DNA of 64,000 bases, taken from positions 310,001 to 374,000 of the forward strand of contig NZ_JACHCI010000002.1 in NCBI RefSeq assembly GCF_014200675.1, given 5' to 3'. The DNA comes from Janthinobacterium saanense (GTDB lineage Bacteria > Pseudomonadota > Gammaproteobacteria > Burkholderiales > Burkholderiaceae_D). The position numbers were made by a program, and so were the translations under genes. This document shows, one piece after another, positions 1-64,000 of the stretch. Under the pieces are notes generated by a model. It worked only from the letters and a program-made list of their open reading frames with translations, was not told the origin of the DNA and did no database searches. The number at the start of each line of letters is the position of its first letter. The first letter of the stretch is position 1.

Positions 1-661
1 TATAGCGATCCTGTAATCAGCATAGTGAAAGCTGTAAATTCTGCCCAACATAAGCAGCTACTCCTATTCCCAAGCAATACATGCGGTCTACAGCCAATAG
101 CAACCTTTCATCCCGAACAGTTCATGCGTACCAGTCTCCCCTTGAGCCACGTTAGCAGCATAATTATCCTTGACTTTTTGGCAGGAGACGCGCTACCGAA
201 GAGCGACGCGGAACTATGATTATGGATAGTGTATCCAGGTATCAGAGTGCGCTATTTAAATAATAATTTTATCATTTTTAACAGATTGACTAAAATTACA
301 TTAACCTATAAATCGTATCCTGGAGATGGATATTTTTTAAGAATCAGGTAGTACTTATGTGAAATGAGAGTACTATGATTCATTCGGCTACTTCCATAAG
401 TAAAGTAGAATTAAATTGGCTAAGATGATTTTATCGAGTTCTCATAAATTGTTTCTATGAATTGAATTATTACATCAATAATTTTCAAGCGGAAACATTA
501 CCTATTAAGCTATCATGAAATAGTGAAAACCGGTAAAGATACGGCAGAATGGAAGGTGCTTTACCATGGAGAAATTTACCTGCGGCAGTTTTTTAAAACG
601 CCAAAATTTATGCCGATCAGAGACATTACTACGTTATGGCGTATGAAAGAAGTGATTCCTG
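1..661. other. AT-rich region with no convincing gene
   Basis: This stretch is clearly richer in A and T than most of the window. Two short open frames lie in it (25-219 and 523-750, both + strand). Neither has a recognisable domain, a good ribosome binding site or coding-like composition. The second runs out of frame into the start of the BLUF gene. The promoter for the BLUF/response regulator pair is probably here, but no clear -35/-10 pair was identified. The base composition hints at acquired DNA or an old boundary. Confidence 0.5.
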
Positions 662-943
662 ATGATACGTATTTTTTACCTTGCTCACACTGCCGCCGTT
701 ACGATATCGGAGGCTCAGGTACAAGATATTCTGGCAACTTCTCATCATAACAAAGGGCAGACTGGTGTGACTGGTGTTCTCGTTTATACGGGAGATATGT
801 TTGCTCAGATTCTGGAGGGGCCGGAATTAGCGGTACTTCGTCTATATGTAAAGATTGCAGCGGATCAGCGAAACTTCACGATCACCATTTCACCGTATCG
901 ATACACAATGAGCAAGCGCGTTCTTTGTTATCGGACAATCTGA
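662..943 (+). CDS. short BLUF-domain blue-light sensor protein, C-terminally abbreviated
   Basis: The 93-residue product matches the core of a BLUF domain, a flavin (FAD) blue-light receptor. The residues that handle the flavin are present: Tyr6 in the first strand, Asn30 before the TGVTG segment, Gln49 in the FAQILEG segment and Arg70 in the DQR segment. Typical stand-alone BLUF proteins are about 130-150 residues and continue with an R-x-F-x-x-W-x-M segment and capping helices. Here the protein stops at about that point, so the cap is missing or has been lost by a frameshift near 900-943. It lies 7 bases upstream of a response regulator gene, which suggests cotranscription and a light-sensing role. 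Whether the shortened protein folds and photocycles cannot be told from the sequence. Confidence 0.7.
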   Translation: MIRIFYLAHTAAVTISEAQVQDILATSHHNKGQTGVTGVLVYTGDMFAQILEGPELAVLRLYVKIAADQRNFTITISPYRYTMSKRVLCYRTI

Positions 944-950
944 AAACCAT

Positions 951-1910
951 ATGAAAATTCGGCAAACATTTCACTCACCGATCTTGATCCTTAGTGACAC
1001 CATGCGCGATACTGGACAGGTACGTGACGTACTGGATGGAGAATTCGATAATATCAGCTTGTCTAGCGATCCAGAAAAGATGGCTGCCGAATTCGATGCA
1101 AGGCCAGCCGATGTTTTGATCCTGGCATTTGACACTCTCGAAAAATCGGAGCGTAATTATTTGTCACTCTACCGACAAAGCGCGAAATTGCCTCTCCATC
1201 CGCATCGGACTATCATCTTGAGTAGCAAGGACAACGTGGCAGCGAGCTACCAGGCTTGCCGAAAAAAGTTGTTTGACGATTATGTTTTGTTTTGGCCGAT
1301 GTACTATGACCGTCATCGTTTGGCGATGTCCATTCATCTAGCACTTGGCCATCTGGCTGAGCGTGGCGTGATAACCCAGCCCGATTCCACCTGGCAGAAA
1401 CCTGATGAAATATTTAAAGAACTGTGCGTGTCTATCAAGCGGACTATAGGAGCGCCTGATACTCAGGAACTTCAAAATCAGCCTATGGTAGGAGGACTTG
1501 CTGTTGCCGAACGAAAAATCACGTTTGACTCAGTCAAGACATTGCCTATTGTTATGGTAGTTGACGACGATGAATTCATGTGTAAACTATTGAGTGACAT
1601 TCTGGAGGAGGCTGGCTATCAAATATTAGTGGCGCACGGAGCAAGCGAAGTGTTGTCAACGATACGCAAGCAGCTGCCAGATCTGATTATCATGGATATT
1701 TTAATGCCAGGCGTAAATGGTATAGAGATTGCACAGCACTTGAAGGCCGTGCCTAGATGGGCCTTAATTCCACTCATCATCGTGACCGGGAATAGTGATC
1801 ACAATATAGTCAACGAATGCTTGAAAATCGGAGTGGTCGACTTTATTATCAAACCTGTAGAGCGCACAGGTTTTTTAAATAAAGTGAGAAGTGCCTTGCA
1901 ACGCAATTAA
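951..1910 (+). CDS. two-domain response regulator (degenerate receiver plus intact receiver)
   Basis: The 319-residue protein has a C-terminal CheY-like receiver domain at about residues 200-319. It shows the acidic pocket (Asp205-Asp207), the phospho-acceptor Asp249 in IIMDILMPG, the Thr of IVTGNS and the conserved Lys301 before Pro. The N-terminal ~130 residues look like a second, degenerate receiver with an ILILSD start and no clear acceptor Asp. There is no DNA-binding, GGDEF, EAL or kinase domain, so the output is probably protein-protein interaction. The gene follows the BLUF gene by 7 bases, so a light-linked signalling pair is plausible. No strong ribosome binding site is visible before the ATG. 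Composition is more AT-rich than in most neighbours. Confidence 0.8.
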   Translation: MKIRQTFHSPILILSDTMRDTGQVRDVLDGEFDNISLSSDPEKMAAEFDARPADVLILAFDTLEKSERNYLSLYRQSAKLPLHPHRTIILSSKDNVAASYQACRKKLFDDYVLFWPMYYDRHRLAMSIHLALGHLAERGVITQPDSTWQKPDEIFKELCVSIKRTIGAPDTQELQNQPMVGGLAVAERKITFDSVKTLPIVMVVDDDEFMCKLLSDILEEAGYQILVAHGASEVLSTIRKQLPDLIIMDILMPGVNGIEIAQHLKAVPRWALIPLIIVTGNSDHNIVNECLKIGVVDFIIKPVERTGFLNKVRSALQRN

Positions 1911-2515
1911 AATACTGATTGCTTGCAGTACCCTGAAAGTAGTCTTTAACTTCATCAAGATCCCAGAACTTTAGCCTGTAGTAGCCATTTTACGGCACAT
2001 CATTCATGATGCCACAGATACGACTACACAAAACTCTCACTAGAAAATGAATTGAACTCATACTATGGGGTGTTTTTACATCAGATATGCCCTGCTGTTA
2101 CATTGCGTGGCGGGCCTTGGTGTGAGAAGAACGATACACAATGAGACAGCATTGACCTTTCCCGTAGTGCAAAAAACAATGTACGTCTTAAAACAGAATG
2201 GTCTTGGCCTGTCAACAGAGCCTTATAAAGTTGCGTTAAAGAATTTTTGGTAATAAAAAATACTTTTCTTAATAATTAGGCTAGAATACAAGCATAGCCT
2301 CACCTGATCCGTCAACCGTTTGATCTAGTCTTGGTAACCCGAACCCTTGCCAGAACACTTGCAACGCATACACATTGTCGTTGTGCCCCCGCTCTTCTTT
2401 GCGGGAGATCATCCCACCGGCCGCTCATTCCCTCGTTATTGCCAGCGCACCGCTGACACGCCTTAAAATTGCGTGGCTTCAGTTGAAGCGCTCCCATGCC
2501 CTCACTGGATACACA
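1911..2515. other. AT-rich intergenic region
   Basis: About 600 bases without a supported gene. A 62-codon open frame at 2065-2253 has no recognisable domain and is followed by an A/T-rich run. The frame of the PEP-CTERM gene is open upstream to 2375, but that part has no signal-peptide character. It most likely holds the promoter and leader of the PEP-CTERM gene. Confidence 0.4.
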
Positions 2516-3178
2516 ATGAAAAATTTTCCTAAAATAGCCCTGTCACTGATTGCTTTCGCCACGCTCGCGCAGGCTAACGCCAGCACCATCACGTTCTCTA
2601 CCGGCTTTTCGGATGCCGGGGCTCAAGCTAGCGCGGCAGCTTACCAATCCGTCGTCGATGCGGCCGTCGCCACGCCGGGCGCAGGCTATGGTACGACGAC
2701 GATTGCTAACTACGATAACGTCACCAATAGTAGCCTGTTCGGCAGTGGCAAGAACATCGCATTCAAATCGACCATCAATTTTGGCGTCAGCGCGGCCGAT
2801 GCAGGTGCTTGGAGCTTCCGTGCCGGCGTGGATTTTGGCAACGGGGGTGCGGTTTTCCTCGACGGCGTGGCGCTGGATTACAAAACGAATGATATGTGGT
2901 GGGCCGACAATTACAATAACTCGAGCCAGTTCTTGAGCGGCTCTGGTAATTTATCGGCCGGTAACCATACCTTGACCATCTATGGCCTGGAAAATTGCTG
3001 CGATGGCGGCCAGCAAGCGCAATTCAAGGTTGGAAGCAATAGTTTCACCAGCTTCGCTGCCACCGATGGCCTGGTGTCAGCCGTGCCGGAACCATCGACC
3101 TATGCCATGCTGCTCATCGGCTTGGGCTTGCTGGGTTTTACTGCGCGCCGCACACGTTCCGCCCAGTTCAAAGCCTGA
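2516..3178 (+). CDS. PEP-CTERM sorting domain exported protein
   Basis: This 220-residue exported protein begins with a signal peptide (MKNFPKIALSLIAFATLAQA, cleavage after the ANA region). It ends with a PEP-CTERM sorting signal: Val-Pro-Glu-Pro from residue 190, a hydrophobic helix and an Arg-rich tail. In known systems this tail is cut by an exosortase and the protein goes to the cell surface or biofilm matrix. The middle is rich in Gly, Ser and Asn and has no identified enzymatic domain. The ATG at 2516 is chosen over the longer frame because the signal peptide starts there. A strong terminator follows, so the gene is probably monocistronic. No exosortase gene is in the window. Confidence 0.85.
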   Translation: MKNFPKIALSLIAFATLAQANASTITFSTGFSDAGAQASAAAYQSVVDAAVATPGAGYGTTTIANYDNVTNSSLFGSGKNIAFKSTINFGVSAADAGAWSFRAGVDFGNGGAVFLDGVALDYKTNDMWWADNYNNSSQFLSGSGNLSAGNHTLTIYGLENCCDGGQQAQFKVGSNSFTSFAATDGLVSAVPEPSTYAMLLIGLGLLGFTARRTRSAQFKA

Positions 3179-3184
3179 TTGAAG

Positions 3185-3221
3185 AAGCCCGCTGATGTAG
3201 TGATACATCAGCGGGCTTTTT
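3185..3221 (+). terminator. rho-independent terminator after the PEP-CTERM gene
   Basis: A perfect 15-bp stem (3185-3199 paired with 3204-3218) with a 4-base loop is followed by a run of T. It lies 7 bases after the stop codon. Confidence 0.9.
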
Positions 3222-3334
3222 GCCAGGAATTTCTACAAAGGCTGCACTAGGCCCGGGCTAGCGTCGGCGCAGGACATAGCACTGCCAAATCAAATATTAA
3301 AAGTATCGCCACCGCCCATAGCGGCCACAAACTG

Positions 3335-3907
3335 TTACATGCTGGCGATCCAGTCTTCAAATTCCTTCGCCAAACCTGGCGGATTGGCCAATCGGGTTTG
3401 TGCAGCAATCTCGTCATAGTATTCGAGTTCATGCACGACAATCGGGATCGGGCGTGAAAAGCACTGTTCGACAACGCCGTTTTCATGCAGTGCCTGTGCG
3501 ATCCGAACACATGCGTCTACAAAGTAGGCTGTAATGTCGCTTGCTATGCGCATACACCGGTCAAAGTCAGCTTTCTCATCTTCATCTGAGTACCAAAGCC
3601 CGCGTGCCTTCAGTAGCTCTTCCAGCATTTGCCCGCCTTCCGTCCCGGGCTCGGCTATGTATTTCAATTCGTTCTGGAGCCAGAAAGCGAAGTTCCATTT
3701 CGCTTCTTCGGCACTGGACGCTGAGGGCGTGCATTGCGTCCAATGCCTCAGGGTGTTGTAGCCAAGTTGCAGAACCGGATAACGCGGATCGTCGTCGTTA
3801 TCTTCAATGAAGAATGACAAGGCGTAGATATCCGGGATGGTCGAGGTATCGATGTTCGCCAACGCAGTGCTAATGTGGCAGTAAGAGAAGTGTTCAAAAT
3901 CATTCAT
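3335..3907 (-). CDS. conserved hypothetical protein, DUF4303-like
   Basis: A 190-residue acidic, soluble protein with no signal peptide or membrane segment. It reads like the DUF4303 group (IYALSFF start, a GYNT segment, an AKWNFAFWLQN segment, a GLWYSDE segment). Members of this group are of unknown function, and some sit near toxin/immunity genes. The assignment rests on recalled motif shape and is tentative. The ATG at 3907 is preferred; the frame is open to a TTG at 3925 with no better binding site. It stands alone between the PEP-CTERM gene and the iron permease gene, both separated by terminator or spacer DNA. Confidence 0.55.
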   Translation of the reverse strand: MNDFEHFSYCHISTALANIDTSTIPDIYALSFFIEDNDDDPRYPVLQLGYNTLRHWTQCTPSASSAEEAKWNFAFWLQNELKYIAEPGTEGGQMLEELLKARGLWYSDEDEKADFDRCMRIASDITAYFVDACVRIAQALHENGVVEQCFSRPIPIVVHELEYYDEIAAQTRLANPPGLAKEFEDWIASM

Positions 3908-3996
3908 GGGGCTTCGTTTCTTCAAGTTGACATACCGACTTGCAAGGAAGCGCCAACAGCGGCACGGGCAAGTACCCGTGCCGCCATCTAGCAGGA

Positions 3997-5940
3997 TCAG
4001 GCTGGATTGTTTTTGCCAGCGGCCATGCGGTTCCAGCCATAACCGATGATGACGATGGCCAGGATGGCTGCCTGCGCTGCCAGGGTTTCCAAGGTAGGCA
4101 GGATGCCCAGGATGTCGACGCGGATGAAGTCGACGGGATTCACGCCCACCCAGCCAGCTTCCTGCAGCGCGGCCACGCCTTTGCCCATCAGTATCACGGC
4201 CAGCACGGCCACGAAAGCGGAGGTCAGCGAGAAGAATTTGCCGATCGGCATGCGGGCGCTGCTGCGCAACAAGACCCAGGCGATCACGGCCAGCAGCACG
4301 ATTGCCACCAGGAAGCCGCCCAGCAGGGCGCCGCCATTGCCATCGGCCGCCAGCGCCGAGTAGAACAGCACCGTTTCAAACACTTCGCGGTAGACGGCGA
4401 TGAAGGCCAGCGCGAACAGGCCCCAGGCGGAGCGGCGCGACATGGCCGCAGAGAGCTTGGCGTGCAAAAATTCCTGCCAGCGTCCGGCGCTGCTCTTCTG
4501 GTGCATCCACAAACCCACGCTCAGCAATACCAGTGCCGCGAACACGGAGCCGAGCCCTTCGCTTACTTCCCGGCTGGCGCCGCTGATGGTCACCAGATAC
4601 GTGGCCGCCACCCAGGTCAGGCCGCCTGCGGCCAGGGCGCTGATCCAGCCCGCATGCACATAAGGCAGCACGTCATTGCGCTTGGCCTTGCGCAAGAAGG
4701 CAATGATGCCGATCACGATCAGCAGCGCTTCCACGCCTTCGCGCAGCAAAATCGTCAGGGCGCCGACAAAGGTGGTCATCGGGTCTGCCTTGGCGTCGCC
4801 CAGTTCCGCTTCCACGTGGGTAAATAATTGATGCAATTTGTCGCCGGCCGCATCGGCGTCGGCCACGGTGCCCTTGGCAACGGCTGAACGGTAAGCCAGC
4901 ATGGCGCTTTCCACCGCCAGCAGCAGGGATTTATTGCGTGCGCCGACCATCGGCTCGATCGGCTCGAAGCCGTCCAGATAGGCCGACAGGCCCAGGCGCG
5001 TGGCTGCCGCGCGGTCGCCCGCATGCATGGCCTCCAGGCTTTCGGCCAGGCGCAGGCGCGACAAAGCCAGCCCAGCCGGCTTGTGCGCCTCGGCCTGGCC
5101 CGGATTGCTGCGCAGATAAGCGCTCAAAGCCTGGGCTTCTTCTTCGCCCAGCTTGGCCGCCGCCGCTTCCTGCGTCAGGGTCGTCACGGCAGCCAGGTCG
5201 GTGTACAGGCTCTTGGCGCGGGCGTCTTCCTTCCACAATTTTTCGCCTTGCGCGCGTGCCGCAGCGTCATGCGACATGCCGCCCACGAAGAAGGCCAAAT
5301 CCCAGCGCTCATTCTCGGACAGATGGCCGAAACTGGCCATCGAGGTGCCGCCCACGCCTTGCGAAATCACCTGGTACAGCGCCATCAGGCTGCGCGACTG
5401 CGCCCGCTCCGGGTCAGTAAAGGCAATCGGCTTCGGTTCCAGGCTGGCCGCCAGCGGACCGTCGCCAGCGCCGGCCGCGCCATGGCAAGAAGCGCACTGG
5501 GCCGCATACAGGGCCGCGCCGCGCGCCAGGTTGGGCAGGATTTTGGGCGCCACGGGTATCGGATACGCGCTAATCAACAAGGCGTTCGCGTGGTGCGCCA
5601 GGCGCTTGACCTCGGCGGCATCCGCCTTGGCCACCACGGCCGTGCGCAATTGCGCGATGGCGGCGGCAACACCCGCCTTGGCAGCATGGGCGGGCAGGGC
5701 GGTGATCTGCGTGGCCGCGTTCTCCGTGAAGTCGAGCATCTCGGCATATTCCGACTCGCTGACCACTTTGCCGTGTTCGACGGCGCCGCTGTAATCGACG
5801 GCCACATAATCTATCAGTTGCCACAACTGCCTGGCTTCAGCGCCCTGGTCCGCCCCTTGCGCCTGCGCGCCGGCCGCCAGCAGCATCGCTGCGGCCACCA
5901 GCGGATAGCAGATGAGCCAATTCTTCATTTTCACGAACAT
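3997..5940 (-). CDS. cytochrome c / FTR1 family iron permease
   Basis: A ~647-residue inner-membrane protein combining a periplasmic cytochrome c domain with an FTR1-type iron permease. In residue numbers counted from the upstream-most ATG at 5955, a signal peptide covers about 10-33, the heme site CASCH is at 154-158 and an axial-ligand Met is near 207. The permease half (~395-650) carries the two acidic REXXE-type motifs, REGVE at 405-409 and REVFE at 523-527. FTR1 proteins import iron, usually with an oxidase or electron-transfer partner; here the heme domain is built in. Several in-frame ATGs exist (5955, 5940, 5928). The one at 5940 has the best purine-rich leader. A Fur-type box overlaps this start region, consistent with iron repression. 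Confidence 0.85.
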   Translation of the reverse strand: MFVKMKNWLICYPLVAAAMLLAAGAQAQGADQGAEARQLWQLIDYVAVDYSGAVEHGKVVSESEYAEMLDFTENAATQITALPAHAAKAGVAAAIAQLRTAVVAKADAAEVKRLAHHANALLISAYPIPVAPKILPNLARGAALYAAQCASCHGAAGAGDGPLAASLEPKPIAFTDPERAQSRSLMALYQVISQGVGGTSMASFGHLSENERWDLAFFVGGMSHDAAARAQGEKLWKEDARAKSLYTDLAAVTTLTQEAAAAKLGEEEAQALSAYLRSNPGQAEAHKPAGLALSRLRLAESLEAMHAGDRAAATRLGLSAYLDGFEPIEPMVGARNKSLLLAVESAMLAYRSAVAKGTVADADAAGDKLHQLFTHVEAELGDAKADPMTTFVGALTILLREGVEALLIVIGIIAFLRKAKRNDVLPYVHAGWISALAAGGLTWVAATYLVTISGASREVSEGLGSVFAALVLLSVGLWMHQKSSAGRWQEFLHAKLSAAMSRRSAWGLFALAFIAVYREVFETVLFYSALAADGNGGALLGGFLVAIVLLAVIAWVLLRSSARMPIGKFFSLTSAFVAVLAVILMGKGVAALQEAGWVGVNPVDFIRVDILGILPTLETLAAQAAILAIVIIGYGWNRMAAGKNNPA

Positions 5941-5957
5941 GATTCTCATTCTCATTT
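5938..5957 (-). promoter_or_regulatory. Fur-type box over the FTR1 start region
   Basis: Read on the minus strand, the site is a run of GAGAATGAGAATCAT hexamer-like repeats close to the classical Fur consensus of repeated NATWAT units. It overlaps two of the possible start codons of the iron permease gene. Iron-dependent repression is inferred from the sequence and the gene's function. Confidence 0.6.
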
Positions 5958-6047
5958 GTTAACAACCGGGCCACTATAGGACAGGCACTGCAGGGTGTCA
6001 ACGGCGTATGGGGAAACATCCAGGGAAAGCGCTACGATGGCGATGAT

Positions 6048-6995
6048 CTATGCAGCGTCCTTTTCAGGGCAGCGCGGCGCGCTTGACCGTATCAGGCCGC
6101 GCAGCCAATCAAGCGCCGGATCGTTGTCGCTGCGCGGGTGCCAGATCATGTCGATCTCAAGATCGTCTACCTTGAACGGTATGGCACTGGTGGCCAGTCC
6201 GAACAGGGGCGCGTAGTGAGCCGCCACGCGCCGGTGCAGGGTCGCGATGACGGGCGCCTTTGCCGCCGTTGCAAGTAATGTCATCACATTATGCGATGAC
6301 ATGGCAAGCTGGAAGCGATGGGCCGATGCGGCGTGCTGCAGCAGGTAGGCAATAAATCCGTGCAAGTTGATGCTGGCCGATACCACGCCATGCCTGGCGT
6401 TGAAATAGTCGGCCGCCGTGATCGGTGCCGAGAACTCGAACAAGGCGGGATTGAAACAGCAGGCGTATTGTTCGCGATACAGTTGTTCGCGGCGATGCCA
6501 GGACAAGCCTTCTGTGCTGTGGGCGATTGCCAGATCGACATGATTGTCATTCAGCAGGGCTACGATCGACAACTCGCCGATGGGAACCGACTGGATTCGT
6601 ATGCCCGGCGCATGTGCGCTGATATGTGCCATCAGGGCCGGCGACAGCATCGCTTCCAGTTGTCCATTGATGCCCAGGCGAAAAGTGCGTTCTTCCGTTG
6701 CCGGGTCAAACTGTACGTCGGCGCTCAGCGCCTGCTGCGTTTGCAGCAATATCGGATGGATCGCCTGGTACAGCGCTTTTGCGCGCGGTGTTGCCTCCAT
6801 GGTATGGCCGGTACGAATGAACAGTACATCGTCGAACAGGGTGCGCAAGGTGGCCAGCGCATGGCTCATGGCCGGTTGCTGCAGTTTGAGCCGCGCCGCC
6901 GCGCGGGTCACGCTTAATTCCAGCATCAGGACGTCAAAGGCGACCAGCAGATTCAGGTCGAAATTGCGTAAGTTGAAGTGATCGATGGGTTCCAT
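6048..6995 (-). CDS. LysR-family transcriptional regulator, NodD-like
   Basis: A ~315-residue LysR-type regulator. The N-terminal helix-turn-helix (about residues 7-65: FDLNLL, SVTRAAARL, QPAMSHAL) is of the NodD/LeuO-like subgroup. The rest is a substrate-binding effector domain. It is divergent from the S41 protease gene, and the spacer holds a perfect ATC-N9-GAT site, the core of NodD-type boxes. It therefore probably controls itself and/or the protease gene. The ATG at 6995 is preferred because an AAGCGG element lies 8 bases upstream; another ATG lies two codons earlier. Confidence 0.85.
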   Translation of the reverse strand: MEPIDHFNLRNFDLNLLVAFDVLMLELSVTRAAARLKLQQPAMSHALATLRTLFDDVLFIRTGHTMEATPRAKALYQAIHPILLQTQQALSADVQFDPATEERTFRLGINGQLEAMLSPALMAHISAHAPGIRIQSVPIGELSIVALLNDNHVDLAIAHSTEGLSWHRREQLYREQYACCFNPALFEFSAPITAADYFNARHGVVSASINLHGFIAYLLQHAASAHRFQLAMSSHNVMTLLATAAKAPVIATLHRRVAAHYAPLFGLATSAIPFKVDDLEIDMIWHPRSDNDPALDWLRGLIRSSAPRCPEKDAA

Positions 6996-7041
6996 GTGCA
7001 ATGCCGCTTAGTTTTTTCGCTAGCCTACCATGGGGCGACCC

Positions 7042-7056
7042 ATCGAAATTATCGAT
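7042..7056. promoter_or_regulatory. ATC-N9-GAT LysR (NodD-type) box
   Basis: The spacer between the divergent LysR and S41 protease genes contains ATC-N9-GAT with a self-complementary centre, the signature half-sites of NodD-type binding sites. The neighbouring regulator is of the NodD-like subgroup, which supports the assignment. Confidence 0.5.
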
Positions 7057-7169
7057 GATATTCATGTCTTGGATTGATTTGTTGAATGATGAGCCTGCGC
7101 GTATCATTTTATGAACTTGTTGCCGCCACTCCAGGGGGCGTTGTTCATTACTTTGCAGGCCATACATCA

Positions 7170-10100
7170 ATGACATTTTCGAAAATGGCTACGGCTACTT
7201 CCCCCGCTACTCCCCTTTCATGGCCGGCCAGGTCCGCCGCGCTCTGCCTGCTATGCCTGACGCTGATGCTGGTCCAGCATCTGGCCAACGCCGCCATACC
7301 GCGCTATCCGCAGGCATATGGCGGAAAGATCGTCTTCAGCGCCAATGAGAAGCTGTGGCGCGTGCCGCGCGCGGGCGGCGTGGCCGTGCAGTTGACGAGC
7401 GGGGAGGGCCAGGATATCTATCCCCGCGTATCGCCGGATGGCCGATGGATCGCCTACACGAAGATCAGCCGTTCAGGTAGCGACGTCCTGGTGATGCCCA
7501 GCGAGGGCGGCGTCGCCCGAAGACTGACTTACCACCAGGGCCGCGGGCTCGACAACATCGTCGTCACGTGGTCGCCCGATTCTTCGAAAGTGATTTACCT
7601 GAGCAAGCACGCGCAGTGGAATCCCAGTGTCCAGCAACTTTACGAAGTGCCGGTATCGGGCGGCCTGCCGCAGGCGATGCCGATCGACAGCGCGGTGGGG
7701 CTGGCAACTTTTGCGCCGGATGGCCATACCATCGCCTATAACCGTATTTTTTCGCAATACGGCAACTGGAAGCGCTATGACGGCGGCATGGCGCGCCAGA
7801 TCTTCACCTATGATTTCAAGTCGCGCCAGCTCCAGCAAATTACACATTGGTCAGGCACCAACGCCGCGCCCATGTGGTATGGCCGCAAGATCTATTACCT
7901 GTCGGACCAGGATAGCAAGCGCCGCGCCAATCTCTGGGTGCATGATCTTGAGACGGGGCGGGCGCGGCAAATCACGCACTTTACACAGTACGATATCGAC
8001 AGTCCGGCGCTTGGCGACGACGCCATCACCTTCCAGCAAGGCGGCACACTGTACCGGATGGACTTGCCGGACGAGCGCCTGCATGCAGTCGCGGTGTCCA
8101 TCGTCGACGATCACCGGTACAGCAGGAAGCGCATTGTCGCCCTGAAGGATGCGGTGCGCGACAGCGAAATCGTCCACAACAGTGATTTGCCTGACCGTAT
8201 CAATTATGCGATTTCCCCTGACGGGCAGTACGGTCTGTTTTCAGCGCGCGGCCAATTGTTCAGCCTGCCGGCACAGCCTGGTGCGGCGCGACATGTGGCC
8301 GGCACGTCCGGCACGGCCGCCGACCGTCCGGCCTGGTCGCCGGATGGCCGGCTTGTCGCCTACATCACCGAGGTCGACGGTAATCAGCAGCTAGCCATAC
8401 GCCCGGCAGACGGTGGCAAGGAGAGGGTGCTGACGCAGTTCCGGGCCGGGTATTTCTTTGCGCCGGTGTTCGCACCGGATGGACGCAGCTTGGCCCTGAG
8501 CGATGGCGATCACCGCTTATGGCTGATCGGGCTGGACGGCAGCGCGCCGCGCCAGGTGGCGCTCGACAAGCGGCAAGGCATTCATGACCAATCCTTTTCA
8601 CCCGATGGCCGCTGGCTGGCCTTCAGCATGGCGGCAACGGGGAAGCAGCGCGACCTGTACCTGTATGAGATAAGCAGCGGACGTACCCATCGCCTGGGGC
8701 GGGGCGAAAGTACGGATGCGCTGCCGGCTTGGTCTCCCGATGGCGATTACCTGTATTTCACCTCGGCCCGTTATGTGCAAGCGGTACCGTCAGACCAGGA
8801 AAACGATTTTGCCATGGTGAAGTCGACCGGCATTTATGCGATCCACTTCAGCGCCCTGGTCGGTGGGATCGACAGCAACGATCTGATGGCGCAAGCCCTT
8901 GCCTTGCCTGTCGAGCCGGCGAATATCGTGCAGCTCGATGCCCGCCAGGGCTACCTGTATTATCTGACGAAGCCGATAGCGCTGTTCGACGGCGTGCTGA
9001 AAGGCGAGCAATGGCTGCTGCACCGTTATGACGTGAAGACCGGGCAGGACAGCGTGATAGCCAAGGACCTGGACAGTTATTCCCTGTCGTATGATGGCAA
9101 AAAGGTACTGCTAAAAAATGCCAGGGACTACAGCGTGCTCGATGCAGTAGCAGGCACTATGCAGCAGCTTGATCTCGACCAGTTGCGTATCGAGATCGAC
9201 CCGCCGGCCGAATGGGCGCAAATGTTCAACGACGCGTGGCGGCTCGAACGTGATTTATTCATCTCTTCGACCATGAATGGCCAGAATTGGGAACAGGTCC
9301 GCGAGCGGTACGCGGCACTGCTGCCGCAACTCGGTTCGCGCAGCGATTTGAATTGGCTGCTGTCCGAAATGCTGGGTGAATTGGGCAACTCGCATGTTTA
9401 CGTGGGCGGGGGCGATAACGGCGACACGGGGCCGATAGCCAGCCCGGCGCGCCTGGGCGTCGATTGGGAACTCGACCAGCCGAGCGGACGCTACCGGATT
9501 AACCGGATTTATGCAGGCGACAATACGCGTCCGGCCTACCGCAGCCCGCTGAGGCAGCCGGGCCTGCAGGTCAGCGCCGGCGACTATGTGTTGGCGATCA
9601 ATGGGGAAGAGCTACGGGCGCCCACCGTTCCAGATGCCTTGTTGCAGACGTCGGGAGCGGCCAAGCCTGTCGAACTGACCATCGCCGGCAGGCCGGACGG
9701 ACCGCGCCGGCGCATACGCGTCAAGCCGGTCGGCAGCGAGCTGAATTTACGCGAGCTAGACTGGATCGGGAAGAACCGCCAACTGATCGATTGCCGGTCG
9801 GATGGACGGGTAGGGTATGTCTATCTATCGAACATGGGGCAACGCGGCCTCGAGCAGTTCACGCAACAGTTTTACGCCCAGCTGAACCGTCAGGCGCTGA
9901 TCATTGATGACCGCTGGAACGGCGGCGGTTCGGTCGCGGAGTACCTGCTGGAACGCCTGCGCAGGACACAGGTGGCCTTTACCACCAACCGCAGCGGCGC
10001 CATGGACACCCAGCCGGAAGAACTGCTGCGCGGCCCCAAGGTGGTACTGGTCAATCACTGGACAGGTTCAAACGGCGAGCTTTTCCCGTATTTGTTCCAG

Positions 10101-10517
10101 CAATATGGCTTGGGCCAGGTCGTCGGCACCCGTACCTGGGGCGGGCTGCGGGGCTATAACGGCGACACCCCCTTGCTTGATGGCGGCTATATCACCATAC
10201 CAGTCAGGGCCGTGCTGGATCTGAACGGAAAAGCGGTGGTGGAAAACCATGGCGTGGATCCGGACATGGAAGTCGAAAACATGCCGGCCGACTTGCTGGA
10301 CGGACACGATGCCCAGCTTGAAACCGCGCTCAGCCTGATGCTCAAGGCAATCGCCGGCAAGACGAACGAGGCATCAATGGACGACAACAGCACGGCGCGC
10401 GTGGGCGTGGCGTGCTGCGCCGGGATGACGGACGAATGCGGCACATCCAGCAGCATGACTGTGGCCTGGTTGGCGCTAGCGCTGCGCGCGCGCGCAGCAA
10501 TTTCCATCGCAATGTAA
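7170..10517 (+). CDS. tricorn-type S41 family protease
   Basis: A ~1115-residue exported protein of the tricorn protease family. After a signal peptide it has two WD40/TolB-like beta-propeller regions with repeated SPDG motifs (residues ~45-650), then a C1-type helical region, a PDZ domain and the S41 catalytic domain. Catalytic residues line up well with tricorn: Ser741-His742 in GNSH, nucleophile Ser967 in TGSNGE and Glu1025 in VENHGVDPD. It probably degrades peptides in the periplasm. The ATG at 7170 is chosen because a signal peptide follows; the frame is open to 7086. The last ~45 residues after the KAIAGK segment do not look like the family. They are read through DNA that, on the other strand, resembles a thioesterase, so the original end was probably lost by a rearrangement. 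Confidence 0.85.
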   Translation: MTFSKMATATSPATPLSWPARSAALCLLCLTLMLVQHLANAAIPRYPQAYGGKIVFSANEKLWRVPRAGGVAVQLTSGEGQDIYPRVSPDGRWIAYTKISRSGSDVLVMPSEGGVARRLTYHQGRGLDNIVVTWSPDSSKVIYLSKHAQWNPSVQQLYEVPVSGGLPQAMPIDSAVGLATFAPDGHTIAYNRIFSQYGNWKRYDGGMARQIFTYDFKSRQLQQITHWSGTNAAPMWYGRKIYYLSDQDSKRRANLWVHDLETGRARQITHFTQYDIDSPALGDDAITFQQGGTLYRMDLPDERLHAVAVSIVDDHRYSRKRIVALKDAVRDSEIVHNSDLPDRINYAISPDGQYGLFSARGQLFSLPAQPGAARHVAGTSGTAADRPAWSPDGRLVAYITEVDGNQQLAIRPADGGKERVLTQFRAGYFFAPVFAPDGRSLALSDGDHRLWLIGLDGSAPRQVALDKRQGIHDQSFSPDGRWLAFSMAATGKQRDLYLYEISSGRTHRLGRGESTDALPAWSPDGDYLYFTSARYVQAVPSDQENDFAMVKSTGIYAIHFSALVGGIDSNDLMAQALALPVEPANIVQLDARQGYLYYLTKPIALFDGVLKGEQWLLHRYDVKTGQDSVIAKDLDSYSLSYDGKKVLLKNARDYSVLDAVAGTMQQLDLDQLRIEIDPPAEWAQMFNDAWRLERDLFISSTMNGQNWEQVRERYAALLPQLGSRSDLNWLLSEMLGELGNSHVYVGGGDNGDTGPIASPARLGVDWELDQPSGRYRINRIYAGDNTRPAYRSPLRQPGLQVSAGDYVLAINGEELRAPTVPDALLQTSGAAKPVELTIAGRPDGPRRRIRVKPVGSELNLRELDWIGKNRQLIDCRSDGRVGYVYLSNMGQRGLEQFTQQFYAQLNRQALIIDDRWNGGGSVAEYLLERLRRTQVAFTTNRSGAMDTQPEELLRGPKVVLVNHWTGSNGELFPYLFQQYGLGQVVGTRTWGGLRGYNGDTPLLDGGYITIPVRAVLDLNGKAVVENHGVDPDMEVENMPADLLDGHDAQLETALSLMLKAIAGKTNEASMDDNSTARVGVACCAGMTDECGTSSSMTVAWLALALRARAAISIAM

Positions 10518-10654
10518 CCGCCGCAGGAATACTCGGGCAGGACCTCCGGCGCGGCCATCAGCGCGGCGCCCGGCAGTGTCCAGTGGTATTCAATCAACTC
10601 TTCCCAGGTTTGCGACGGGGCTTCATCGCCCTGCTGCGCGCCGTAGGGCAACAC
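10380..10654 (-). pseudogene. remnant of an NRPS-type thioesterase domain
   Basis: On the minus strand an open frame without a credible start encodes a fragment similar to the core of type II or terminal thioesterases. It has a TWEELIEYH segment and a YSCGGYIAMEIAARA segment (the family has G-Y-S-x-G-G with the nucleophile Ser), followed by the VMLLD strand. The stretch between the two is shortened. The 3' part is overlapped in antisense by the extended end of the S41 protease gene. It is best explained as a leftover of a siderophore or peptide biosynthesis gene. Assigned from motif pattern only. Confidence 0.5.
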
Positions 10655-10800
10655 CCCTCAAACGCAATTGACTTGCATAAATGGCGCGAGCTGGCTATTA
10701 TTGCAACTTGTTTGCATTAAGGCTTGGTAGTGCTGCAACTATTCCCAACGCCGACACCCCTGACCGCGACCGCATCAACCATCTGTCTAAAGCGATCTCA

Positions 10801-10920
10801 ATGCCCAATAGTACTGATCCACATTTGCCGCTCACCGTTCTTTCACGATTTCCCGATACAGAGAAAACTTCGCTACTGAACCACATCTTGGCGAATGCTA
10901 TGCATTGCGCCTCTTTTTAG
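10801..10920 (+). pseudogene. N-terminal remnant of a COG0523 (CobW/ZigA-type) GTPase
   Basis: A 39-codon frame contains LPLTVLSRFPDTEKTSLLNH, clearly related to the start of COG0523 metal-chaperone GTPases (LP-V-TVLSGFLGAGKTTLLNH). The Walker A motif is ruined (GFLGAGKTT changed to RFPDTEKTS) and the protein stops soon after. Its stop codon lies 8 bases before the ATG of the ZnuD-like receptor and overlaps that gene's binding site. COG0523 genes often sit beside Zur-controlled zinc uptake genes, so this supports a zinc role for the receptor. It could be translated as a leader peptide, but it cannot be a working GTPase. Confidence 0.6.
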
Positions 10921-10928
10921 GAAAACCT

Positions 10929-13259
10929 ATGCGCCATCACGCACTTGCAGCTGCAATTTTGTCCAGTATCCAGACCGCTTACGCAGAAGGCGACGTCACT
11001 CTGCAGACAATTAAAGTCCGGGCAGACAGGCCATCAACGATCGACAGCGTCGTTATTGTCGAGAATGTGCTGGCCCAAAACAGGACGCTAGGCGGCATGC
11101 TCGAGCAGGTATCAGGCGTGCAAAGCAGCGCCTTCGGGCCGAATTCCGGCGCACCAGTGATACGCAGCCTGAGCGGCAGCCGCGTACAAATTCTGGAGGA
11201 CGGCCAATCCATTCTCGGCATGAATGCGCTTAGTGGCGACATCAATATTCCTTTCGATCCGCTCTTTGCGCGCAGCGTTACTGTAAACAAATCATCGGAT
11301 AGCGTGCGTTTCGGCGGCAATGCCATAGGCGGCAGCGTCGACGTCGATTCCGGCATCATTTCCAGAACGATGGAAAGTAAAGAAAAAGACCTGGAACTGG
11401 TGCTGCGCAAGGGTTTCAACGATGCCGACGCCCAGGGTTTGCGCATGAACTTCAACGATGGGAAGCGCTTTTCGACCAATCTGCAGATGTCATTCCAGAA
11501 GATCGGGCATTACGATATTCCCGGCAACAGCAAGGCCAGCGCGTGCAACAGCCAGCTGTTCCCGGCGAATGGCGGCGTGAATACCTTTCTGGCCGACAGT
11601 TGCCAGAAAGAAGCACGCATCCAGCAGGTCTACAACAAGGCGTCGCAGCCCTTTATCGACCAGTTCATGACGGAAAATCCGGACTGGGCGGAGGGTGATT
11701 TTTCCTTCTACACCAATAACCCGACATCCGTCTGGCAGCGCAAGACCTACGTCAATCCGGCCAACCCCGCTTACGTGCCGGGCACGCCATCGATGACGCA
11801 GAACAAGATCAATCGTGACGTGACCCCCGACTACCACAAGAAGCTGGGCAACAGCTACGCCAGCAATGCGCACTTTGCCGTCGGCAGCACTTACTTTTTC
11901 GATCGTGGCTACGTGGCCGTCAGTCTCGATAGCAAAGAAAGCGAGTATGGCGTCCCCGGATTTTCCATGGAAAACAAGCCGTTCGGCTCGAATTATGACG
12001 AAGGCCTACCGGTCGGCGTCGTCATCAAGCAGGATAGATATGCGCTGGAAGCCAATCTGCCTGAGCCTGTCCCTTACATTGAAAGCGCGCAATTGCGCGT
12101 GTCACGTTTGAACAATACGTCGGGGGAACGTCTCGGTGCTGCCAAGGCGAATGATTACCAGTTCGACACCAATCAGGCCGAGTTCCTGCTTGCGCATCGG
12201 CGCGCCGGTCCATTGAGCGGTTTGCTTGGCTTGAGCTATAAAGCGCGCGAGATTACCGGGGCCGGGCCGCAACTTTACCTTCCCGATGCGAGCACGCTCA
12301 GCCGCGCGCTATTCGTCAAGGAAAGCCTCGACTTCGACTGGGCCACTGTCGATGCCGGTTTGCGCCATGAAAAAGTGGAGCACGAGATACATCAGAGTAC
12401 ATTCAAGACGTCGAGGAATGCAAGCAATGCCACACTCGAGGACAAGGCGTTCAGCCTGAACAGCTATAGCCTGGGGGCCTCGGCCAGACTGGGCCAGCTT
12501 TTCGGCGCGAAGATGCGCTATTCATCGTCGCAAAGAGCGCCCGATGTCAATGAACTGTATGCCAGCAATCCACACTATTCGATCATGACGCAGGAAGAAG
12601 GAAACCAGAAATTGAAGGCCGAACGCGCCAGGAACACGGAACTTACTGGCTTGTTTGGCAATGGCGGCTTCACGCTGTCGGCCACCGGCTACGCCATGAA
12701 GTACCAGAACTATCTCTATCTTGGCCACTCGGGAGCGCAGATGGCGAACCGCCTGCCCTTGAAGTACTGGAAACAGACCGATACGACGGTCAGGGGATTC
12801 GAGGTCGACGCTTCCCAGGTGATTCAACTTGGCAGTTATGGCAGGCTGGACCTCTCCGCATTTGCCGACCTGGTCAAGAACAAGGCGGACAATCCGGACA
12901 AGCTGCGCGCGCACAACGATGGCGCCTACCTGCCCAACATGCCGACCAACCGCTACGGCGCGAATGTGCTATGGGAAAACAAGGGCTGGAAAGCCAGGCT
13001 TTCCAGCACCTGGTATGACAAGCAGAAGTACCTGGGCAAGAGCGTCAGCGAGGAAGTGCCGCTCGATGGCTATACCATGGTGAACTTCCAGTTGAGCCGC
13101 GAGATTTTGCTGCCTGATTCGCCATTTGCCGGCATCGAGGTGTTCGTCAGCGGCAGCAACCTGCTCGATGAAGATGCGCGGCCGCACAATTCTCCACTGA
13201 AATACATTGCGCCGTTGCCCGGCCGGGCGTTCCAGCTTGGTTTGAACGTCAGGCTTTAA
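10929..13259 (+). CDS. TonB-dependent outer-membrane receptor, ZnuD-like (putative zinc uptake)
   Basis: A 776-residue outer-membrane receptor. It has a signal peptide (MRHHALAAAILSSIQTAYA), a plug domain (residues ~25-150: LGGMLEQVSGVQ, PVIRSLSGSRVQILEDG) and a 22-strand type barrel ending in the usual aromatic/Leu tail. The C-terminal segment (NLLDEDARPHNSPLKY, then APLPGR) and the plug pattern resemble the ZnuD zinc receptor group rather than siderophore receptors. A COG0523 GTPase remnant directly upstream fits this. Zinc specificity is an inference; no clear Zur box was recognised. The ATG at 10929 has an AGGAAAA site 8 bases upstream. Confidence 0.75.
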   Translation: MRHHALAAAILSSIQTAYAEGDVTLQTIKVRADRPSTIDSVVIVENVLAQNRTLGGMLEQVSGVQSSAFGPNSGAPVIRSLSGSRVQILEDGQSILGMNALSGDINIPFDPLFARSVTVNKSSDSVRFGGNAIGGSVDVDSGIISRTMESKEKDLELVLRKGFNDADAQGLRMNFNDGKRFSTNLQMSFQKIGHYDIPGNSKASACNSQLFPANGGVNTFLADSCQKEARIQQVYNKASQPFIDQFMTENPDWAEGDFSFYTNNPTSVWQRKTYVNPANPAYVPGTPSMTQNKINRDVTPDYHKKLGNSYASNAHFAVGSTYFFDRGYVAVSLDSKESEYGVPGFSMENKPFGSNYDEGLPVGVVIKQDRYALEANLPEPVPYIESAQLRVSRLNNTSGERLGAAKANDYQFDTNQAEFLLAHRRAGPLSGLLGLSYKAREITGAGPQLYLPDASTLSRALFVKESLDFDWATVDAGLRHEKVEHEIHQSTFKTSRNASNATLEDKAFSLNSYSLGASARLGQLFGAKMRYSSSQRAPDVNELYASNPHYSIMTQEEGNQKLKAERARNTELTGLFGNGGFTLSATGYAMKYQNYLYLGHSGAQMANRLPLKYWKQTDTTVRGFEVDASQVIQLGSYGRLDLSAFADLVKNKADNPDKLRAHNDGAYLPNMPTNRYGANVLWENKGWKARLSSTWYDKQKYLGKSVSEEVPLDGYTMVNFQLSREILLPDSPFAGIEVFVSGSNLLDEDARPHNSPLKYIAPLPGRAFQLGLNVRL

Positions 13260-13396
13260 CGGGCCGTAACGTGAGAGAGGTCACGCTGACGATCAGATCG
13301 TACAGCCGTGACCGGGAAGTCACTTACCGAAGAAGCGGCCCTTTGATCAGCTGAAGGCAAATGCAGACGAAGGGAGGAAAGCAAAGAGGCGGCAGC

Positions 13397-14257
13397 TTAC
13401 TCATAACTAATCGTGAACGTCGCCGACGCATTTGCCGGCCCAGGCGTCACGCTGGCCCCGGTCTTCAGGTAGCGCGCGCGCAGGGGAATGGCATAACTGC
13501 GGTCGAACGCGCTCAGGGTCAGGCCGCTGCTTCGCTTGGTGGCCAACGGCACCGGGGTAGCGGCCTGAGTCGCTATCTGCAGACCTATGCCGCTGGCGGC
13601 GGGAGGACGTCCCGCGGCACTGGGTTCGATACTCAGCACGCCATTGCCTGCGTTGACGGCCGTGCGAGTCGGGTCGATCCTGAATTGCAGGCTGTTATTG
13701 TCAACGGACACGCTGCCGGCCGTGCCGCTGGGCGAATTGCCGCTTTGCGATACCCAGGATACAGGGGTCTTGGTCACTGCTCCATGGAACGCCGGGCAAT
13801 TGTTCAAGGAAATAGAGAAATCCACCCAGGCGCTGCTACTGTTGGACGCGGCAAATTCTTTGGGTAAATGCGTGCCCATGGGCACCGCTACATCCGGCGT
13901 GCTGCAGGTGCGCGAGACTATCTGGATACTGCCGGCGATGCCCATCTTGAAGCCCAGCATATTTGCATCGCCGAAATTGCCGAGCAGGCTGACGACCGGC
14001 AGGGAGTTGTCACTCAGCACTCCCTGTACGACATCGCCTATCTTGATCAATATCAATTCAAAATTGGACGGCCCATCAAGAGGAATAAGGCAGCGGTAGC
14101 TCGTCGTGCATGGGGTTGCGACCTTCGCCGTCTGTCTTGGTGACGGACCACCTGTACTGTTAAGGACCACCCCCAGCCCCGCAATGCCGGTTTGGTAGAC
14201 TTTATTCGCATACGTCCCACTGGTCCAGTTGGCCAGGCCATAAGCTGCATCCAGCTT
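13397..14257 (-). pseudogene. 5'-truncated fimbrial tip adhesin / pilin-domain protein
   Basis: The frame is open from directly after the stop of the HTH gene (14258) to 13397. It encodes the C-terminal part of a chaperone-usher fimbrial adhesin: an AYGLANWTSG segment, then a TGIAGLGVVL segment, a pilin-like beta-rich region with a Cys pair, and a typical ATFTISYE end. There is no signal peptide and no ATG at the 5' end; the first possible start is a GTG at 14170. The N-terminal lectin region and signal peptide are missing, so the gene was cut by a deletion that joined it to the HTH gene. No usher or chaperone gene is nearby. Confidence 0.7.
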
Positions 14258-14572
14258 CTACTCGGTAAACTGTTGATACGGGGCATACTGCCGGGGACGC
14301 GAGAGTGCCCGTAGTTCACCGATGGACAGACCCGATGCCTCGTGCATGCGTATCAGCATGTCGGTATCGACTGCGATGCTTCCTTTTCTCAGCTTGCTGA
14401 TCGCGAAGGGCGGCACGCCCAGCTCGCGCGCCAGGCAGGCGTCGTTGCGCAGCCCCATGTACGTGAGCAGGCGCTCGACCAGCGCCGCGCCATCGCGCGT
14501 GTGGACGGCTGACTCGCCACCCCTGGTCTCGGCGATCAAGGCATGCGCTGATAATTCGGTCATATCAGTCAT
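14258..14572 (-). CDS. small helix-turn-helix protein of a fimbrial locus
   Basis: A 104-residue protein with a lambda-repressor-like helix-turn-helix at about residues 30-90 (LTYMGLRNDACLARELGV, SKLRKGS). Its ATG lies 1 base after the TGA of the EAL-domain frame, so the two were translationally coupled. Its own TAG is directly followed by the headless adhesin frame. Small HTH proteins that switch between fimbriae and motility (MrpJ-like) are known in fimbrial operons. That role is inferred from context only. Confidence 0.65.
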   Translation of the reverse strand: MTDMTELSAHALIAETRGGESAVHTRDGAALVERLLTYMGLRNDACLARELGVPPFAISKLRKGSIAVDTDMLIRMHEASGLSIGELRALSRPRQYAPYQQFTE

Positions 14573-14573
14573 G

Positions 14574-15353
14574 TCACGTTGCCTTCATTGCCATTGCAGG
14601 CAGTCTTGCAAGCTGATGTTGAATAAAGTCCTCGCGCTCCATCGGGCGGGCCAGCGCGTAGCCCTGGCCGATATGGCAGCCGATGCCCAGCAAGGCCGCC
14701 AGTAGCGATTCGTTTTCGATACCTTCGGCCACCAGTTTGAGGTTGAGCCCTTTTGCCAGGGAAATGAGGGTGGTGACGATGGCGTGCGAATGGCTACTGG
14801 TTTCCATGTTACGAATAAAGGCACCGTCAATCTTGACTTCATCGAAGGGCATCTTGAACAAGACGTTGAAGGTGGCGGAACCGGCGCCGAAATCGTCGAG
14901 CGACAGGGGGAAGCCTTTTGCCCGCAGCGTGTTGAGGCATCCGGAGAGGCACAGTTCATCGAGTACCGGCAAGTCTTCGGTGACTTCGACCTTCAGTAGC
15001 CGTGTCGGCAGGCAGGCATCCCACATTTTTGCAGCAAGCAGATCGGCCATACCAGGCTCGCACACGGTATCGATCGAGGCATTCACGGCAATGGGCACGT
15101 CCGCGCCTTGACGGCGCAGCTCGAGCAGCACCTCAATGACTTCCTTGACGACCAGGTCGAAAAGCGGCAAATGCAGGCCGAGCCGGTTGACCATGGGAAT
15201 CAGCACGGACGGCGGTACATCACCATAACGTGGATGCCGCCAGCGCAACAGTGCTTCGGCGCTGACTACGCGCCGACTGAGCAGGTCATACTGAGGCTGA
15301 TAGACGACACGTATGCCTTTGCCGGTGTGTATCGCGTGGACGAAGTACAGTTC
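14574..15353 (-). pseudogene. EAL-domain (c-di-GMP phosphodiesterase) gene lacking its 5' end
   Basis: The frame is open from 15353 and reads VVYQPQYDLLSRRV, then AEALLRW, so the real EAL motif lies upstream of the first listed start-like codon (TTG 15248). The catalytic set is present: Glu of EAL, Asn in AVNAS, Glu in EVTE, Asp-Asp in LDDFGAG, Lys in VKIDG, Glu in AEGIEN and Gln in GQGYALARPM. There is no ATG or GTG in the open 5' part, and the decarboxylase-family gene ends 11 bases upstream. The N-terminus is therefore missing. If translated from a rare start such as CTG near 15350 it could still be a complete stand-alone EAL domain; otherwise it is a pseudogene. It is coupled to the downstream HTH gene. 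Confidence 0.65.
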
Positions 15354-15364
15354 TTAACATGGGC

Positions 15365-15775
15365 TTATTCCCCTGCACCTGCGTCGAGCTCCGTGAACTT
15401 TTCCTTGGCCACGTGGATGGCCGCCAGGGCCAGCGGGAAGCCGGCCGAGATGGCCAGCTGGATGAAGATGTCGATGATTTCCTGGCGGCTCACGCCGGCC
15501 TTCAGCGCCGTGCCGATGCGCAGCTTCAATATTGGCGCGGCGCTGGCGCCCAGCATGGCCATCGAGGTGATGGCGACGATTTCCCGGCTGCGGCTGCCGA
15601 GTATCGATTCGCCCAGCATGTCGCCGAATTCCCATTCCATTACATAGCGCGCGAAGCGCGGCGCCACGTCCTCGAGGCTGGCCGCAAACAGCTCTGCGGG
15701 AATGCCGGTGACGCTTTCAAAGCGCGCCTGGCCCTGTTCGAAGCGGCTGGCGGCGGGATTGTTCATTGCATTCAT
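15365..15775 (-). CDS. carboxymuconolactone decarboxylase family protein
   Basis: A 136-residue all-helical protein of the carboxymuconolactone decarboxylase/AhpD-like family (SREIVAITSMAMLGA, GVSRQEIIDIFIQLAI, GFPLALAA). It lacks a CxxC redox pair, so a decarboxylase-like or unassigned role is more likely than an AhpD one. An AGGAG site lies just before the ATG at 15775. It is the last gene of a minus-strand group with a YdcZ-type transporter and an amidohydrolase, suggesting a shared catabolic pathway. Confidence 0.8.
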   Translation of the reverse strand: MNAMNNPAASRFEQGQARFESVTGIPAELFAASLEDVAPRFARYVMEWEFGDMLGESILGSRSREIVAITSMAMLGASAAPILKLRIGTALKAGVSRQEIIDIFIQLAISAGFPLALAAIHVAKEKFTELDAGAGE

Positions 15776-15834
15776 GATGATACTCCTGGTAATGGGTGGA
15801 TAGGGACAAGGTGATTGCATCGAAACATGCGGGT

Positions 15835-16314
15835 TCAGGCGCGCCTGGCCAGCAGTTCCATCAAGGTGTTGCCGAACAGGGTCAGCAATACGCCGCCCAG
15901 CATCACAGCCGCGCCTGCCAGCTTGACGCCCGAGACAGGCCGCACGGCCACGCCGATCAGGCCGAAATGGTCGATCAGCAAGGATGACAGCAACTGGCCC
16001 GCGATGACCAGGGCCAGCATATTGGCCAGGCCAATGCGCGGCGCCAGCAGCACCGTGCAAAAGATGGCGGTGGCGCCCAGCAAGCCGCCGCCGTAGCGCC
16101 ACAGGGGCTGCGACGGCAGGCTGGCGACGGCCATGCCCAGGCCGCCTTTGCCGAGCGCGATCGTGGCCAGCGCCGCCGTGCCGATCAGGAAGGAAACCAG
16201 CGCGGCGGCGACGGTATTGCCGCCCAGCCCGCCAGCGAGCTGGCTGTTGACGGCCGCCTGCACGGAAATGGCCGAGCCGGCGCAAAAGGCGACAAGGAAA
16301 AGTATCATGTTCAT
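15835..16314 (-). CDS. DMT-family membrane protein, YdcZ-like
   Basis: A 159-residue protein with about five hydrophobic helices. It matches the YdcZ group of the drug/metabolite transporter superfamily (VNSQLAGGLGGNTVAAALVSF start, GGVLLTLFGN end). Substrate unknown. It sits between the amidohydrolase and the decarboxylase-family gene on the same strand. The ATG at 16314 has an AGGAG element upstream; the long open frame before it is antisense-like sequence from the end of the amidohydrolase gene. Confidence 0.8.
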   Translation of the reverse strand: MNMILFLVAFCAGSAISVQAAVNSQLAGGLGGNTVAAALVSFLIGTAALATIALGKGGLGMAVASLPSQPLWRYGGGLLGATAIFCTVLLAPRIGLANMLALVIAGQLLSSLLIDHFGLIGVAVRPVSGVKLAGAAVMLGGVLLTLFGNTLMELLARRA

Positions 16315-16357
16315 GGCGGTCGGCTCCTGTAGTGGGGGTGGGAAAGCAGGGCGGCGA

Positions 16358-17767
16358 TCAGGCGAACTTCGGCGACTGCTCGGCGAACTGGTCGGGCGTA
16401 TAGCCGGCCTGCCGGAACAGGTAGGCGCGCGACGCTTCGGTGGCAGCCCGCAGGGCCGGCATGTCCAGTCCCAGCAGCTTGCCGCCGGCCTTGCGGATGC
16501 GCCCGCCGACGATGACGGTGTCGACATTGCTGCGGTCGGCAGCGTGCACCACCGTGCCGATGGCGTTGTTCGACGGATACAGATTGAGGTCGTCGGCGCG
16601 GATCAGCACGACGTCGGCCTGTTTGCCCGGCGTCAGCGAACCGGTCTTGTCTGCCAGGCCGGCCAGGCGGGCGCCGTTGATGGTGGCCGATTCGAGCACG
16701 GCGCGCGCGCTCACCGGTAACGGGGCGGCGGGGTCGCCGTGAAAGCGGCGGTTCTGCGCCTGGGCGCGCTGCAGGAAATACACCACGCGCATTTCGGTGA
16801 ACATGTCGCCACCGTAGGATGCTTCGGCATCGACGCTGATGGCCGGCGCAATGCCGTGGTCGATTGCGTGCTGGTAAGGCGTCAAGCCTTCTTCCAGGCC
16901 GTACTGGGCGTCGGAACGGGGACAGACGTCGACCTGCACGCCGGTGGCGCGCAAAATCGCCCAGTGCTCGTCGCTCAGGCCGGTGCAGTGGTTAAAAATA
17001 TTATCGGGACCGAGCAAGCCTTCGGCCTGCAGGCCGGGCAGCAGGTCGCCCATCTCCTTGCCGAGGAATTCCGTGATGATGCGCAGGCCCAGCTGGCGGC
17101 CGACGGCCCAGTTTTCGCGGTCCCATTGCGACATCATCGCCAGGCTGACCAGTTGCTCGCTGGAGCCGAAGCGCTGCTGCTGCAGGCGGGCCAGGTCGGC
17201 CGGCCAGTGCTGGGCCCAGTCGCCCGCCAGCGGCGCGCCAGGCGCATACACGGCGCGGATGCCGGCGTCCTGCAGTGCGTCGATGGAGGCGTCGGAATGC
17301 GCTGCGCTGCGCGCATTGTGCGAGTTGTCCACCATGGTGGTGATGCCCGCGTCGAGGGCGCCCAGCGCACTCAGCAGGTTGCCGACATACATGTCTCCGG
17401 GACGGTAGTGGGTGGCGAAGGAAAAGTGCGTCGACTGCAGGTAGTCGAGCAGGGTCGGCGAATTGGGGGCGATGCGGCGCAGCTGGCCTTCCCAGGCGTG
17501 GCGGTGGGCGTCGACCAGGCCGGGGATAACGATCATGCCGCGCGCATCGATGACTTCGGCGCCGTGTGCGGACAGGCCATGGCCGACGGCCAGGATGCGT
17601 GCGCCCTCGATCAGCACGTCTCCGCCGTCGAAGTCGCCGACGGCGGCGTCCATGCTGATCACGGTGCCGCCCTGGATCAGGATGCGGCGCGCCGGTGCGA
17701 CGGCAGCGAGCGGGGCGACGATGCCGCGTGGAATTGGCTTTGGGCTGGTGTGGCTAGCGTGGTGCAT
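16358..17767 (-). CDS. amidohydrolase family protein (cytosolic paralogue)
   Basis: A 469-residue metal-dependent hydrolase of the TrzN/SsnA/guanine-deaminase-like branch. It shows an N-terminal beta sandwich, the HxH metal motif in DAHRHAWEG (~93-95), a later His in IFNHCT and an Asp in SVDAEASYGGDMF, then the closing sandwich (GKQADVVLI). The strand that normally supplies a third metal His reads IITEF and has no His. A close paralogue with a signal sequence lies at 18965-20416, and a LysR gene sits between them. The substrate is probably a heterocyclic or amine-bearing compound, but this is inference. It is divergent from the LysR gene. Confidence 0.85.
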   Translation of the reverse strand: MHHASHTSPKPIPRGIVAPLAAVAPARRILIQGGTVISMDAAVGDFDGGDVLIEGARILAVGHGLSAHGAEVIDARGMIVIPGLVDAHRHAWEGQLRRIAPNSPTLLDYLQSTHFSFATHYRPGDMYVGNLLSALGALDAGITTMVDNSHNARSAAHSDASIDALQDAGIRAVYAPGAPLAGDWAQHWPADLARLQQQRFGSSEQLVSLAMMSQWDRENWAVGRQLGLRIITEFLGKEMGDLLPGLQAEGLLGPDNIFNHCTGLSDEHWAILRATGVQVDVCPRSDAQYGLEEGLTPYQHAIDHGIAPAISVDAEASYGGDMFTEMRVVYFLQRAQAQNRRFHGDPAAPLPVSARAVLESATINGARLAGLADKTGSLTPGKQADVVLIRADDLNLYPSNNAIGTVVHAADRSNVDTVIVGGRIRKAGGKLLGLDMPALRAATEASRAYLFRQAGYTPDQFAEQSPKFA

Positions 17768-17850
17768 GTGATGCTTTCGGTTGATGTGGGAATGAAGCTA
17801 GTGTAGGCATCGGTTAGAATGAGAAAAAGAGTCCGCTGGCGGTTTCATTC

Positions 17851-17865
17851 TTCGGTAAAACCGAA
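17851..17865. promoter_or_regulatory. candidate LysR operator between amidohydrolase and lysR
   Basis: A perfect 6-bp inverted repeat with a 3-base spacer (TTCGGT-AAA-ACCGAA), which also contains a T-N11-A pattern, lies in the spacer between the divergent amidohydrolase and LysR genes. Confidence 0.5.
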
Positions 17866-17909
17866 TAGTTCCGCAGCGCAGCACCCATCGACCTTGTTTG
17901 CAGGCGGCC

Positions 17910-18806
17910 ATGGATCGAATTCAAGCAATGCAAGTGTTTCTGCGCGTCGTGGAAACCAACAGTTTCAACAAGGCGGCTGAAACGCTGTCGATGGCGCCGT
18001 CGTCCGTCACCAGCATCATCAAGAGCCTGGAGAGCCACCTGCAGGTGCGCCTGTTGCACCGCACCACGCGCAGCCTGAGCCTGACGCCCGAGGGCGAGCG
18101 CTATTACCAGCGCAGCCGCGACATACTGCAAGCGATCGACGACACGGAGTCGGACTTGCAGCACCGCGCCAGCCGGCCCAGGGGGCGGCTGCGGGTGGAC
18201 ATGCCGGGCACCGTTGCGCGTGCGCTGGTGCTGCCGCGCCTGAAGGAATTCTTTGCGCTGTATCCGGATATCCATCTGATGCTGGGCATGAACGACCGGC
18301 CCATGGACCTGGTGCAGGAGGGCATAGACTGCGTCCTGCGCACGGGAGAACTGCGCGATTCGAGCCTGGTGGCGCGGCGCCTGGGTGCATTTCAATGGAT
18401 CACCTGCGGCGCGCCCGCGTATTTCGAGGCGCATGGCGAGCCGCAAAGCGTCGATCAGTTGCGCGAGCACCAGGCGGTGCAGTATTTTTCTGGTAGCACA
18501 GGACGCATCTCTGAATTCCATTTCCTGCAGGACGGCAAGGAAATCGCCGTGCCGATGGCGGGGCAGGTCGCCGTCAACGACACCGATTCCTACATCGATT
18601 GCTGCCTGCACGGCTATGGCCTGATCCAGCTGGCAGCCCACCTGGTGCGCGAGGACCTGGCGTCGGGCAAGCTGCGCGAAGTGCTGGCCGGCGGGCGGCG
18701 CGCGCCGGTGCCCATCTCGCTGGTGTATCCGCACAACCGCCACCTGTCGCCAGCCGTACGGGTGTTTACCGACTGGTTGCTGGACATCTGCACCGACCTG
18801 GCCTGA
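17910..18806 (+). CDS. LysR-family transcriptional regulator
   Basis: A 298-residue LysR-type regulator of the DsdC/AaeR-like 'MDRIQAMQVFLRVVE' group. The winged helix-turn-helix covers residues 1-60 (SFNKAAETLSMAPSSVTSII) and the effector domain follows. It lies between two paralogous amidohydrolase genes and is divergent from the first. The shared spacer holds a perfect dyad. It therefore probably controls both hydrolases and the downstream porin in response to their substrate. Confidence 0.85.
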   Translation: MDRIQAMQVFLRVVETNSFNKAAETLSMAPSSVTSIIKSLESHLQVRLLHRTTRSLSLTPEGERYYQRSRDILQAIDDTESDLQHRASRPRGRLRVDMPGTVARALVLPRLKEFFALYPDIHLMLGMNDRPMDLVQEGIDCVLRTGELRDSSLVARRLGAFQWITCGAPAYFEAHGEPQSVDQLREHQAVQYFSGSTGRISEFHFLQDGKEIAVPMAGQVAVNDTDSYIDCCLHGYGLIQLAAHLVREDLASGKLREVLAGGRRAPVPISLVYPHNRHLSPAVRVFTDWLLDICTDLA

Positions 18807-18964
18807 GGCCGCGCCGGCGATTCTTCGCCCGCAGCGAATAGTGAAAACGCTGCGCGCCTCTTTTTCCCCTTTCTCCCTTCTGACATCATCGCCGCATAGT
18901 CATTGCGACGAGGGTGATCTGTTGCATCACACGCAGTGCGACACATTGAAGAGGGAGAAACACC

Positions 18965-20416
18965 ATGCAATCGAACCGCCGCCAGTTCCTGGCCAGCGTT
19001 GTTTCCACCGCCGCCGCGCTGGCGGCAGGCCCATCGGCCCTGGCCGCCACGGCCCCGCGCGTGACAGGCAAGGCCGCCGCCCGGACCCGTCCGCTGCTGC
19101 TCAAGGGCGGCACCATCCTGACGATGGACCCGGACCAGCCCGACCTGCTGCGCGGCGATATTTTGATACACGGCAGCACTATTACCCGTATCGCCGCGCA
19201 GATCGAGGCCGGCAACGCCCAGGTCATCGATGCGCGTGGACGCATCGTCATTCCCGGCTTCGTCGACGCCCACCGCCACGCATGGGAAGGACAGCTGCGC
19301 CGCATCAATCCCAATTCCGCCGATCTGGGCAACTACATCGCCGGCACCCACCAGGCGTTCGCGCCGCATTACCGTCCACGCGACATGTATGTCGGCAACC
19401 TGCTGACGGCGCTGGGCGCGATCGATGCAGGCATCACGACCATCATCGACAACTCGCACAACAGCCGCTCGCTGCGGCATGCGCTGTCGGCGGTCGATGC
19501 GCTGCACGATGCCGGCATCCGCGCCGTGCACGCGCCGGGCGCGCCGCTGGTGGGCAAATGGGATAGCGCCAGCTGGTATGCCGACCTTGCCACCTTGCAA
19601 CAAGAGCGCTTCGGCAAGAGTGACGGCCTGCTGACGCTGGCCATGATGACCTCGGTCGACCGTGGGCAATGGGCCGTCGGCCGCCGCCTGGGCATCCCGC
19701 TGGTGACGGAATTCTTCGGCCAGGAAATGTCGGCGCAACTGCCGGCGCTGCACCGCGAAGGCTTGCTGGGCCCCGACAATATCTTCAATCACTGCACCGA
19801 CCTGAGCGAGGAAGCCTGGCAAATCCTGAAGGCTACCGGCGTGCAGGTCAACGTCTGCCCCCGTTCCGATACGCACTGGGGGCTGGGCACCGGCATCTTC
19901 GGCTACCAGGCCGCCATCGACCACGGCATCCGTCCCGGCTTCAGCGTGGACAACGAAAGCGCCTACAGCGGCGACATGTTTGCCGAGATGCGCGCCGCGC
20001 TGTACCTGCAGCGCAGCTCGGCCCTGGCGCGCAAGACCGGCGAGCATGCCAGCGCTCCGGTGGACATGCGTGCGCTGCTGTCGGCGGCCACCATCGACGG
20101 TTCCGCCGTCGCCAGGCTGGGCCAGCAGACGGGCAGCCTGCGCGAAGGCAAGCAGGCCGATATCGTGCTGATCAACACCAACGATATCAATCTGTATCCG
20201 TCGAATAACGCGCTGGGTACCGTCGTCGGCGCCGCCGAACGCAGCAATGTGGAAACCGTCATCATCGGCGGGCGCATCCGCAAGCAGCACGGCAAGCTGC
20301 TGGACCTCGACATGGCGGCCCTGCATGCCGCCACGGAAGAATCGCAAGCCTACCTGTTCAAGGCTGCCGGCTTCACGCCGGACGCCTTTGCCACGCAGTT
20401 TCAGGTGCGCGGCTAG
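18965..20416 (+). CDS. exported amidohydrolase family protein (paralogue)
   Basis: A 483-residue paralogue of the amidohydrolase at 16358-17767, with long stretches of near-identity such as DAHRHAWEGQLRRI and LLGPDNIFNHC. Unlike its sister it begins with a twin-arginine-like signal (NRRQFLASVV, hydrophobic helix, ALAA), so it probably acts in the periplasm. It shares HxH in DAHRH, the later His in NHCT and the Asp in SVDNESAYSGDMF. It also lacks the middle metal His (VTEFFGQEM). The porin gene follows after 9 bases, so the two are likely cotranscribed. A GAGGGAGAAA binding site precedes the ATG. Confidence 0.85.
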   Translation: MQSNRRQFLASVVSTAAALAAGPSALAATAPRVTGKAAARTRPLLLKGGTILTMDPDQPDLLRGDILIHGSTITRIAAQIEAGNAQVIDARGRIVIPGFVDAHRHAWEGQLRRINPNSADLGNYIAGTHQAFAPHYRPRDMYVGNLLTALGAIDAGITTIIDNSHNSRSLRHALSAVDALHDAGIRAVHAPGAPLVGKWDSASWYADLATLQQERFGKSDGLLTLAMMTSVDRGQWAVGRRLGIPLVTEFFGQEMSAQLPALHREGLLGPDNIFNHCTDLSEEAWQILKATGVQVNVCPRSDTHWGLGTGIFGYQAAIDHGIRPGFSVDNESAYSGDMFAEMRAALYLQRSSALARKTGEHASAPVDMRALLSAATIDGSAVARLGQQTGSLREGKQADIVLINTNDINLYPSNNALGTVVGAAERSNVETVIIGGRIRKQHGKLLDLDMAALHAATEESQAYLFKAAGFTPDAFATQFQVRG

Positions 20417-20425
20417 GGCGCTCAC

Positions 20426-21526
20426 ATGAAAACGGCCTGTCTTTACAGCACGCTGCTGGCCGGCTGCGTGCTTGGCGCCAGCGCGCAGGCGCAGTCCGAG
20501 GTCAGCGTGTACGGCATCGTCGACGCGGTGCTGGTCAGCGAACGCGGCGGCGCCGCTGGCAATGTGAACAAGCTCACCAGCGGCGCCAGCGCGTATTCCC
20601 GTCTCGGTTTTCGCGGCAAGGAAGACCTGGGCGATGGCTGGTCCGCGATTTTCTTGCTGGAAATGGGCATGCGTATCGACGATGGCAGCCTGGACAACAC
20701 GACCGGCCAGCTTTTCAACCGCCAGGCCTATATCGGCCTGGAAAGCCGGGACTGGGGCGCCGTCCGCCTGGGCCGCCAGCATACCTTCCTGTATTACACC
20801 CTGGTGCAGGTGGCTGATCCGTTCAGCCTCGGTTATGCGGGAACGGCGAAGAATCTTTTTCCCGTAAAAAATACGGTCCGCTCCAGCAACACCGTCAGTT
20901 ACACCTCGCCAACGCGCCGGGGCTGGACGGCCGAGGCTTCGTACAGCCTGGGCGAACAGCCGGGAGACGCGCATGCGGGGCGCCAGCTGGGCCTGGTCAT
21001 CGGCTATGCGGACGGTCCGCTCACTGTGCGCTTTGCCCACAGCACCTTGAACCAGGACGTGGCCGCCGGCGCAGTGTCCCTCGCGGCGCCCGTATCACAG
21101 GACAACGCCCGCAACAGCGTGCTGGCCATGAACTACCGCTACGCATTGTTCACCGCCTACCTGGCGTATGGCGTGGACAAGGGGGGCAATAGTTCACCCG
21201 TGCCCAATCCGGGCGCCTACGGCGTGGCCAGTGCAGTCGTGCCGTCCACGGACAGCACCGACTTGCTGCTCGGCGCCGCCATCCCAGTCGGTCAACAGGG
21301 CAGGGTGATGGCTTCGTTCATCCGCAAGAACGACAAGACGCGTTTCCAGCAAGACGCCAGCCAGTGGGCATTCGGCTACGCCCATGGCCTGTCGCCGCGC
21401 ACTACCGCCTACCTGGCCTGGGCGAAGATCCACAACCGCAATGGCGCCGCCTACACGGTGGGCAACGGCAATGAAGCAGGCTCGGGCAACAGCGCCTTCA
21501 ATCTCGGCCTGCGGCATAACTTTTAA
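20426..21526 (+). CDS. Gram-negative porin (OmpC/Porin_4-like)
   Basis: A 366-residue outer-membrane porin. It has a signal peptide ending in ASAQAQ and the betaproteobacterial start SEVSVYGIVDAVL. Typical motifs are SRLGFRGKEDLG, NRQAYIGLES and LGRQHTFLY, with a C-terminal Phe (LGLRHNF). It lies 9 bases after the exported amidohydrolase, suggesting a role in bringing that enzyme's substrate across the outer membrane. Confidence 0.9.
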   Translation: MKTACLYSTLLAGCVLGASAQAQSEVSVYGIVDAVLVSERGGAAGNVNKLTSGASAYSRLGFRGKEDLGDGWSAIFLLEMGMRIDDGSLDNTTGQLFNRQAYIGLESRDWGAVRLGRQHTFLYYTLVQVADPFSLGYAGTAKNLFPVKNTVRSSNTVSYTSPTRRGWTAEASYSLGEQPGDAHAGRQLGLVIGYADGPLTVRFAHSTLNQDVAAGAVSLAAPVSQDNARNSVLAMNYRYALFTAYLAYGVDKGGNSSPVPNPGAYGVASAVVPSTDSTDLLLGAAIPVGQQGRVMASFIRKNDKTRFQQDASQWAFGYAHGLSPRTTAYLAWAKIHNRNGAAYTVGNGNEAGSGNSAFNLGLRHNF

Positions 21527-21703
21527 GAACAGTTGAGCGATGCATGCAGAAAGTCGATACCCCCCAAACCCGGGTGCAAGATGTTTTCCCTTCGCTGCAT
21601 TGCGGAGAACCGGCTCCGCAAATAACGGCATCGCACCCCACTTACTCCGGATCCGCTTAACTCCTACGATATAACCCTCTTTAACCAACTGAACAGGCAA
21701 ATC

Positions 21704-22741
21704 ATGAACGTCACGCTTCCAACCATGTATCAACGCTGGGAAATTCCTTCGCTGGGCCTGGACCAGCTCGCACTGCGCGAACAGCCTCTGCCGCAGCCCA
21801 AGGCTGGCGAAATTATTATCGCGACCGAAGCCGTGTCGCTCAACTATCGCGACGCCGAAGTGGTCGACAACGGCATGGGCAATCCCCTGGTGTTCCCGTT
21901 CACGCCGGCTTCCGACATGGCTGGCCGCGTCGTGGCGGTGGGCGCCGGCGTGACCCGCTTCGCCGTTGGCGACCGCGTGCTGTCTGCGTATATGCCGGGC
22001 TGGATCGATGGCGTGCCGCTGTCATGGTCGGAGGCGCCCACCCGCGGCGGTCCGCTGTCAGGCGTGATGTCGCAGTATGTGGCCGATTCGGCCGAATGGT
22101 ATGTGCATGCGCCGCGTACATTGAGCGCCGCCGAGGCCAGCACGCTGCCGGTGGCGGCGCTGACCGCATGGATGGCGCTGCTTGAACTGGGCAAGCTGCA
22201 CGCCGGCCAGACGGTGGTGGTGCAGGGCACTGGCGGCGTTTCCCTGTTTGCCGTCCAGCTGGCCGCAGCCCACGGCGCCCGCGTGATCATCACCAGCGGC
22301 AGCGATGAGAAGATCGCGCGCGCCATCGCCCTGGGCGCCCATCACGGCATTAACCGCAACGCCACGCCGGACTGGCACCAGGAAGTGCTGGCCTTGACTG
22401 GCGGGCGCGGCGCTGACCACATCCTGGAAATGACGGGCGGAGAAAACGTTGCACGCTCGCTGCAGGCGGTAAGGCAGGGTGGCCGCATTTCCATCATCGG
22501 CCTGCTCGACGCCGATACCTTCACGCTGCCGATCCTGCCGGTACTGGGCAGCCGCGCCTCGATCGTCGGCATCGCCGTCGGTCCGCGCCGCGCGCTGGAA
22601 GACCTGGTGCGCGCGGTCGATCTGCTGGGTATTCGTCCGGTGATCGACGCCTCCTATGCATTCTCGCAAGTGCCGGCGGCATTCGCGCATCTGCAACGCG
22701 GCGCGTTTGGCAAGATCGTGGTGCAAGTCTCCGAAAAATGA
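21704..22741 (+). CDS. MDR-family NAD(P)-dependent oxidoreductase (zinc-free type)
   Basis: A 345-residue medium-chain dehydrogenase/reductase. It has a GroES-like N-terminal half (GRVVAVGAGVTRFAVGDRV) and a Rossmann half with QGTGGVSLFAVQLA at about residues 175-188. The cysteine cluster of structural-zinc alcohol dehydrogenases is absent, so a quinone or enone reductase-like activity is more likely than classical alcohol oxidation. The stop codon overlaps the ATG of the MFS gene (ATGA), so the two are translationally coupled. Confidence 0.85.
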   Translation: MNVTLPTMYQRWEIPSLGLDQLALREQPLPQPKAGEIIIATEAVSLNYRDAEVVDNGMGNPLVFPFTPASDMAGRVVAVGAGVTRFAVGDRVLSAYMPGWIDGVPLSWSEAPTRGGPLSGVMSQYVADSAEWYVHAPRTLSAAEASTLPVAALTAWMALLELGKLHAGQTVVVQGTGGVSLFAVQLAAAHGARVIITSGSDEKIARAIALGAHHGINRNATPDWHQEVLALTGGRGADHILEMTGGENVARSLQAVRQGGRISIIGLLDADTFTLPILPVLGSRASIVGIAVGPRRALEDLVRAVDLLGIRPVIDASYAFSQVPAAFAHLQRGAFGKIVVQVSEK

Positions 22742-23931
22742 CCAGCAAAATTCCTTCCGCCGCAGCGATGCCGGCCATCATGCTTGGGCTATTCGGCTTG
22801 TATACGCTGGAGTTTGGCGTAGTCGGCATCCTTCCTGTCATTGTAGAACGGTACGGTGTCACAATATCGGAAGCGGGCATGCTGATGGGCGTATTTGCGC
22901 TCATCATCGCTATCCTGGGACCATTCCTGGTATTGATATCGTCTCGCTATGACCGCAAGAAGGTGCTGGTGGGCGCACTGTTCGGCTTTGCCGTCTGCAG
23001 TGCGCTGTCGGCCTATGCTCCGAACTTCTCCAGCCTGATGGCGCTGCGCATCGTGCCAGCGCTGTTGCACCCGGTGTTCTTCTCGGCAGCGTTCACGGCG
23101 GCGGCCTCGCTTTATCCGAAGGAGCGGGCGGCGCATGCCATGGCGCAAGCTTTTGTCGGCACAAGCTTCGGCCTGGTGCTTGGCGTGCCGGCCACGACCT
23201 GGGTGGCGGCGCATATCTCGTATGAGGCGTCGTTCCTGTTTTGCTCTGCAGCCACGGTGATCGCTGGCATAGGCCTGATGCTGATGCTGCCAGGGCAGGG
23301 ACGTCCGGTGGCGCTGAGTTTCGGGCGTCAACTGGCGGTGCTGCGCAAACCTGCGCTCTGGCTCAACATTGTCGCCACGGTGCTGGTGTTTACTGCCATG
23401 TTCTGCGTGTACAGCTATGCGGCGCAATATCTCAAGAGCGCCACGGGCATGGACGCCACCACGACCAGCCTGGTTCTGCTGATCTTCGGCATTGGCGGTG
23501 TTTCCGGTAATTTGCTGGCAGGGCGGCTGCTCGGCCGCAATATGGTAGCCACCACGCTGCTCCATCCCGTCGCGCTGGGATTGGCGTATCTGGTGCTGCT
23601 GGCGTGCGGTAGCGCCAACCTGGGCAGCATGGCCGTCATCGCCGTACTGTGGGGAGCGACCCACACCAGTGGCATGTTGATAAGCCAGGTCTGGCTGACT
23701 TCTGAAGCACGCGAAGCACCCGAGTTCGCGACCAGCCTGTTCGTCTCGGCGGGTAACGGCGGCGTGGTGCTGGGTTCCGCCATTGGCGGCATCTTCATCA
23801 ATGCGTTCGGCTTGCAGGGCATCGTCTGGTGCGGCCTGATTTTCTGCGTGCTGTCGGTACTTGCCATCGGCGCGAAAGTTTTGCTCTACCCGGCGCCATT
23901 ATTGCCAGAAGGTGCAGTTCATGTACATTAA
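22738..23931 (+). CDS. MFS transporter (DHA1-like exporter)
   Basis: A 397-residue protein with about 12 membrane helices, typical of the AraJ/YdhP-like sugar or drug efflux branch of the major facilitator superfamily. The loop after the second helix reads SSRYDRKKVL. It overlaps the upstream oxidoreductase gene by 4 bases, suggesting that product and exporter act together on a reactive or toxic compound. Substrate unknown. Confidence 0.85.
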   Translation: MTSKIPSAAAMPAIMLGLFGLYTLEFGVVGILPVIVERYGVTISEAGMLMGVFALIIAILGPFLVLISSRYDRKKVLVGALFGFAVCSALSAYAPNFSSLMALRIVPALLHPVFFSAAFTAAASLYPKERAAHAMAQAFVGTSFGLVLGVPATTWVAAHISYEASFLFCSAATVIAGIGLMLMLPGQGRPVALSFGRQLAVLRKPALWLNIVATVLVFTAMFCVYSYAAQYLKSATGMDATTTSLVLLIFGIGGVSGNLLAGRLLGRNMVATTLLHPVALGLAYLVLLACGSANLGSMAVIAVLWGATHTSGMLISQVWLTSEAREAPEFATSLFVSAGNGGVVLGSAIGGIFINAFGLQGIVWCGLIFCVLSVLAIGAKVLLYPAPLLPEGAVHVH

Positions 23932-24012
23932 GTAGTGTGGACTGGATTGTCTGTAAACGGGTTTTCGTTTAAGCCTGCGGCGCCCGGCCTTCAGTCATGA
24001 CGTCATACGTTG

Positions 24013-24049
24013 AACGAAAGGACTGACTTATTTGAAAACAAGTCAGTCC
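24013..24049 (-). terminator. terminator of the lectin gene
   Basis: A perfect 10-bp stem (24020-24029 with 24040-24049) with a 10-base loop. On the minus strand it is followed by TTTCGTT. It lies downstream of the minus-strand lectin stop and separates it from the convergent MFS gene. Confidence 0.65.
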
Positions 24050-24080
24050 GATAGCTTACGAGCGATGGTCGCCGTGGATC

Positions 24081-24911
24081 CTATTGTGGTTCGATGATTG
24101 CACGGAAGCCAATTGCCCCCTCACCGCTATACGTCATGCTGCCGTTAAGGCTATTTCCACCGTCGCCAGAGGTGATATGCACTTCCACGACATTCTGGCC
24201 GCTACGACAGCCGAGGAGCCAGACGCCGCCCTGATGCCAGGGGGCGGAATTGCCGCCCCATTGGTTTTGCACTTGATAATTGTTGCCGGCCACTGCCTCG
24301 GCGCGGAAGCCGATAGGGCCTTCGCCGACATAGGTCATGGTGCCGTTGAAAGTCTTGCCATTGTCATCTGAGATGATATCAAGAGCCGCCACACCTTGGT
24401 CGCGGCCGCCAATTACCCATTCGCCGCCTTGATGCCATGGTGCGGAGGAGCCGCCCCATTGATTCTCAACGGAAAACACACCGCCGTCGACCAATTCGCT
24501 TTTGAATCCGATAGGACCTTCGCCGCTGTATGTCATGGTACCTTCCAAGCTATTTCCGCCATCGCTAGACTCAACGTTGATGGCAACCACATTCTGGCCG
24601 GTACGGCAACCGATGATCCATGTTCCGCCTGGGTGCCAGGGAGCTGAGTTGCCGCCCCACTGGTTTTCAACGAGATAGGTATTATTTTGCGTCAGCGTGG
24701 CGCGGAAGCCAATCTGGCCTTCACCTGCGTATTTCATCGCGCCAGTAAAGGATTTGCCACCATCGGCGGAGTTGATGTTAATGGCACTGACGTTCTGGTT
24801 GTTGCGACAGCCGATCACCCAAACGCCGCCTTCATTCCATGGCGCGGAGCTGCCGCCCCATTGATTTTTAACATGATGGAGATTATTTACGGATTTGTTG
24901 GTTTTTGACAT
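24081..24911 (-). CDS. four-repeat OAA-family (high-mannose-binding) lectin
   Basis: A 276-residue protein made almost only of four tandem ~67-residue repeats. Each opens with NQWGG(S/N)SAPW (NQWGG at residues 16, 83, 150 and 216) and ends with (Y)xGEGxIGF(R/K). This is the signature of the Oscillatoria agardhii agglutinin family of beta-barrel lectins that bind high-mannose glycans. Two-repeat (PFL) and four-repeat (MBHA, ESA-2) members are known. Repeat 3 is one residue shorter and lacks the GCRxGQN segment. There is no signal peptide. A GGAGG site 4 bases before the ATG at 24911 fixes the start. The surroundings are AT-rich, which suggests acquisition. Confidence 0.9.
   Translation of the reverse strand: MSKTNKSVNNLHHVKNQWGGSSAPWNEGGVWVIGCRNNQNVSAININSADGGKSFTGAMKYAGEGQIGFRATLTQNNTYLVENQWGGNSAPWHPGGTWIIGCRTGQNVVAINVESSDGGNSLEGTMTYSGEGPIGFKSELVDGGVFSVENQWGGSSAPWHQGGEWVIGGRDQGVAALDIISDDNGKTFNGTMTYVGEGPIGFRAEAVAGNNYQVQNQWGGNSAPWHQGGVWLLGCRSGQNVVEVHITSGDGGNSLNGSMTYSGEGAIGFRAIIEPQ
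24084..24884 (-). repeat. four tandem ~200-bp coding repeats of the lectin
   Basis: Four in-frame units of 67, 67, 66 and about 61-67 codons, each starting near the NQWGG segment. They probably arose by repeated internal duplication and have since diverged. Confidence 0.85.
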
Positions 24912-25695
24912 TATTGCCTCCAAAGTAATTTTCAGCGCGAAGAATTGTTTGTCGAACTGCATACACAATTCCTTGCCAATTAATTCTGCGCGCAACACAG
25001 CGGAGCGGCGCTGTCCCGAACAATTCTTCTCACTCAACGCTAGAAGTGCCGCAATTGTCTGCCTTTTTTTGCGGCTGAGTCTATTGAAATGTCACAATAA
25101 AAATTAACTATCGGATGATTTAAAAAATAATTTTTCAATGGGGAATCGGCAGTGCGAAGTAGAGGCGTAGTGGGCCATGATTGAAAATTCAATTGGACAA
25201 TGCGATCTATATTTGCTACCAAATGGTGTTTGAAGGTATAGCTTAATAAAGCACCTCAACACTCTGGGTACTTTAATGATAGGCATGATTTTGCATTGGA
25301 TAGGGAAACGCTGATTTATTCTCCCGAGCCGGCTCCGTGCACGGACGAGACCTGGACAATACTGGCACGTCTATAGCTACGTGAGGGTGCATAATTACAC
25401 GACTTGAAACGCATAACCCTGCGATACTATTCGCACGCGATTTAATCATAATAATAAAACAGAGAATATAACCAATTGTAGCGAGTGTAAAAAAACAACG
25501 AAATATTCAAGATAAATTTTCCACGCAAGTCCCGTTCCTGAATACTGTGTATATTAAGGTCAGTCAGGTGCATGCACGTCTTATAGCGGCAGCAGCCCGT
25601 GCTGAATCAGATGCTTGGCGAAATTTCCTGATGTGGTGATCTATCTGCGTGGTTTAATGCAAGCGCTTTGTGAATTTAGGGAGCCTATAAAAATC
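24912..25695. other. AT-rich spacer between lectin and lipid operon
   Basis: About 780 bases, strongly AT-rich compared with the rest of the window. It holds the divergent upstream regions of the lectin gene (minus) and the glycosyltransferase-led operon (plus). No gene is supported; two 60-codon frames on the minus strand (25040-25286) have no recognisable feature. A TATATT element near 25551 could be a -10 box for the operon, but no good -35 was seen. Confidence 0.45.
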
Positions 25696-26520
25696 GTGAG
25701 TATAAAACACCCCCACAAATTTACCTGTATCGCCTGGGCTTCCGGTCCCTATAAAGCGATGTTCAAAAATTTGCAGTCCGATTGCGAACGGTTTGGCTAC
25801 CCCAGCCACCTGTACGAAATAGACCAGGAATATTCCAGCTTGCTGCAGGCCTGGTGCAACCATCCGCGCATCATCCGCCAAGGAGTGGAAGATTTTGGAA
25901 CGGTTCTATATATGGATGTCGAGTGCCGTATCGTCGCGCCGATTCCGTCTTCATGGCAAGCGCCGCTGGTGTCAATACGCTGGCCGGAGCAAAAATTCTG
26001 GATCTGGTACAACTCAGGCACCGTCATGGCCGACGAGAGCTGTATTCCATGGCTCGATGCCTGGATACGCATCATCGACGAATGGAAACTGGGCGAACTG
26101 GCACGTGAAGATCACGTGCATTGGCCGGGTGACCTGTGCGATGAACTGGGGCTGGCCGCGGCCTTGGCCGCCTTTGGCGTGCGCGTGCAGACGCCACGCC
26201 TTGAATATGTCAATCGCGATACCGATGCGGAACTCGCGCGCGGTTTGTGGAGCAACCGACATACCATCATCCAGCATCCGACCCAGCATCACTGGCCCAA
26301 GGAAGTCGACCCTGTCGAGTGCAAAAAGCTGTTTGTGCAGAACTACCCTGGCGATCCGCTCGATACCGCGGACATTTTCTCCGCCGACAGTAACTTCCAT
26401 TCCCAACTGGGCTGGATCTTTGATCCCACGCAGAGAATATATGCGCCGGCCGAGTTCTGGCCCGAACATGCACGGCCATGGATAGAGGAAACAGTGCAAT
26501 TGACATCGGCCCAGCGTTGA
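25696..26520 (+). CDS. putative GT-A-fold glycosyltransferase (first gene of lipid operon)
   Basis: A ~274-residue soluble protein resembling nucleotide-diphospho-sugar transferases. It has an early beta strand (FTCIAWASG), a VLYMDVECRI strand that would hold the metal-binding DXD-like motif (here Asp74-Val75-Glu76) and an NSGTVM segment as in GT8/GT77-type enzymes. Family placement is tentative. The frame is open upstream to a TTG at 25615. The GTG at 25696 is preferred because the protein-like sequence begins there and an AGGGAG element lies upstream, though 12 bases away. Its 3' end overlaps the next open frame by up to 43 bases. The operon context suggests it glycosylates a lipid made by the following enzymes. 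Confidence 0.55.
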   Translation: MSIKHPHKFTCIAWASGPYKAMFKNLQSDCERFGYPSHLYEIDQEYSSLLQAWCNHPRIIRQGVEDFGTVLYMDVECRIVAPIPSSWQAPLVSIRWPEQKFWIWYNSGTVMADESCIPWLDAWIRIIDEWKLGELAREDHVHWPGDLCDELGLAAALAAFGVRVQTPRLEYVNRDTDAELARGLWSNRHTIIQHPTQHHWPKEVDPVECKKLFVQNYPGDPLDTADIFSADSNFHSQLGWIFDPTQRIYAPAEFWPEHARPWIEETVQLTSAQR

Positions 26521-27299
26521 ATAAATCGCCTGCAAATTTGGATACGCAGCAGGAGACGCATGCTTCTCTGAGCATGCGTCTGTGCGCCTGGTCAGTACAT
26601 GCCTTCACCGCCAGCGGCGTCGTGTTCGGCCTGCTGGCCTTGCTGGCCGTCGAGCAAGCCGATTGGCGGGCGGCGTTTGGATGGCTGTTGGTGGCCCTGG
26701 TGGTGGATGCGATCGATGGTCCGATTGCCCGCATGATACACATTAAAGCGGTGCTGCCCCGTTTCGACGGCGGCACGCTCGATCTACTGGTGGATTACCT
26801 TACCTTTGTGATCGTGCCGGCGTTGGTGCTGTATCACTCGTTGATTTTGCCGGAATCCTTGCGCTTTGTCGGAGCCAGCGCGATCATGGTTACTGCGTTG
26901 CATCATTACTGCAACCTGGACATCAAGACCCAGGACGGCTACTTCGTCGGTTTTCCCGCTTTCTGGAATATTGCCGTATTCATCATATATCGCTTTCCTC
27001 CATCGCCCTGGGTAGCTGCAGTGATTGTTTTCACGTTCTGCTTATTAACCTGCGTGCCGATAAAAGTCGTGCATCCTTTTCGCGTCAAAAAATTTCGGTC
27101 GCTCTCTTTTGCTTTTGTTGCGCTGGGATTGATCGCAGCCAGCATTGCGCTGCTGCAACCGGAACTGCAAGAGAATTGGTTGCTGGCGGCTAACTTGCTG
27201 CCGCTGGCTTATTTCACCTTGATCAGCCTGCGCCGCACCCTTGCAGGCCCGGACTCCCTAGCGGTGAAATATGTGGAAGCCGATCCTCCACATGCGTGA
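26478..27299 (+). CDS. pcs: phosphatidylcholine synthase-like CDP-alcohol phosphotransferase
   Basis: A ~273-residue membrane protein with about seven helices. It shows the CDP-alcohol phosphotransferase motif from Asp77: D-x2-DG-x2-AR-x12-G-x3-D-x3-D. The 12-residue gap after AR and neighbouring words (VHAFTASGVVFGLLAL, DGPIARMIHIKAVLP, DYLTFVIVPALVLY, GFPAFWN) match phosphatidylcholine synthase (Pcs). Pcs joins choline to CDP-diacylglycerol. The exact alcohol or lipid partner here is not proven. The ATG at 26478 would overlap the upstream gene; an ATG at 26574 (MRLCAWSVHAF) or a TTG at 26538 are alternatives. The stop overlaps the desaturase gene. Confidence 0.75.
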   Translation: MDRGNSAIDIGPALNKSPANLDTQQETHASLSMRLCAWSVHAFTASGVVFGLLALLAVEQADWRAAFGWLLVALVVDAIDGPIARMIHIKAVLPRFDGGTLDLLVDYLTFVIVPALVLYHSLILPESLRFVGASAIMVTALHHYCNLDIKTQDGYFVGFPAFWNIAVFIIYRFPPSPWVAAVIVFTFCLLTCVPIKVVHPFRVKKFRSLSFAFVALGLIAASIALLQPELQENWLLAANLLPLAYFTLISLRRTLAGPDSLAVKYVEADPPHA

Positions 27300-28263
27300 T
27301 CTTTTCTTCTTTACACAGCAGCGCGATCCGCATATACAACGGCGCAGGGACATGTTGCGCCGCTATCCGCAGATTCGCAGCCTGTTTGGCCCCAACCCCT
27401 GGTCATTGCCGTTGATTGTCGCTCTCGTAGGCTTTCAGCTGGGTTTGGCGTCGCTGGCACAACGAGCGGCATGGTGGCAGGCTCTTCTTCTGGCCTGGGT
27501 AGTCGGCGCTTATGTTGCCGCATCCTTGTTTGCCATGATTCACGATGCCGGCCATTTCCTGATAGTGCGCGCGCGTATCGGAAACTATTTGGCTGCATGC
27601 TGCGCGAATCTACCGCTGCTCATGTGGAATGCCGTGCCATTCTTCCGTTATCACCTCTGGCACCATCGGGCTTTGGGCGATTATGAACGCGACGTTGGCG
27701 TGCCAACCGAGGCTGAGGCAGTTTGGGTCGGCAACAGCGCCTGGCGCAAGGCCGTTTGGTTGGCGTTCTTTCCCGTGTTCCAGGCTCTGCGCACGCATAA
27801 GTTCCCGGTTAGCAAAGCCTATTGGAGCGGCTGGATGCTGGTCAACGCCGCCATACAGTTCGCGGCGAATTTCCTGATCCTGCAGCTGCTGGGCTGGCAG
27901 GCATTGATATATCTTGGACTATCGATCTATTTTTCGCTCGGCTTCCATCCCTTGGGAACGCGCGTAGTGCAAGAGCATTTTGTCATCGCCGAAGGACAGG
28001 AGACGAATAATTTTATGGGCTGGGCCAATCTTTTCGAATGCAATTTCGGTTATCACGTCGAACATCATGATTTCCCCAGTATTCCCTGGAACCGTCTGCC
28101 GCGCCTGCGGTGTATCGCCCCCGAGTTTTATGCCGGTCAGGCCAGTTTTCCTTCGCGCCTGCAATTGATGTTCCAATTCATATTCGACCCGCGATGGTCG
28201 GTCTTCCACAATACCGTCCGGCTGCAAACGCAATCGCCATCCACGCCCCCGTCGGCATCATGA
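27271..28263 (+). CDS. sphingolipid delta-4 desaturase (DES1)-like membrane fatty acid desaturase
   Basis: A 330-residue integral-membrane di-iron desaturase. The histidine boxes are HDAGH (91-95), HLWHH (128-132) and HVEHH (262-266), with an additional HPLGT near 226. The context (YHLWHH, DVGVPTEAE, HPLGTRVVQEHF, GYHVEHHDFPSIPW, then IAPEFY) is that of eukaryotic DES1-type sphingolipid delta-4 desaturases more than of bacterial acyl-lipid desaturases. It may act on a long-chain amide or ceramide-like lipid. An alternative ATG at 27292 overlaps the upstream stop by 8 bases. A GGTGA element precedes the ATG at 27271. The stop overlaps the next ATG (ATGA). Confidence 0.75.
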   Translation: MWKPILHMRDLFFFTQQRDPHIQRRRDMLRRYPQIRSLFGPNPWSLPLIVALVGFQLGLASLAQRAAWWQALLLAWVVGAYVAASLFAMIHDAGHFLIVRARIGNYLAACCANLPLLMWNAVPFFRYHLWHHRALGDYERDVGVPTEAEAVWVGNSAWRKAVWLAFFPVFQALRTHKFPVSKAYWSGWMLVNAAIQFAANFLILQLLGWQALIYLGLSIYFSLGFHPLGTRVVQEHFVIAEGQETNNFMGWANLFECNFGYHVEHHDFPSIPWNRLPRLRCIAPEFYAGQASFPSRLQLMFQFIFDPRWSVFHNTVRLQTQSPSTPPSAS

Positions 28264-29279
28264 GCGGCATGCTGCGTCTGGCGATCATCGGTGCAGGCTT
28301 TATGGCACGTCGCCGGGCTAGGGCGTTTGTCGCCACCGGACGCGCGCACATCGTGGGCATCGCCGCGCGCCGCCTTTCCAGCGCGAAAACCATAGGGGCG
28401 GAACTGGGTTGCCCGCATTGCTTTGACGATTATCGGCGCCTGCTGGACTGTAAGCCGGACGCCGTCTTGATTGAAGTGCCGCACCTGGTGCAGGACGAAC
28501 TGGTGTTGTGGGCGCTCGGACAGGGTTTGCCTACCTTGATCGGCGGCCCATTATCGGTGTCCGTGCAGGGCGGCGAAAAGATACTGGGCGCGGCACGGCA
28601 TGCCGGAGTGCTGCTCGAGTGCGGCTTCGAAGCTCGTTACAAGGCTGTGTGGGAAACCGCGAAAGAATTGCTGCACGCGGGACGCATTGGCCAGCCTATT
28701 GCCGTGCAATCCATTGCGTTATGGAATGGCAAATCGGAAAGCTGGTACTACGACCAGGCGGCAAGCGGTGGCATGCCGTTGACACATATGAGCTACGCCT
28801 TCATTAATCCGCTGCGGTGGATATTTGGCGAACCTCTGCGTGTCTCTGCCTTTGCCAATCGGATCAAGCAAACAGCCGCCGATTATGTTCGCGAGGAAAC
28901 TTGCGTTGCCAATCTGCTGTTTCCTCAGCAGGTAATGTGTTCAATGCTGGCCGGTTATGTCAAATCCGGCAGCGGCGATGCTTGGGGTCTTACGATAGTC
29001 GGCACGGAAGGCACGATGGAGCTGCAGCCAACGGAAATGGAGAATGGTTCGCTGCGTATTGCTTGTGGCGAAAAAGCCGAAACATTTGAATTTTCCCAGG
29101 CACAGGATGCGTTTATTGCTCAAGCACATGCATTCATCGATTCGGCTTGGACGAATGCGCATTGCCGCAATGGGCCCGAGGACTGCTTGCGTGATTTGCA
29201 GGTGGCTATAGCCATCAGCGTGTCGGCGCGGGAAGGGCGCTCCATAGAACTTTTTCAAGATTTCCGGCCGTTTTCTTGA
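28260..29279 (+). CDS. Gfo/Idh/MocA-family oxidoreductase-like protein with altered active site
   Basis: A 339-residue protein with an N-terminal Rossmann fold (LAIIGAGFMARRRARAF) and a C-terminal alpha/beta domain typical of the Gfo/Idh/MocA dinucleotide-dependent dehydrogenases. The usual catalytic EKP motif is replaced: the segment reads TLIGGPLSVS (Gly95-Gly96-Pro97), so the conserved Lys is absent. The protein may be a non-redox or unusual member. The ATG overlaps the desaturase stop (ATGA), so it belongs to the same operon. Its role in lipid or glycolipid modification is inferred only from position. Confidence 0.75.
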   Translation: MSGMLRLAIIGAGFMARRRARAFVATGRAHIVGIAARRLSSAKTIGAELGCPHCFDDYRRLLDCKPDAVLIEVPHLVQDELVLWALGQGLPTLIGGPLSVSVQGGEKILGAARHAGVLLECGFEARYKAVWETAKELLHAGRIGQPIAVQSIALWNGKSESWYYDQAASGGMPLTHMSYAFINPLRWIFGEPLRVSAFANRIKQTAADYVREETCVANLLFPQQVMCSMLAGYVKSGSGDAWGLTIVGTEGTMELQPTEMENGSLRIACGEKAETFEFSQAQDAFIAQAHAFIDSAWTNAHCRNGPEDCLRDLQVAIAISVSAREGRSIELFQDFRPFS

Positions 29280-29542
29280 GGTTCTTTCAGTACGCCGACA
29301 TAAATGAGGGGTTACTCTCGCATCCATCGTTCTCTCTAGTGTGTTCAAATTCGCACCGTGTTAATGTCGTTCAACTGCGACATGATTTTGCGCCTTTTCG
29401 GTTTGGCGACATCAATATGAAACTTCACGGGAAGACAGGCAAAAATACTGCAGGCTTACCCTTGCAATAACACTATCGTTGCCTATGCTTAGGGATAGTC
29501 TGCGCGTCGACCCATGCCGCGCCACTTCATTATGGCAAGGTT

Positions 29543-29899
29543 ATGGCGACGACATCTAGGAACGCACGCGGCCCACGGCTCGGTACGCAATTTCGAGGCA
29601 AACTTGCTGCGGCCTATGGACAGCGGGGCGTCGGCCCGAACAGTCTATGGTACGTCTACAGCCCACGCGGCCAATGTGACTGGGTGCTTCGAAGTGATCT
29701 TGAATGGGACCACTTCGTACTGATTGAGTCGGACCCTACCATAATGTCCTGCAGCTCAGAGCAGAGCGGAGAAACCGCGCGACATCTAGTGGTACCTTTT
29801 CTGCAGTTTTCGCAAAAACCCCACGGTGTAGTCGCAAAACACCCCAGAATGATGTCGGCGTACTACGGATGGGATGACAGTGTTGATGAACATCCCTAA
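29543..29899 (+). CDS. hypothetical protein with TnsA-like N-terminal segment, possibly truncated
   Basis: A 118-residue frame whose middle (LWYVYSPRG, DWVLRSDLEWDHFVLIESDP) resembles the N-terminal endonuclease domain of TnsA-like proteins, including the S-x-L-E and E-x-D-P words. The remaining C-terminal part does not fit, and the protein is about half the usual length. It may be a decayed fragment of a Tn7-like element or a host relative. No TnsB/TnsC gene or end repeats are nearby. The flanks (29280-29542 and 29900-30108) are AT-rich and show no gene. Confidence 0.35.
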   Translation: MATTSRNARGPRLGTQFRGKLAAAYGQRGVGPNSLWYVYSPRGQCDWVLRSDLEWDHFVLIESDPTIMSCSSEQSGETARHLVVPFLQFSQKPHGVVAKHPRMMSAYYGWDDSVDEHP

Positions 29900-30108
29900 C
29901 TTAGGTCGTGGTTTTACATAATATAAATTATGCGAAGTTTTGTCCATAGGATGAAAAATCCTTGCTTGCTTTGATTCCTAAGTCGCATATGCGATTTCCT
30001 ACCCTACGGCACGGCAACTTCACAGAGCTTGCATGCTGTGCTATGGGCATTCCATCGGCCGACTTATCCCGCGTTCTGCACCGTGATGATAAGCGCACGA
30101 CCTGAGCG

Positions 30109-31266
30109 TCAACCCTCTGCCGCCCGCAAGCCAGTCAGGAACGAACGCAAATCCTCCGCGTAAAGCTGCGGCTGCTCCCATGCCGGAAAATGGCCGCCGT
30201 GGGGCTGTACTGTGTATTGCTGCACCTTGTAAAACCGCTGCGCCCAGGTTTTTGGAGCGATTACGAGATCCTTGGGCCACATGCAAACTGCCGTTGGCAC
30301 CTTCACGTAATCGCCAGCACGCAGCGGCGCGCGATGGTGGCGTGCTTCGTAGTAGTAACGCATGGAGGACGCGATGGTCTCGGTAGCCCAGTAAATATTC
30401 AGGTTATCGAGCAGCATATCTGGCGGGAAAACCTCGAATAGATCGCTGCCGGCATCGCTCCAGAAGTGAAATTTCTCCAGGATCCAGCTGGCCAGACCGA
30501 CCGGTGTGTCGTTCAGCGCGTAAGCGACGGTTTGCGGCCGGGTGGCTTGCAGGTGCAGATAAGCGCCTTCATCCGCGCTCCATTGTTGCACCTTGGCCTG
30601 GTAGGCGATTTCCTCGGCCGTCAACGGCGCCGTTGTTGCGTCCAGCGGCGGATCGACAACGGCGGAAATATGCAGGCCGCGCACCGCGTCCGGATATGCC
30701 AGGGCCATGCGGGTACCGACGCCGGCGCCGAGGTCGGTTCCGGAGACCATATAGTCGCTGTAGCCCAGTCCCTCGCTCATCAGGCGGTGAAATAGCGCCA
30801 CCGTCTGGATCTGATTGGGCGACGATGGCCGGCTGGAATAACCGAATCCTGGGTGGGCAGGAATAACGACATCAAACGCAAGTTCGGCACTGCCGCCAAA
30901 AGCGGCGGGATCGGCCAGCATGGAAGCGAGCTTGCCATACTCGACAAAGCTGGATGGCCAGCCATTGGTCAGCAGCAAAGCTTGCGGCGATGGGCCTTTT
31001 CCCTTGAAATGCAGGAAATGCACGTCAAAGCCGTCTATCGTGGCACGGAAGTGCGGCAGCGAATTGATGCGTGCCGCCGCCCTCTGCCAGTCGTAGCCCG
31101 TCTTCCAATAATCGACCAAGGCCCGCAGCGGCTTGGCTGACATGCCATAACTCCAGTCTGCGGCCACTGCATCGCACCAGCGCGTGCGCCGCAGACGCTG
31201 CAGCAATTCGGCAGCAAATGATGGATCAAATGGCGATTGCCATGGCGTAACTTTCACTTTGCTCAT
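30109..31266 (-). CDS. epoxide hydrolase family protein
   Basis: A 385-residue alpha/beta hydrolase with the N-terminal epoxide-hydrolase domain (residues ~1-110, DYWKTGYDWQRAAARIN). The hydrolase fold follows with an NGWPSS oxyanion region, the nucleophile Asp in SGTDLGAG, two lid Tyr in the cap region and the catalytic His in GGHFPAWEQP. It opens epoxides to diols; substrate unknown. The ATG at 31266 is chosen; the open frame extends to 31374. It is divergent from a LysR gene that probably controls it. Confidence 0.85.
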   Translation of the reverse strand: MSKVKVTPWQSPFDPSFAAELLQRLRRTRWCDAVAADWSYGMSAKPLRALVDYWKTGYDWQRAAARINSLPHFRATIDGFDVHFLHFKGKGPSPQALLLTNGWPSSFVEYGKLASMLADPAAFGGSAELAFDVVIPAHPGFGYSSRPSSPNQIQTVALFHRLMSEGLGYSDYMVSGTDLGAGVGTRMALAYPDAVRGLHISAVVDPPLDATTAPLTAEEIAYQAKVQQWSADEGAYLHLQATRPQTVAYALNDTPVGLASWILEKFHFWSDAGSDLFEVFPPDMLLDNLNIYWATETIASSMRYYYEARHHRAPLRAGDYVKVPTAVCMWPKDLVIAPKTWAQRFYKVQQYTVQPHGGHFPAWEQPQLYAEDLRSFLTGLRAAEG

Positions 31267-31373
31267 AATGTCCAATTCAGCATATTCATAACGGCCATTG
31301 GCCGGTCTGGCGTACACTGGTAAGCATAGCTTCACGACTAGTGGGATGGAAGCGAGAAATTCTGTGCTGCTCA

Positions 31374-31386
31374 TTAGAAAAACTAA
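31374..31386. promoter_or_regulatory. T-N11-A LysR-type site before the GcvA-like regulator
   Basis: A TTAG-AAAAA-CTAA dyad forming a T-N11-A pattern lies directly before the LysR start codon, in the spacer shared with the divergent epoxide hydrolase gene. Its position suggests autorepression. Confidence 0.35.
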
Positions 31387-31389
31387 ACA

Positions 31390-32316
31390 ATGTCACGTAT
31401 CCCTCTGCAATCCTTACCCGCCTTCAAGGCTGTCGCCGAGTTGGAGAATATGCGCGCTGCAGCCGCCCTGCTCCATCTGACGCCGAGCGCAATCAGCCAG
31501 CAAATCAACAAGCTGGAGGAGCGGCTAGGTTTTGCCGTGTTTGCCAGGCAGGGCCGCCGGGTGCTGCTGAACGATGCGGGCAAGTTATTACTGCGTAGCG
31601 TGGAGGCAGCGCTGAACGAAATTGAACAGGGGGTGCAAGCGGCGGCGGCGATTGCTAACGCCCAGGCCAGGACGGTGGTGCGGATCACCGTGGTGCCTTC
31701 TTTTGCGCAGCGTTGGCTGTTGCCGCGTCTGGCGCGATGGCGATCGCTGCACCCTGATATCCGGCTGCAAATCGACACTACCCAGCAAACCGTGGACTTG
31801 CAGCGTACAGGCTTGCATGTGGGCATACGCGCCGGTAGTGGCACATGGGCCGGGCTGAGTGCGGAAGCGCTATGCGACCTTGATCTGCCCCTGTGCGTGC
31901 TGGCTTGCCGCGAGGCAGCGCAGCGGGTGGCTGGCAACTTGCCGGCGGCTATCGCCAGCGAGTCCCTGCTTGGCGATCCAGAGCTATGGGCCAGCTGGTT
32001 CCAACTGGCCGGGATTGCCAGCGAAGCTCAGCCAGCGGCGACATTCGCCGACAGTGGATTGATGCTGCAAGCGGCCGAACAGGATATTGGACTGGTGCTG
32101 GCCCGAGGTCTGTACACGGTCGACGCGCTGCGCGATGGGCGGCTGGTGCAACTTACCAGCGTGGTCCTGCCGATTCCATCCCCGCAGCGCTTCTTCCTTG
32201 TCTTTCCGCCATCGCTACAGGATTGGCCGCCATTGACCGCCTTGCGCGCATGGCTGCTGGAAGAAGTCCGGCTATCCAGAGTTGAACTTGCAGAACGGGG
32301 CTTGCTCCCGCCATAA
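31390..32316 (+). CDS. LysR-family transcriptional regulator, GcvA-like
   Basis: A 308-residue LysR-type regulator of the GcvA subgroup. The helix-turn-helix covers residues 5-62 (LPAFKAVAELENMRAAAALLHLTPSAISQQI) and the effector domain includes WLLPRLARW. It is divergent from the epoxide hydrolase gene with 123 bases between the start codons, so it probably regulates it. Confidence 0.85.
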   Translation: MSRIPLQSLPAFKAVAELENMRAAAALLHLTPSAISQQINKLEERLGFAVFARQGRRVLLNDAGKLLLRSVEAALNEIEQGVQAAAAIANAQARTVVRITVVPSFAQRWLLPRLARWRSLHPDIRLQIDTTQQTVDLQRTGLHVGIRAGSGTWAGLSAEALCDLDLPLCVLACREAAQRVAGNLPAAIASESLLGDPELWASWFQLAGIASEAQPAATFADSGLMLQAAEQDIGLVLARGLYTVDALRDGRLVQLTSVVLPIPSPQRFFLVFPPSLQDWPPLTALRAWLLEEVRLSRVELAERGLLPP

Positions 32317-32675
32317 CATCCGCTTTGTCTGCCCCGCCCTGCCCGGCCTGGCCATGGGGCGGCAGGGCAGCGGCAAGGCAATATGGGAAACAGTGTTTTG
32401 TTATAGGCAAGATAATTTCATTCCCGCTCTTTTTCGGTGCGCATTTTCTCCGCATCCGCTGCCCTTCTCTGCCCTATTTTGGGGCAATACCACTATGTTC
32501 TACAGAACGAACTGGTATTGATCTTTCACGCTATTATCCCCACGCTTTATAAAATTGGTATTCTCATATTGAATAGAATTTAAAACCAGTTGACTACCAC
32601 CTGCAACACTTGCAATCTGGAAATTCCACTGGATTTCATCCGGATCGGCACAATAAAACTAACCAGGAGCAGTAC
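32317..32675. other. intergenic region upstream of the chitinase gene
   Basis: A GC-rich stretch after the LysR stop contains an 8-bp inverted repeat (GCCCTGCC/GGCAGGGC near 32336-32368) without a T run. An AT-rich stretch (about 32500-32600) follows and probably holds the chitinase promoter. No gene is supported. Confidence 0.4.
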
Positions 32676-34058
32676 ATGAATAGAACAGTGATGAACACGT
32701 TGATCGTTGGCTTGCTGGGCGGCGGTTTGACCGCCTGCGGTGGCGGCAACGGGGACGCGCCAGCTTCCAGCAAGTTGCTGGCGGACACGGTGACCAATGC
32801 GGCGGTCGCCTGCTTCACACCGTGGAACAGCGGCACCGCTTATACGGCCGGCGGCCAGGCCAGCTACAACAACGTCAATTACACCGCCAATTGGTGGACG
32901 CAAGGTAATAACCCAGCGAGCAGCAACGGCGGTACGGGCACGGGACAACCCTGGACCTCGGCGGGCGAGTGCGGCACTGGAACACCAACGCCTACTCCGA
33001 CACCGACACCGACGCCCACCCCAACACCGACCCCAACGCCTACCCCAACACCGACCCCGACTCCTACACCAACACCAACGCCGACGCCGACCCCGACACC
33101 AACGCCGATTGGCGGCCTGGCCAAGCATGCGCTGATCGGCTACTGGCATAATTTCTCCAACCCTAGCGGCAATACCTACCCGATCAGCCAGGTCAGCGAC
33201 GACTGGGATGTGATCGTGGTGTCGTTCGCCGACAATGCCGGTAACGGCAATGTCAGCCTGACCATCGATCCATCGGCCGGCTCGGAAGCGCAATTCATTG
33301 CTGACGTGGCGGCCAAGCGGGCCAAGGGCAAGAAAGTGATCCTGTCGCTGGGCGGGCAAAACGGTTCCGTGTCCGTCGGTTCGACGGCGGAAGCCACCAA
33401 CTTCACCAATAGCCTGTACGCCATCATCAGCAAATATGGTTTTGACGGTATCGACCTGGATCTGGAAAACGGCGTGACGCAAGGCGCGCCTATCCAGACC
33501 TATCTGCCGATCGCCGTGAAAAACCTGAAAGCCAAAGTGGGTAGCAATTTCTACCTGTCGATGGCGCCGGAATGGGTGTATGTGGAAGGCGGCTATACCA
33601 GCTACGGCGGCATCTGGGGCGCTTACATTCCCATCATCAATGCCTTGCGCAATGAGCTGACCGTGCTGCACCCGCAGTATTACAACAATGGCGATGTCTA
33701 CACGCCATACGCATCGGGCGCCCTGAAGGCCGGTTCGGCCAACCAGCTGGTGGCCACGGCGCGCATGCTGACCGAAGGCTTCAACTATGGCGGCAATACC
33801 TTCGCCGGCTTGCGTCCGGACCAGGTCGCCTTTGGCGTACCGTCAGGCCCCAGCTCGGCCGGCTCGGGTTTCACCACCAATGCCGACGTCGCCAATGCCC
33901 TCAATTGCCTGACGCGCCTGCTGAACTGCGGCACCATCAGCCCTAGCCAGGCGCGTCCAGACTTCCGCGGCGTGATGACGTGGTCGATCAACTGGGACCG
34001 CCACGACGGCTATAACTTCTCCGTTCCTGCCAAGAACGTGCTGAAGACCCTGCCGTAA
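32676..34058 (+). CDS. chitinase lipoprotein: CBM5/12, Thr-Pro linker, GH18
   Basis: A 460-residue secreted enzyme. It begins with a lipoprotein signal and lipobox (LTAC, then GGGNG), so it may be anchored in the outer membrane. A chitin-binding CBM5/12 module follows ([20 protein letters not shown], ~residues 45-98), then a linker of about 21 Thr-Pro pairs (~103-144), then a GH18 domain with the catalytic DGIDLDLE at 257-264 (acid Glu264). It hydrolyses chitin to oligosaccharides. The ATG at 32676 has AGGAG upstream. It is followed by a terminator and appears monocistronic. Confidence 0.9.
32982..33108 (+). repeat. hexanucleotide tandem repeat encoding the Thr-Pro linker
   Basis: About 21 degenerate ACNCCN units in tandem. 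Such a tract can expand or contract in frame by replication slippage and so vary linker length. Confidence 0.9.
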
Positions 34059-34075
34059 TCAGCTGATACTGTAAT

Positions 34076-34116
34076 AACGCCTGCATCTCTGTGTTGGAGA
34101 TGCAGGCGTTGTTATT
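34076..34116 (+). terminator. rho-independent terminator after the chitinase gene
   Basis: A perfect 14-bp stem (34076-34089 with 34097-34110) with a 7-base loop is followed by GTTATTT. It lies 17 bases after the chitinase stop codon. Confidence 0.9.
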
Positions 34117-34261
34117 TCTGCCCTGGAAATACAAGTCTATTGAAGTAAATCAACTAATAGACTGTGCCTATTGATTCGTTTGGAATATTTTACTATCTTT
34201 TGTAAATGCGAATCGTTACTATCTAAATCAAGGATTACAACGTTTTACAAAGGAGTCAGCC

Positions 34262-34678
34262 TTGATCACCGCCATCAAAACAGTTAGCCAGGTTGTTACG
34301 CATATGTCGATCGCCTTCGGCCTCGCCTACTTGCTGACGGGTTCCTTGGCGCTCGGTGGCCTGGCTGCCATTATCGAGCCTGTCCTGAACGTCGCCCTGC
34401 TGCCCAAACATGAAAAAGCCTGGCACGCGATCCGCCACCGCTACGCCGGCACACGCTTTGGCCTGGCTGCCGTGGCCGGTGAAAAAATCAGTCAGACCTT
34501 GCTGCATATCAGCGTCGCATTTGGCGTGCTGTACTGGGCGACAGGTTCGATGGCCTTCGGCGGTTTTCTGGCGATTGTCGAGCCGATCTGCAATGTGATT
34601 GCGCTGCCGATACACGACCGCATGTGGGAAAGGCTGCGTACCCGGCTGGAAAGCCGTGGCGCCGCCCTCGCCGCCTGA
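34262..34678 (+). CDS. tandem DUF2061 membrane protein
   Basis: A 138-residue inner-membrane protein made of two related DUF2061 units (TVSQVVTHMSIAFGLAYLLTGS and KISQTLLHISVAFGVLYWATGS). Each has two hydrophobic helices, so the protein is an internal duplication. Function unknown. The start is a TTG at 34262, supported by an AGGAG element 7 bases upstream. AT-rich leader DNA precedes it. Confidence 0.8.
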   Translation: MITAIKTVSQVVTHMSIAFGLAYLLTGSLALGGLAAIIEPVLNVALLPKHEKAWHAIRHRYAGTRFGLAAVAGEKISQTLLHISVAFGVLYWATGSMAFGGFLAIVEPICNVIALPIHDRMWERLRTRLESRGAALAA

Positions 34679-34684
34679 TCCTGA

Positions 34685-36121
34685 TTAGTTGCCGGCCCAC
34701 ACCTGCGGCCGGCGTCCGTTCCACGGCGCCGCCCGTTCCAGTTGTCTTGCCAGGCGCAGCAGCAGACCATCGGCGCCATATCCCGCCATGAATTGCGTGC
34801 CGATCGGCAAACCATCCGATGACATGGCCAGCGGGACCGACATGGCAGGCAACCCGGCCACATTGGCCAGCGGCGTGTAGGGCGAGTGTTCGAACAGGCG
34901 CGCCGTCCAGCCGAAGCCGTCCAGCTTGTCCTCGTTTTCTGCATAACGGCCCAGTTGCCACGGTAACTCCGGCATGGTCGGTGTCAGCAATACATCGTAC
35001 TGAGCAAAAAAGGCGCCGCTGTGGCGCGTCACCGTGTTGCGCACGTCCAGCGCGGCCACGAATTCGACGGCGGAGACCGTCCTGCCGTAGCGATAGCATG
35101 CCAGCGTCGCCGCTTCCAGCGTGTCGAGCGACACGGCGCGGCCATGCTGCTGCGCCAAGGCATCGATCCAGCCGACCAGGTTGGCGCACCAGATGCGCGC
35201 ATTGGCCAGCACGAACGCTTCCCACGATACGCCCAGCACGGGCTTGGCTGCTGCCACATGGTGGCCCAAGCCTTCCAGCAGCTGCACCGTGCCGTCCAGC
35301 GCGGCGCTGATTTCCGGCACGGGGCGCGCGCCATTCCAGGCGTCCGTCATTACGCCTATGCGCAGCTTGCCCGGTTCCAGACGCACCTGCGACAGCCAGC
35401 TGTGGCCGGGCGCTGCCGTCACATACGGCTCGCCCGGCATGGCGCCCTGCACGGCGTCGAGCAGGGCCGCACTGTCGCGCACGCTGCGGCTCAAGCCCAG
35501 TTGCACGCCCAGTCCACTGAAAATCTCATCCATGTCCGGCCCGTTGGAAACCCGCCCTCGGCTCGGTTTCAAGCCGAACAGGCCCGTGGACGCGGCTGGC
35601 ACGCGGATGGAACCGGCCGCGTCCGTCGCATGGGCCAGCAGCACGATGCCAGCCGCCACGGCCGCTGCTGCACCACCGCTGGAGCCGCCCGCACTGCGCG
35701 CCAGGTTCCACGGGTTGCGCGTGGCGCCGGTCCACACGGGTTCGGTGGTGGTAGCAAAGGCCATTTCCGGCGTGCTGGTGCGCCCAAGTGTCACTAGCCC
35801 AGCCTGGCGAAATTGCGTCATCAGACAAGAATCGGCCTGCGCGACATGGCCTGCCGCCAGGCGGCTGCCATATTCCACCCGTTTTCCGGCCATGGTGACG
35901 GCAATATCCTTGATCAAAAAAGGCACGCCGGCAAACGGCGCGCTCTTGTCGAGCAAGGAAGTTTCTGCCGGCCAATGCTCAACCACGGCATTGATCTGGG
36001 GATTCACGGCAGCCACTGCGCGCAGCGCCAAAGCTTGCAATTCGCCTGGGCATACTTCACCGTCGCGCACCAGTTGCGCCAGTCCCAGCCCATCATATTG
36101 CGTATATTCATGGAGTTGCAT
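34685..36121 (-). CDS. amidase signature family hydrolase
   Basis: A 478-residue amidase-signature enzyme with the Lys-Ser-Ser catalytic set: Lys71 in FLIKDIAV, Ser147 in GGSSGG and nucleophile Ser171 in DAAGSIRVPA. It probably hydrolyses a small amide; substrate unknown. The ATG at 36121 is chosen, with AGGAAC upstream. The frame stays open to 36637 through DNA belonging to the divergent LysR gene, which is antisense artefact. It is convergent with the DUF2061 gene and divergent from its probable regulator. Confidence 0.85.
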   Translation of the reverse strand: MQLHEYTQYDGLGLAQLVRDGEVCPGELQALALRAVAAVNPQINAVVEHWPAETSLLDKSAPFAGVPFLIKDIAVTMAGKRVEYGSRLAAGHVAQADSCLMTQFRQAGLVTLGRTSTPEMAFATTTEPVWTGATRNPWNLARSAGGSSGGAAAAVAAGIVLLAHATDAAGSIRVPAASTGLFGLKPSRGRVSNGPDMDEIFSGLGVQLGLSRSVRDSAALLDAVQGAMPGEPYVTAAPGHSWLSQVRLEPGKLRIGVMTDAWNGARPVPEISAALDGTVQLLEGLGHHVAAAKPVLGVSWEAFVLANARIWCANLVGWIDALAQQHGRAVSLDTLEAATLACYRYGRTVSAVEFVAALDVRNTVTRHSGAFFAQYDVLLTPTMPELPWQLGRYAENEDKLDGFGWTARLFEHSPYTPLANVAGLPAMSVPLAMSSDGLPIGTQFMAGYGADGLLLRLARQLERAAPWNGRRPQVWAGN

Positions 36122-36128
36122 CAGATTG

Positions 36129-36162
36129 TTCCTGTGAGATGAAGAAAGTGTCGCGACAGGAA
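36129..36162. promoter_or_regulatory. inverted repeat in amidase/lysR spacer
   Basis: TTCCTGT and ACAGGAA form a perfect 7-bp inverted repeat spaced by 20 bases in the shared promoter region of the divergent amidase and LysR genes. It is a candidate operator. Confidence 0.35.
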
Positions 36163-36221
36163 CTACTGTAGACCTTGCGCTATCATAGTAGAAATGAATA
36201 ATTGAAATACGCGGTATAGCC

Positions 36222-37118
36222 ATGGACAATTTGCGTAAGCTGGATTTGAACTTGCTGCTGACCCTCAATGCGCTCTTGATCGAGCGTAATGTGACGCGGG
36301 CAGCCGCCCGCTTGCACCTGAGCCAGCCCTCCGTCAGCGTGCAACTGGGCAAGTTACGCGTAGCCTTTGAGGATCCGTTGCTGCTGCCAGGGCCGCGCGG
36401 CATGCTGCCCACGGCGCGGGCGCTGGCATTGCTGGCGCCGCTGCAAGCCGTGCTGGCCCAGCTGGAACAAGTGCTGTTGCCGGTGGCCGCCTTTGACCCG
36501 GCACAGGCGCAAGTGGAATGGAAGCTGGCGGCCGCCGATGCCGCCGAGTATGCAATCCTGCTGCCGATGCTGCCCGCCTTGCGAGCCCAAGCGCCGTTGT
36601 CGCGCATGGCCGTGCATGAAGCGGTGCCGGCGCGCATGGCGCAGCAGCTGGAAAATGGTCAGATCGATCTGGGCTTTGTGGCGCAGGAAGAAGCGCCTGC
36701 CGGCTTGCGCCATCGGCCGCTATTCCGCGAACATTATGTGCTGGCGGGCCGCCACGATCACCCGCTGCTGCAGTCGCCACCCAGCCTCGATCAATTCTGC
36801 GCGCTGGAATTCATCGTGGTATCGACCAATGGCGGCGGCTATCGCACGGCGGTGGACACCACGCTGGAACAGCTGGGCCGGCAGCGCAAGGTCGTGCTGT
36901 CCGTGCCGCACTTTCTGATCGTGCCGCATTTGCTGGCCGCATCCGACATGGTGGCCATGCTGCCCTCGCGCCTGCTGAAAAATGCCCTGGGCGGCCTGCG
37001 CACCTGGGAGCCGCCCGTGAGCATCCCTGATTACGACATGGCCATGGTGTGGCACGAGCGCATGCACCTGGACCCGGCGCACCGCTGGCTGCGCGAGCAG
37101 ATCGCGGCCCGCCTGTGA
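36222..37118 (+). CDS. LysR-family transcriptional regulator
   Basis: A 298-residue LysR-type regulator of the NodD/LinR-like group (LDLNLLLTLNALLIERNVTRAAARLHLSQPSVS). It is divergent from the amidase gene with about 100 bases between start codons, so it probably controls it. The methyltransferase gene follows after 33 bases on the same strand. Confidence 0.85.
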   Translation: MDNLRKLDLNLLLTLNALLIERNVTRAAARLHLSQPSVSVQLGKLRVAFEDPLLLPGPRGMLPTARALALLAPLQAVLAQLEQVLLPVAAFDPAQAQVEWKLAAADAAEYAILLPMLPALRAQAPLSRMAVHEAVPARMAQQLENGQIDLGFVAQEEAPAGLRHRPLFREHYVLAGRHDHPLLQSPPSLDQFCALEFIVVSTNGGGYRTAVDTTLEQLGRQRKVVLSVPHFLIVPHLLAASDMVAMLPSRLLKNALGGLRTWEPPVSIPDYDMAMVWHERMHLDPAHRWLREQIAARL

Positions 37119-37151
37119 TAGGCTGATGCTGATCATCAAACAGGAGGCGGC

Positions 37152-37937
37152 ATGACTGATAGCACCGGCAACAAGGACGTCCACCACGCAGCGGCCGAAG
37201 GCTATATCACCGGGGCTGACCCTTATGTGCGGGGCCGGCCCGATTATCCGCCTGAAGTGGCCGGCTGGCTGCGCACTGCATTGGGCCTGGCGCCCGGCGT
37301 GATTGTGCTGGACCTGGGCGCCGGCACGGGCAAATTTACGCCGCGCCTGCTGGAAACGGGCGCCACGGTCATCGCGGTCGAACCGGTGCCGCAAATGCTG
37401 GCCAAGCTGGCCGATGCTCATCCACAAGTACAGGCGCTGGCGGGCACGGCGACCGCGATACCCTTGGCCGACGCTACGCTCGACGCCGTGATATGCGCGC
37501 AGGCTTTCCACTGGTTTGCCACTTCCGAGGCGCTGGACGAAATCCTGCGCGTGCTGAAACCTGGCGGCAAGCTGGGCCTGATATGGAATTTGCGCGATCC
37601 CAGAGTCGACTGGGTGGCCAGGCTGGACGCCATCGTCAACCAGGTCGAAGGCGATACGCCGCGCTACTACACGGGCGCCTGGCGCAAGGCCTTCCCCCAT
37701 GCCGGTTACGGGCCGCTGCAGGAAACGCATTTTGCGCTGGGCCACTCGGGTTCGGCCGAAGACGTGCTGCTCAACCGCGTGCGCTCGACCAGCTTTATCG
37801 CCGCCTTGCCCGAGCATGAACGCCACGTGATCGAGGAACAGATACGTACGCTGATCGAGTCCGAGGAAGATTTAAAAGGCGACGTCGTCACTGTTCCCTA
37901 TCAGACGGCTGCTTTCGTAGCAGAGAAAATTACCTGA
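37152..37937 (+). CDS. class I SAM-dependent methyltransferase
   Basis: A 261-residue methyltransferase of the UbiE/Methyltransf_11 type. Motif I is VLDLGAGTGKFTPRL (~residues 50-64), an acidic end of strand 2 follows (IAVEPV), then DAVICAQAFHWF and the post-motif LKPGGKLGLIWN. Substrate unknown. It begins 33 bases after the LysR gene, with an AGGAGG site before the ATG. Confidence 0.85.
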   Translation: MTDSTGNKDVHHAAAEGYITGADPYVRGRPDYPPEVAGWLRTALGLAPGVIVLDLGAGTGKFTPRLLETGATVIAVEPVPQMLAKLADAHPQVQALAGTATAIPLADATLDAVICAQAFHWFATSEALDEILRVLKPGGKLGLIWNLRDPRVDWVARLDAIVNQVEGDTPRYYTGAWRKAFPHAGYGPLQETHFALGHSGSAEDVLLNRVRSTSFIAALPEHERHVIEEQIRTLIESEEDLKGDVVTVPYQTAAFVAEKIT

Positions 37938-37943
37938 AAGTGA

Positions 37944-38513
37944 TTAGCTGGCCTTGGCATGCCCCAGTGCATCCATCGCCGCCTGGACGATGGATGGCCG
38001 CCATTCGCGCTTGAAATCGAGCCGGGCGGCAATCATCGCTGAGACGCCCAGGCCTGAAAAGGCGCTGGTGACGCGGATCAGGCGTTCCAGCTTGAGCGCC
38101 GCCAGGTCTATCCCCAGCGCTTCGTACATCATCATGCCCATCTGCGTCATTTCCGGCGTCGTGCCTTCGCCATTGTCCGCCAGCCGGTTGGTGAAGGCCG
38201 AGATGCCGGGCCAGTCAAAGCTGAGCTGTACAGACGTTTCCACCACCGCCAGGTCGCGTTCGCGGCCAACGGCAATGCCATCGACCTTGACCAGCAGCGC
38301 GCGCATCTGGTCCAGGCAGGTGACCAGGACTTGATCGTAAATGGCCTTCTTGCTGGGATAATGGTGCAGCAAGCCCGCTTTCGAGTACTTCACGGCATCG
38401 GCAATCTGTTGTAGCGACGTATGCTCGAAACCATGCTTGGCGAACAGGCCCGCGGCACGGTCGATAATCTCGGCGTCTATTTCAGTTTTGGTCAGTCTGG
38501 GCATAAGCTTCAT
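37944..38513 (-). CDS. TetR-family transcriptional regulator
   Basis: A ~189-residue TetR-type repressor with an N-terminal helix-turn-helix (AAGLFAKHGFEHTSLQQIADAVKYSKAGLLHHYPSK, seen across residues ~15-50) and a ligand-binding C-terminal domain. It is divergent from the catalase/NRAMP pair, which it may control. ATGs at 38513 and 38504 are both possible; neither has a strong binding site. Confidence 0.8.
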   Translation of the reverse strand: MKLMPRLTKTEIDAEIIDRAAGLFAKHGFEHTSLQQIADAVKYSKAGLLHHYPSKKAIYDQVLVTCLDQMRALLVKVDGIAVGRERDLAVVETSVQLSFDWPGISAFTNRLADNGEGTTPEMTQMGMMMYEALGIDLAALKLERLIRVTSAFSGLGVSAMIAARLDFKREWRPSIVQAAMDALGHAKAS

Positions 38514-38691
38514 AAGAACAACATGGAGGACAGGCAGCATAGCCTTGATTACCCAGCTATTCAAGAGCAGCGCAGGCTTAAGTATCCCTGCGACATCGTT
38601 TCACTTATTTCTAGCCAGCGTACGCTGGCAAACAGATGCCGATGGCGCTAGCGGCAATCATGGCCTACCTTCCCACCGCACAGGAAAAGCC

Positions 38692-39822
38692 ATGACCGCC
38701 ATTCCAAAGCTCGCATTGCCCCTACCGTACGATAGCCGCTATGAGGTCGAAGAGGAAGGCGAACAAGACACCAAGGCGCAGCTGCTGCAGACCCTGCACG
38801 GCATTTCCGCCACGACCTATCAAGACTCGGGCCACGCCACGCGCAGCGTGCATGCCAAGAGCCATGGCTTGCTGCGCGGCCATCTCAATGTGCTCGATGG
38901 CCTGGCGCCCGAGCTGGCGCAAGGCATTTTTGGCCAGCCCGGCCGCTTTGAGGTGGTCATGCGCTACTCGACCATTCCTGGCGACATTCTCGACGACAAG
39001 GTGTCCACCCCGCGCGGGCTGGCGATCAAGCTGATCGGCGTGCCGGGCGTGCAGCTGTCCAGCCTGGACACTGATGCTACTGACCGCGATGCCACCACGC
39101 AAGATTTTGTGCTCGTCAACGGCCCCGCCTTCCTGGCGCCGACCGCCAAGAAATTTCTCGGCAGCCTCAAATTGCTGGCCAGCACCACTGACAAGGTACC
39201 GCGCCTGAAACAGGCCTTGTCGAGCGTGCTGCAAGGAGCGGAAAAAGCGCTGGAAGCAGCCGGCGGCGAAAGCGGCACCTTGAAAAGCCTGGGCGGCCAT
39301 CCCGAAACCCATGTCCTGGGCGATACCTACTATAGCCAGGCGCCCATCCTGTATGGCCAGTACATGGCCAAGGTGTCGGTCGCGCCCGTCTCGCCCGAAC
39401 TGGCCGCCTTAAAAGGCGCGCTGGTCGACCTGCATGACAAACCTAACGGCTTGCGCCTGGCCGTGATGGACTTTTTTGCGCGCCACTCGGCCACCTGGGA
39501 AGTACGCGTGCAGCTGTGCCGCAATATTGACACCATGCCGCTGGAAGACGCTTCCGTCGTCTGGCCCGAGGAAGACAGCCCGTATTTTGCGGTAGCGCGC
39601 ATCACGGCCTTGCCGCAAACGGGCTGGAGCGAAGCGCTGTCGCGCCTGGTCGATGACGGCATGGCTTTCAGCCCCTGGCACGGCGTGCTGGCGCACCGGC
39701 CGCTGGGCTCCATCATGCGCGTGCGCAAGGCCGCTTACCGGATGTCGTCGCGTTTCCGCTTCGAGCGCACCGGGCATCTGGTGCAGGAACCGGCGCATCT
39801 GGACGACTGGCCGGCGAGCTAA
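38692..39822 (+). CDS. catalase family protein
   Basis: A 376-residue member of the heme catalase-like superfamily. The distal region reads RSVHAKSHGLLRGHLNV (the family has vHa-G), followed by PGRFEVVMRYST, TPRGLAIKL and DFVLVNGPAF. It is shorter than classical catalases (about 480-750 residues) and belongs to the small catalase-related group, so a peroxidase or other heme role is possible. The ATG at 38692 has an AGGAAA site. The NRAMP gene follows after 3 bases and is certainly cotranscribed. Confidence 0.8.
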   Translation: MTAIPKLALPLPYDSRYEVEEEGEQDTKAQLLQTLHGISATTYQDSGHATRSVHAKSHGLLRGHLNVLDGLAPELAQGIFGQPGRFEVVMRYSTIPGDILDDKVSTPRGLAIKLIGVPGVQLSSLDTDATDRDATTQDFVLVNGPAFLAPTAKKFLGSLKLLASTTDKVPRLKQALSSVLQGAEKALEAAGGESGTLKSLGGHPETHVLGDTYYSQAPILYGQYMAKVSVAPVSPELAALKGALVDLHDKPNGLRLAVMDFFARHSATWEVRVQLCRNIDTMPLEDASVVWPEEDSPYFAVARITALPQTGWSEALSRLVDDGMAFSPWHGVLAHRPLGSIMRVRKAAYRMSSRFRFERTGHLVQEPAHLDDWPAS

Positions 39823-39825
39823 GCC

Positions 39826-41130
39826 ATGTCCAGCCTGGATAAAATCACCACGATCGTTGCCGACACGCAGGACGAGCCGACGGAAACCTGGCTGGCCAAG
39901 CTGGGACCGGGCCTGATTACGGGCGCGGCCGACGATGACCCCAGCGGCATCGCCACCTATTCCCAGGCCGGCGCCCAGTTTGGTTACGGCATGTTGTGGA
40001 CCTTGTTCCTGACCTTTCCCCTGATGCTGGGCATACAGCTGATCAGCGCCAAGATCGGCCGGGTCAGCGGCCATGGCCTGGCGACAAATATCCGCCGCCA
40101 ATACTCCCCTGCCCTGCTGTATGCCATCGTCGGCTTGCTGTTGTTGGCCAATGTCATCAATATCGCTGCCGACGTGGCTGCCATGGGCGACGCCATGGCC
40201 CTGATCGCGGGCGGCCCCACACATTTATATGCTCTGGCCTTCGGCTTGTTGTCGCTGCTCTTGCAGGTTTTCATACCGTACCGCAAGTACGTACGCATCC
40301 TGAAATGGCTGACCCTGGGCTTGCTGGCCTATGTCGCCACCGTCTTTACCGTGCATATTCCCTGGGGCGAAGTGCTGCTGCGCACCGTCTGGCCCCATCT
40401 GAGCTGGTCCACAGCGGCCATCACCATGGTGGTAGCCATCTTCGGCACCACCATCAGTCCCTATCTGTTTTTCTGGCAGGCATCGCAAGAGGTGGAAGAC
40501 TTGCATGCCGATGCGCAGGCCCAGGCCTTGCGGCGCAAGCCTGAACAGGCGCCGCGGCAATTTCGGCGCATCAAGATGGACACCGCCATCGGCATGGGCT
40601 TTTCCAATCTGGTGGCTTTTTTCATCATGCTGACCACCGCCGTGACCCTGGGCGCGCACGGCATCACGCATATCGACACCTCGGCCCAGGCGGCCGAGGC
40701 GCTGCGCCCCATCGCCGGCAACTTTGCCTTTGCCCTGTTCAGCCTGGGCATCATCGGCACGGGGTTGCTGGCCATTCCCGTGCTGGCCGGCTCGGCTGCC
40801 TACGCCATGGCGGGCGCCTTTCATTGGAAAAACAGCCTGGAACTGGCGCCCAGGGCGGCCAAGAAATTCTATGCCATCATCGTCACGGCCACCTTGCTGG
40901 GCGCGGCCCTGTGCTTCACGCCGCTCGACCCGATCAAGGCCCTGTACTGGAGCGCCGTCATCAATGGCGTGATTTCCGTGCCCATCATGGGCATCATGAT
41001 GGCCATGGCCACGCGCCGCGCCGTGATGGGCAGCCTGGTCATTTCACGCCGTTTGCGCTGGCTGGGCTGGCTATGCACCCTGGTAATGGCTGCCGCAGTG
41101 CTTGCAATGTTTGCTACCATGGCGTTTTGA
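39826..41130 (+). CDS. NRAMP-family divalent metal transporter-related protein
   Basis: A 434-residue inner-membrane protein with about 11 helices. In helix 1 the classic DPGN metal motif reads DPSG (ADDDPSGIATYSQAG). In the helix 6 region the usual MPH is replaced by ISPYLFFWQASQE. It is therefore an NRAMP-related protein with changed metal ligands, like the magnesium-type or uncharacterised branches, not a canonical Mn/Fe importer. It is cotranscribed with the catalase-like gene 3 bases upstream, which links it to oxidative stress or metal balance. Confidence 0.8.
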   Translation: MSSLDKITTIVADTQDEPTETWLAKLGPGLITGAADDDPSGIATYSQAGAQFGYGMLWTLFLTFPLMLGIQLISAKIGRVSGHGLATNIRRQYSPALLYAIVGLLLLANVINIAADVAAMGDAMALIAGGPTHLYALAFGLLSLLLQVFIPYRKYVRILKWLTLGLLAYVATVFTVHIPWGEVLLRTVWPHLSWSTAAITMVVAIFGTTISPYLFFWQASQEVEDLHADAQAQALRRKPEQAPRQFRRIKMDTAIGMGFSNLVAFFIMLTTAVTLGAHGITHIDTSAQAAEALRPIAGNFAFALFSLGIIGTGLLAIPVLAGSAAYAMAGAFHWKNSLELAPRAAKKFYAIIVTATLLGAALCFTPLDPIKALYWSAVINGVISVPIMGIMMAMATRRAVMGSLVISRRLRWLGWLCTLVMAAAVLAMFATMAF

Positions 41131-41179
41131 CTGCAGAAAACGAGCGCGCCATGCAGGCGGCCAGCTCATAAAATAATCA

Positions 41180-41869
41180 ATGAGCAACTTAATTCATAAG
41201 ATCGTCAACAAGAAGGTCTATCACTATTACACCGCGTATCGTCACCTGGCGATCGCCGAAGCGCAAGCCGCACCGACGGCAGAGCAGATTGCAGCCATCG
41301 AAAGCTTGCTGGAAGCACCGTTGCCGCCCGCCTTCCTGGCATTTTTGCAAGTGGCCAATGGCGCTTACATCGATTACACCTGCGATGTGCCCGATGGCGA
41401 GGGCGGCGTGGAACACATGGCCTTCAACACTTTTTTCAATGCTGACGAAGGCGATTTTTGCGATGAAACTTTCGTGGGCGAAATCCGCGCAGCGCGCAAG
41501 CACACGGCCATGCCGGTAAAAATCCTGCCGTTTGCCCGCGATGGCGGCAATTCCATGGTGTACCTGGACTTGACGCCGGAAGGCGGCGGCCGCGTGCTGG
41601 CCTATGTGCAAGAGTTACCAGACTGGACCGGGCGGCGCGCCCACGGCTTTATCCCACTGGCGCCCTCCTTCGACGCCTGGCTCGACAGCCTGTATATCGA
41701 CCGCGAAACCGTGCTCGACGAACTGGAACACAATGCATCCGAACCGTCGCACCTGGAAGCGACCAGGGAATGGCTGGACATCGGCTTGCCCAACTGGCGC
41801 CAGGATGCGGGTATCTGCGCCTTGCTGGCACTCAAGCAGGTTCAATTGTGCGCTGACGAACAAGACTAG
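41180..41869 (+). CDS. SMI1/KNR4 family protein
   Basis: A 229-residue soluble acidic protein with the SMI1/KNR4 (SUKH) pattern: an early AIESLLEAPLPPAFLAFLQVANGA segment, then ILPFARDGGNSMVYLDL and FIPLAPSFDAWLDSL. SUKH proteins often act as immunity proteins against secreted nucleases, but here no toxin gene is adjacent. Function unknown. Confidence 0.75.
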   Translation: MSNLIHKIVNKKVYHYYTAYRHLAIAEAQAAPTAEQIAAIESLLEAPLPPAFLAFLQVANGAYIDYTCDVPDGEGGVEHMAFNTFFNADEGDFCDETFVGEIRAARKHTAMPVKILPFARDGGNSMVYLDLTPEGGGRVLAYVQELPDWTGRRAHGFIPLAPSFDAWLDSLYIDRETVLDELEHNASEPSHLEATREWLDIGLPNWRQDAGICALLALKQVQLCADEQD

Positions 41870-41969
41870 TCCTACGCAAAAGACCGTAGACGTCCTATGG
41901 GTGTGCGCAATCTGCTGGCTTAACATAGGCATCAGATTGCATAAAAAACCACCCCAGAAAGGATATCCC

Positions 41970-42527
41970 ATGGCTATTATCACCACCAGCAGCAGTACCC
42001 GCGCTCTTTCCCTGAAAAACGTCGCCCTCGGCGCAGCCGTGGCCTTGCTGAGCGGCATGGCCATCAACAGCATCGCTGCTGCCGCGCCTGGCGCTTATGA
42101 CCGCACTTTCCTCAGCAAGGCGGCCGATGCGGGCAGCACGGAAATTGCCGCGAGCAAGATTGCGCAAGGCAAAAGCGCCAATGCGGACGTCAAGAAATTC
42201 GCCGATTCCATGGTGACTGACCACAGCAAGGTGGCTGACGAACTGAAACAGCTGGCCAGCAGCAAGCAGATCGACGTCAGCGACCAGCCCGGCGCGCGGC
42301 ACAAATCCGAGCTGACCAAGCTCAATACGCTAGCCGGCAAACAGTTTGATCAGGAATATGTGGACAAGATCGGCGTGGCGGCGCACAAGGATGCCGTGAA
42401 ACTGTTCACGGACGCCAGCCAGAAAGCGACGGACCCGGAGATCAAGGCCTTTGCTGCCAAAACACTGCCTGCCCTGCAACATCATCTGGACATGGCCAAT
42501 ACCTTGCACGAGTCCTTAGCTAAATAA
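41970..42527 (+). CDS. DUF4142 exported protein
   Basis: A 185-residue protein with a signal peptide and a DUF4142 helical domain (DRTFLSKAADAGSTEIAASKIA, VKKFADSMVTDHSKVADEL). This is a ferritin-like four-helix group of unknown function, common in stress- and envelope-related loci. An AAAGGA element precedes the ATG at 41970. It appears monocistronic. Confidence 0.85.
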   Translation: MAIITTSSSTRALSLKNVALGAAVALLSGMAINSIAAAAPGAYDRTFLSKAADAGSTEIAASKIAQGKSANADVKKFADSMVTDHSKVADELKQLASSKQIDVSDQPGARHKSELTKLNTLAGKQFDQEYVDKIGVAAHKDAVKLFTDASQKATDPEIKAFAAKTLPALQHHLDMANTLHESLAK

Positions 42528-42538
42528 GCAAAGTAAGC

Positions 42539-42591
42539 GTGGAAATAGCTGCTGTAGGCGCCTGTTCGTGCCGTACGGCAAGTATTTCCAC
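42539..42591. repeat. nested inverted repeat after the DUF4142 gene
   Basis: An outer 9-bp inverted repeat (GTGGAAATA/TATTTCCAC at 42539-42547 and 42583-42591) encloses a perfect 12-bp palindrome (TGCCGTACGGCA, 42569-42580). There is no T run, so a simple terminator is not supported. It may be an RNA structure or a protein site. Confidence 0.5.
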
Positions 42592-42639
42592 TCCTGGCAT
42601 ACAATGCGGCACCTTTGTTTTTAGCAACGCCATGACCTC

Positions 42640-43020
42640 ATGCAGCTACTCAAGAAGACCGGCCTGATCGCGGCCCTCATCCTGCTCACCATCATGCTGA
42701 CCGGCTGGGTATTCATCAAGCTGAGCGCGGCGCGCAACGCCACCGTTTATGCACAAAAATGGAGCGATAACGGCAATTGCGTGATCAAGACCTATATCCC
42801 GCACTACGGCAACGGCCTGCCGAACAACGTCGTGCGCGCCCTCAGCACGGCATCCTTCTTCCGCGTGTATGACAAAGCAGGTAAATTGCTGGAAAGCACG
42901 GAATGGGTGCTGGACATGCACGAAGACGGCATCCAGGACTACGCTCGCTGGGGTAATCACCGGGCGATTTATCCGACCGATATGGGGTATGAAGGCTGGA
43001 CCCTGCCGCAATGCGCCTGA
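42640..43020 (+). CDS. small membrane-anchored hypothetical protein
   Basis: A 126-residue protein with one N-terminal hydrophobic helix (LIAALILLTIMLTGWVFIKL), then a periplasmic part with motifs such as FFRVYDKAGKLLESTEW and a Cys pair (NGNCV and LPQCA). It resembles small uncharacterised envelope proteins of the DUF6201 type; this is a tentative suggestion. It is convergent with cadR. Confidence 0.6.
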   Translation: MQLLKKTGLIAALILLTIMLTGWVFIKLSAARNATVYAQKWSDNGNCVIKTYIPHYGNGLPNNVVRALSTASFFRVYDKAGKLLESTEWVLDMHEDGIQDYARWGNHRAIYPTDMGYEGWTLPQCA

Positions 43021-43081
43021 CTGGGGAAGCCTCACCAAACCTGCCGCGCGTCGGTTTTGTGAGGCGTTGTTACTGTTGTGC

Positions 43082-43525
43082 TTAGTGCCTTACGTCGACA
43101 GGTTCTGTATGGCAAGCGCAGTCATGTCCGCTGGCCGCTTCCGACAGGTTTTGCAGGATGGCGCAGTCTTGCGAGGCTTGCGGCTGGTCGCATTGGTGGC
43201 GCAGGGTTACCAGTTGTTGTTGCAGCGTTTGCAAATTCGCCATTTGTTCGGCGATACGCTCGATGTGGTGATCGAGTAACAAATTGACGCTCTGGCAGCC
43301 ATCGGCCGGATTGTTCTTGAATTCCAGCAAGGCGCGGATATCGGTCAAGCCGATTTGCAGGGAACGGCAATGGCGGATGAATTGCAGCCGTTCCTGGTGC
43401 TCGTCCTGGTATTCACGATAGCCGGCACTGTTGCGGCCGGGCTCTTGCAGCAAGCCTGCTTTTTCATAGTAGCGCACAGTTTCTACATCGCAATCTGTGC
43501 GTTTGGCCAGTTCTCCGATACGCAT
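43082..43525 (-). CDS. cadR: Cd(II)/Pb(II)-responsive MerR-family regulator
   Basis: A 147-residue MerR-type activator. The winged helix-turn-helix covers residues 1-70 (MRIGELAKRTDCDVETVRYYEKAGLL), followed by the dimer helix. The cysteines expected for CadR metal sensing are present at 77, 112 and 121, and a C-terminal HDCACH tail adds further ligands. It is divergent from the metal ATPase gene, with a MerR operator in the spacer. Confidence 0.9.
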   Translation of the reverse strand: MRIGELAKRTDCDVETVRYYEKAGLLQEPGRNSAGYREYQDEHQERLQFIRHCRSLQIGLTDIRALLEFKNNPADGCQSVNLLLDHHIERIAEQMANLQTLQQQLVTLRHQCDQPQASQDCAILQNLSEAASGHDCACHTEPVDVRH

Positions 43526-43561
43526 GGTCTTCCCTTCTTTATGCTTTCGTGCAAATTCTGC

Positions 43562-43592
43562 TTGACCCTGTAGCCACTACAGGGTTTCTAAT
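43562..43592 (+). promoter_or_regulatory. MerR-type promoter/operator of cadA
   Basis: TTGACC (43562-43567) and TCTAAT (43587-43592) are separated by 19 bp, the long spacer typical of MerR-activated promoters. The spacer carries a perfect dyad ACCCTGTAG-CCA-CTACAGGGT (43565-43585), a good match to CadR/PbrR operators. Confidence 0.9.
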
Positions 43593-43625
43593 GCAAGCAT
43601 ACACGAATCCTTGAAGGACGATGCG

Positions 43626-45842
43626 ATGCCGCATGACACTCATTCCCACGACAACTGCTGCTCCCATAAACATGCGGCACCATCCGCAACGCCAGCCGCA
43701 GCCGCCTTGCCCAGCGCCCCGATTGCCGGCGCGCAAACGGCGAAATACCGCATCGAGAACATGGATTGCCCCACGGAAGAACGCTTGATCCGCAACAAGC
43801 TGGGTGGCATGGCCGGTGTGGTGGGCCTCGATTTCAACCTGATGAACCGCGTGCTGGACGTGCATCACACCTTGCCGGCGCTCGCTACAGTCGAGTCTGC
43901 GCTGCACAGCATCGGCATGCAGGCTGTCCCCATGCAGGAAGGCGAAACGCGCGCCGCCACGCAAGGCGGCTTGTCCGGCCTGCAAAAAAGCTTGCTGGTG
44001 GTATCCGGCCTGGCCGCCGCCAGCGCCGAAGCGCTGGCCTGGAGCACGCAAAACGATCATTCCCCTACTGTGATCGCGCTGGCCCTGCTGTCGATCGCCA
44101 CGGGTGGCTGGCCTACCTTGAAAAAAGGCTGGATCGCACTGAAAAGCTTTACCTTGAACATCAATTTCCTGATGTCCCTGGCTGTGTTTGGCGCCATCGC
44201 CATCGGCCAGTGGCCGGAAGCGGCGATGGTAATCTTTTTGTTCGCCATTGCCGAGCTGATCGAAGGCCTGTCCCTGAACCGCGCCCGCAATGCCGTGCAA
44301 AGCTTGCTGCAACTGGCGCCGGACGTGGCCACCGTGGACAATGGCGAGGGTAGCTGGCAGCAAGTGCCCGTGGCAACTGTGGCCGTGGGCGCTACCTTGC
44401 GCGTGAAACCGGGCGAGCGCATCGCCCTCGATGGCGTGGTGAAGAACGGTACATCGTCCGTCAACCAGGCGCCGATCACCGGTGAAAGCATGCCAGTGGA
44501 CAAGAGCACAGGCGACGTTGTGTATGCAGGCACCATCAATGAGCGTGGTCTGCTCGACATTAGCGTCACGGCCAATAGCGGCAACTCCACCCTGGCGAAA
44601 ATCGTCAAGGTGATCGAAGAAACGCAAGGCAAGCAGGCGCCGACCCAGCGTTTCGTCGACAGTTTCGCCCGCTATTACACGCCAGCCGTGGTGGTGTTCG
44701 CCATCCTGGTGGCCGTGTTGCCACCGCTGCTGACGGGCGCGCCCTTCATGGCCTGGGTCTACAAGGCGCTGGTGATGCTGGTGATCGCCTGCCCTTGCGC
44801 GCTGGTCATTTCCACCCCCGTCACCGTCGTCAGCGGCCTGACGGCGGCGGCCCGGCGCGGCATTTTGGTGAAAGGCGGCCAATTCCTGGAAACCGGTTAC
44901 CGCCTGAAAGCCATCGCGGTCGACAAGACGGGCACCTTGACCATGGGTAAACCTGCTGCCACGGAAGTGGTCGCCTTTGAAGGCAGCAGCCGCGATGAAG
45001 TCTTGCTGCTGGCTGCCAGCCTGGACGCCAATTCGGCCCATCCGCTGGCCGCTGCCATCGTCAAGGCTGGCCCGCCCGCCGCCAGCCACTTGCCGGTGAG
45101 CGAGTTTGCCGCCCTGCATGGCCGCGGCGTGCAAGGCAATATCGCTGGCCAGACCTATTACCTGGGCAATGCCCGTTTGATGACGGAGCTGAAGGTTTTA
45201 CATCCGGCATTGCAAGCGACCCTGGCCCGGCTGGAACAGCAAGCCTACACGGCCATGATATTGGCAACAAGCGGCCGTGCGCTGGGAGTGATCGCCGTGG
45301 CCGATGTGCTGCGCCCGACGGCAAAAGCCGCCATTGCCCGTCTGAATGCTCTGGGCGTGACCACCGTGATGCTGACCGGTGACAACTTGTTGACGGCGCA
45401 GCGGATCGCCTCCGAAGTCGGTGTCAGCCTGGTCAAGGCAGAGTTGCTGCCGGAAAATAAACTCGATGAAATCAAGGCCTTGCAGCAACAGTTTGGTCTG
45501 GTCGCCATGCTGGGCGACGGCGTCAACGATGCGCCTGCCCTGGCCCAGGCGGACATCGGCTTCGCCATGGGCGCCGCCGGCAGCGACACCGCCATCGAAA
45601 CGGCCGACGTGGCCCTGATGGATGATGAGCTGGGCAAGCTGCCCGAATTCATCAGCCTGAGCCAGCGCACCCGCAGCATCCTGGTGCAAAACATCAGCTT
45701 TGCCATCGGCATCAAGGCCGTCTTCTTCGGCTTGGCGCTGGCAGGCCTGGCAACCTTGTGGATGGCGGTGTTTGCCGACGTGGGCGCCAGCCTGCTGGTG
45801 GTGGCCAATGGCTTGCGTTTGCTGCGATCAAAAAATGCATGA
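43626..45842 (+). CDS. cadA: Cd2+/Zn2+/Pb2+-exporting P1B-type ATPase
   Basis: A 738-residue metal-exporting P-type ATPase. It begins with a His/Cys-rich stretch (MPHDTHSHDNCCSHKH), then one HMA domain with the metal word NMDCPTEE (Cys48). The membrane CPC motif is at 389-391, the phosphorylated Asp433 in DKTGTL, and a GDGVNDAPAL hinge follows. The CPC and His-rich start fit the Zn/Cd/Pb branch. AAGGA lies 7 bases before the ATG at 43626. It is expressed from the CadR-controlled promoter and confers heavy-metal efflux. Confidence 0.92.
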   Translation: MPHDTHSHDNCCSHKHAAPSATPAAAALPSAPIAGAQTAKYRIENMDCPTEERLIRNKLGGMAGVVGLDFNLMNRVLDVHHTLPALATVESALHSIGMQAVPMQEGETRAATQGGLSGLQKSLLVVSGLAAASAEALAWSTQNDHSPTVIALALLSIATGGWPTLKKGWIALKSFTLNINFLMSLAVFGAIAIGQWPEAAMVIFLFAIAELIEGLSLNRARNAVQSLLQLAPDVATVDNGEGSWQQVPVATVAVGATLRVKPGERIALDGVVKNGTSSVNQAPITGESMPVDKSTGDVVYAGTINERGLLDISVTANSGNSTLAKIVKVIEETQGKQAPTQRFVDSFARYYTPAVVVFAILVAVLPPLLTGAPFMAWVYKALVMLVIACPCALVISTPVTVVSGLTAAARRGILVKGGQFLETGYRLKAIAVDKTGTLTMGKPAATEVVAFEGSSRDEVLLLAASLDANSAHPLAAAIVKAGPPAASHLPVSEFAALHGRGVQGNIAGQTYYLGNARLMTELKVLHPALQATLARLEQQAYTAMILATSGRALGVIAVADVLRPTAKAAIARLNALGVTTVMLTGDNLLTAQRIASEVGVSLVKAELLPENKLDEIKALQQQFGLVAMLGDGVNDAPALAQADIGFAMGAAGSDTAIETADVALMDDELGKLPEFISLSQRTRSILVQNISFAIGIKAVFFGLALAGLATLWMAVFADVGASLLVVANGLRLLRSKNA

Positions 45843-46018
45843 CGGCACGACCGCAGAGATTCTCACGAATGATGTCAATTATTCACCATTGACATAAATA
45901 ATTATCATTTTTTGCAATATTCTTCTATGTTCGTTATGGTACATACGGCGTTGAGCCCGCTGAATATGCGGGTTTAGCGCCACTACCATCGATGCACAAC
46001 ACACTGGAGGATGGCGCA

Positions 46019-47776
46019 ATGAATGCAAGAAACGATCAGCAGCAGGCAGTTTCCCGGCGTCGCAATTTTCTGAAGAAAACAGCGAAACTCACCGCCGCCG
46101 GCGCCCTGGCCGGCTGGCTGCCGCTGGCGCGCATCAGCGCCGCCCAGGCTAGCAATTGCGCCACGCCAGGCAACTTCCTGCTCGATATCGCGCTGTATAA
46201 GCAGACTTTTCAAAATTGGGCTGGCGACATCAAGGTCGACGATGTCTGGACTTGCGCGCCCGCCAATGCGCAGCAAGTCATCAAGGTAGTCAATTGGGCC
46301 AGGGACAATGGCTACAAGGTGCGCCCACGCGGCATGATGCACAATTGGTCGCCCCTGACCGTGCCGGCCGGCGCCGTGTGCCCCAGCGTCGTGTTGCTCG
46401 ACACCACCACGCATTTAACTGCCGTCAGCATCGATACTTCCGGCGCCGTTCCGCAAGTGACGGCGCAGGCCGGCATCAGCATGGAAGCGCTGTTGACGGT
46501 GCTGGAAAACGCGGGCCTGGGTTTGACGGCCACGCCCGCGCCGGGCGACCTGACCTTGGGCGGCGTGCTGGCGATCAATGGCCACGGCACGGCCGTGCCT
46601 GCCAAGAATGAACAGCGCCCCGTGGGCGCCACCTACGGTTCCGTGTCGAACCTGGTGCTGTCGCTCAAGGCGGTGGTGTATGACAGCGTCAGCCGTGCTT
46701 ACGTTTTGAAAACATTTTTGCGCAGCGACCCGGAAACCGGCGCCCTGCTGGCCCACGTAGGGCGCGCCCTGATCGTCGAGGCGACCTTGCAGGTGTCCCC
46801 CAACCAGCGCCTGCGTTGCCAGAGCTGGACCAATATTGCCTATACCGAGATGTTCGCGCCCAAGGGAGCGGGCGGGCGTACCTTCTCCAGTTTCCTCGAT
46901 AGCGCGGGCCGGGCGGAAGCGATCTGGTTTCCGTTTACCGACCATCCCTGGCTCAAGGTATGGAGCGTAGCCCCGGTCAAACCGGCTTTCGCGCGCGAAA
47001 CGACGGTGCCTTTCAATTACACATTTTCAGATAACTTGCCGGCCAGCCTCAACGACCTGGCCTATAAAATCGCCACCCTGGGCCAGGGCGGCCTGACGCC
47101 GCTGTTTGGCCAGACGCAATTCACGGTGGTCGGCGGCGGCCTGACGTTCACCGGTGGCTGGGACTTGTGGGGCTGGTCGAAGAACCTGTTGCTGTACGTA
47201 AAACCAAGCACCCTGCGCATCACCGCCAATGGTTATGCCGTACTGACCCGGCGCGACAATGTGCAGCGCGTACTCAATGAATTCGCCACCTTTTACCGCG
47301 CGCGGGTGGCTGCCTACCAGGCCCTGAACCGTTATCCGATGAATGGCCCGGTGGAAATTCGCGTCACGGGCCTGGACCAGCCAGGCGACGTGGCGGGCGC
47401 GAACGGTGTCTCGCCCATCTTGTCCGCAATACGCCCACGCCCCGACCATGCAGACTGGGACGTGGCCGTCTGGCTCGACATACTGACCTTCCCCGGCACG
47501 CCGTATGCGAACGATTTTTACCGGGAGGTGGAGCAATGGCTGGAAGCGACCTACAACGGCAGTTATGCAGCCGTGCGGCCGGAATGGTCGAAAGGCTGGG
47601 GCTACAGCAATCAGGCGGCCTGGGCCGATCCCATCGCCTTGCAAACGACGGTGCCCAACGCTTTCCGCACGGGCCAGCCTGCCGGCAGCAACTGGGATAG
47701 CGCCGTGGCCGTGCTGAATAAATACGATCCGCAGCGGCTGTATTCCTCGGCGCTGCAAGATAGCCTGGGCCTGTAA
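46019..47776 (+). CDS. secreted type II cholesterol oxidase (covalent FAD)
   Basis: A 585-residue flavoenzyme. It has a twin-arginine-like signal (SRRRNFLKK, hydrophobic helix), a PCMH-type FAD-binding domain (VRPRGMMHNWSPLTV; His108 is the likely covalent FAD site) and a cholesterol-oxidase substrate-binding C-terminal domain. This is the type II (vanillyl-alcohol-oxidase-fold) class that oxidises 3-beta-hydroxysterols to ketosteroids with H2O2. GGAGG lies 8 bases before the ATG at 46019. Natural substrate in this bacterium is unknown; host or fungal sterols are possible. Confidence 0.88.
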   Translation: MNARNDQQQAVSRRRNFLKKTAKLTAAGALAGWLPLARISAAQASNCATPGNFLLDIALYKQTFQNWAGDIKVDDVWTCAPANAQQVIKVVNWARDNGYKVRPRGMMHNWSPLTVPAGAVCPSVVLLDTTTHLTAVSIDTSGAVPQVTAQAGISMEALLTVLENAGLGLTATPAPGDLTLGGVLAINGHGTAVPAKNEQRPVGATYGSVSNLVLSLKAVVYDSVSRAYVLKTFLRSDPETGALLAHVGRALIVEATLQVSPNQRLRCQSWTNIAYTEMFAPKGAGGRTFSSFLDSAGRAEAIWFPFTDHPWLKVWSVAPVKPAFARETTVPFNYTFSDNLPASLNDLAYKIATLGQGGLTPLFGQTQFTVVGGGLTFTGGWDLWGWSKNLLLYVKPSTLRITANGYAVLTRRDNVQRVLNEFATFYRARVAAYQALNRYPMNGPVEIRVTGLDQPGDVAGANGVSPILSAIRPRPDHADWDVAVWLDILTFPGTPYANDFYREVEQWLEATYNGSYAAVRPEWSKGWGYSNQAAWADPIALQTTVPNAFRTGQPAGSNWDSAVAVLNKYDPQRLYSSALQDSLGL

Positions 47777-47865
47777 AATAGTTAAGAAGAAATATTTTAA
47801 AGTAGACAACTGATGTAAAAAACGCTACCTTGTTGGCCCACTGCAATCGCCACCAAGGTAGTTTC

Positions 47866-49356
47866 ATGACATTCTTGCCCCGCTTGACCTTCCTGACTGC
47901 CATGCTGGCCAGTGCCGGCCTGCATGCCGAACCCATGTTGTTTACTCCCTGCGCCGACACGGCAGTGCCAGGCAGCCTGTGTTCAGGCTTGAACGTGCCG
48001 GGCGGCTACGATGAGCAGGGCCACGCGCTGGCTGGCGAAGAAGATAGAGCCCACGTGTTTGTCCGCAAGATTGCCGCCGACGTGCCTGCCGGCAAGCGGC
48101 CCAAAGGAACTTTGTGACTGGTGGCGGGCGGCCCCGGCGAATCGGGCGCCTCGTTCTACAATCTGCTGCCGACCTTGCGCCGCAGCTTTCCCGGCTTTGA
48201 ATTCCTGATCCCCGACCATCGCGGCACGGGCAATTCCTCGCGTTTGTGCAGGGTGGAAGAATCGGAACAAAGCCCCGGTGGCCGGGCCTTGGTCGGCGCG
48301 GAATGGGGCAGCTGCTTTGCCGGCCTGAACCTGGTACCGGAAGTTGCCAGCCACTTCAGCATCACCAGCGCCGCGCGCGACTTGAAATCCCTGATCGAAG
48401 GCGAGCGCGATGGTAAGAACAACCGTGGCCAGCCGCCCGTGTATTTATATGGCGTGTCGTATGGCACGCAACTGGTCTTGCGCACCCTGCAGCTGGGACC
48501 GCTGCCAGTCAAAGGCGTGATCCTCGACTCGCTGGTGCCGCCGCAAACCGACCCGCGCTGGGACTTGAGCCAGCGTTCGCAAGTGGTCAACCAGGTCGGC
48601 CTGCAAGTGCTGGCCCAGTGCGATGCGGATGCCGCTTGCCATGGCGCGCTGGGCGAACCGGCCGAAACGCTGTACCGCAGGGTACTGGACAAGGCCCAGG
48701 CCGACCCTGCCCTGCTGGCGAAAATTCCCGGCAAGAGCCTGAAAAACTTCCTGGGTGGTTTGCTCGACATCCCCGCCGCCCGCGCCCGCGCCCGCATCCC
48801 CTACCTGCTGCAAGACCTCGATAAAGGCGGAGATACGGAACTGGCCGCCGTGCGCGAGACCCTGAAGGCCGCAGCTGCCAGCCTGGGCAGCTACCCGCAA
48901 TCGCCGCTGTCGATGCCCTTGGTCAACATCATCAGCAATTCCGAAAACAATCTGCAACCGTCGCTGCGGCCCAACTGGAAGCCAATCGACATCGACCGCG
49001 AAGACGCCGACCTGCTATTCACCAGCCCCCTGCCCCGCATCCTGCTGGGCAGGGGCCTGCCCACCTACCCACACGACCGCAATTTCGGCCAGTTGCCGGC
49101 AAAAGTGCCGCCCACCCTGGTGCTGCAAGGCACGCTGGACCCAAAAACGCCGTATGCAGGTGCGCAGGCGCAAGTCACAGCCTTAACCCAAGCCAAGGCG
49201 GGCAAGGTAGCGCTGGCCACCATGGAACACGCACCGCATTTTATTCTGTGGACGGCGCCAGCCTGCTTTGAACAGGCGAGCAAGCGTTTTATTGCCGGCA
49301 AACCGGTGCAGGATTGCACACCTGACGCGAACCGGCCCACCGCTGCCCTTCCGTAG
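47866..49356 (+). pseudogene. alpha/beta hydrolase (tripeptidyl-aminopeptidase-like) interrupted by in-frame TGA
   Basis: One continuous reading frame encodes a ~496-residue exported alpha/beta hydrolase, except for a TGA at 48115-48117. It has a signal peptide, then KGTL-stop-LVAGGPGESG, then IPDHRGTGNS, the nucleophile word GVSYGT, LQGTLDPKTPYAGA with the Asp, and MEHAPHF with the His. The family expects a Trp at the stop (GTLWLVAGGPG), so a single TGG-to-TGA change explains it. It is either a fresh pseudogene or a sequencing error. The 5' part has a signal peptide and the 3' part has no good start. An AAGG element precedes the ATG at 47866. Confidence 0.8.
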
Positions 49357-49367
49357 CGACCGATACC

Positions 49368-49778
49368 CTATACCTGCGGCTTGACAATCACAAGCACGGT
49401 AATGATGACTGTCACGCTGAGGATGGCGGCAGGAAAGCCGAAGCGGCTTAGCCAGGTCTGCCCCGCCGGGTTCGGCGACCTGTTGCGCAAGCGAGCCACC
49501 AGCATGCCATGCAGCCCGGACAAACACAGCACAAGAAACAATTTGGCGATCAGCCAGGCTTGCGGAAACCAGCCGCCAGTCGACGCCAGCACCAGGCCCA
49601 GTATCCATGCCAGTAACATCGCTGGTGTGGTGACTCGCCGGTCCCACACGCGCAAACGGCCAAGCAAGGGAGCCATGGGCTCGCTACGGCAGGCCAGGGT
49701 ACACGCGACGGCCAGCATGCCGCCGATCCAGGTGGCGACTGCCGCAATGTGCAGCGTTCTCAGCAAAAGATAATCCAT
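49368..49778 (-). CDS. small CopD/HemJ-like membrane protein
   Basis: A 136-residue protein with four hydrophobic helices. The first (LLLRTLHIAAVATWIGGMLAV) contains the conserved His, and the third has AKLFLVLCLSGLHG, as in the CopD/HemJ superfamily. HemJ is a protoporphyrinogen oxidase. The heme O synthase gene nearby makes a heme-related role attractive, but CopD-type copper resistance proteins look similar at this length. Its ATG lies 5 bases after the stop of the DUF3817 gene, so they form an operon. Confidence 0.65.
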   Translation of the reverse strand: MDYLLLRTLHIAAVATWIGGMLAVACTLACRSEPMAPLLGRLRVWDRRVTTPAMLLAWILGLVLASTGGWFPQAWLIAKLFLVLCLSGLHGMLVARLRNRSPNPAGQTWLSRFGFPAAILSVTVIITVLVIVKPQV

Positions 49779-49783
49779 GCTGG

Positions 49784-50125
49784 CTATTCCTTTGCCGGCG
49801 CCGCCAGCGACGCTACGCGGCGCGCCAGCAACCGCTCGTTGAGGAAAGCACCGAACGGAATGATGGGCGCCAACGCCATGCGCAGGCGCTCTGCACGTGT
49901 CCAGCTGCCAAGGGAAAGCGTCTGCACCAGCATCCGGCAATACAGCAGGAAGGCCAGGCCGTGCACCGGCCCGATGACCGACACCATGCCTGGGTATCCG
50001 CCCAGATGCTTGAGCGGCATGGCAATACCGAGCAACAGCAGCAGCGTGCCCCCTTCGAACAACGATATGTAGCGCATCTTGCGTAGCTGTGCGCGCGCTT
50101 CCTGGTAGGTCGTTTCCAAATCCAT
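49784..50125 (-). CDS. DUF3817 membrane protein
   Basis: A 113-residue protein with the DUF3817 pattern: YISLFEGGTLLLLLGIAMPLK, then VIGPVHGLAFLLYCRMLVQ, then an ALAPIIPFGAFLNERLL end. It has about three membrane helices and unknown function. The group is often found near cytochrome oxidase and heme genes. An AAAGGAAA site precedes the ATG at 50125. It is cotranscribed with the CopD/HemJ-like gene and divergent from the heme O synthase gene. Confidence 0.75.
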   Translation of the reverse strand: MDLETTYQEARAQLRKMRYISLFEGGTLLLLLGIAMPLKHLGGYPGMVSVIGPVHGLAFLLYCRMLVQTLSLGSWTRAERLRMALAPIIPFGAFLNERLLARRVASLAAPAKE

Positions 50126-50333
50126 CTGGTTTCCTTTAGTCGATACTGCAGGCATCTTAGTTCGCTCAAGCAGACCGCAAGCGCCATATTTCCCACCATT
50201 CCAGACATCAGGCGGCATGCCCCTTAAATGGCGGCAAACGAGGGAACTACGTCCTCTTTCCAGGCGGGCACGCCAATACAATATTCGCGCGACAAACAGT
50301 TGCCCAACCATTTGCCTACTTTGAAAGGATGAT

Positions 50334-50432
50334 ATGTACGATTCCCGGCAACACCAGCCCACCTGCCTTGCCGCAGAAGGCAAGCACGCGCCAGCGCCGC
50401 GCTTCGCGCTTGCATGCGCAAGGCGATACTGA
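50334..50432 (+). CDS. 32-codon leader ORF overlapping cyoE start
   Basis: A short frame starting at an ATG with an AAAGGAT site 4-6 bases upstream. It ends in a TGA that shares its A with the cyoE ATG (TGATG). The peptide (MYDSRQHQPTCLAAEGKH and on) has no known domain. The good binding site and exact stop-start overlap suggest translational coupling or a regulatory leader rather than chance, but this is not proven. Confidence 0.4.
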   Translation: MYDSRQHQPTCLAAEGKHAPAPRFALACARRY

Positions 50433-51283
50433 TGTACAAAGCTTATCTCGCCCTGACCAAGCCCGGCATCGTGCTGGGCAATCTTGTTTCCGTCACAGGC
50501 GGCTTCCTGCTGGCAACGCACGGACAGGTTGACTGGCGGCAAGGTGCGCTGGTGGCCACCGGCGTGTCGCTGGTGGTCGCTTCCGGCTGCACCGTCAACA
50601 ACATCATCGACCGCGACATCGACCAGCTGATGCTGCGCACGTGCAGGCGGCCGATGGCGAATGGCGCCATCGGCATACGCGCAGCGTGCGCCTATGCCAC
50701 CCTACTGTTGCTGGCGGGGCTGGGCTTGCTGTACGCGGCAACCCAGCGCTGGCTGCCACTGATGCTGGTATTGCTGGGCTATGCCGTCTACGCCGGCCTG
50801 TACACGCTACACCTGAAGCGCAGGTCGGTGCACGGCACGCTGGTCGGCAGTATTTCCGGCGCCATGCCGCCGGTGGCTGGCTACTGCGCGGCACAGGGCC
50901 GTTTTGACGCCACGGCGCTGTTGCTGCTCGTGATGTTCAGCTTGTGGCAAATGCCGCATTCCTACGCCATCGCCATCTTCCGCGCCGCTGACTATCGGGC
51001 CGCCGCCATTCCGGTCTTGCCGCTGGTGCGCGGCCATGCCACGGCCAAGCGCCACATCCTGCTGTATATCATTGCCTTCATGGCGGCCTCGCTGTCGCTG
51101 GGCGCCTTCGGTGCGGGACGTTTGTATATGCTGTCCATGCTGGCCGCCGGCGCCTGCTGGCTGGCGGTCGGCATCGCCGGCCTGCGCGCCCGCGACGATG
51201 CCCGGTGGGCACGCCAGGTCTTCCTTGCATCGATCGCGGTAGTCACCGTGCTCAGCGCGGCCATGGCGCTGCATGCAGTGTGA
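50432..51283 (+). CDS. cyoE: heme O synthase (protoheme IX farnesyltransferase)
   Basis: A 283-residue membrane prenyltransferase of the UbiA superfamily with about nine helices. It shows the first Asp-rich motif NNIIDRDID (residues 56-64) and the second-site region LWQMPHSYAIAIFRAADYRAA. It farnesylates heme b to heme O for terminal oxidases. The ATG at 50432 is chosen because of an AAGGCGA element upstream and the TGATG overlap with the leader frame. No oxidase subunit genes are adjacent. Confidence 0.88.
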   Translation: MYKAYLALTKPGIVLGNLVSVTGGFLLATHGQVDWRQGALVATGVSLVVASGCTVNNIIDRDIDQLMLRTCRRPMANGAIGIRAACAYATLLLLAGLGLLYAATQRWLPLMLVLLGYAVYAGLYTLHLKRRSVHGTLVGSISGAMPPVAGYCAAQGRFDATALLLLVMFSLWQMPHSYAIAIFRAADYRAAAIPVLPLVRGHATAKRHILLYIIAFMAASLSLGAFGAGRLYMLSMLAAGACWLAVGIAGLRARDDARWARQVFLASIAVVTVLSAAMALHAV

Positions 51284-51307
51284 ACTGGCGTACCCTGGCG
51301 GCCATGT

Positions 51308-52801
51308 TCAGCGGGCGGCCACCTGCCCGTCCGCCGCATCCCAGCCGCCACCCAGTGCGCGTATCAGGCTGACGGTGGCCACAGCCTGCGCCCCGGCCAG
51401 CCGGTTCAGCTGCAGACGCGCCTGCAGGATTTGCCGCTGCGCGTCGATCACTTCCAGATAGCTGACCTGCCCTGCTTCATACTGGTTTTGCGACAATTGC
51501 CCGGCACGCCGGGCGGCCGCGACCGCCGCCACCTGCGCGGCATGCTGTACCTTGAGCAGGCGTAATTCGGCCAGGCTGTCTTCCACCTCGCGAAACGCCA
51601 CCAGCACCTGTTGCCGGTACAGGGCCACGTCTTCGTCCAGGCGGGCTTGCGCCGCGCCCAGCATGGCGCTGCGCCGTCCGCCATCGAACAGGGGGACGGA
51701 CAGCGCCGTGCCGGCCAGCGGCCCGAGCAGGAAAGTCCGGCTGGACCAGTGGAACAAGTTGCCCAGCGTGGCAGACTCGACACCCAGCATGGCGGTCAAG
51801 TCCAGCCTGGGAAAGAAGGCCGACTGGGCCAGGCCAACGCGCGCATAGGCCGCCGCCATGGCGCGTTCTGCCGCGGCAATATCGGGACGACGCTCCAGCA
51901 AGGCCGAGGGCAAGCCAGCGGGCACCTGCACCGGCACTTGCACCGGCGCCAGCGGCATGGCGGCAAAGGCAAATTGCGCCGGAGCCTTGCCCAGCTACAC
52001 GGCCAGACTGTGCTCGGCAGCGGCGCGCTGGCGCGCCACGCCTGTTGCGTCGGCGCGCGCGCTTTCCAGCACATTGCGTGCGCGCGCCACGTCCAGTTCG
52101 CCGACATCGCCCTCCTTGAAGCGACGCTCGACTAGCTTCAGCGCATCTTCCCGCAGCGCCACGGTTTGCTGATACACACGCAGTTGCGCATCAAACTCGC
52201 GCAGCTGGAAATAGTGTTGCGCCACCTCGGCCTGCAGCGCGAGCAGCACCGAGTGGAATAGTGCCACGCTGCGGCCGGCATCTGCCTGCGCGGCGTGGAT
52301 GCCGCTGCCGACCCGGCCGAACAGGTCCACTTCATATGAAGCCGCCGCCTGGGCGCGCCACAAGGTTTGGCCCGGCACTTGCGCGCCGTCTGCCAGCGAC
52401 TGCGACGCCGGCGAAGCGCGTTGCCGCGTAGCACCGAACCCGGCGTCCAGTGCCGGCAAACGTGCCGCCTCCTGCGCTTGCGCCAGCGCCCGCGCCTGCC
52501 GCAAGCGGGCGGCGGCGGCCTGCACATCCTGGTTGGCGGCGATGGCCTGGTGTTCGAGCTCGTCCAGTAGCGGATCGCCGAAGATGGCCCACCACTGGCC
52601 ACGCTGCGCCTCTTCGGCCGGCTCGGCCAGCTTCCAGCCGGCGCCGTCTTCCGCCGGCGCTTCCTTGAAGGTGGCCGGGATACTTGCCTCGGGCCGCTGC
52701 CATGGCTGTTCTACCGAGCACGCCGCTATCAGCGACAGCAGCGCGCCACCTATCGCCAGCCGTGGCAACGGCAGGCGTTTCATCATTTCACGTTTCTTCA
52801 T
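51308..52801 (-). pseudogene. RND outer-membrane factor (NodT family) interrupted by in-frame TAG
   Basis: A single minus-strand frame encodes a ~497-residue outer-membrane efflux lipoprotein (lipobox IAAC at about residue 28, TolC-like repeats). It is broken by a TAG at 51995-51997. The sequence on both sides joins smoothly (AEHSLAV-stop-LGKAPAQFAF, where the family has LAVLLGxxP), so a single base change is the simplest cause. The second half lacks a good start. Its ATG overlaps the RND gene's stop (TGATG). If real, the pump lacks its own outer-membrane channel and would need another one. Confidence 0.8.
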
Positions 52802-55800
52802 CAGGCTACCTTGTTATAGTCGGTCGGGTGCGGTGCGTCTTTTTGCGCCACATGTATTTTTCCGCCAGCAATCGTGCGCAGCACCACGTAGAATACGGGG
52901 GTGAGCATCAGGCCAAACAGCGTCACGCCCAGCATGCCGAAGAACACCGCCACGCCCATCGCCTGGCGCATCTCGGCGCCGGCCCCTCCGGATAGCACCA
53001 GCGGTATCACGCCCATGATGAAGGCGATCGAGGTCATCAGGATGGGCCGCAGGCGCAGCCGGCTCGCTTCAATCGCCGCGGCCATCGGCGTACGGCCGTC
53101 ATGTTCGAGCTCGCGTGCAAATTCGACGATCAGGATGGCGTTTTTTGACGCCAGGCCGACCAGCACCATCATGCCGATCTGCGTGAAGATATTGTTGTCG
53201 CCACCGGTCAGCCACACCCCCGCCAGCGCCGACAGCACGCTCATGGGCACGATGAGGATCACCGCCAGCGGCAATGTCAGGCTTTCATACAGTGCCGCCA
53301 GCACCAGGAACACCAGCAGCACGCTGATGGGGAAGATCCACATGCCGGCGTTACCCGCCAGCACTTGCTGGTACGTCAGGTCGGTCCATTCGAACTTGAC
53401 GCCTTTCGGCAATACCTCGGCCGCGATACGTTCGGCCGCCGCCTGTGCTTCCCCGGAGGAATAGCCCGGCGCCGGCCCGCCGTTGAGGTCGGCGGCGGTA
53501 TGGCCGTTGTAGAGGACCACCGAGATCGGGCCATAGGTCGGCGTGACCGTTGCGAGCGACGCCAGCGGCACCATGTCGCCCGCGGCATTGCGGGTCTGCA
53601 GCTGCAGGATGTCGTCGGCGTTCTGGCGGTAAGGCGCATCCGCCTGTACCCGCACCTGATAGACACGGCCAAAGCGGTTGAAATCGTTCACGTACAGCGA
53701 ACCGAGGTAGGTCTGCATGGTGTTGAAGACGTCGGTCACGGGCACGCCCAGCTGTTTGGCCTTGACACGGTCCAGGTCTACATTCAGCTGGGGCACGTTG
53801 ATCTCGTAATTCGAGAACATGGACCCAAGCTCGGGCGCGCTGGCGGCGCGCTTGATAAATGCCGCCTTGGCCCGGTTGAGCGCCTCGTAGCCGACCGCGC
53901 CATGGTCTTCCAGCTGCATCTTGAAGCCGCCCAGCGTGCCTATGCCCAGCACTGGCGGTGGCGGAAACACGGCGATAAAAGCCCCTTTGATGCCGGCAAA
54001 TTGCTGGTTCAGGGAAGCGGCGATGGCGGCGGCGGACAGATCCTTGCCCTGGCGCTCGCGGAACGGCTTGAGCGGCACGAACACTACCGCAGCGTTCGAG
54101 CTATTGGTAAAGCCATCCACCGACAGGCCGGGAAACGCGACCGCATGCGCAGCGCCAGGCTGCTTCATGATGATGTCGCCCATGGCGCGGGTGACCTGCT
54201 CGCTGCGCTCCAGCGAGGCGCCATTGGGCAGGCGGGCAAAGGAAATCAGGTATTCCTTGTCTTGCGCAGGCACGAAACCGCCCGGCACGATGCGCGTCAC
54301 CAGCACGGTTACGCCCAGCAGCGCCGCATACACCACCAGCATCATGCCCTTGTGCCGCAACGCGCCCTTCACGCCGCGTCCATAGCTATCCGAGCCGCGC
54401 CGGAATAGCCGGTTGAACCAATCGAAGAAGGGGCCCAGCACGCGATTGATGGCGCGCGTCACCGCATCTTCCCTGGCACCATGCCCACGCAATAATAAGG
54501 CCGCCAGGGCGGGCGACAGGGTGAGCGAATTGAAGGCGGAAATGACCGTCGAAATGGCGATCGTCATGGCAAACTGCTTGTAAAACTGGCCAGTCAGTCC
54601 GCTCATGAACGCCAGCGGAACGAAGACGGCCACCAGCGTCAGGGCAATCGCGATGATGGGGCCGCTCACTTCCTGCATGGCTTTATAGGTCGCGTCGCGC
54701 GCATTGAGGCCCGATGCGATATTGCGCTCCACATTTTCCACCACCACGATCGCATCGTCGACCACGATGCCTATCGCCAGCACCATGCCAAACAGGGATA
54801 GCGCATTGATGGAGAAACCGAAGGCCAGCAACAGCGCAAAAGTGCCGACGATCGATACCGGCACCGCAATCAGGGGGATAATCGAGGTGCGCCAGGTTTG
54901 CAGGAACACAATCACCACCACGACCACCAGCGCAATGGCTTCCAGCACTGTGTGGATGACCGCCTCGATGCTCGATTTAACGAAGCGCGTCGGGTCATAC
55001 ACGATGCTGTATTCCACGTCCTGCGGAAAATCGGCGCTCAATTCCTTCAAGGCGGCGCGCACATCGTCGGCGATCTGCAGCGAATTGGCGCCCGGACTCT
55101 GGTTGATGGACAGCGCAATGGCGGGCTTGTTGTCCAGCATCGAACGCCGCCCATATTCGGCGGCGCCCAGTTCTATCCTGGCAATGTCGCGCAGGTAAGT
55201 CACGGCGCCATCGGCAGTCTTTACCACGATGGCGCCGAATTCCTCCTCGGTCGACAGCCGGCCGCGCGCATTCACCGACAGTTCCAGCGGCGCGCCCGGC
55301 ACCGACGGCGAAGCGCCCACCACGCCGGCGGCAACCTGTACGTTCTGCTCGCGGATCGCGCTCACCACATCCATCGCGGTCAGCTTGCGCTGGGCGATAC
55401 GGGCGGGATCGAGCCAGACCCGCATGGCATAGTCACCGGCGCCCCAAAGTTGCACCTCGGCTACGCCATTTATGCGCGCCAACCGGTCGCGCACGTTCAG
55501 CAGCGCGTAGTTGCGCAGGTAAGTGATGTCGTAGCGGCCATGCGGCGACAGCAGATGCAGGAACATGGTCACCGTCGGCGAACTTTTGGTGGTGGTCACG
55601 CCGAGACGCTGCACATCTTCCGGCAAGCGCGGCAGCGCCTGGTTCACGCGGTTCTGTACCAGCTGCGCCGCCAGGTCGGGATTGGTGCCGAGCTGAAAGG
55701 TCACCGTGAGTGTCAGATTGCCATCATTGGTCGATTGCGACTGCATGTACAGCATGTTTTCCACGCCATTGACTTGCTCTTCCAGCGGCGCCGCGACTGC

Positions 55801-55983
55801 CTCGGCGATGACCTTCGGATTGGCCCCCGGATACTGGGCATGCACGATCACGGACGGTGGCACCACCTCCGGATACTCCGATATCGGTAGCTGGAACACG
55901 GCGACCAGGCCAGCGAGCAGAATGATGACGGACAGCACGCCGGCAAAGATCGGCCGGTCGATAAAGAATCTGGAGATATTCAT
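52801..55983 (-). CDS. RND multidrug efflux permease (HAE1 family)
   Basis: A 1060-residue inner-membrane proton/drug antiporter of the AcrB/MexB/MexF type. It has two membrane halves and two periplasmic porter loops. The proton-relay residues are present: Asp409-Asp410 in GIVVDDAIVVVENVER and Lys947 in GLASKNAIL. It sits between the adaptor gene (ATGA overlap at its start) and the broken outer-membrane factor gene (TGATG overlap at its end), forming one operon. Substrate range cannot be told. Confidence 0.92.
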   Translation of the reverse strand: MNISRFFIDRPIFAGVLSVIILLAGLVAVFQLPISEYPEVVPPSVIVHAQYPGANPKVIAEAVAAPLEEQVNGVENMLYMQSQSTNDGNLTLTVTFQLGTNPDLAAQLVQNRVNQALPRLPEDVQRLGVTTTKSSPTVTMFLHLLSPHGRYDITYLRNYALLNVRDRLARINGVAEVQLWGAGDYAMRVWLDPARIAQRKLTAMDVVSAIREQNVQVAAGVVGASPSVPGAPLELSVNARGRLSTEEEFGAIVVKTADGAVTYLRDIARIELGAAEYGRRSMLDNKPAIALSINQSPGANSLQIADDVRAALKELSADFPQDVEYSIVYDPTRFVKSSIEAVIHTVLEAIALVVVVVIVFLQTWRTSIIPLIAVPVSIVGTFALLLAFGFSINALSLFGMVLAIGIVVDDAIVVVENVERNIASGLNARDATYKAMQEVSGPIIAIALTLVAVFVPLAFMSGLTGQFYKQFAMTIAISTVISAFNSLTLSPALAALLLRGHGAREDAVTRAINRVLGPFFDWFNRLFRRGSDSYGRGVKGALRHKGMMLVVYAALLGVTVLVTRIVPGGFVPAQDKEYLISFARLPNGASLERSEQVTRAMGDIIMKQPGAAHAVAFPGLSVDGFTNSSNAAVVFVPLKPFRERQGKDLSAAAIAASLNQQFAGIKGAFIAVFPPPPVLGIGTLGGFKMQLEDHGAVGYEALNRAKAAFIKRAASAPELGSMFSNYEINVPQLNVDLDRVKAKQLGVPVTDVFNTMQTYLGSLYVNDFNRFGRVYQVRVQADAPYRQNADDILQLQTRNAAGDMVPLASLATVTPTYGPISVVLYNGHTAADLNGGPAPGYSSGEAQAAAERIAAEVLPKGVKFEWTDLTYQQVLAGNAGMWIFPISVLLVFLVLAALYESLTLPLAVILIVPMSVLSALAGVWLTGGDNNIFTQIGMMVLVGLASKNAILIVEFARELEHDGRTPMAAAIEASRLRLRPILMTSIAFIMGVIPLVLSGGAGAEMRQAMGVAVFFGMLGVTLFGLMLTPVFYVVLRTIAGGKIHVAQKDAPHPTDYNKVA

Positions 55984-57167
55984 CGGATCGTGCTCTCCGC
56001 CAGCTGGCCGGCGCCTGGCGTGCCGCCCATCGCCACCAGATGCGCGCGCACCCTGGCGTCGGCCTGGATGCGTTGCGCGCCGTTGACCACCACCCGTTCC
56101 CCGGCCTGCAAGCCGTCATTAATGACGCGCAGATTGCCGCGCAAGGCGCCCACCTGCACTTCCCGGTAAATGGCGCGGTCTTGCTGATCGATCACATAAA
56201 CAAACTTCCTGGACTGGTCCGTGCCGATGACGGCGTCGTCGACCAGCAGCGCCGCGTGCGGCGCGCCGCCGCCCATGCGGATGCGCGCATACAGGCCGGG
56301 CACCAGCACGCCGTCGCGGTTGTCGAAGCGGGCCCGCATGCGTATCGTGCCCGACGACGGATTCAGGCGGTTGTCCACCGACTGCATTTCGCCCTGGCGG
56401 GGATAACCCATTTCACCGACCAGTCCCAGCTCGGCGGCAACCTTGCCGCCCTGGCGGGTGCGGCTGCTGTATTGCAGATAGCTTTGTTCGTCCGCATCGA
56501 ATTCCGCATACATCGGCGACACCGACACGATCGTCGTCAGCGGCGCGGCGCCTGCGCCCGTGCCAACAACATTGCCCAACGTCATTTCAGCGCGGGACAC
56601 CCGGCCGGCAATCGGCGCGGCGATGCGCGTATGGTCCAGATTGATTTTCGCCGCCGCCAGTGCGGCGCGCGCCGATTGCAGATTGGCCGCCGCTTCGCGC
56701 GCGGCATTGCGTTTTTCGTCGTAATCGCGGCGGGCAATCGCGTTGTCGCCGATCAGGCGTTGTGCGCGTTCGCCGTCGGCCTGCAGATAATCGGCACGCG
56801 CCTGCGCCGCCGCCAGCAAGCCCGTGGCACGGTCCACTTCCGCCTGGTACGGGCGGGGATCGATGACGAACAGCAGATCGCCTTTTTGCACCAGCGCACC
56901 GTCGCGGATGTGGACTGCAACGATGGCGCCGGACACTTGCGGCCGTATTTCAACCTGTTCCACCGCCGCCAGGCGGCCGGAATAGGTGTGCAGCTCAGTA
57001 ATGGTTTGTTGCAGCACGACGGCCACGTCCACTTCCGGCGAGGCGGCCTGGGATGACGGTGGCGGCGTACCGGCCCGCAGCGCGCCATACGTGCCCAAGC
57101 CGGCCACGGCGATGGCGACCAGCGAGGCCGAGGCCATCCTGGAGCGGGAAAAAGAAAAAAGAGACAT
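55980..57167 (-). CDS. RND efflux periplasmic adaptor (MFP/HlyD family)
   Basis: A 395-residue membrane-fusion protein with an N-terminal hydrophobic anchor. The lipoyl halves are GRLAAVEQVEIRPQVSGAIV and IAAPIAGRVSRAEM, separated by a coiled-coil hairpin (~100-165). Beta-barrel segments follow (GEMGYPRQGEMQSVDN and GTIRMRARFDN). It links the RND pump to an outer-membrane channel. The ATG at 57167 is chosen; the frame is open to a TTG at 57200. It is first in the operon and divergent from a GlxA-type regulator gene. Confidence 0.9.
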   Translation of the reverse strand: MSLFSFSRSRMASASLVAIAVAGLGTYGALRAGTPPPSSQAASPEVDVAVVLQQTITELHTYSGRLAAVEQVEIRPQVSGAIVAVHIRDGALVQKGDLLFVIDPRPYQAEVDRATGLLAAAQARADYLQADGERAQRLIGDNAIARRDYDEKRNAAREAAANLQSARAALAAAKINLDHTRIAAPIAGRVSRAEMTLGNVVGTGAGAAPLTTIVSVSPMYAEFDADEQSYLQYSSRTRQGGKVAAELGLVGEMGYPRQGEMQSVDNRLNPSSGTIRMRARFDNRDGVLVPGLYARIRMGGGAPHAALLVDDAVIGTDQSRKFVYVIDQQDRAIYREVQVGALRGNLRVINDGLQAGERVVVNGAQRIQADARVRAHLVAMGGTPGAGQLAESTIR

Positions 57168-57186
57168 AAGGGATTTCACAAGATAG

Positions 57187-57200
57187 TTGCGGTGCCGCAA
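57187..57200. promoter_or_regulatory. dyad in the efflux operon/glxA spacer
   Basis: TTGCGG-TG-CCGCAA, a perfect 6-bp dyad with a 2-base centre, lies 20 bases upstream of the adaptor ATG. It is a candidate operator for the efflux operon. Confidence 0.4.
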
Positions 57201-57336
57201 TTCTCAGTGATGGCTACGGCAACGCAAAGGACGCAGTTCCCTCGTTTCTAGTCATCGACTGGCGTGCTCCTGTCATGACGGTTTTTGAGGGAAATATGTC
57301 ATTGTCGCCACTGCCATTTTGTTGCATCATGGCCCC

Positions 57337-58353
57337 ATGCATACCATAGACGATCTCAAGGAACCTCCCCTGCCCCAGGATAGCGCCGCCGGCAACGCAC
57401 GCGACATTGCATTCCTGGTGTACCCCGGCTTCCAGATACAGGACCTGAGCGGGCCATTGGCGGCGTTCGAGGTGGCGGCAACGATCCACGGCGGCTGCCG
57501 CTACCTGTGCGAGGTGGTGTCGCTCGCGGGCGGCGCCATCTGCAGTTCGTCGGGGCTGGAAGTCGTGACCCGCCAGATCCGCGCCCGGCCCTATGACACG
57601 CTGCTGGTGGTGGGTGGCTCGATGTCGGCCGATCCGGCCATTCTTCCTGCGATCTCCGACCAGCTCAATATCGCCGCCATGCGCGGCAGTCGGCGCATCG
57701 CCAGCGTCTGCACCGGCGCCTTCCTGCTGGCTGCAGCCGGCCTGCTCGATGGCCGGCGCGCGACCACCCATTGGAAATATGCGGCGCGTCTGCAACGCCA
57801 ATATCCAAAGATCAAGGTGGAAGGAGACCGTATATTTACCAAGGACCAGGGAATCTGGACTTCGGCCGGCGTGACCTCCGGCATCGACCTGGCGCTGGCC
57901 ATGATCGAGGAAGACCTGGGCAGCGACGTCGCGCGCGACACCGCGCAGATGCTGGTGGTATATCACCGGCGGCCGGGCAATCAATCGCAGTTCTCAGCCA
58001 TGGCTGCCATGGAGCCCGAGTCGGACCGCATCCGGCAAGTGCTGATTTATATGCGGGAACATCTGCGGCAAGAGCTGTCGACGGAGCATCTTGCTGCCGT
58101 CGCCTGCCTGAGCCCGCGTCAATTCGGCCGTTCCTTCCTGACGGAGACGGGCGAAACGCCGGCGAAGGCGGTCGAGCGGCTGCGCGTGGAAGTGGCGCGG
58201 CTGAAGGTAGAACGCAGCGCCGAACCGATTGAAATCATTGCCCGCACCTCCGGCTTTGCCGATCCTGAACGGATGCGGCGCGCCTTCATCCGCGTGACCG
58301 GCCATCCGCCGCAAAGCATACGCCGCATGGCGGGCCATGTCGGTCAAGCCTGA
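57337..58353 (+). CDS. GlxA-family transcriptional regulator (DJ-1/PfpI plus AraC HTH)
   Basis: A 338-residue regulator. The N-terminal DJ-1/PfpI-like domain is at residues ~20-190 (IAFLVYPGFQIQDLSGPL, SVCTGAFLLAAAGLLDGRRATTHW, with the Cys of the elbow kept). The C-terminal AraC-type double helix-turn-helix is at ~225-330 (LAAVACLSPRQFGRSFLTETG). It is divergent from the RND efflux operon, with a dyad in the spacer, so it may control the pump. The ATG at 57337 is preferred over an upstream TTG. Confidence 0.85.
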   Translation: MHTIDDLKEPPLPQDSAAGNARDIAFLVYPGFQIQDLSGPLAAFEVAATIHGGCRYLCEVVSLAGGAICSSSGLEVVTRQIRARPYDTLLVVGGSMSADPAILPAISDQLNIAAMRGSRRIASVCTGAFLLAAAGLLDGRRATTHWKYAARLQRQYPKIKVEGDRIFTKDQGIWTSAGVTSGIDLALAMIEEDLGSDVARDTAQMLVVYHRRPGNQSQFSAMAAMEPESDRIRQVLIYMREHLRQELSTEHLAAVACLSPRQFGRSFLTETGETPAKAVERLRVEVARLKVERSAEPIEIIARTSGFADPERMRRAFIRVTGHPPQSIRRMAGHVGQA

Positions 58354-58373
58354 ACCTGCGCAGCCGTCTAACT

Positions 58374-59162
58374 TTAGATACCCACAACCGTATAACCGCC
58401 ATCGACCAGCAGGTTTTGTCCTGTTACAAAGCGTGCCTCATCGCTCGATAACCAGACAGCCACGTCGCCCACGTCGGCTGGCTGGCCTACCCTGCGCAGT
58501 GGCGTGGTGGCGGCGAAGGTATCGGCCAGCGCATCGTTGCCACCCAGGCGCTCGAACATGGGCGTAGCGATAATCCCGGGCAAGATGGTGTTGACACGTA
58601 TGCCCAGCGGTCCCAGTTCCACCGCCAGCGCGCGTGTCATGGCCAGCAAACCACCCTTGCTGGCGGCGTAGGCGGAAGAGCCACTGACCGCCGTGTCCGC
58701 CAGCCACGAACTGGTGTTGACGATGACGCCGCCGCCATTCCTGGTCATGGCTTGCGCGGCATATTTAATGCAAAGCCATACACCTTTCAGGTTGATGCCG
58801 ATCACATGATCGAAGTCATTTTCTGTCAATTCGGTGATCGGTGCGAAAGCGCCTTCCGTACCCGCATTGTTAAAAACGATGTCGAGGCCGTCAAAAGCGC
58901 TTGATGTGCGCTTCACCATCGCTTCGGCTTCGGCGGCAACAGACACATCGGCTACCACGGCAATCGCCATGCCACCCGTATCGCGTATCAAATTGACTGT
59001 TTCCTGCAACTTTTCCAACGTTCGGCCGGCCACTGCCACCTTCGCACCCTGACGGGCATAGGCTAATGCTGCGGCACGGCCGATGCCGCTGCCGCCGCCC
59101 GTGACAAGGGCAACTTTCCCCGTAAAACGTTGATCGATAGATGTTTGGCTAGTGTTTCCCAT
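58374..59162 (-). CDS. short-chain dehydrogenase/reductase
   Basis: A 262-residue classical SDR. The Rossmann start is VALVTGGGSGIGRA (TGxxxGIG). The NNAG motif is NNAGTEG, and the catalytic Ser-Tyr-Lys set is in VNTSSW, then SAYAASKG. The C-terminal end is GQNLLVDGGYTV. It acts on an unknown alcohol or ketone with NAD(P). It is divergent from a LysR gene that probably controls it. Confidence 0.88.
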   Translation of the reverse strand: MGNTSQTSIDQRFTGKVALVTGGGSGIGRAAALAYARQGAKVAVAGRTLEKLQETVNLIRDTGGMAIAVVADVSVAAEAEAMVKRTSSAFDGLDIVFNNAGTEGAFAPITELTENDFDHVIGINLKGVWLCIKYAAQAMTRNGGGVIVNTSSWLADTAVSGSSAYAASKGGLLAMTRALAVELGPLGIRVNTILPGIIATPMFERLGGNDALADTFAATTPLRRVGQPADVGDVAVWLSSDEARFVTGQNLLVDGGYTVVGI

Positions 59163-59251
59163 GGTATGTGCTTTCAGTGGTCAGAGAATGCCAGTCTAGC
59201 GCCGTACATTCATGGTGATAAGCCACATTTCCCCCATGACCTTGCTGGCCC

Positions 59252-59265
59252 TGATTCATCAATCA
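59252..59265. promoter_or_regulatory. dyad between SDR and LysR genes
   Basis: TGATT-CATC-AATCA, a perfect 5-bp inverted repeat with a 4-base centre, lies about 30 bases before the LysR ATG in the shared spacer. It is a candidate LysR operator. Confidence 0.35.
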
Positions 59266-59293
59266 AGCTTGCCATTTGCAGTAGAATCACTGT

Positions 59294-60226
59294 ATGCGCC
59301 CTCATGAATTTGCCGAACTATCTGCCTTTATCGCTATTGCTGAAGAAGGCAGTTTCCGCCGTGCAGCGGCCCGCCTGAATCTGAGCTCGTCTACTCTCAG
59401 CCACTCCTTGCGCGCACTCGAGCAGAGGCTGGATGTACGCCTGCTTCAACGCACAACGCGCTCCGTATCGTTGACCGACGCGGGCACCGCCTTGCTGGCG
59501 CAAATCGCCCCGGCATTCAGCAGCATCGCCGCCGCCATCGATGGCGTGAATGCGTTTCGCGAGCGGCCGCGCGGCACCGTGCGCCTGAACGTGCCTTTGC
59601 TGGCGGCGCAAATGATATTGGCGCCACGGCTGGGGCAATTCCATGCTGCCTATCCCGATATCGTGCTGGAAGTGGCCATCAATGACGGTTTTGTCGATAT
59701 CGTGCGCGAGGGCTACGATGCGGGCATACGTTTGGGCGAAAGCGTGGAACTGGACATGGCGGCTGTGCCCGTCAGCGGCACGCAGCGCCTGGCCATCGTC
59801 GGCGTACCGGCTTATTTTGCGCAACATGCCGCACCACGGACACCGCATGACTTGCAGGCACACAGTTGCATCGGCTACCGCCTGGTGACAGGGGGCGCCT
59901 TGTGCCGCTGGCAATTCGCCAGGGATGGCCACGCGCTGGAAATACAGGTTGGCGGCCCCATGGTGCTAGGTACGCCCGGCTTGATGCTCGATGCGGCATT
60001 GGCAGGCGTGGGCCTGGCTTGCGCACTGGAAAGTACCGTCACCGGGCATCTTGCCGCAGGCCGGCTGGTGCGCGTACTCGACGACTGGTGCCCGCCATTT
60101 GCCGGCTTTCATCTGTACTACCCCAGCCGTCGCCAGATGCCAGCCGCCCTGCGCGCTTTGATCGACTTCCTCCGCTTCGATGAGGCGGCCCTGCCTGGGA
60201 ATGAAAGCCAAAACATTTCAATCTAG
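59294..60226 (+). CDS. LysR-family transcriptional regulator
   Basis: A 310-residue LysR-type regulator of the common 'ELSAFIAIAEEGSFRRAAARLNLSSSTLSHSLRALE' group (helix-turn-helix at residues 5-62) with the usual effector domain (RLNVPLLAAQMILAPRL). It is divergent from the SDR gene with 131 bases between starts, and probably regulates it. Confidence 0.88.
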   Translation: MRPHEFAELSAFIAIAEEGSFRRAAARLNLSSSTLSHSLRALEQRLDVRLLQRTTRSVSLTDAGTALLAQIAPAFSSIAAAIDGVNAFRERPRGTVRLNVPLLAAQMILAPRLGQFHAAYPDIVLEVAINDGFVDIVREGYDAGIRLGESVELDMAAVPVSGTQRLAIVGVPAYFAQHAAPRTPHDLQAHSCIGYRLVTGGALCRWQFARDGHALEIQVGGPMVLGTPGLMLDAALAGVGLACALESTVTGHLAAGRLVRVLDDWCPPFAGFHLYYPSRRQMPAALRALIDFLRFDEAALPGNESQNISI

Positions 60227-60289
60227 ACAATTTCAATCTGACACGCTATCTTCATGGATCTTGCCGGCTTAGCCGGCAGCCACATCACC

Positions 60290-61360
60290 ATGAAAGCCCC
60301 CATGCGCAAACTCGGTCCTGTCTTGATATTGCTGGCCTTAATCGTCCTGTCCTGCTTCGGCCTGGCGCAAGCGGCTTCCCCTCAGCCAGTGTGTGCCACG
60401 CCAGAACAAACCATCCATGAGCAAGGCTATGTGCCCATCAATGGCATCGAGCAATGGATCACGATCAAGGGTACGCGTTGCGGCAATCCCGTGATTCTGT
60501 TTTTGCATGGCGGTCCCGGCAATCCGTTGAGTCCCTTTGCCGACAACATTTATGCCGGCTGGGAACAGTACTACACGCTGGTGCAATGGGACCAGCGCGG
60601 TGCGGGCATGACGTATGGCAAGAATCGCCCGGCGGACGATGTGCCCTTGACCTTGGAACAGATGCGCGACGACGGGATCGCCGTTGCCACGTATCTGCAG
60701 CAGCATCTGGGTCAGCAAAAAGTGATTTTGATGGGCAGTTCCTGGGGTTCCATCCTGGGCGTGTACATGGCCAAGGCGCGCCCTGATCTGTTCCACGCCT
60801 ATATCGGCACGGCGCAGGTGGTCAATGCGCAAGCCAATCTAAGCTCCATGTACCGCCAGATAATGGCGCTGGCGCAAGCGGCCAAAGACACTGTGACAGT
60901 AGAAAAGCTGACGGCGCTGGGTGCCCCGCCATGGCGCGATCCGCGCAATTTCGGCATCTTGCGCCGGTTTGACCGCAAGTATGAAGCGCTGGTGACGGAT
61001 GCGCCGCCGAAAGCCTGGTGGCGGCCGGCAGCTTTGTATGCCACGCCGCAAGCGCTGAGCGATGCCGAAGCGGGCGACGATTATTCCTACCTTCAATTCA
61101 TGGGCTGGCAAGGCGATGGCATGTTTGCCAGGGTGAACTTGCCGGCCCTGGGCAGTCACTTTGACGTGCCTGTGTATCTGCTGATGGGCGAGGAAGATTT
61201 TCTCAGCTCGGCGGCTATCGCGCGCAGCTACTTCGACAGCATCCAGGCGCCGCAGAAAAGTTTTGTAGTGGTGCCGCGCGCCGGGCACGACCCGAACCAG
61301 GCCGTGCTCGATGCGCAGTGGCGCCTGTTGCGAGAGCAAGTTACGCCCTTGCTACATTAG
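60290..61360 (+). CDS. exported alpha/beta hydrolase, proline iminopeptidase-like
   Basis: A ~356-residue alpha/beta hydrolase with an N-terminal signal peptide (LILLALIVLSCFGLAQAA). Motifs are the oxyanion word LFLHGGPGNPLS, WDQRGAGMTYG, the nucleophile elbow GSSWGS and a C-terminal RAGHDPN with the catalytic His. The HGGPG and WDQRGAG words place it near prolyl aminopeptidases. In-frame ATGs at 60254, 60290 and 60302 are all possible, without a strong binding site. Its 3' end overlaps the convergent MFS gene by 20 bases. Confidence 0.8.
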   Translation: MKAPMRKLGPVLILLALIVLSCFGLAQAASPQPVCATPEQTIHEQGYVPINGIEQWITIKGTRCGNPVILFLHGGPGNPLSPFADNIYAGWEQYYTLVQWDQRGAGMTYGKNRPADDVPLTLEQMRDDGIAVATYLQQHLGQQKVILMGSSWGSILGVYMAKARPDLFHAYIGTAQVVNAQANLSSMYRQIMALAQAAKDTVTVEKLTALGAPPWRDPRNFGILRRFDRKYEALVTDAPPKAWWRPAALYATPQALSDAEAGDDYSYLQFMGWQGDGMFARVNLPALGSHFDVPVYLLMGEEDFLSSAAIARSYFDSIQAPQKSFVVVPRAGHDPNQAVLDAQWRLLREQVTPLLH

Positions 61361-62831
61361 CCCGGATATTCAAGTAACGGATCGCCATCGCCGCCAGCAT
61401 CAGGATGCCCGAGGCGGTGGCCAGCACCACGATAAATGCCTGGTCGAAAGCCGAGCGGGCCAGTTCCGACACTTGCAAGCCCAGTTCGGCCGGCAATTGT
61501 TCGGCAGCCATCAGGGCGGCGTCCAGCGTATCGTGGGCGTTCGGCAGCAGGCCGGCGCTTTCCGGGATCACCAGGGTGGCGCTGTAGACGGCCGACAAGA
61601 TCGTGCCCAATACCGTCACGCCGATCACGGCACCCAGTTCATACGACACTTCCTCGATCGAGGCCGCCATGCCCGCCTGTTGCGGCGCCACGTTCAGCAT
61701 CACGGCGTTCGATGCAGCCGTCATCACGGCGCCCAATCCCAAGCCCAGCACTACCAGGCTGGCGATTTGCGCCGGCACGGCGGCATTGTGCAGCAGCAAA
61801 TAGGCGGCCATGCCGATGCCGGACAACAGCAGCGAGCCCCACAAGACCATCGCCTTGTCGGCCCGCGGCAGCATGAAGCCGGTGATGGGGCCGGCAAACA
61901 CGGACGCCAGCGGCAGCGGCAACAGCAGTAAGCCCGCTTCCAGCGGCGACAGTTCACGCACCAGTTGCAGATGCTGGCTCAGCGCCAGTTCCATGCCGAT
62001 CAGGGCTGCCGAAGCGACCATGGCGGCGGCCACCGCGCTGGAAAACGGCAGCGCGCGGAACAGTTCGAAGTCGATCAGCGGCTTGGCCTGGCGGTTCTGC
62101 CTGCGCACGAAAGCGATGGTAAAGATGGCGCCCACGGCCAGCGCGATGGCGGCGATCAGGTAGGACGGCGAGGATTTGCCCAGTTCCTTGATGGCGTACA
62201 CGCCACCGAGCAAGCCCATCATGATTTGCAGCGAACCCGCCAGATCCCAGGGTTTATCGCGGTTGCCTGCCCGCTTGGGTAGAATCAGCAAGGCCAGCAC
62301 CACGGTCAGCAACACGATAGGCACGTTGATCAGGAAGACTGAACCCCACCAGTAGTGTTCCAGCAAGAAACCGCCCAGCACGGGGCCGAAAGCGGCGCCG
62401 CCCGAAGCGATGGCGGCCCACACGCCGATGGCGAACGAGCGCTCGCGGCGGTCGCTGAAGGTCAGGCGGATGATGGACAAGGTGGCCGGCATCATCAGCG
62501 CGGCGCCGACGGCCAGCAGCACGCGGGCCACGATCAGCCAGGCGGGCGTGGGCGAGAACGCGGCGCACAGCGAAGCGGCGCCAAATACGGCCAGGCCGGC
62601 GAGGAAGACGGGTTTATGGCCGAGGCGGTCACCCAGCGTGCCGAAGCCGGGCAGCAAGCCGCAGACGACCAGGGAATAGATATTGATGATCCACAGCTTT
62701 TGCGAGGCGGTGGCCTGCAATTCGCGGGTCAGCCCGGGCAGCGCTGTGTACAGCACGGTCATGTCGACCACGATGAGGAACAGGGCGCTGGAGACGATGG
62801 CCAGGGTCAGCCACTTTTGGAGGGTATGCAT
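61341..62831 (-). CDS. MFS drug exporter, DHA2 (14-helix) family, SmvA/QacA-like
   Basis: A 496-residue membrane protein with about 14 helices. It has the DHA2 motif C region (MMPATLSIIRLTF, IGVWAAIASGGAAFGPVLGGFLLEHYWWGSVFLINVP) and the motif D start FLIVVDMTVLYTALPGL. This is the SmvA/QacA branch that exports cationic drugs and dyes. The ATG at 62831 is chosen; the long upstream open frame is antisense to the GNAT gene. Convergent overlap of 20 bases with the hydrolase gene. Confidence 0.88.
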   Translation of the reverse strand: MHTLQKWLTLAIVSSALFLIVVDMTVLYTALPGLTRELQATASQKLWIINIYSLVVCGLLPGFGTLGDRLGHKPVFLAGLAVFGAASLCAAFSPTPAWLIVARVLLAVGAALMMPATLSIIRLTFSDRRERSFAIGVWAAIASGGAAFGPVLGGFLLEHYWWGSVFLINVPIVLLTVVLALLILPKRAGNRDKPWDLAGSLQIMMGLLGGVYAIKELGKSSPSYLIAAIALAVGAIFTIAFVRRQNRQAKPLIDFELFRALPFSSAVAAAMVASAALIGMELALSQHLQLVRELSPLEAGLLLLPLPLASVFAGPITGFMLPRADKAMVLWGSLLLSGIGMAAYLLLHNAAVPAQIASLVVLGLGLGAVMTAASNAVMLNVAPQQAGMAASIEEVSYELGAVIGVTVLGTILSAVYSATLVIPESAGLLPNAHDTLDAALMAAEQLPAELGLQVSELARSAFDQAFIVVLATASGILMLAAMAIRYLNIRANVARA

Positions 62832-62950
62832 AGGCAACTCATTTCTATTTACAACTATCGGTGTGCGTAAAAGCCTTGTTGCGCAGGTTTTTGCCACGCA
62901 AGTTCTTGGTATGAGGATACAGCGCGTGCGGCGTACGTCGCGGCAGGTCG

Positions 62951-63490
62951 TCAAGCATGCACGCCTCCATCGAGTTCGCGCAGCATGACGACGGACACTT
63001 GCTGGAAGCCGCGGCCCTGGAAAAATTGTTGCGCTTTCAAATTGTGTGCGCCGCATTCGAGGAACAAACGGGCGATGCCATGGCTGCGCAATTCTGCTGC
63101 CACCCATTCCACCAATGCCGTGCCGGCGCCGCTGCCACGCGCGTCCGGGTGCAGCACGATATCGTCGAGTGCGGCAAACGATTTCGAAGCGCGCTGGCGT
63201 GTATCGATGGAGACCAGCGCCATGCCAATGATGCGTTCGCCATCCTGCGCCACGGCCAGCAGGGTCGAATCGCCGTGTTCCCAGTCGTGCGACAGCGCGG
63301 CGCGGATTTCGCTGCGTATGACGTCCGGCAAGTCGGCGCGCCAGTTGCCCGGCGCATCGGCACGCGGGCCTTGCAATTCGGAATGGGAAATATAGTCGGG
63401 GCTGACGTTGTCCAGGTACAGCGCGCACAGGGCGTCTTCCTGGGTGGCGTCGTGGCACCAGTTGAAGGTGATGGCTTGCGTGTTTTTCAT
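62951..63490 (-). CDS. GNAT-family N-acetyltransferase
   Basis: A 179-residue acetyltransferase. The acetyl-CoA binding motif A is LDDIVLHPDARGSGAGTALVEW (about residues 108-129), followed by ARLFLECGAHNLKAQQFFQGRGF (motif B). Substrate unknown. An AGGAG site lies before the ATG at 63490. It is divergent from the LysR gene at the window end. Confidence 0.87.
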   Translation of the reverse strand: MKNTQAITFNWCHDATQEDALCALYLDNVSPDYISHSELQGPRADAPGNWRADLPDVIRSEIRAALSHDWEHGDSTLLAVAQDGERIIGMALVSIDTRQRASKSFAALDDIVLHPDARGSGAGTALVEWVAAELRSHGIARLFLECGAHNLKAQQFFQGRGFQQVSVVMLRELDGGVHA

Positions 63491-63561
63491 GGCAGATCTC
63501 CTGTTGTTGAATAATGACTCACAGTTTATGTCGTGCAGGACTGTGCTTCAAGTTAAAATCC

Positions 63562-63576
63562 ATCTGTAAATCAGAT
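63562..63576. promoter_or_regulatory. ATC-N9-GAT LysR box
   Basis: A perfect dyad CCATCTG-TAAAT-CAGATGG (63560-63578) contains ATC-N9-GAT. It lies just before the ATG of the partial LysR gene and downstream of the divergent GNAT promoter region, consistent with autoregulation. Confidence 0.5.
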
Positions 63577-63587
63577 GGGAGCATGCC

Positions 63588-64000
63588 ATGCAATGGACTC
63601 TGGAACAAATGCGCTACTTTGAAGCGGCTGTCGAGGCCGGTTCATTTTCGGGCGCGGCGCGGCGTTTGGGCCGTGCGCAATCGGTGGTCAGCACGGCCAT
63701 CGGCTTGCTGGAAGCGGAATTCGGCGTGGAACTGTTCGACCGTTCGCGGCGCAGCGCCGTGCTGACGGAAGCGGGCAAGGTGATGCATCTGGAAGCGTGC
63801 GAACTGCTGCGCCAGGCTGAACGCCTGCAGCTGCGCGCCCAACTGCTGAGCGTGGCGCCTGAAGCGCGGCTGACCCTGGCGCTCGATGAAGCCCTGCCTT
63901 ATCTGGCGGTGGGCACCCTGATGAAAGAATTGGCCGCCCGCTACCCGGCGCTGGAACTGGTGATGCTCAACGCCACCGCCTCCGAAGTGGCCCTGTACGT
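63588..64000 (+). CDS. LysR-family transcriptional regulator (3' end outside window)
   Basis: The first ~137 residues of a LysR-type regulator: helix-turn-helix at residues 1-60 (MRYFEAAVEAGSFSGAARRLGRAQSVVSTAIGLLE) and the start of the effector domain. The frame is open to the window edge. GGGAG lies 8 bases before the ATG. It is divergent from the GNAT gene. Confidence 0.85.
   Translation, partial: MQWTLEQMRYFEAAVEAGSFSGAARRLGRAQSVVSTAIGLLEAEFGVELFDRSRRSAVLTEAGKVMHLEACELLRQAERLQLRAQLLSVAPEARLTLALDEALPYLAVGTLMKELAARYPALELVMLNATASEVALY

Follow-up and report, generated by a model that had tools for sequence, protein, structure and literature searches.

A recurring four-gene cassette with Pcs-like and DES-family proteins, a candidate membrane-lipid module of Janthinobacterium saanense and Rugamonas rivuli

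Four genes that recur together, are under purifying selection and lie in an accessory region without sphingolipid genes found alongside were identified in the window (the whole 64-kb stretch of DNA that was analyzed). Judged from the sequences, there is an even chance that they constitute a compact membrane-lipid cassette, spread by horizontal transfer, that combines a Pcs-type head-group lipid with a repurposed DES enzyme oxidizing a non-ceramide chain. The Pcs-type enzyme would, according to its family and motif, couple CDP-diacylglycerol with a small alcohol (choline from the surroundings being the likeliest) to give phosphatidylcholine or a close relative. The di-iron enzyme of the DES family would then desaturate or hydroxylate a head-proximal chain, either of that lipid or of a related one that is not a ceramide, and, as the weakest step, the glycosyltransferase-like and Gfo/Idh-fold proteins might add or handle a sugar or another part of the head group. 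Both choline and the lipid are putative substrates. A more specific version is doubtful: a sugar-decorated phosphatidylcholine-like lipid of a new class, with an oxidized chain and made by a self-contained mobile cassette in which a DES enzyme was recruited to a glycerolipid and a Gfo/Idh protein lacks the usual dehydrogenase residues. No earlier description of the four-gene set was found in the open-licence literature, as judged by titles and abstract openings.

The initial annotation correctly described a run of four genes on the same strand (25696-29279), in the order glycosyltransferase-like, Pcs-like, desaturase and Gfo/Idh:

25696..26520, + strand: gene 1, glycosyltransferase-like orphan, 274 aa, GTG start; 89% identity to the R. 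rivuli copy, dN/dS 0.066
26478..27299, + strand: gene 2, Pcs-family CDP-alcohol phosphatidyltransferase, 273 aa from the first ATG; NF045887 match, intact motif, start at 26574 possible
27271..28263, + strand: gene 3, DES-family membrane desaturase or hydroxylase; Lipid_DES, FA_desaturase and His boxes, conserved start at 27292
28260..29279, + strand: gene 4, Gfo/Idh/MocA-fold protein with altered catalytic motifs, 339 aa; PF01408, PF02894, PF22725
25675..29251, + strand: DNA block common to R. rivuli (L012, 6455-9972; blastn), taken as the extent of the cassette
29289..29865, no strand: mobile-element end remnant directly after the cassette, with inverted repeats of 24 nt (29289-29312, 29841-29864)

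Gene 1 and its R. rivuli counterpart share the GTG start (25696 here). Two of the three gene overlaps that had been proposed depend on the choice of start codon. Counted from the first ATG of gene 2 (26478), the overlap with gene 1 is 43 nt, as it is in R. rivuli, and it disappears if translation begins at a later in-frame methionine common to both species (26574 here); this shared methionine, together with the absence from the R. rivuli Pcs of 17 residues between its two candidate starts, makes the overlap uncertain. Genes 2 and 3 overlap by 29 nt from the first ATG of the desaturase (27271) or by 8 nt from the methionine common to both species (27292), the latter also being the overlap in R. 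rivuli. The ATGA junction into gene 4 at 28260 stands as described and is identical in both species. Searches around the cassette for RNA families, tRNAs, promoters and terminators returned none, or none that was commoner than in shuffled sequence.

The cassette and its R. rivuli counterpart share 78.4% identity over 3585 blastn columns, and this block is the sole match at E 1e-4 between the window and the 17-kb R. rivuli locus. The shared DNA extends from roughly 20 bases upstream of gene 1 to a point within the end of gene 4. Because a second genus preserves the block, the gene order and the junctions but has different flanks, the association represents more than chance; the lack of conserved synteny that had been named as counter-evidence was not found, as all four genes occur together in this relative. 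Each of the four genes is under purifying selection (dN/dS of 0.066, 0.223, 0.142, and 0.143 for genes 1-4, compared with R. rivuli). Two independent copies of the cassette were found, the one in the window and that of R. rivuli. The cassette is rare beyond these: among sampled genomes of the family, gene 1 was present in 2 of 392 and the gene 3 desaturase in 1 of 195, counts that refer to group samples in which, for some genomes, part of the first-pass candidates was scored (e.g., 6 or 7 per genome).

The cassette is located in a variable accessory region beside a mobile-element end, within which positions 29762-29865 display 86.5% identity to a stretch adjoining a tyrosine recombinase on two Janthinobacterium plasmids. 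The neighboring lectin and epoxide hydrolase belong to unrelated families. The low G+C of the cassette is a weak sign of transfer: the lectin (0.538) has an even lower value, the right-hand neighbors range from 0.586 to 0.643, and the R. rivuli cassette (0.610-0.656) is near its own neighbors. A plasmid home was tried and rejected, as no cassette DNA matched and the desaturase and gene 1 were without matches in the plasmid search (Pcs matched 8 records and Gfo/Idh 29 records, all at <60% identity), and so was a phage home, for which gene 1 alone was searched and no match was obtained in phage records or viral contigs. The variable region with its mobile-element end and the unrelated neighbors would also suit a set of four genes with little relation to each other, carried jointly by a mobile segment and each serving a separate minor role. 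This explanation is very unlikely given that the DNA shared with R. rivuli is bounded so closely by genes 1 and 4, that both species have ATGA at the last junction and that the first two junctions can have equal overlap lengths.

The assignment of gene 2 to the Pcs family holds, although the match is below every curated Pcs equivalog cut-off. Its five best NCBIfam matches are all Pcs models (208.7, 179.5, 179.1, 170.9, and 124 bits against cut-offs of 300, 400, 350, 440, and 400, respectively), the best being NF045887. The motif DGx2ARx12Gx3Dx3D is intact and reads DGPIAR-x12-GGTLDLLVD. This form was matched in 21 out of 21 sequences compared, and 20 have the 12-residue spacing, which gene 2 shares with 18 of 19 Pcs relatives. 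The motif is printed in an excerpt of one review (PMC3972451) as DX2DGX2ARX12GX3GX3D, one letter off the form matched here.

Gene 3 belongs to the DES family by its domains, with scores above the cut-offs for both Lipid_DES (42.2 bits, cut-off 23; 37.6 bits for the R. rivuli desaturase) and FA_desaturase (78.7 bits, cut-off 29.7). The three His boxes (HX3H, HX2HH, HX2HH) are kept and the predicted model has a confident membrane desaturase or hydroxylase fold (pLDDT 91.7); PDB sequence searches returned no DES relative. Both cassette copies deviate at 19 columns that show at least 90% conservation among 81 bacterial relatives (3 of the 19 lie inside the two peptide patterns by which, together with likeness to gene 3, the relatives were chosen). 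The changes against all 81 relatives include D143G, Y248F, L290Q, and R314N; D143, Y248, and Y249 are fixed in 81 out of 81 relatives and lost in both cassette desaturases, and two further changed columns are conserved histidines outside the boxes (H84 and H293). Since the His boxes are kept while many other fixed residues are changed, the substrate has probably shifted away from dihydroceramide.

The genome itself contains five FA_desaturases and one Lipid_DES match (18 candidates scored). In a tree that includes the four other FA_desaturases, these enzymes sit on tips of length 10, two branch without resolution among the DES rows, and a single starred split (98/93) assigns them to the side of the cassette, along with 35 other rows. 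In a tree without them the cassette desaturases join L009 (97/84), with a program warning of long branches meeting. The stem of the cassette is long in the trees (1.63 or 2.12 changes per column). Overall, the trees settle neither the position of the cassette within the DES family nor its relation to the desaturases of its own genome. An assignment of gene 3 to the ordinary acyl-lipid desaturases, which the initial annotation had named as counter-evidence, finds no support in its domain content and is left undecided by the tree.

A DES-type protein had been called unexpected in this setting. This is partly right. Proteins of the DES family are common in bacteria, where relatives are encoded by at least 544 stretches (544 of 589 among the matches listed) and some adjoin SPT (three of six scanned neighboring SPT candidates pass a curated SPT cut-off), but this genome showed no ceramide-synthase relative and no SPT above the cut-off. 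A six-row ceramide-synthase profile, which detects three out of three control genomes (two of which, G380 and G384, supplied profile rows while G443 did not), returned no relative at E 0.1 in the genome itself, R. rivuli or two congeners, and a search of the genome itself with a single protein returned nothing convincing. None of the four AONS-family enzymes found in the genome passes an SPT cut-off. One unassigned AONS-family enzyme, encoded elsewhere in the genome (C5, 291501-292565), might still make a sphingoid-like base; it matches an SPT of the PDB at best with 239 bits and scores higher against a KBL/AONS enzyme (283 bits). A sphingolipid operon in this genome was rejected, and the sphingolipid-like pathway of the initial annotation is without backing there, although sphingolipids might be taken up from outside. 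A true sphingolipid pathway, in which the cassette would modify ceramide-type lipids derived from a host or made through an unrecognized SPT, would agree with the SPT neighbors of DES relatives elsewhere and with the AONS-family enzyme, and is quite unlikely given the missing ceramide-synthase relatives in the two cassette genomes, the lack of SPT matches above the cut-off, the better score of the AONS-family enzyme against KBL/AONS and the loss of family-wide residues such as D143, Y248, and Y249 from both desaturases.

Gene 4 is a Gfo/Idh-like protein, as had been proposed, with PF01408, PF02894, and PF22725 all above the cut-off (54.1, 58.5, and 60.6 bits) and an N-terminal dinucleotide-type motif GAGFMA. 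The catalytic residues of this family, which we take to be the Lys of EKP and a downstream His and Asp, are absent: EKP is replaced by GGP in both cassette copies, which read THMSYAFIN or THMSYTFIN where relatives carry, for example, VDMNIHDID or INLSHDID. The nearest relative in 289 genomes of the phylum scores 83.5 bits and four out of four such relatives carry EKP (part of the candidates scored, 6 or 7 per genome in some). To judge by these motifs, the protein is probably no ordinary dehydrogenase.

The label "glycosyltransferase-like" for gene 1 found no database or structural support. It derives from motifs picked by eye (YMDVE, YNSG, DEL, and QHPTQHHW), which are presumably GT-A-like. 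There was no Pfam, NCBIfam or PHROG match, the best PDB matches were not significant (E 0.22, a kinase, by sequence; 0.75 by profile), and the predicted model (pLDDT 35.5) is too poor for a fold search.

Folds of the glycosyltransferase-like and Gfo/Idh kinds are common among enzymes of sugar chemistry, which would fit a small-molecule pathway outside the membrane, in which the desaturase oxidizes a substrate linked to an amino acid, sugar or alcohol and the Pcs-like enzyme decorates a natural product with a phosphatidyl group or another group derived from a CDP-alcohol. Gene 3 weakly matches CrtW (24.2 bits) and the arginine hydroxylase GntB (21.5 bits), both far under the cut-off, and one DES relative scores 36.4 bits with GntB; such matches show that the superfamily takes other substrates, and the 19 changed columns suggest a new one. 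However, gene 3 still matches the DES lipid domain above the cut-off and the four-gene block contains no peptide-synthetase, polyketide or exporter gene, which leaves this pathway unlikely. If the membrane-lipid reading is true, DES-type enzymes are not tied to sphingolipids, one having moved to another lipid with a change of fixed residues, and these residues would give direct access to the determinants of substrate choice in the family. The cassette would be a portable module that alters both head groups and chains of membrane lipids, and could account for the gain of a phosphatidylcholine-like lipid by individual strains of a genus. Phosphatidylcholine is reported in one Janthinobacterium species and not in five others in an excerpt of one study (PMC7922066), and such a cassette may be a candidate cause of this pattern.

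Compared with known systems, gene 2 resembles bacterial Pcs in its CDP-alcohol phosphotransferase motif and spacing, but is only 32-40% identical to the 19 Pcs relatives, none of which (0/19) carries any of the other three cassette genes within the 1.5-kb flanks fetched. Gene 3 shares the N-terminal Lipid_DES domain, the FA_desaturase domain, the His boxes and the membrane fold with the DES family and its bacterial relatives, and differs from them by the changed columns, the long tree stem and the lack of a nearby SPT or ceramide-synthase gene. Gene 4 has both domains and the dinucleotide-type motif of the Gfo/Idh/MocA proteins (inositol 2-dehydrogenase, aldose-aldose oxidoreductase), whereas the EKP motif and the catalytic His and Asp are not kept. 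In Caulobacter, according to an excerpt of one study (PMC11324152), the CDP-alcohol-type phosphotransferase-domain protein CC_1159 and the DesA-family hydroxylase CC_0202 serve one membrane lipid class, the ceramide phosphoglycerates, whose production requires SPT and ceramide synthesis; the gene region does not include CC_0202 and the excerpt mentions no Gfo/Idh gene. The cassette likewise contains a CDP-alcohol-type phosphotransferase and a desaturase-type enzyme, in addition to its Gfo/Idh gene.

Four genes, all on one strand, fill the region from 25696 to 29279, and the coordinates, gene order and tight packing proposed for them in the initial annotation were correct. The coordinates are followed downstream by the end of a mobile element:

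25696-29279, one strand, four-gene cassette in the order:
gene 1, GT-like protein without a family match, 274 residues
gene 2, Pcs-like protein, 273 residues
gene 3, desaturase, 330 residues
gene 4, Gfo/Idh-fold protein, 339 residues
29289-29865, end of a mobile element, bearing inverted repeats and resembling Janthinobacterium plasmid DNA beside a tyrosine recombinase gene

Two of the three overlap lengths between the genes vary with the choice of start codon. An overlap of 8 nt between the Pcs and desaturase genes (start 27292) is favored by comparison with a second copy in Rugamonas rivuli, whereas the same comparison does not fix the start that gives a GT/Pcs overlap of 43 nt.

The second copy came to light when the genome collection was scanned with a desaturase alignment of four rows, which returned at least 589 stretches (at least 544 encoding relatives). 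Among the best 80 loci, one, in R. rivuli (Oxalobacteraceae), encodes all three partners in unchanged order, which provides the conserved synteny of all four genes that the initial annotation had called for; the GT, Pcs, and Gfo/Idh partners were not found in the flanks of the other 79 (tblastn, E 1e-4). Protein identity between the window and R. rivuli is 89% for the GT, 69-74% for Pcs, 78% for the desaturase, and 77% for the Gfo/Idh-fold protein. When the 64-kb window was compared with the 17-kb R. rivuli locus by blastn at E 1e-4, a single block matched (25675-29251 against 6455-9972, 78.4% identical). The dN/dS values are low in all four genes (GT 0.066, Pcs 0.223, desaturase 0.142, Gfo/Idh 0.143), indicating that all four products, including the Gfo/Idh-fold protein, were kept in both lineages. 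The cassette genes form a unit.

The cassette is rare and located in an accessory region. Among 195 family genomes the desaturase was found in the source genome alone, and among 392 the GT was found in two (the source genome and G756, which its coordinates identify as R. rivuli); among 349 phylum genomes the GT was found in the source genome alone. A congener (G679) keeps the neighbors on both sides, matching 17806-23897 and 32553-35544, and carries 3.8 kb of other DNA with different genes (L141 8038-11847) in place of the 8.7-kb variable region 23898-32552. The first arm of a 24-nt inverted repeat begins nine bases past the last cassette stop and the second lies at 29841-29864; two Janthinobacterium plasmids carry DNA that is 86.5% identical to 29762-29865 and adjoins a tyrosine recombinase gene. 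Composition adds little, since the G+C content of the cassette (0.547-0.573; left-hand neighbors 0.604-0.666) is undercut by that of the lectin gene (0.538) and the R. rivuli copy stands at 0.610-0.656. The lectin gene adjoins the cassette on the left inside the variable region and encodes an OAA-family lectin with four repeats (24081-25037, minus strand; NF050073 406 bits, cut-off 150; PF17882 in four stretches). Elsewhere in the window, 32610-34058 (plus strand) encodes a chitinase-like protein of the GH18 family that also carries CBM5/12 and a very long linker of Thr-Pro repeats, and the left end (1-2000) falls to a G+C content of 0.42 (window overall 0.60).

The desaturases of the two cassettes were compared with 81 relatives, made up of L008-L010 and 78 of the 79 remaining loci. 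Both retain the three His boxes, H226, and H236 and have lost the conserved H84 and H293 outside the boxes. Both differ from the relatives at 19 columns of at least 90% conservation, including D143, Y248, Y249, L290, and R314 (81/81 each), P119, and W148; this count is a guide and not a test because the relatives were selected by similarity to the cassette desaturase and three of the columns (230, 232, and 263) fall within the peptide patterns with which the scan was made. The two copies group together as one clade (100/100). The stem that leads to it is long, at 1.63 changes per column in one tree and 2.12 in another, and the trees do not settle whether the clade sits within or beside the DES (sphingolipid desaturase) family. 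Judged from the sequences, the changes probably reflect a shift of substrate.

At E 1e-40, a search for Pcs matched 42 of 319 genomes; 20 of these, the source genome among them, were taken with flanks. In the Pcs-like protein the catalytic motif is intact and has the Pcs spacing, which recurs in 18 of 19 relatives (11 residues in the remaining one), but the protein scores below all curated Pcs cut-offs. It is the sole strong match in its genome (second match 21.4 bits), and the other three cassette genes are absent from the 1.5-kb flanks of all 19 relatives. The Gfo/Idh-fold protein retains both domains, but each copy has GGP in place of EKP and lacks the downstream His and Asp; EKP is present in all four nearest reported relatives (289 phylum genomes, at most seven candidates scored per listed genome). 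Given the dN/dS of this gene the altered motifs do not represent decay, and the protein could serve in binding, regulation, or other sugar chemistry.

The initial annotation had also considered a sphingolipid-like product, an option that lost ground. A putative ceramide-synthase profile found no match at E 0.1 in the source genome, R. rivuli, or two congeners and matched all three control genomes (G380 and G384 had supplied profile rows, G443 had not). Four AONS-family enzymes were found in the source genome (BioF, Kbl, an autoinducer synthase, and an unassigned protein) and none passes a serine palmitoyltransferase (SPT) cut-off. The genome does not look like that of a sphingolipid maker. The fourth enzyme (L097 1393-2586, G000:C5:291501-292565) passes no NCBIfam cut-off, and in the PDB its nearest relative is a KBL/AONS enzyme (283 bits), with SPT next at 239 bits; genes of sugar-polymer type were seen by eye nearby. 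This enzyme could feed a sphingoid-like pathway, which was counted against the reading of the cassette as a membrane-lipid unit.

At L085 4999-9032 a fatty acid hydroxylase, SPT, a putative ceramide synthase, and DES follow in a row on one strand, and the SPT exceeds its curated cut-off and overlaps the next gene by 4 nt. PMC11324152 states that cerS and spt never share an operon in bacteria; L085 may be an exception, as may L094, where the SPT scores lower. Near-identical DES proteins (tips 0.007 and 0.010) occur at L026 and L038 in MAGs labelled Azovibrio (Pseudomonadota) and Bacteroides (Bacteroidota), reflecting either mis-binning or recent transfer. At L092 9782-11178 the gene right after a DES relative encodes a prokaryotic diacylglycerol kinase (PF01219), and that genome has a putative ceramide-synthase match, containing a single internal TAG, at a separate place.

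Overall, the evidence supports a core of a lipid head-group enzyme and a desaturase-type membrane enzyme that moved together with GT-like and Gfo/Idh-fold partners. Beyond this core, and in falling order of strength, the product would be phosphatidylcholine-like, the desaturase may act on that product, and a sugar might be involved. Counted against the membrane-lipid reading are the existence of two copies only, an orphan first gene without structural support, the Pcs scores under cut-off, and a tree that does not place the desaturase. The nearest parallel among the publications seen is a Caulobacter pathway in which, according to PMC11324152, a DesA-type hydroxylase works for the same class of lipid as a protein with a CDP-alcohol-type phosphotransferase domain; that lipid, however, is a ceramide.
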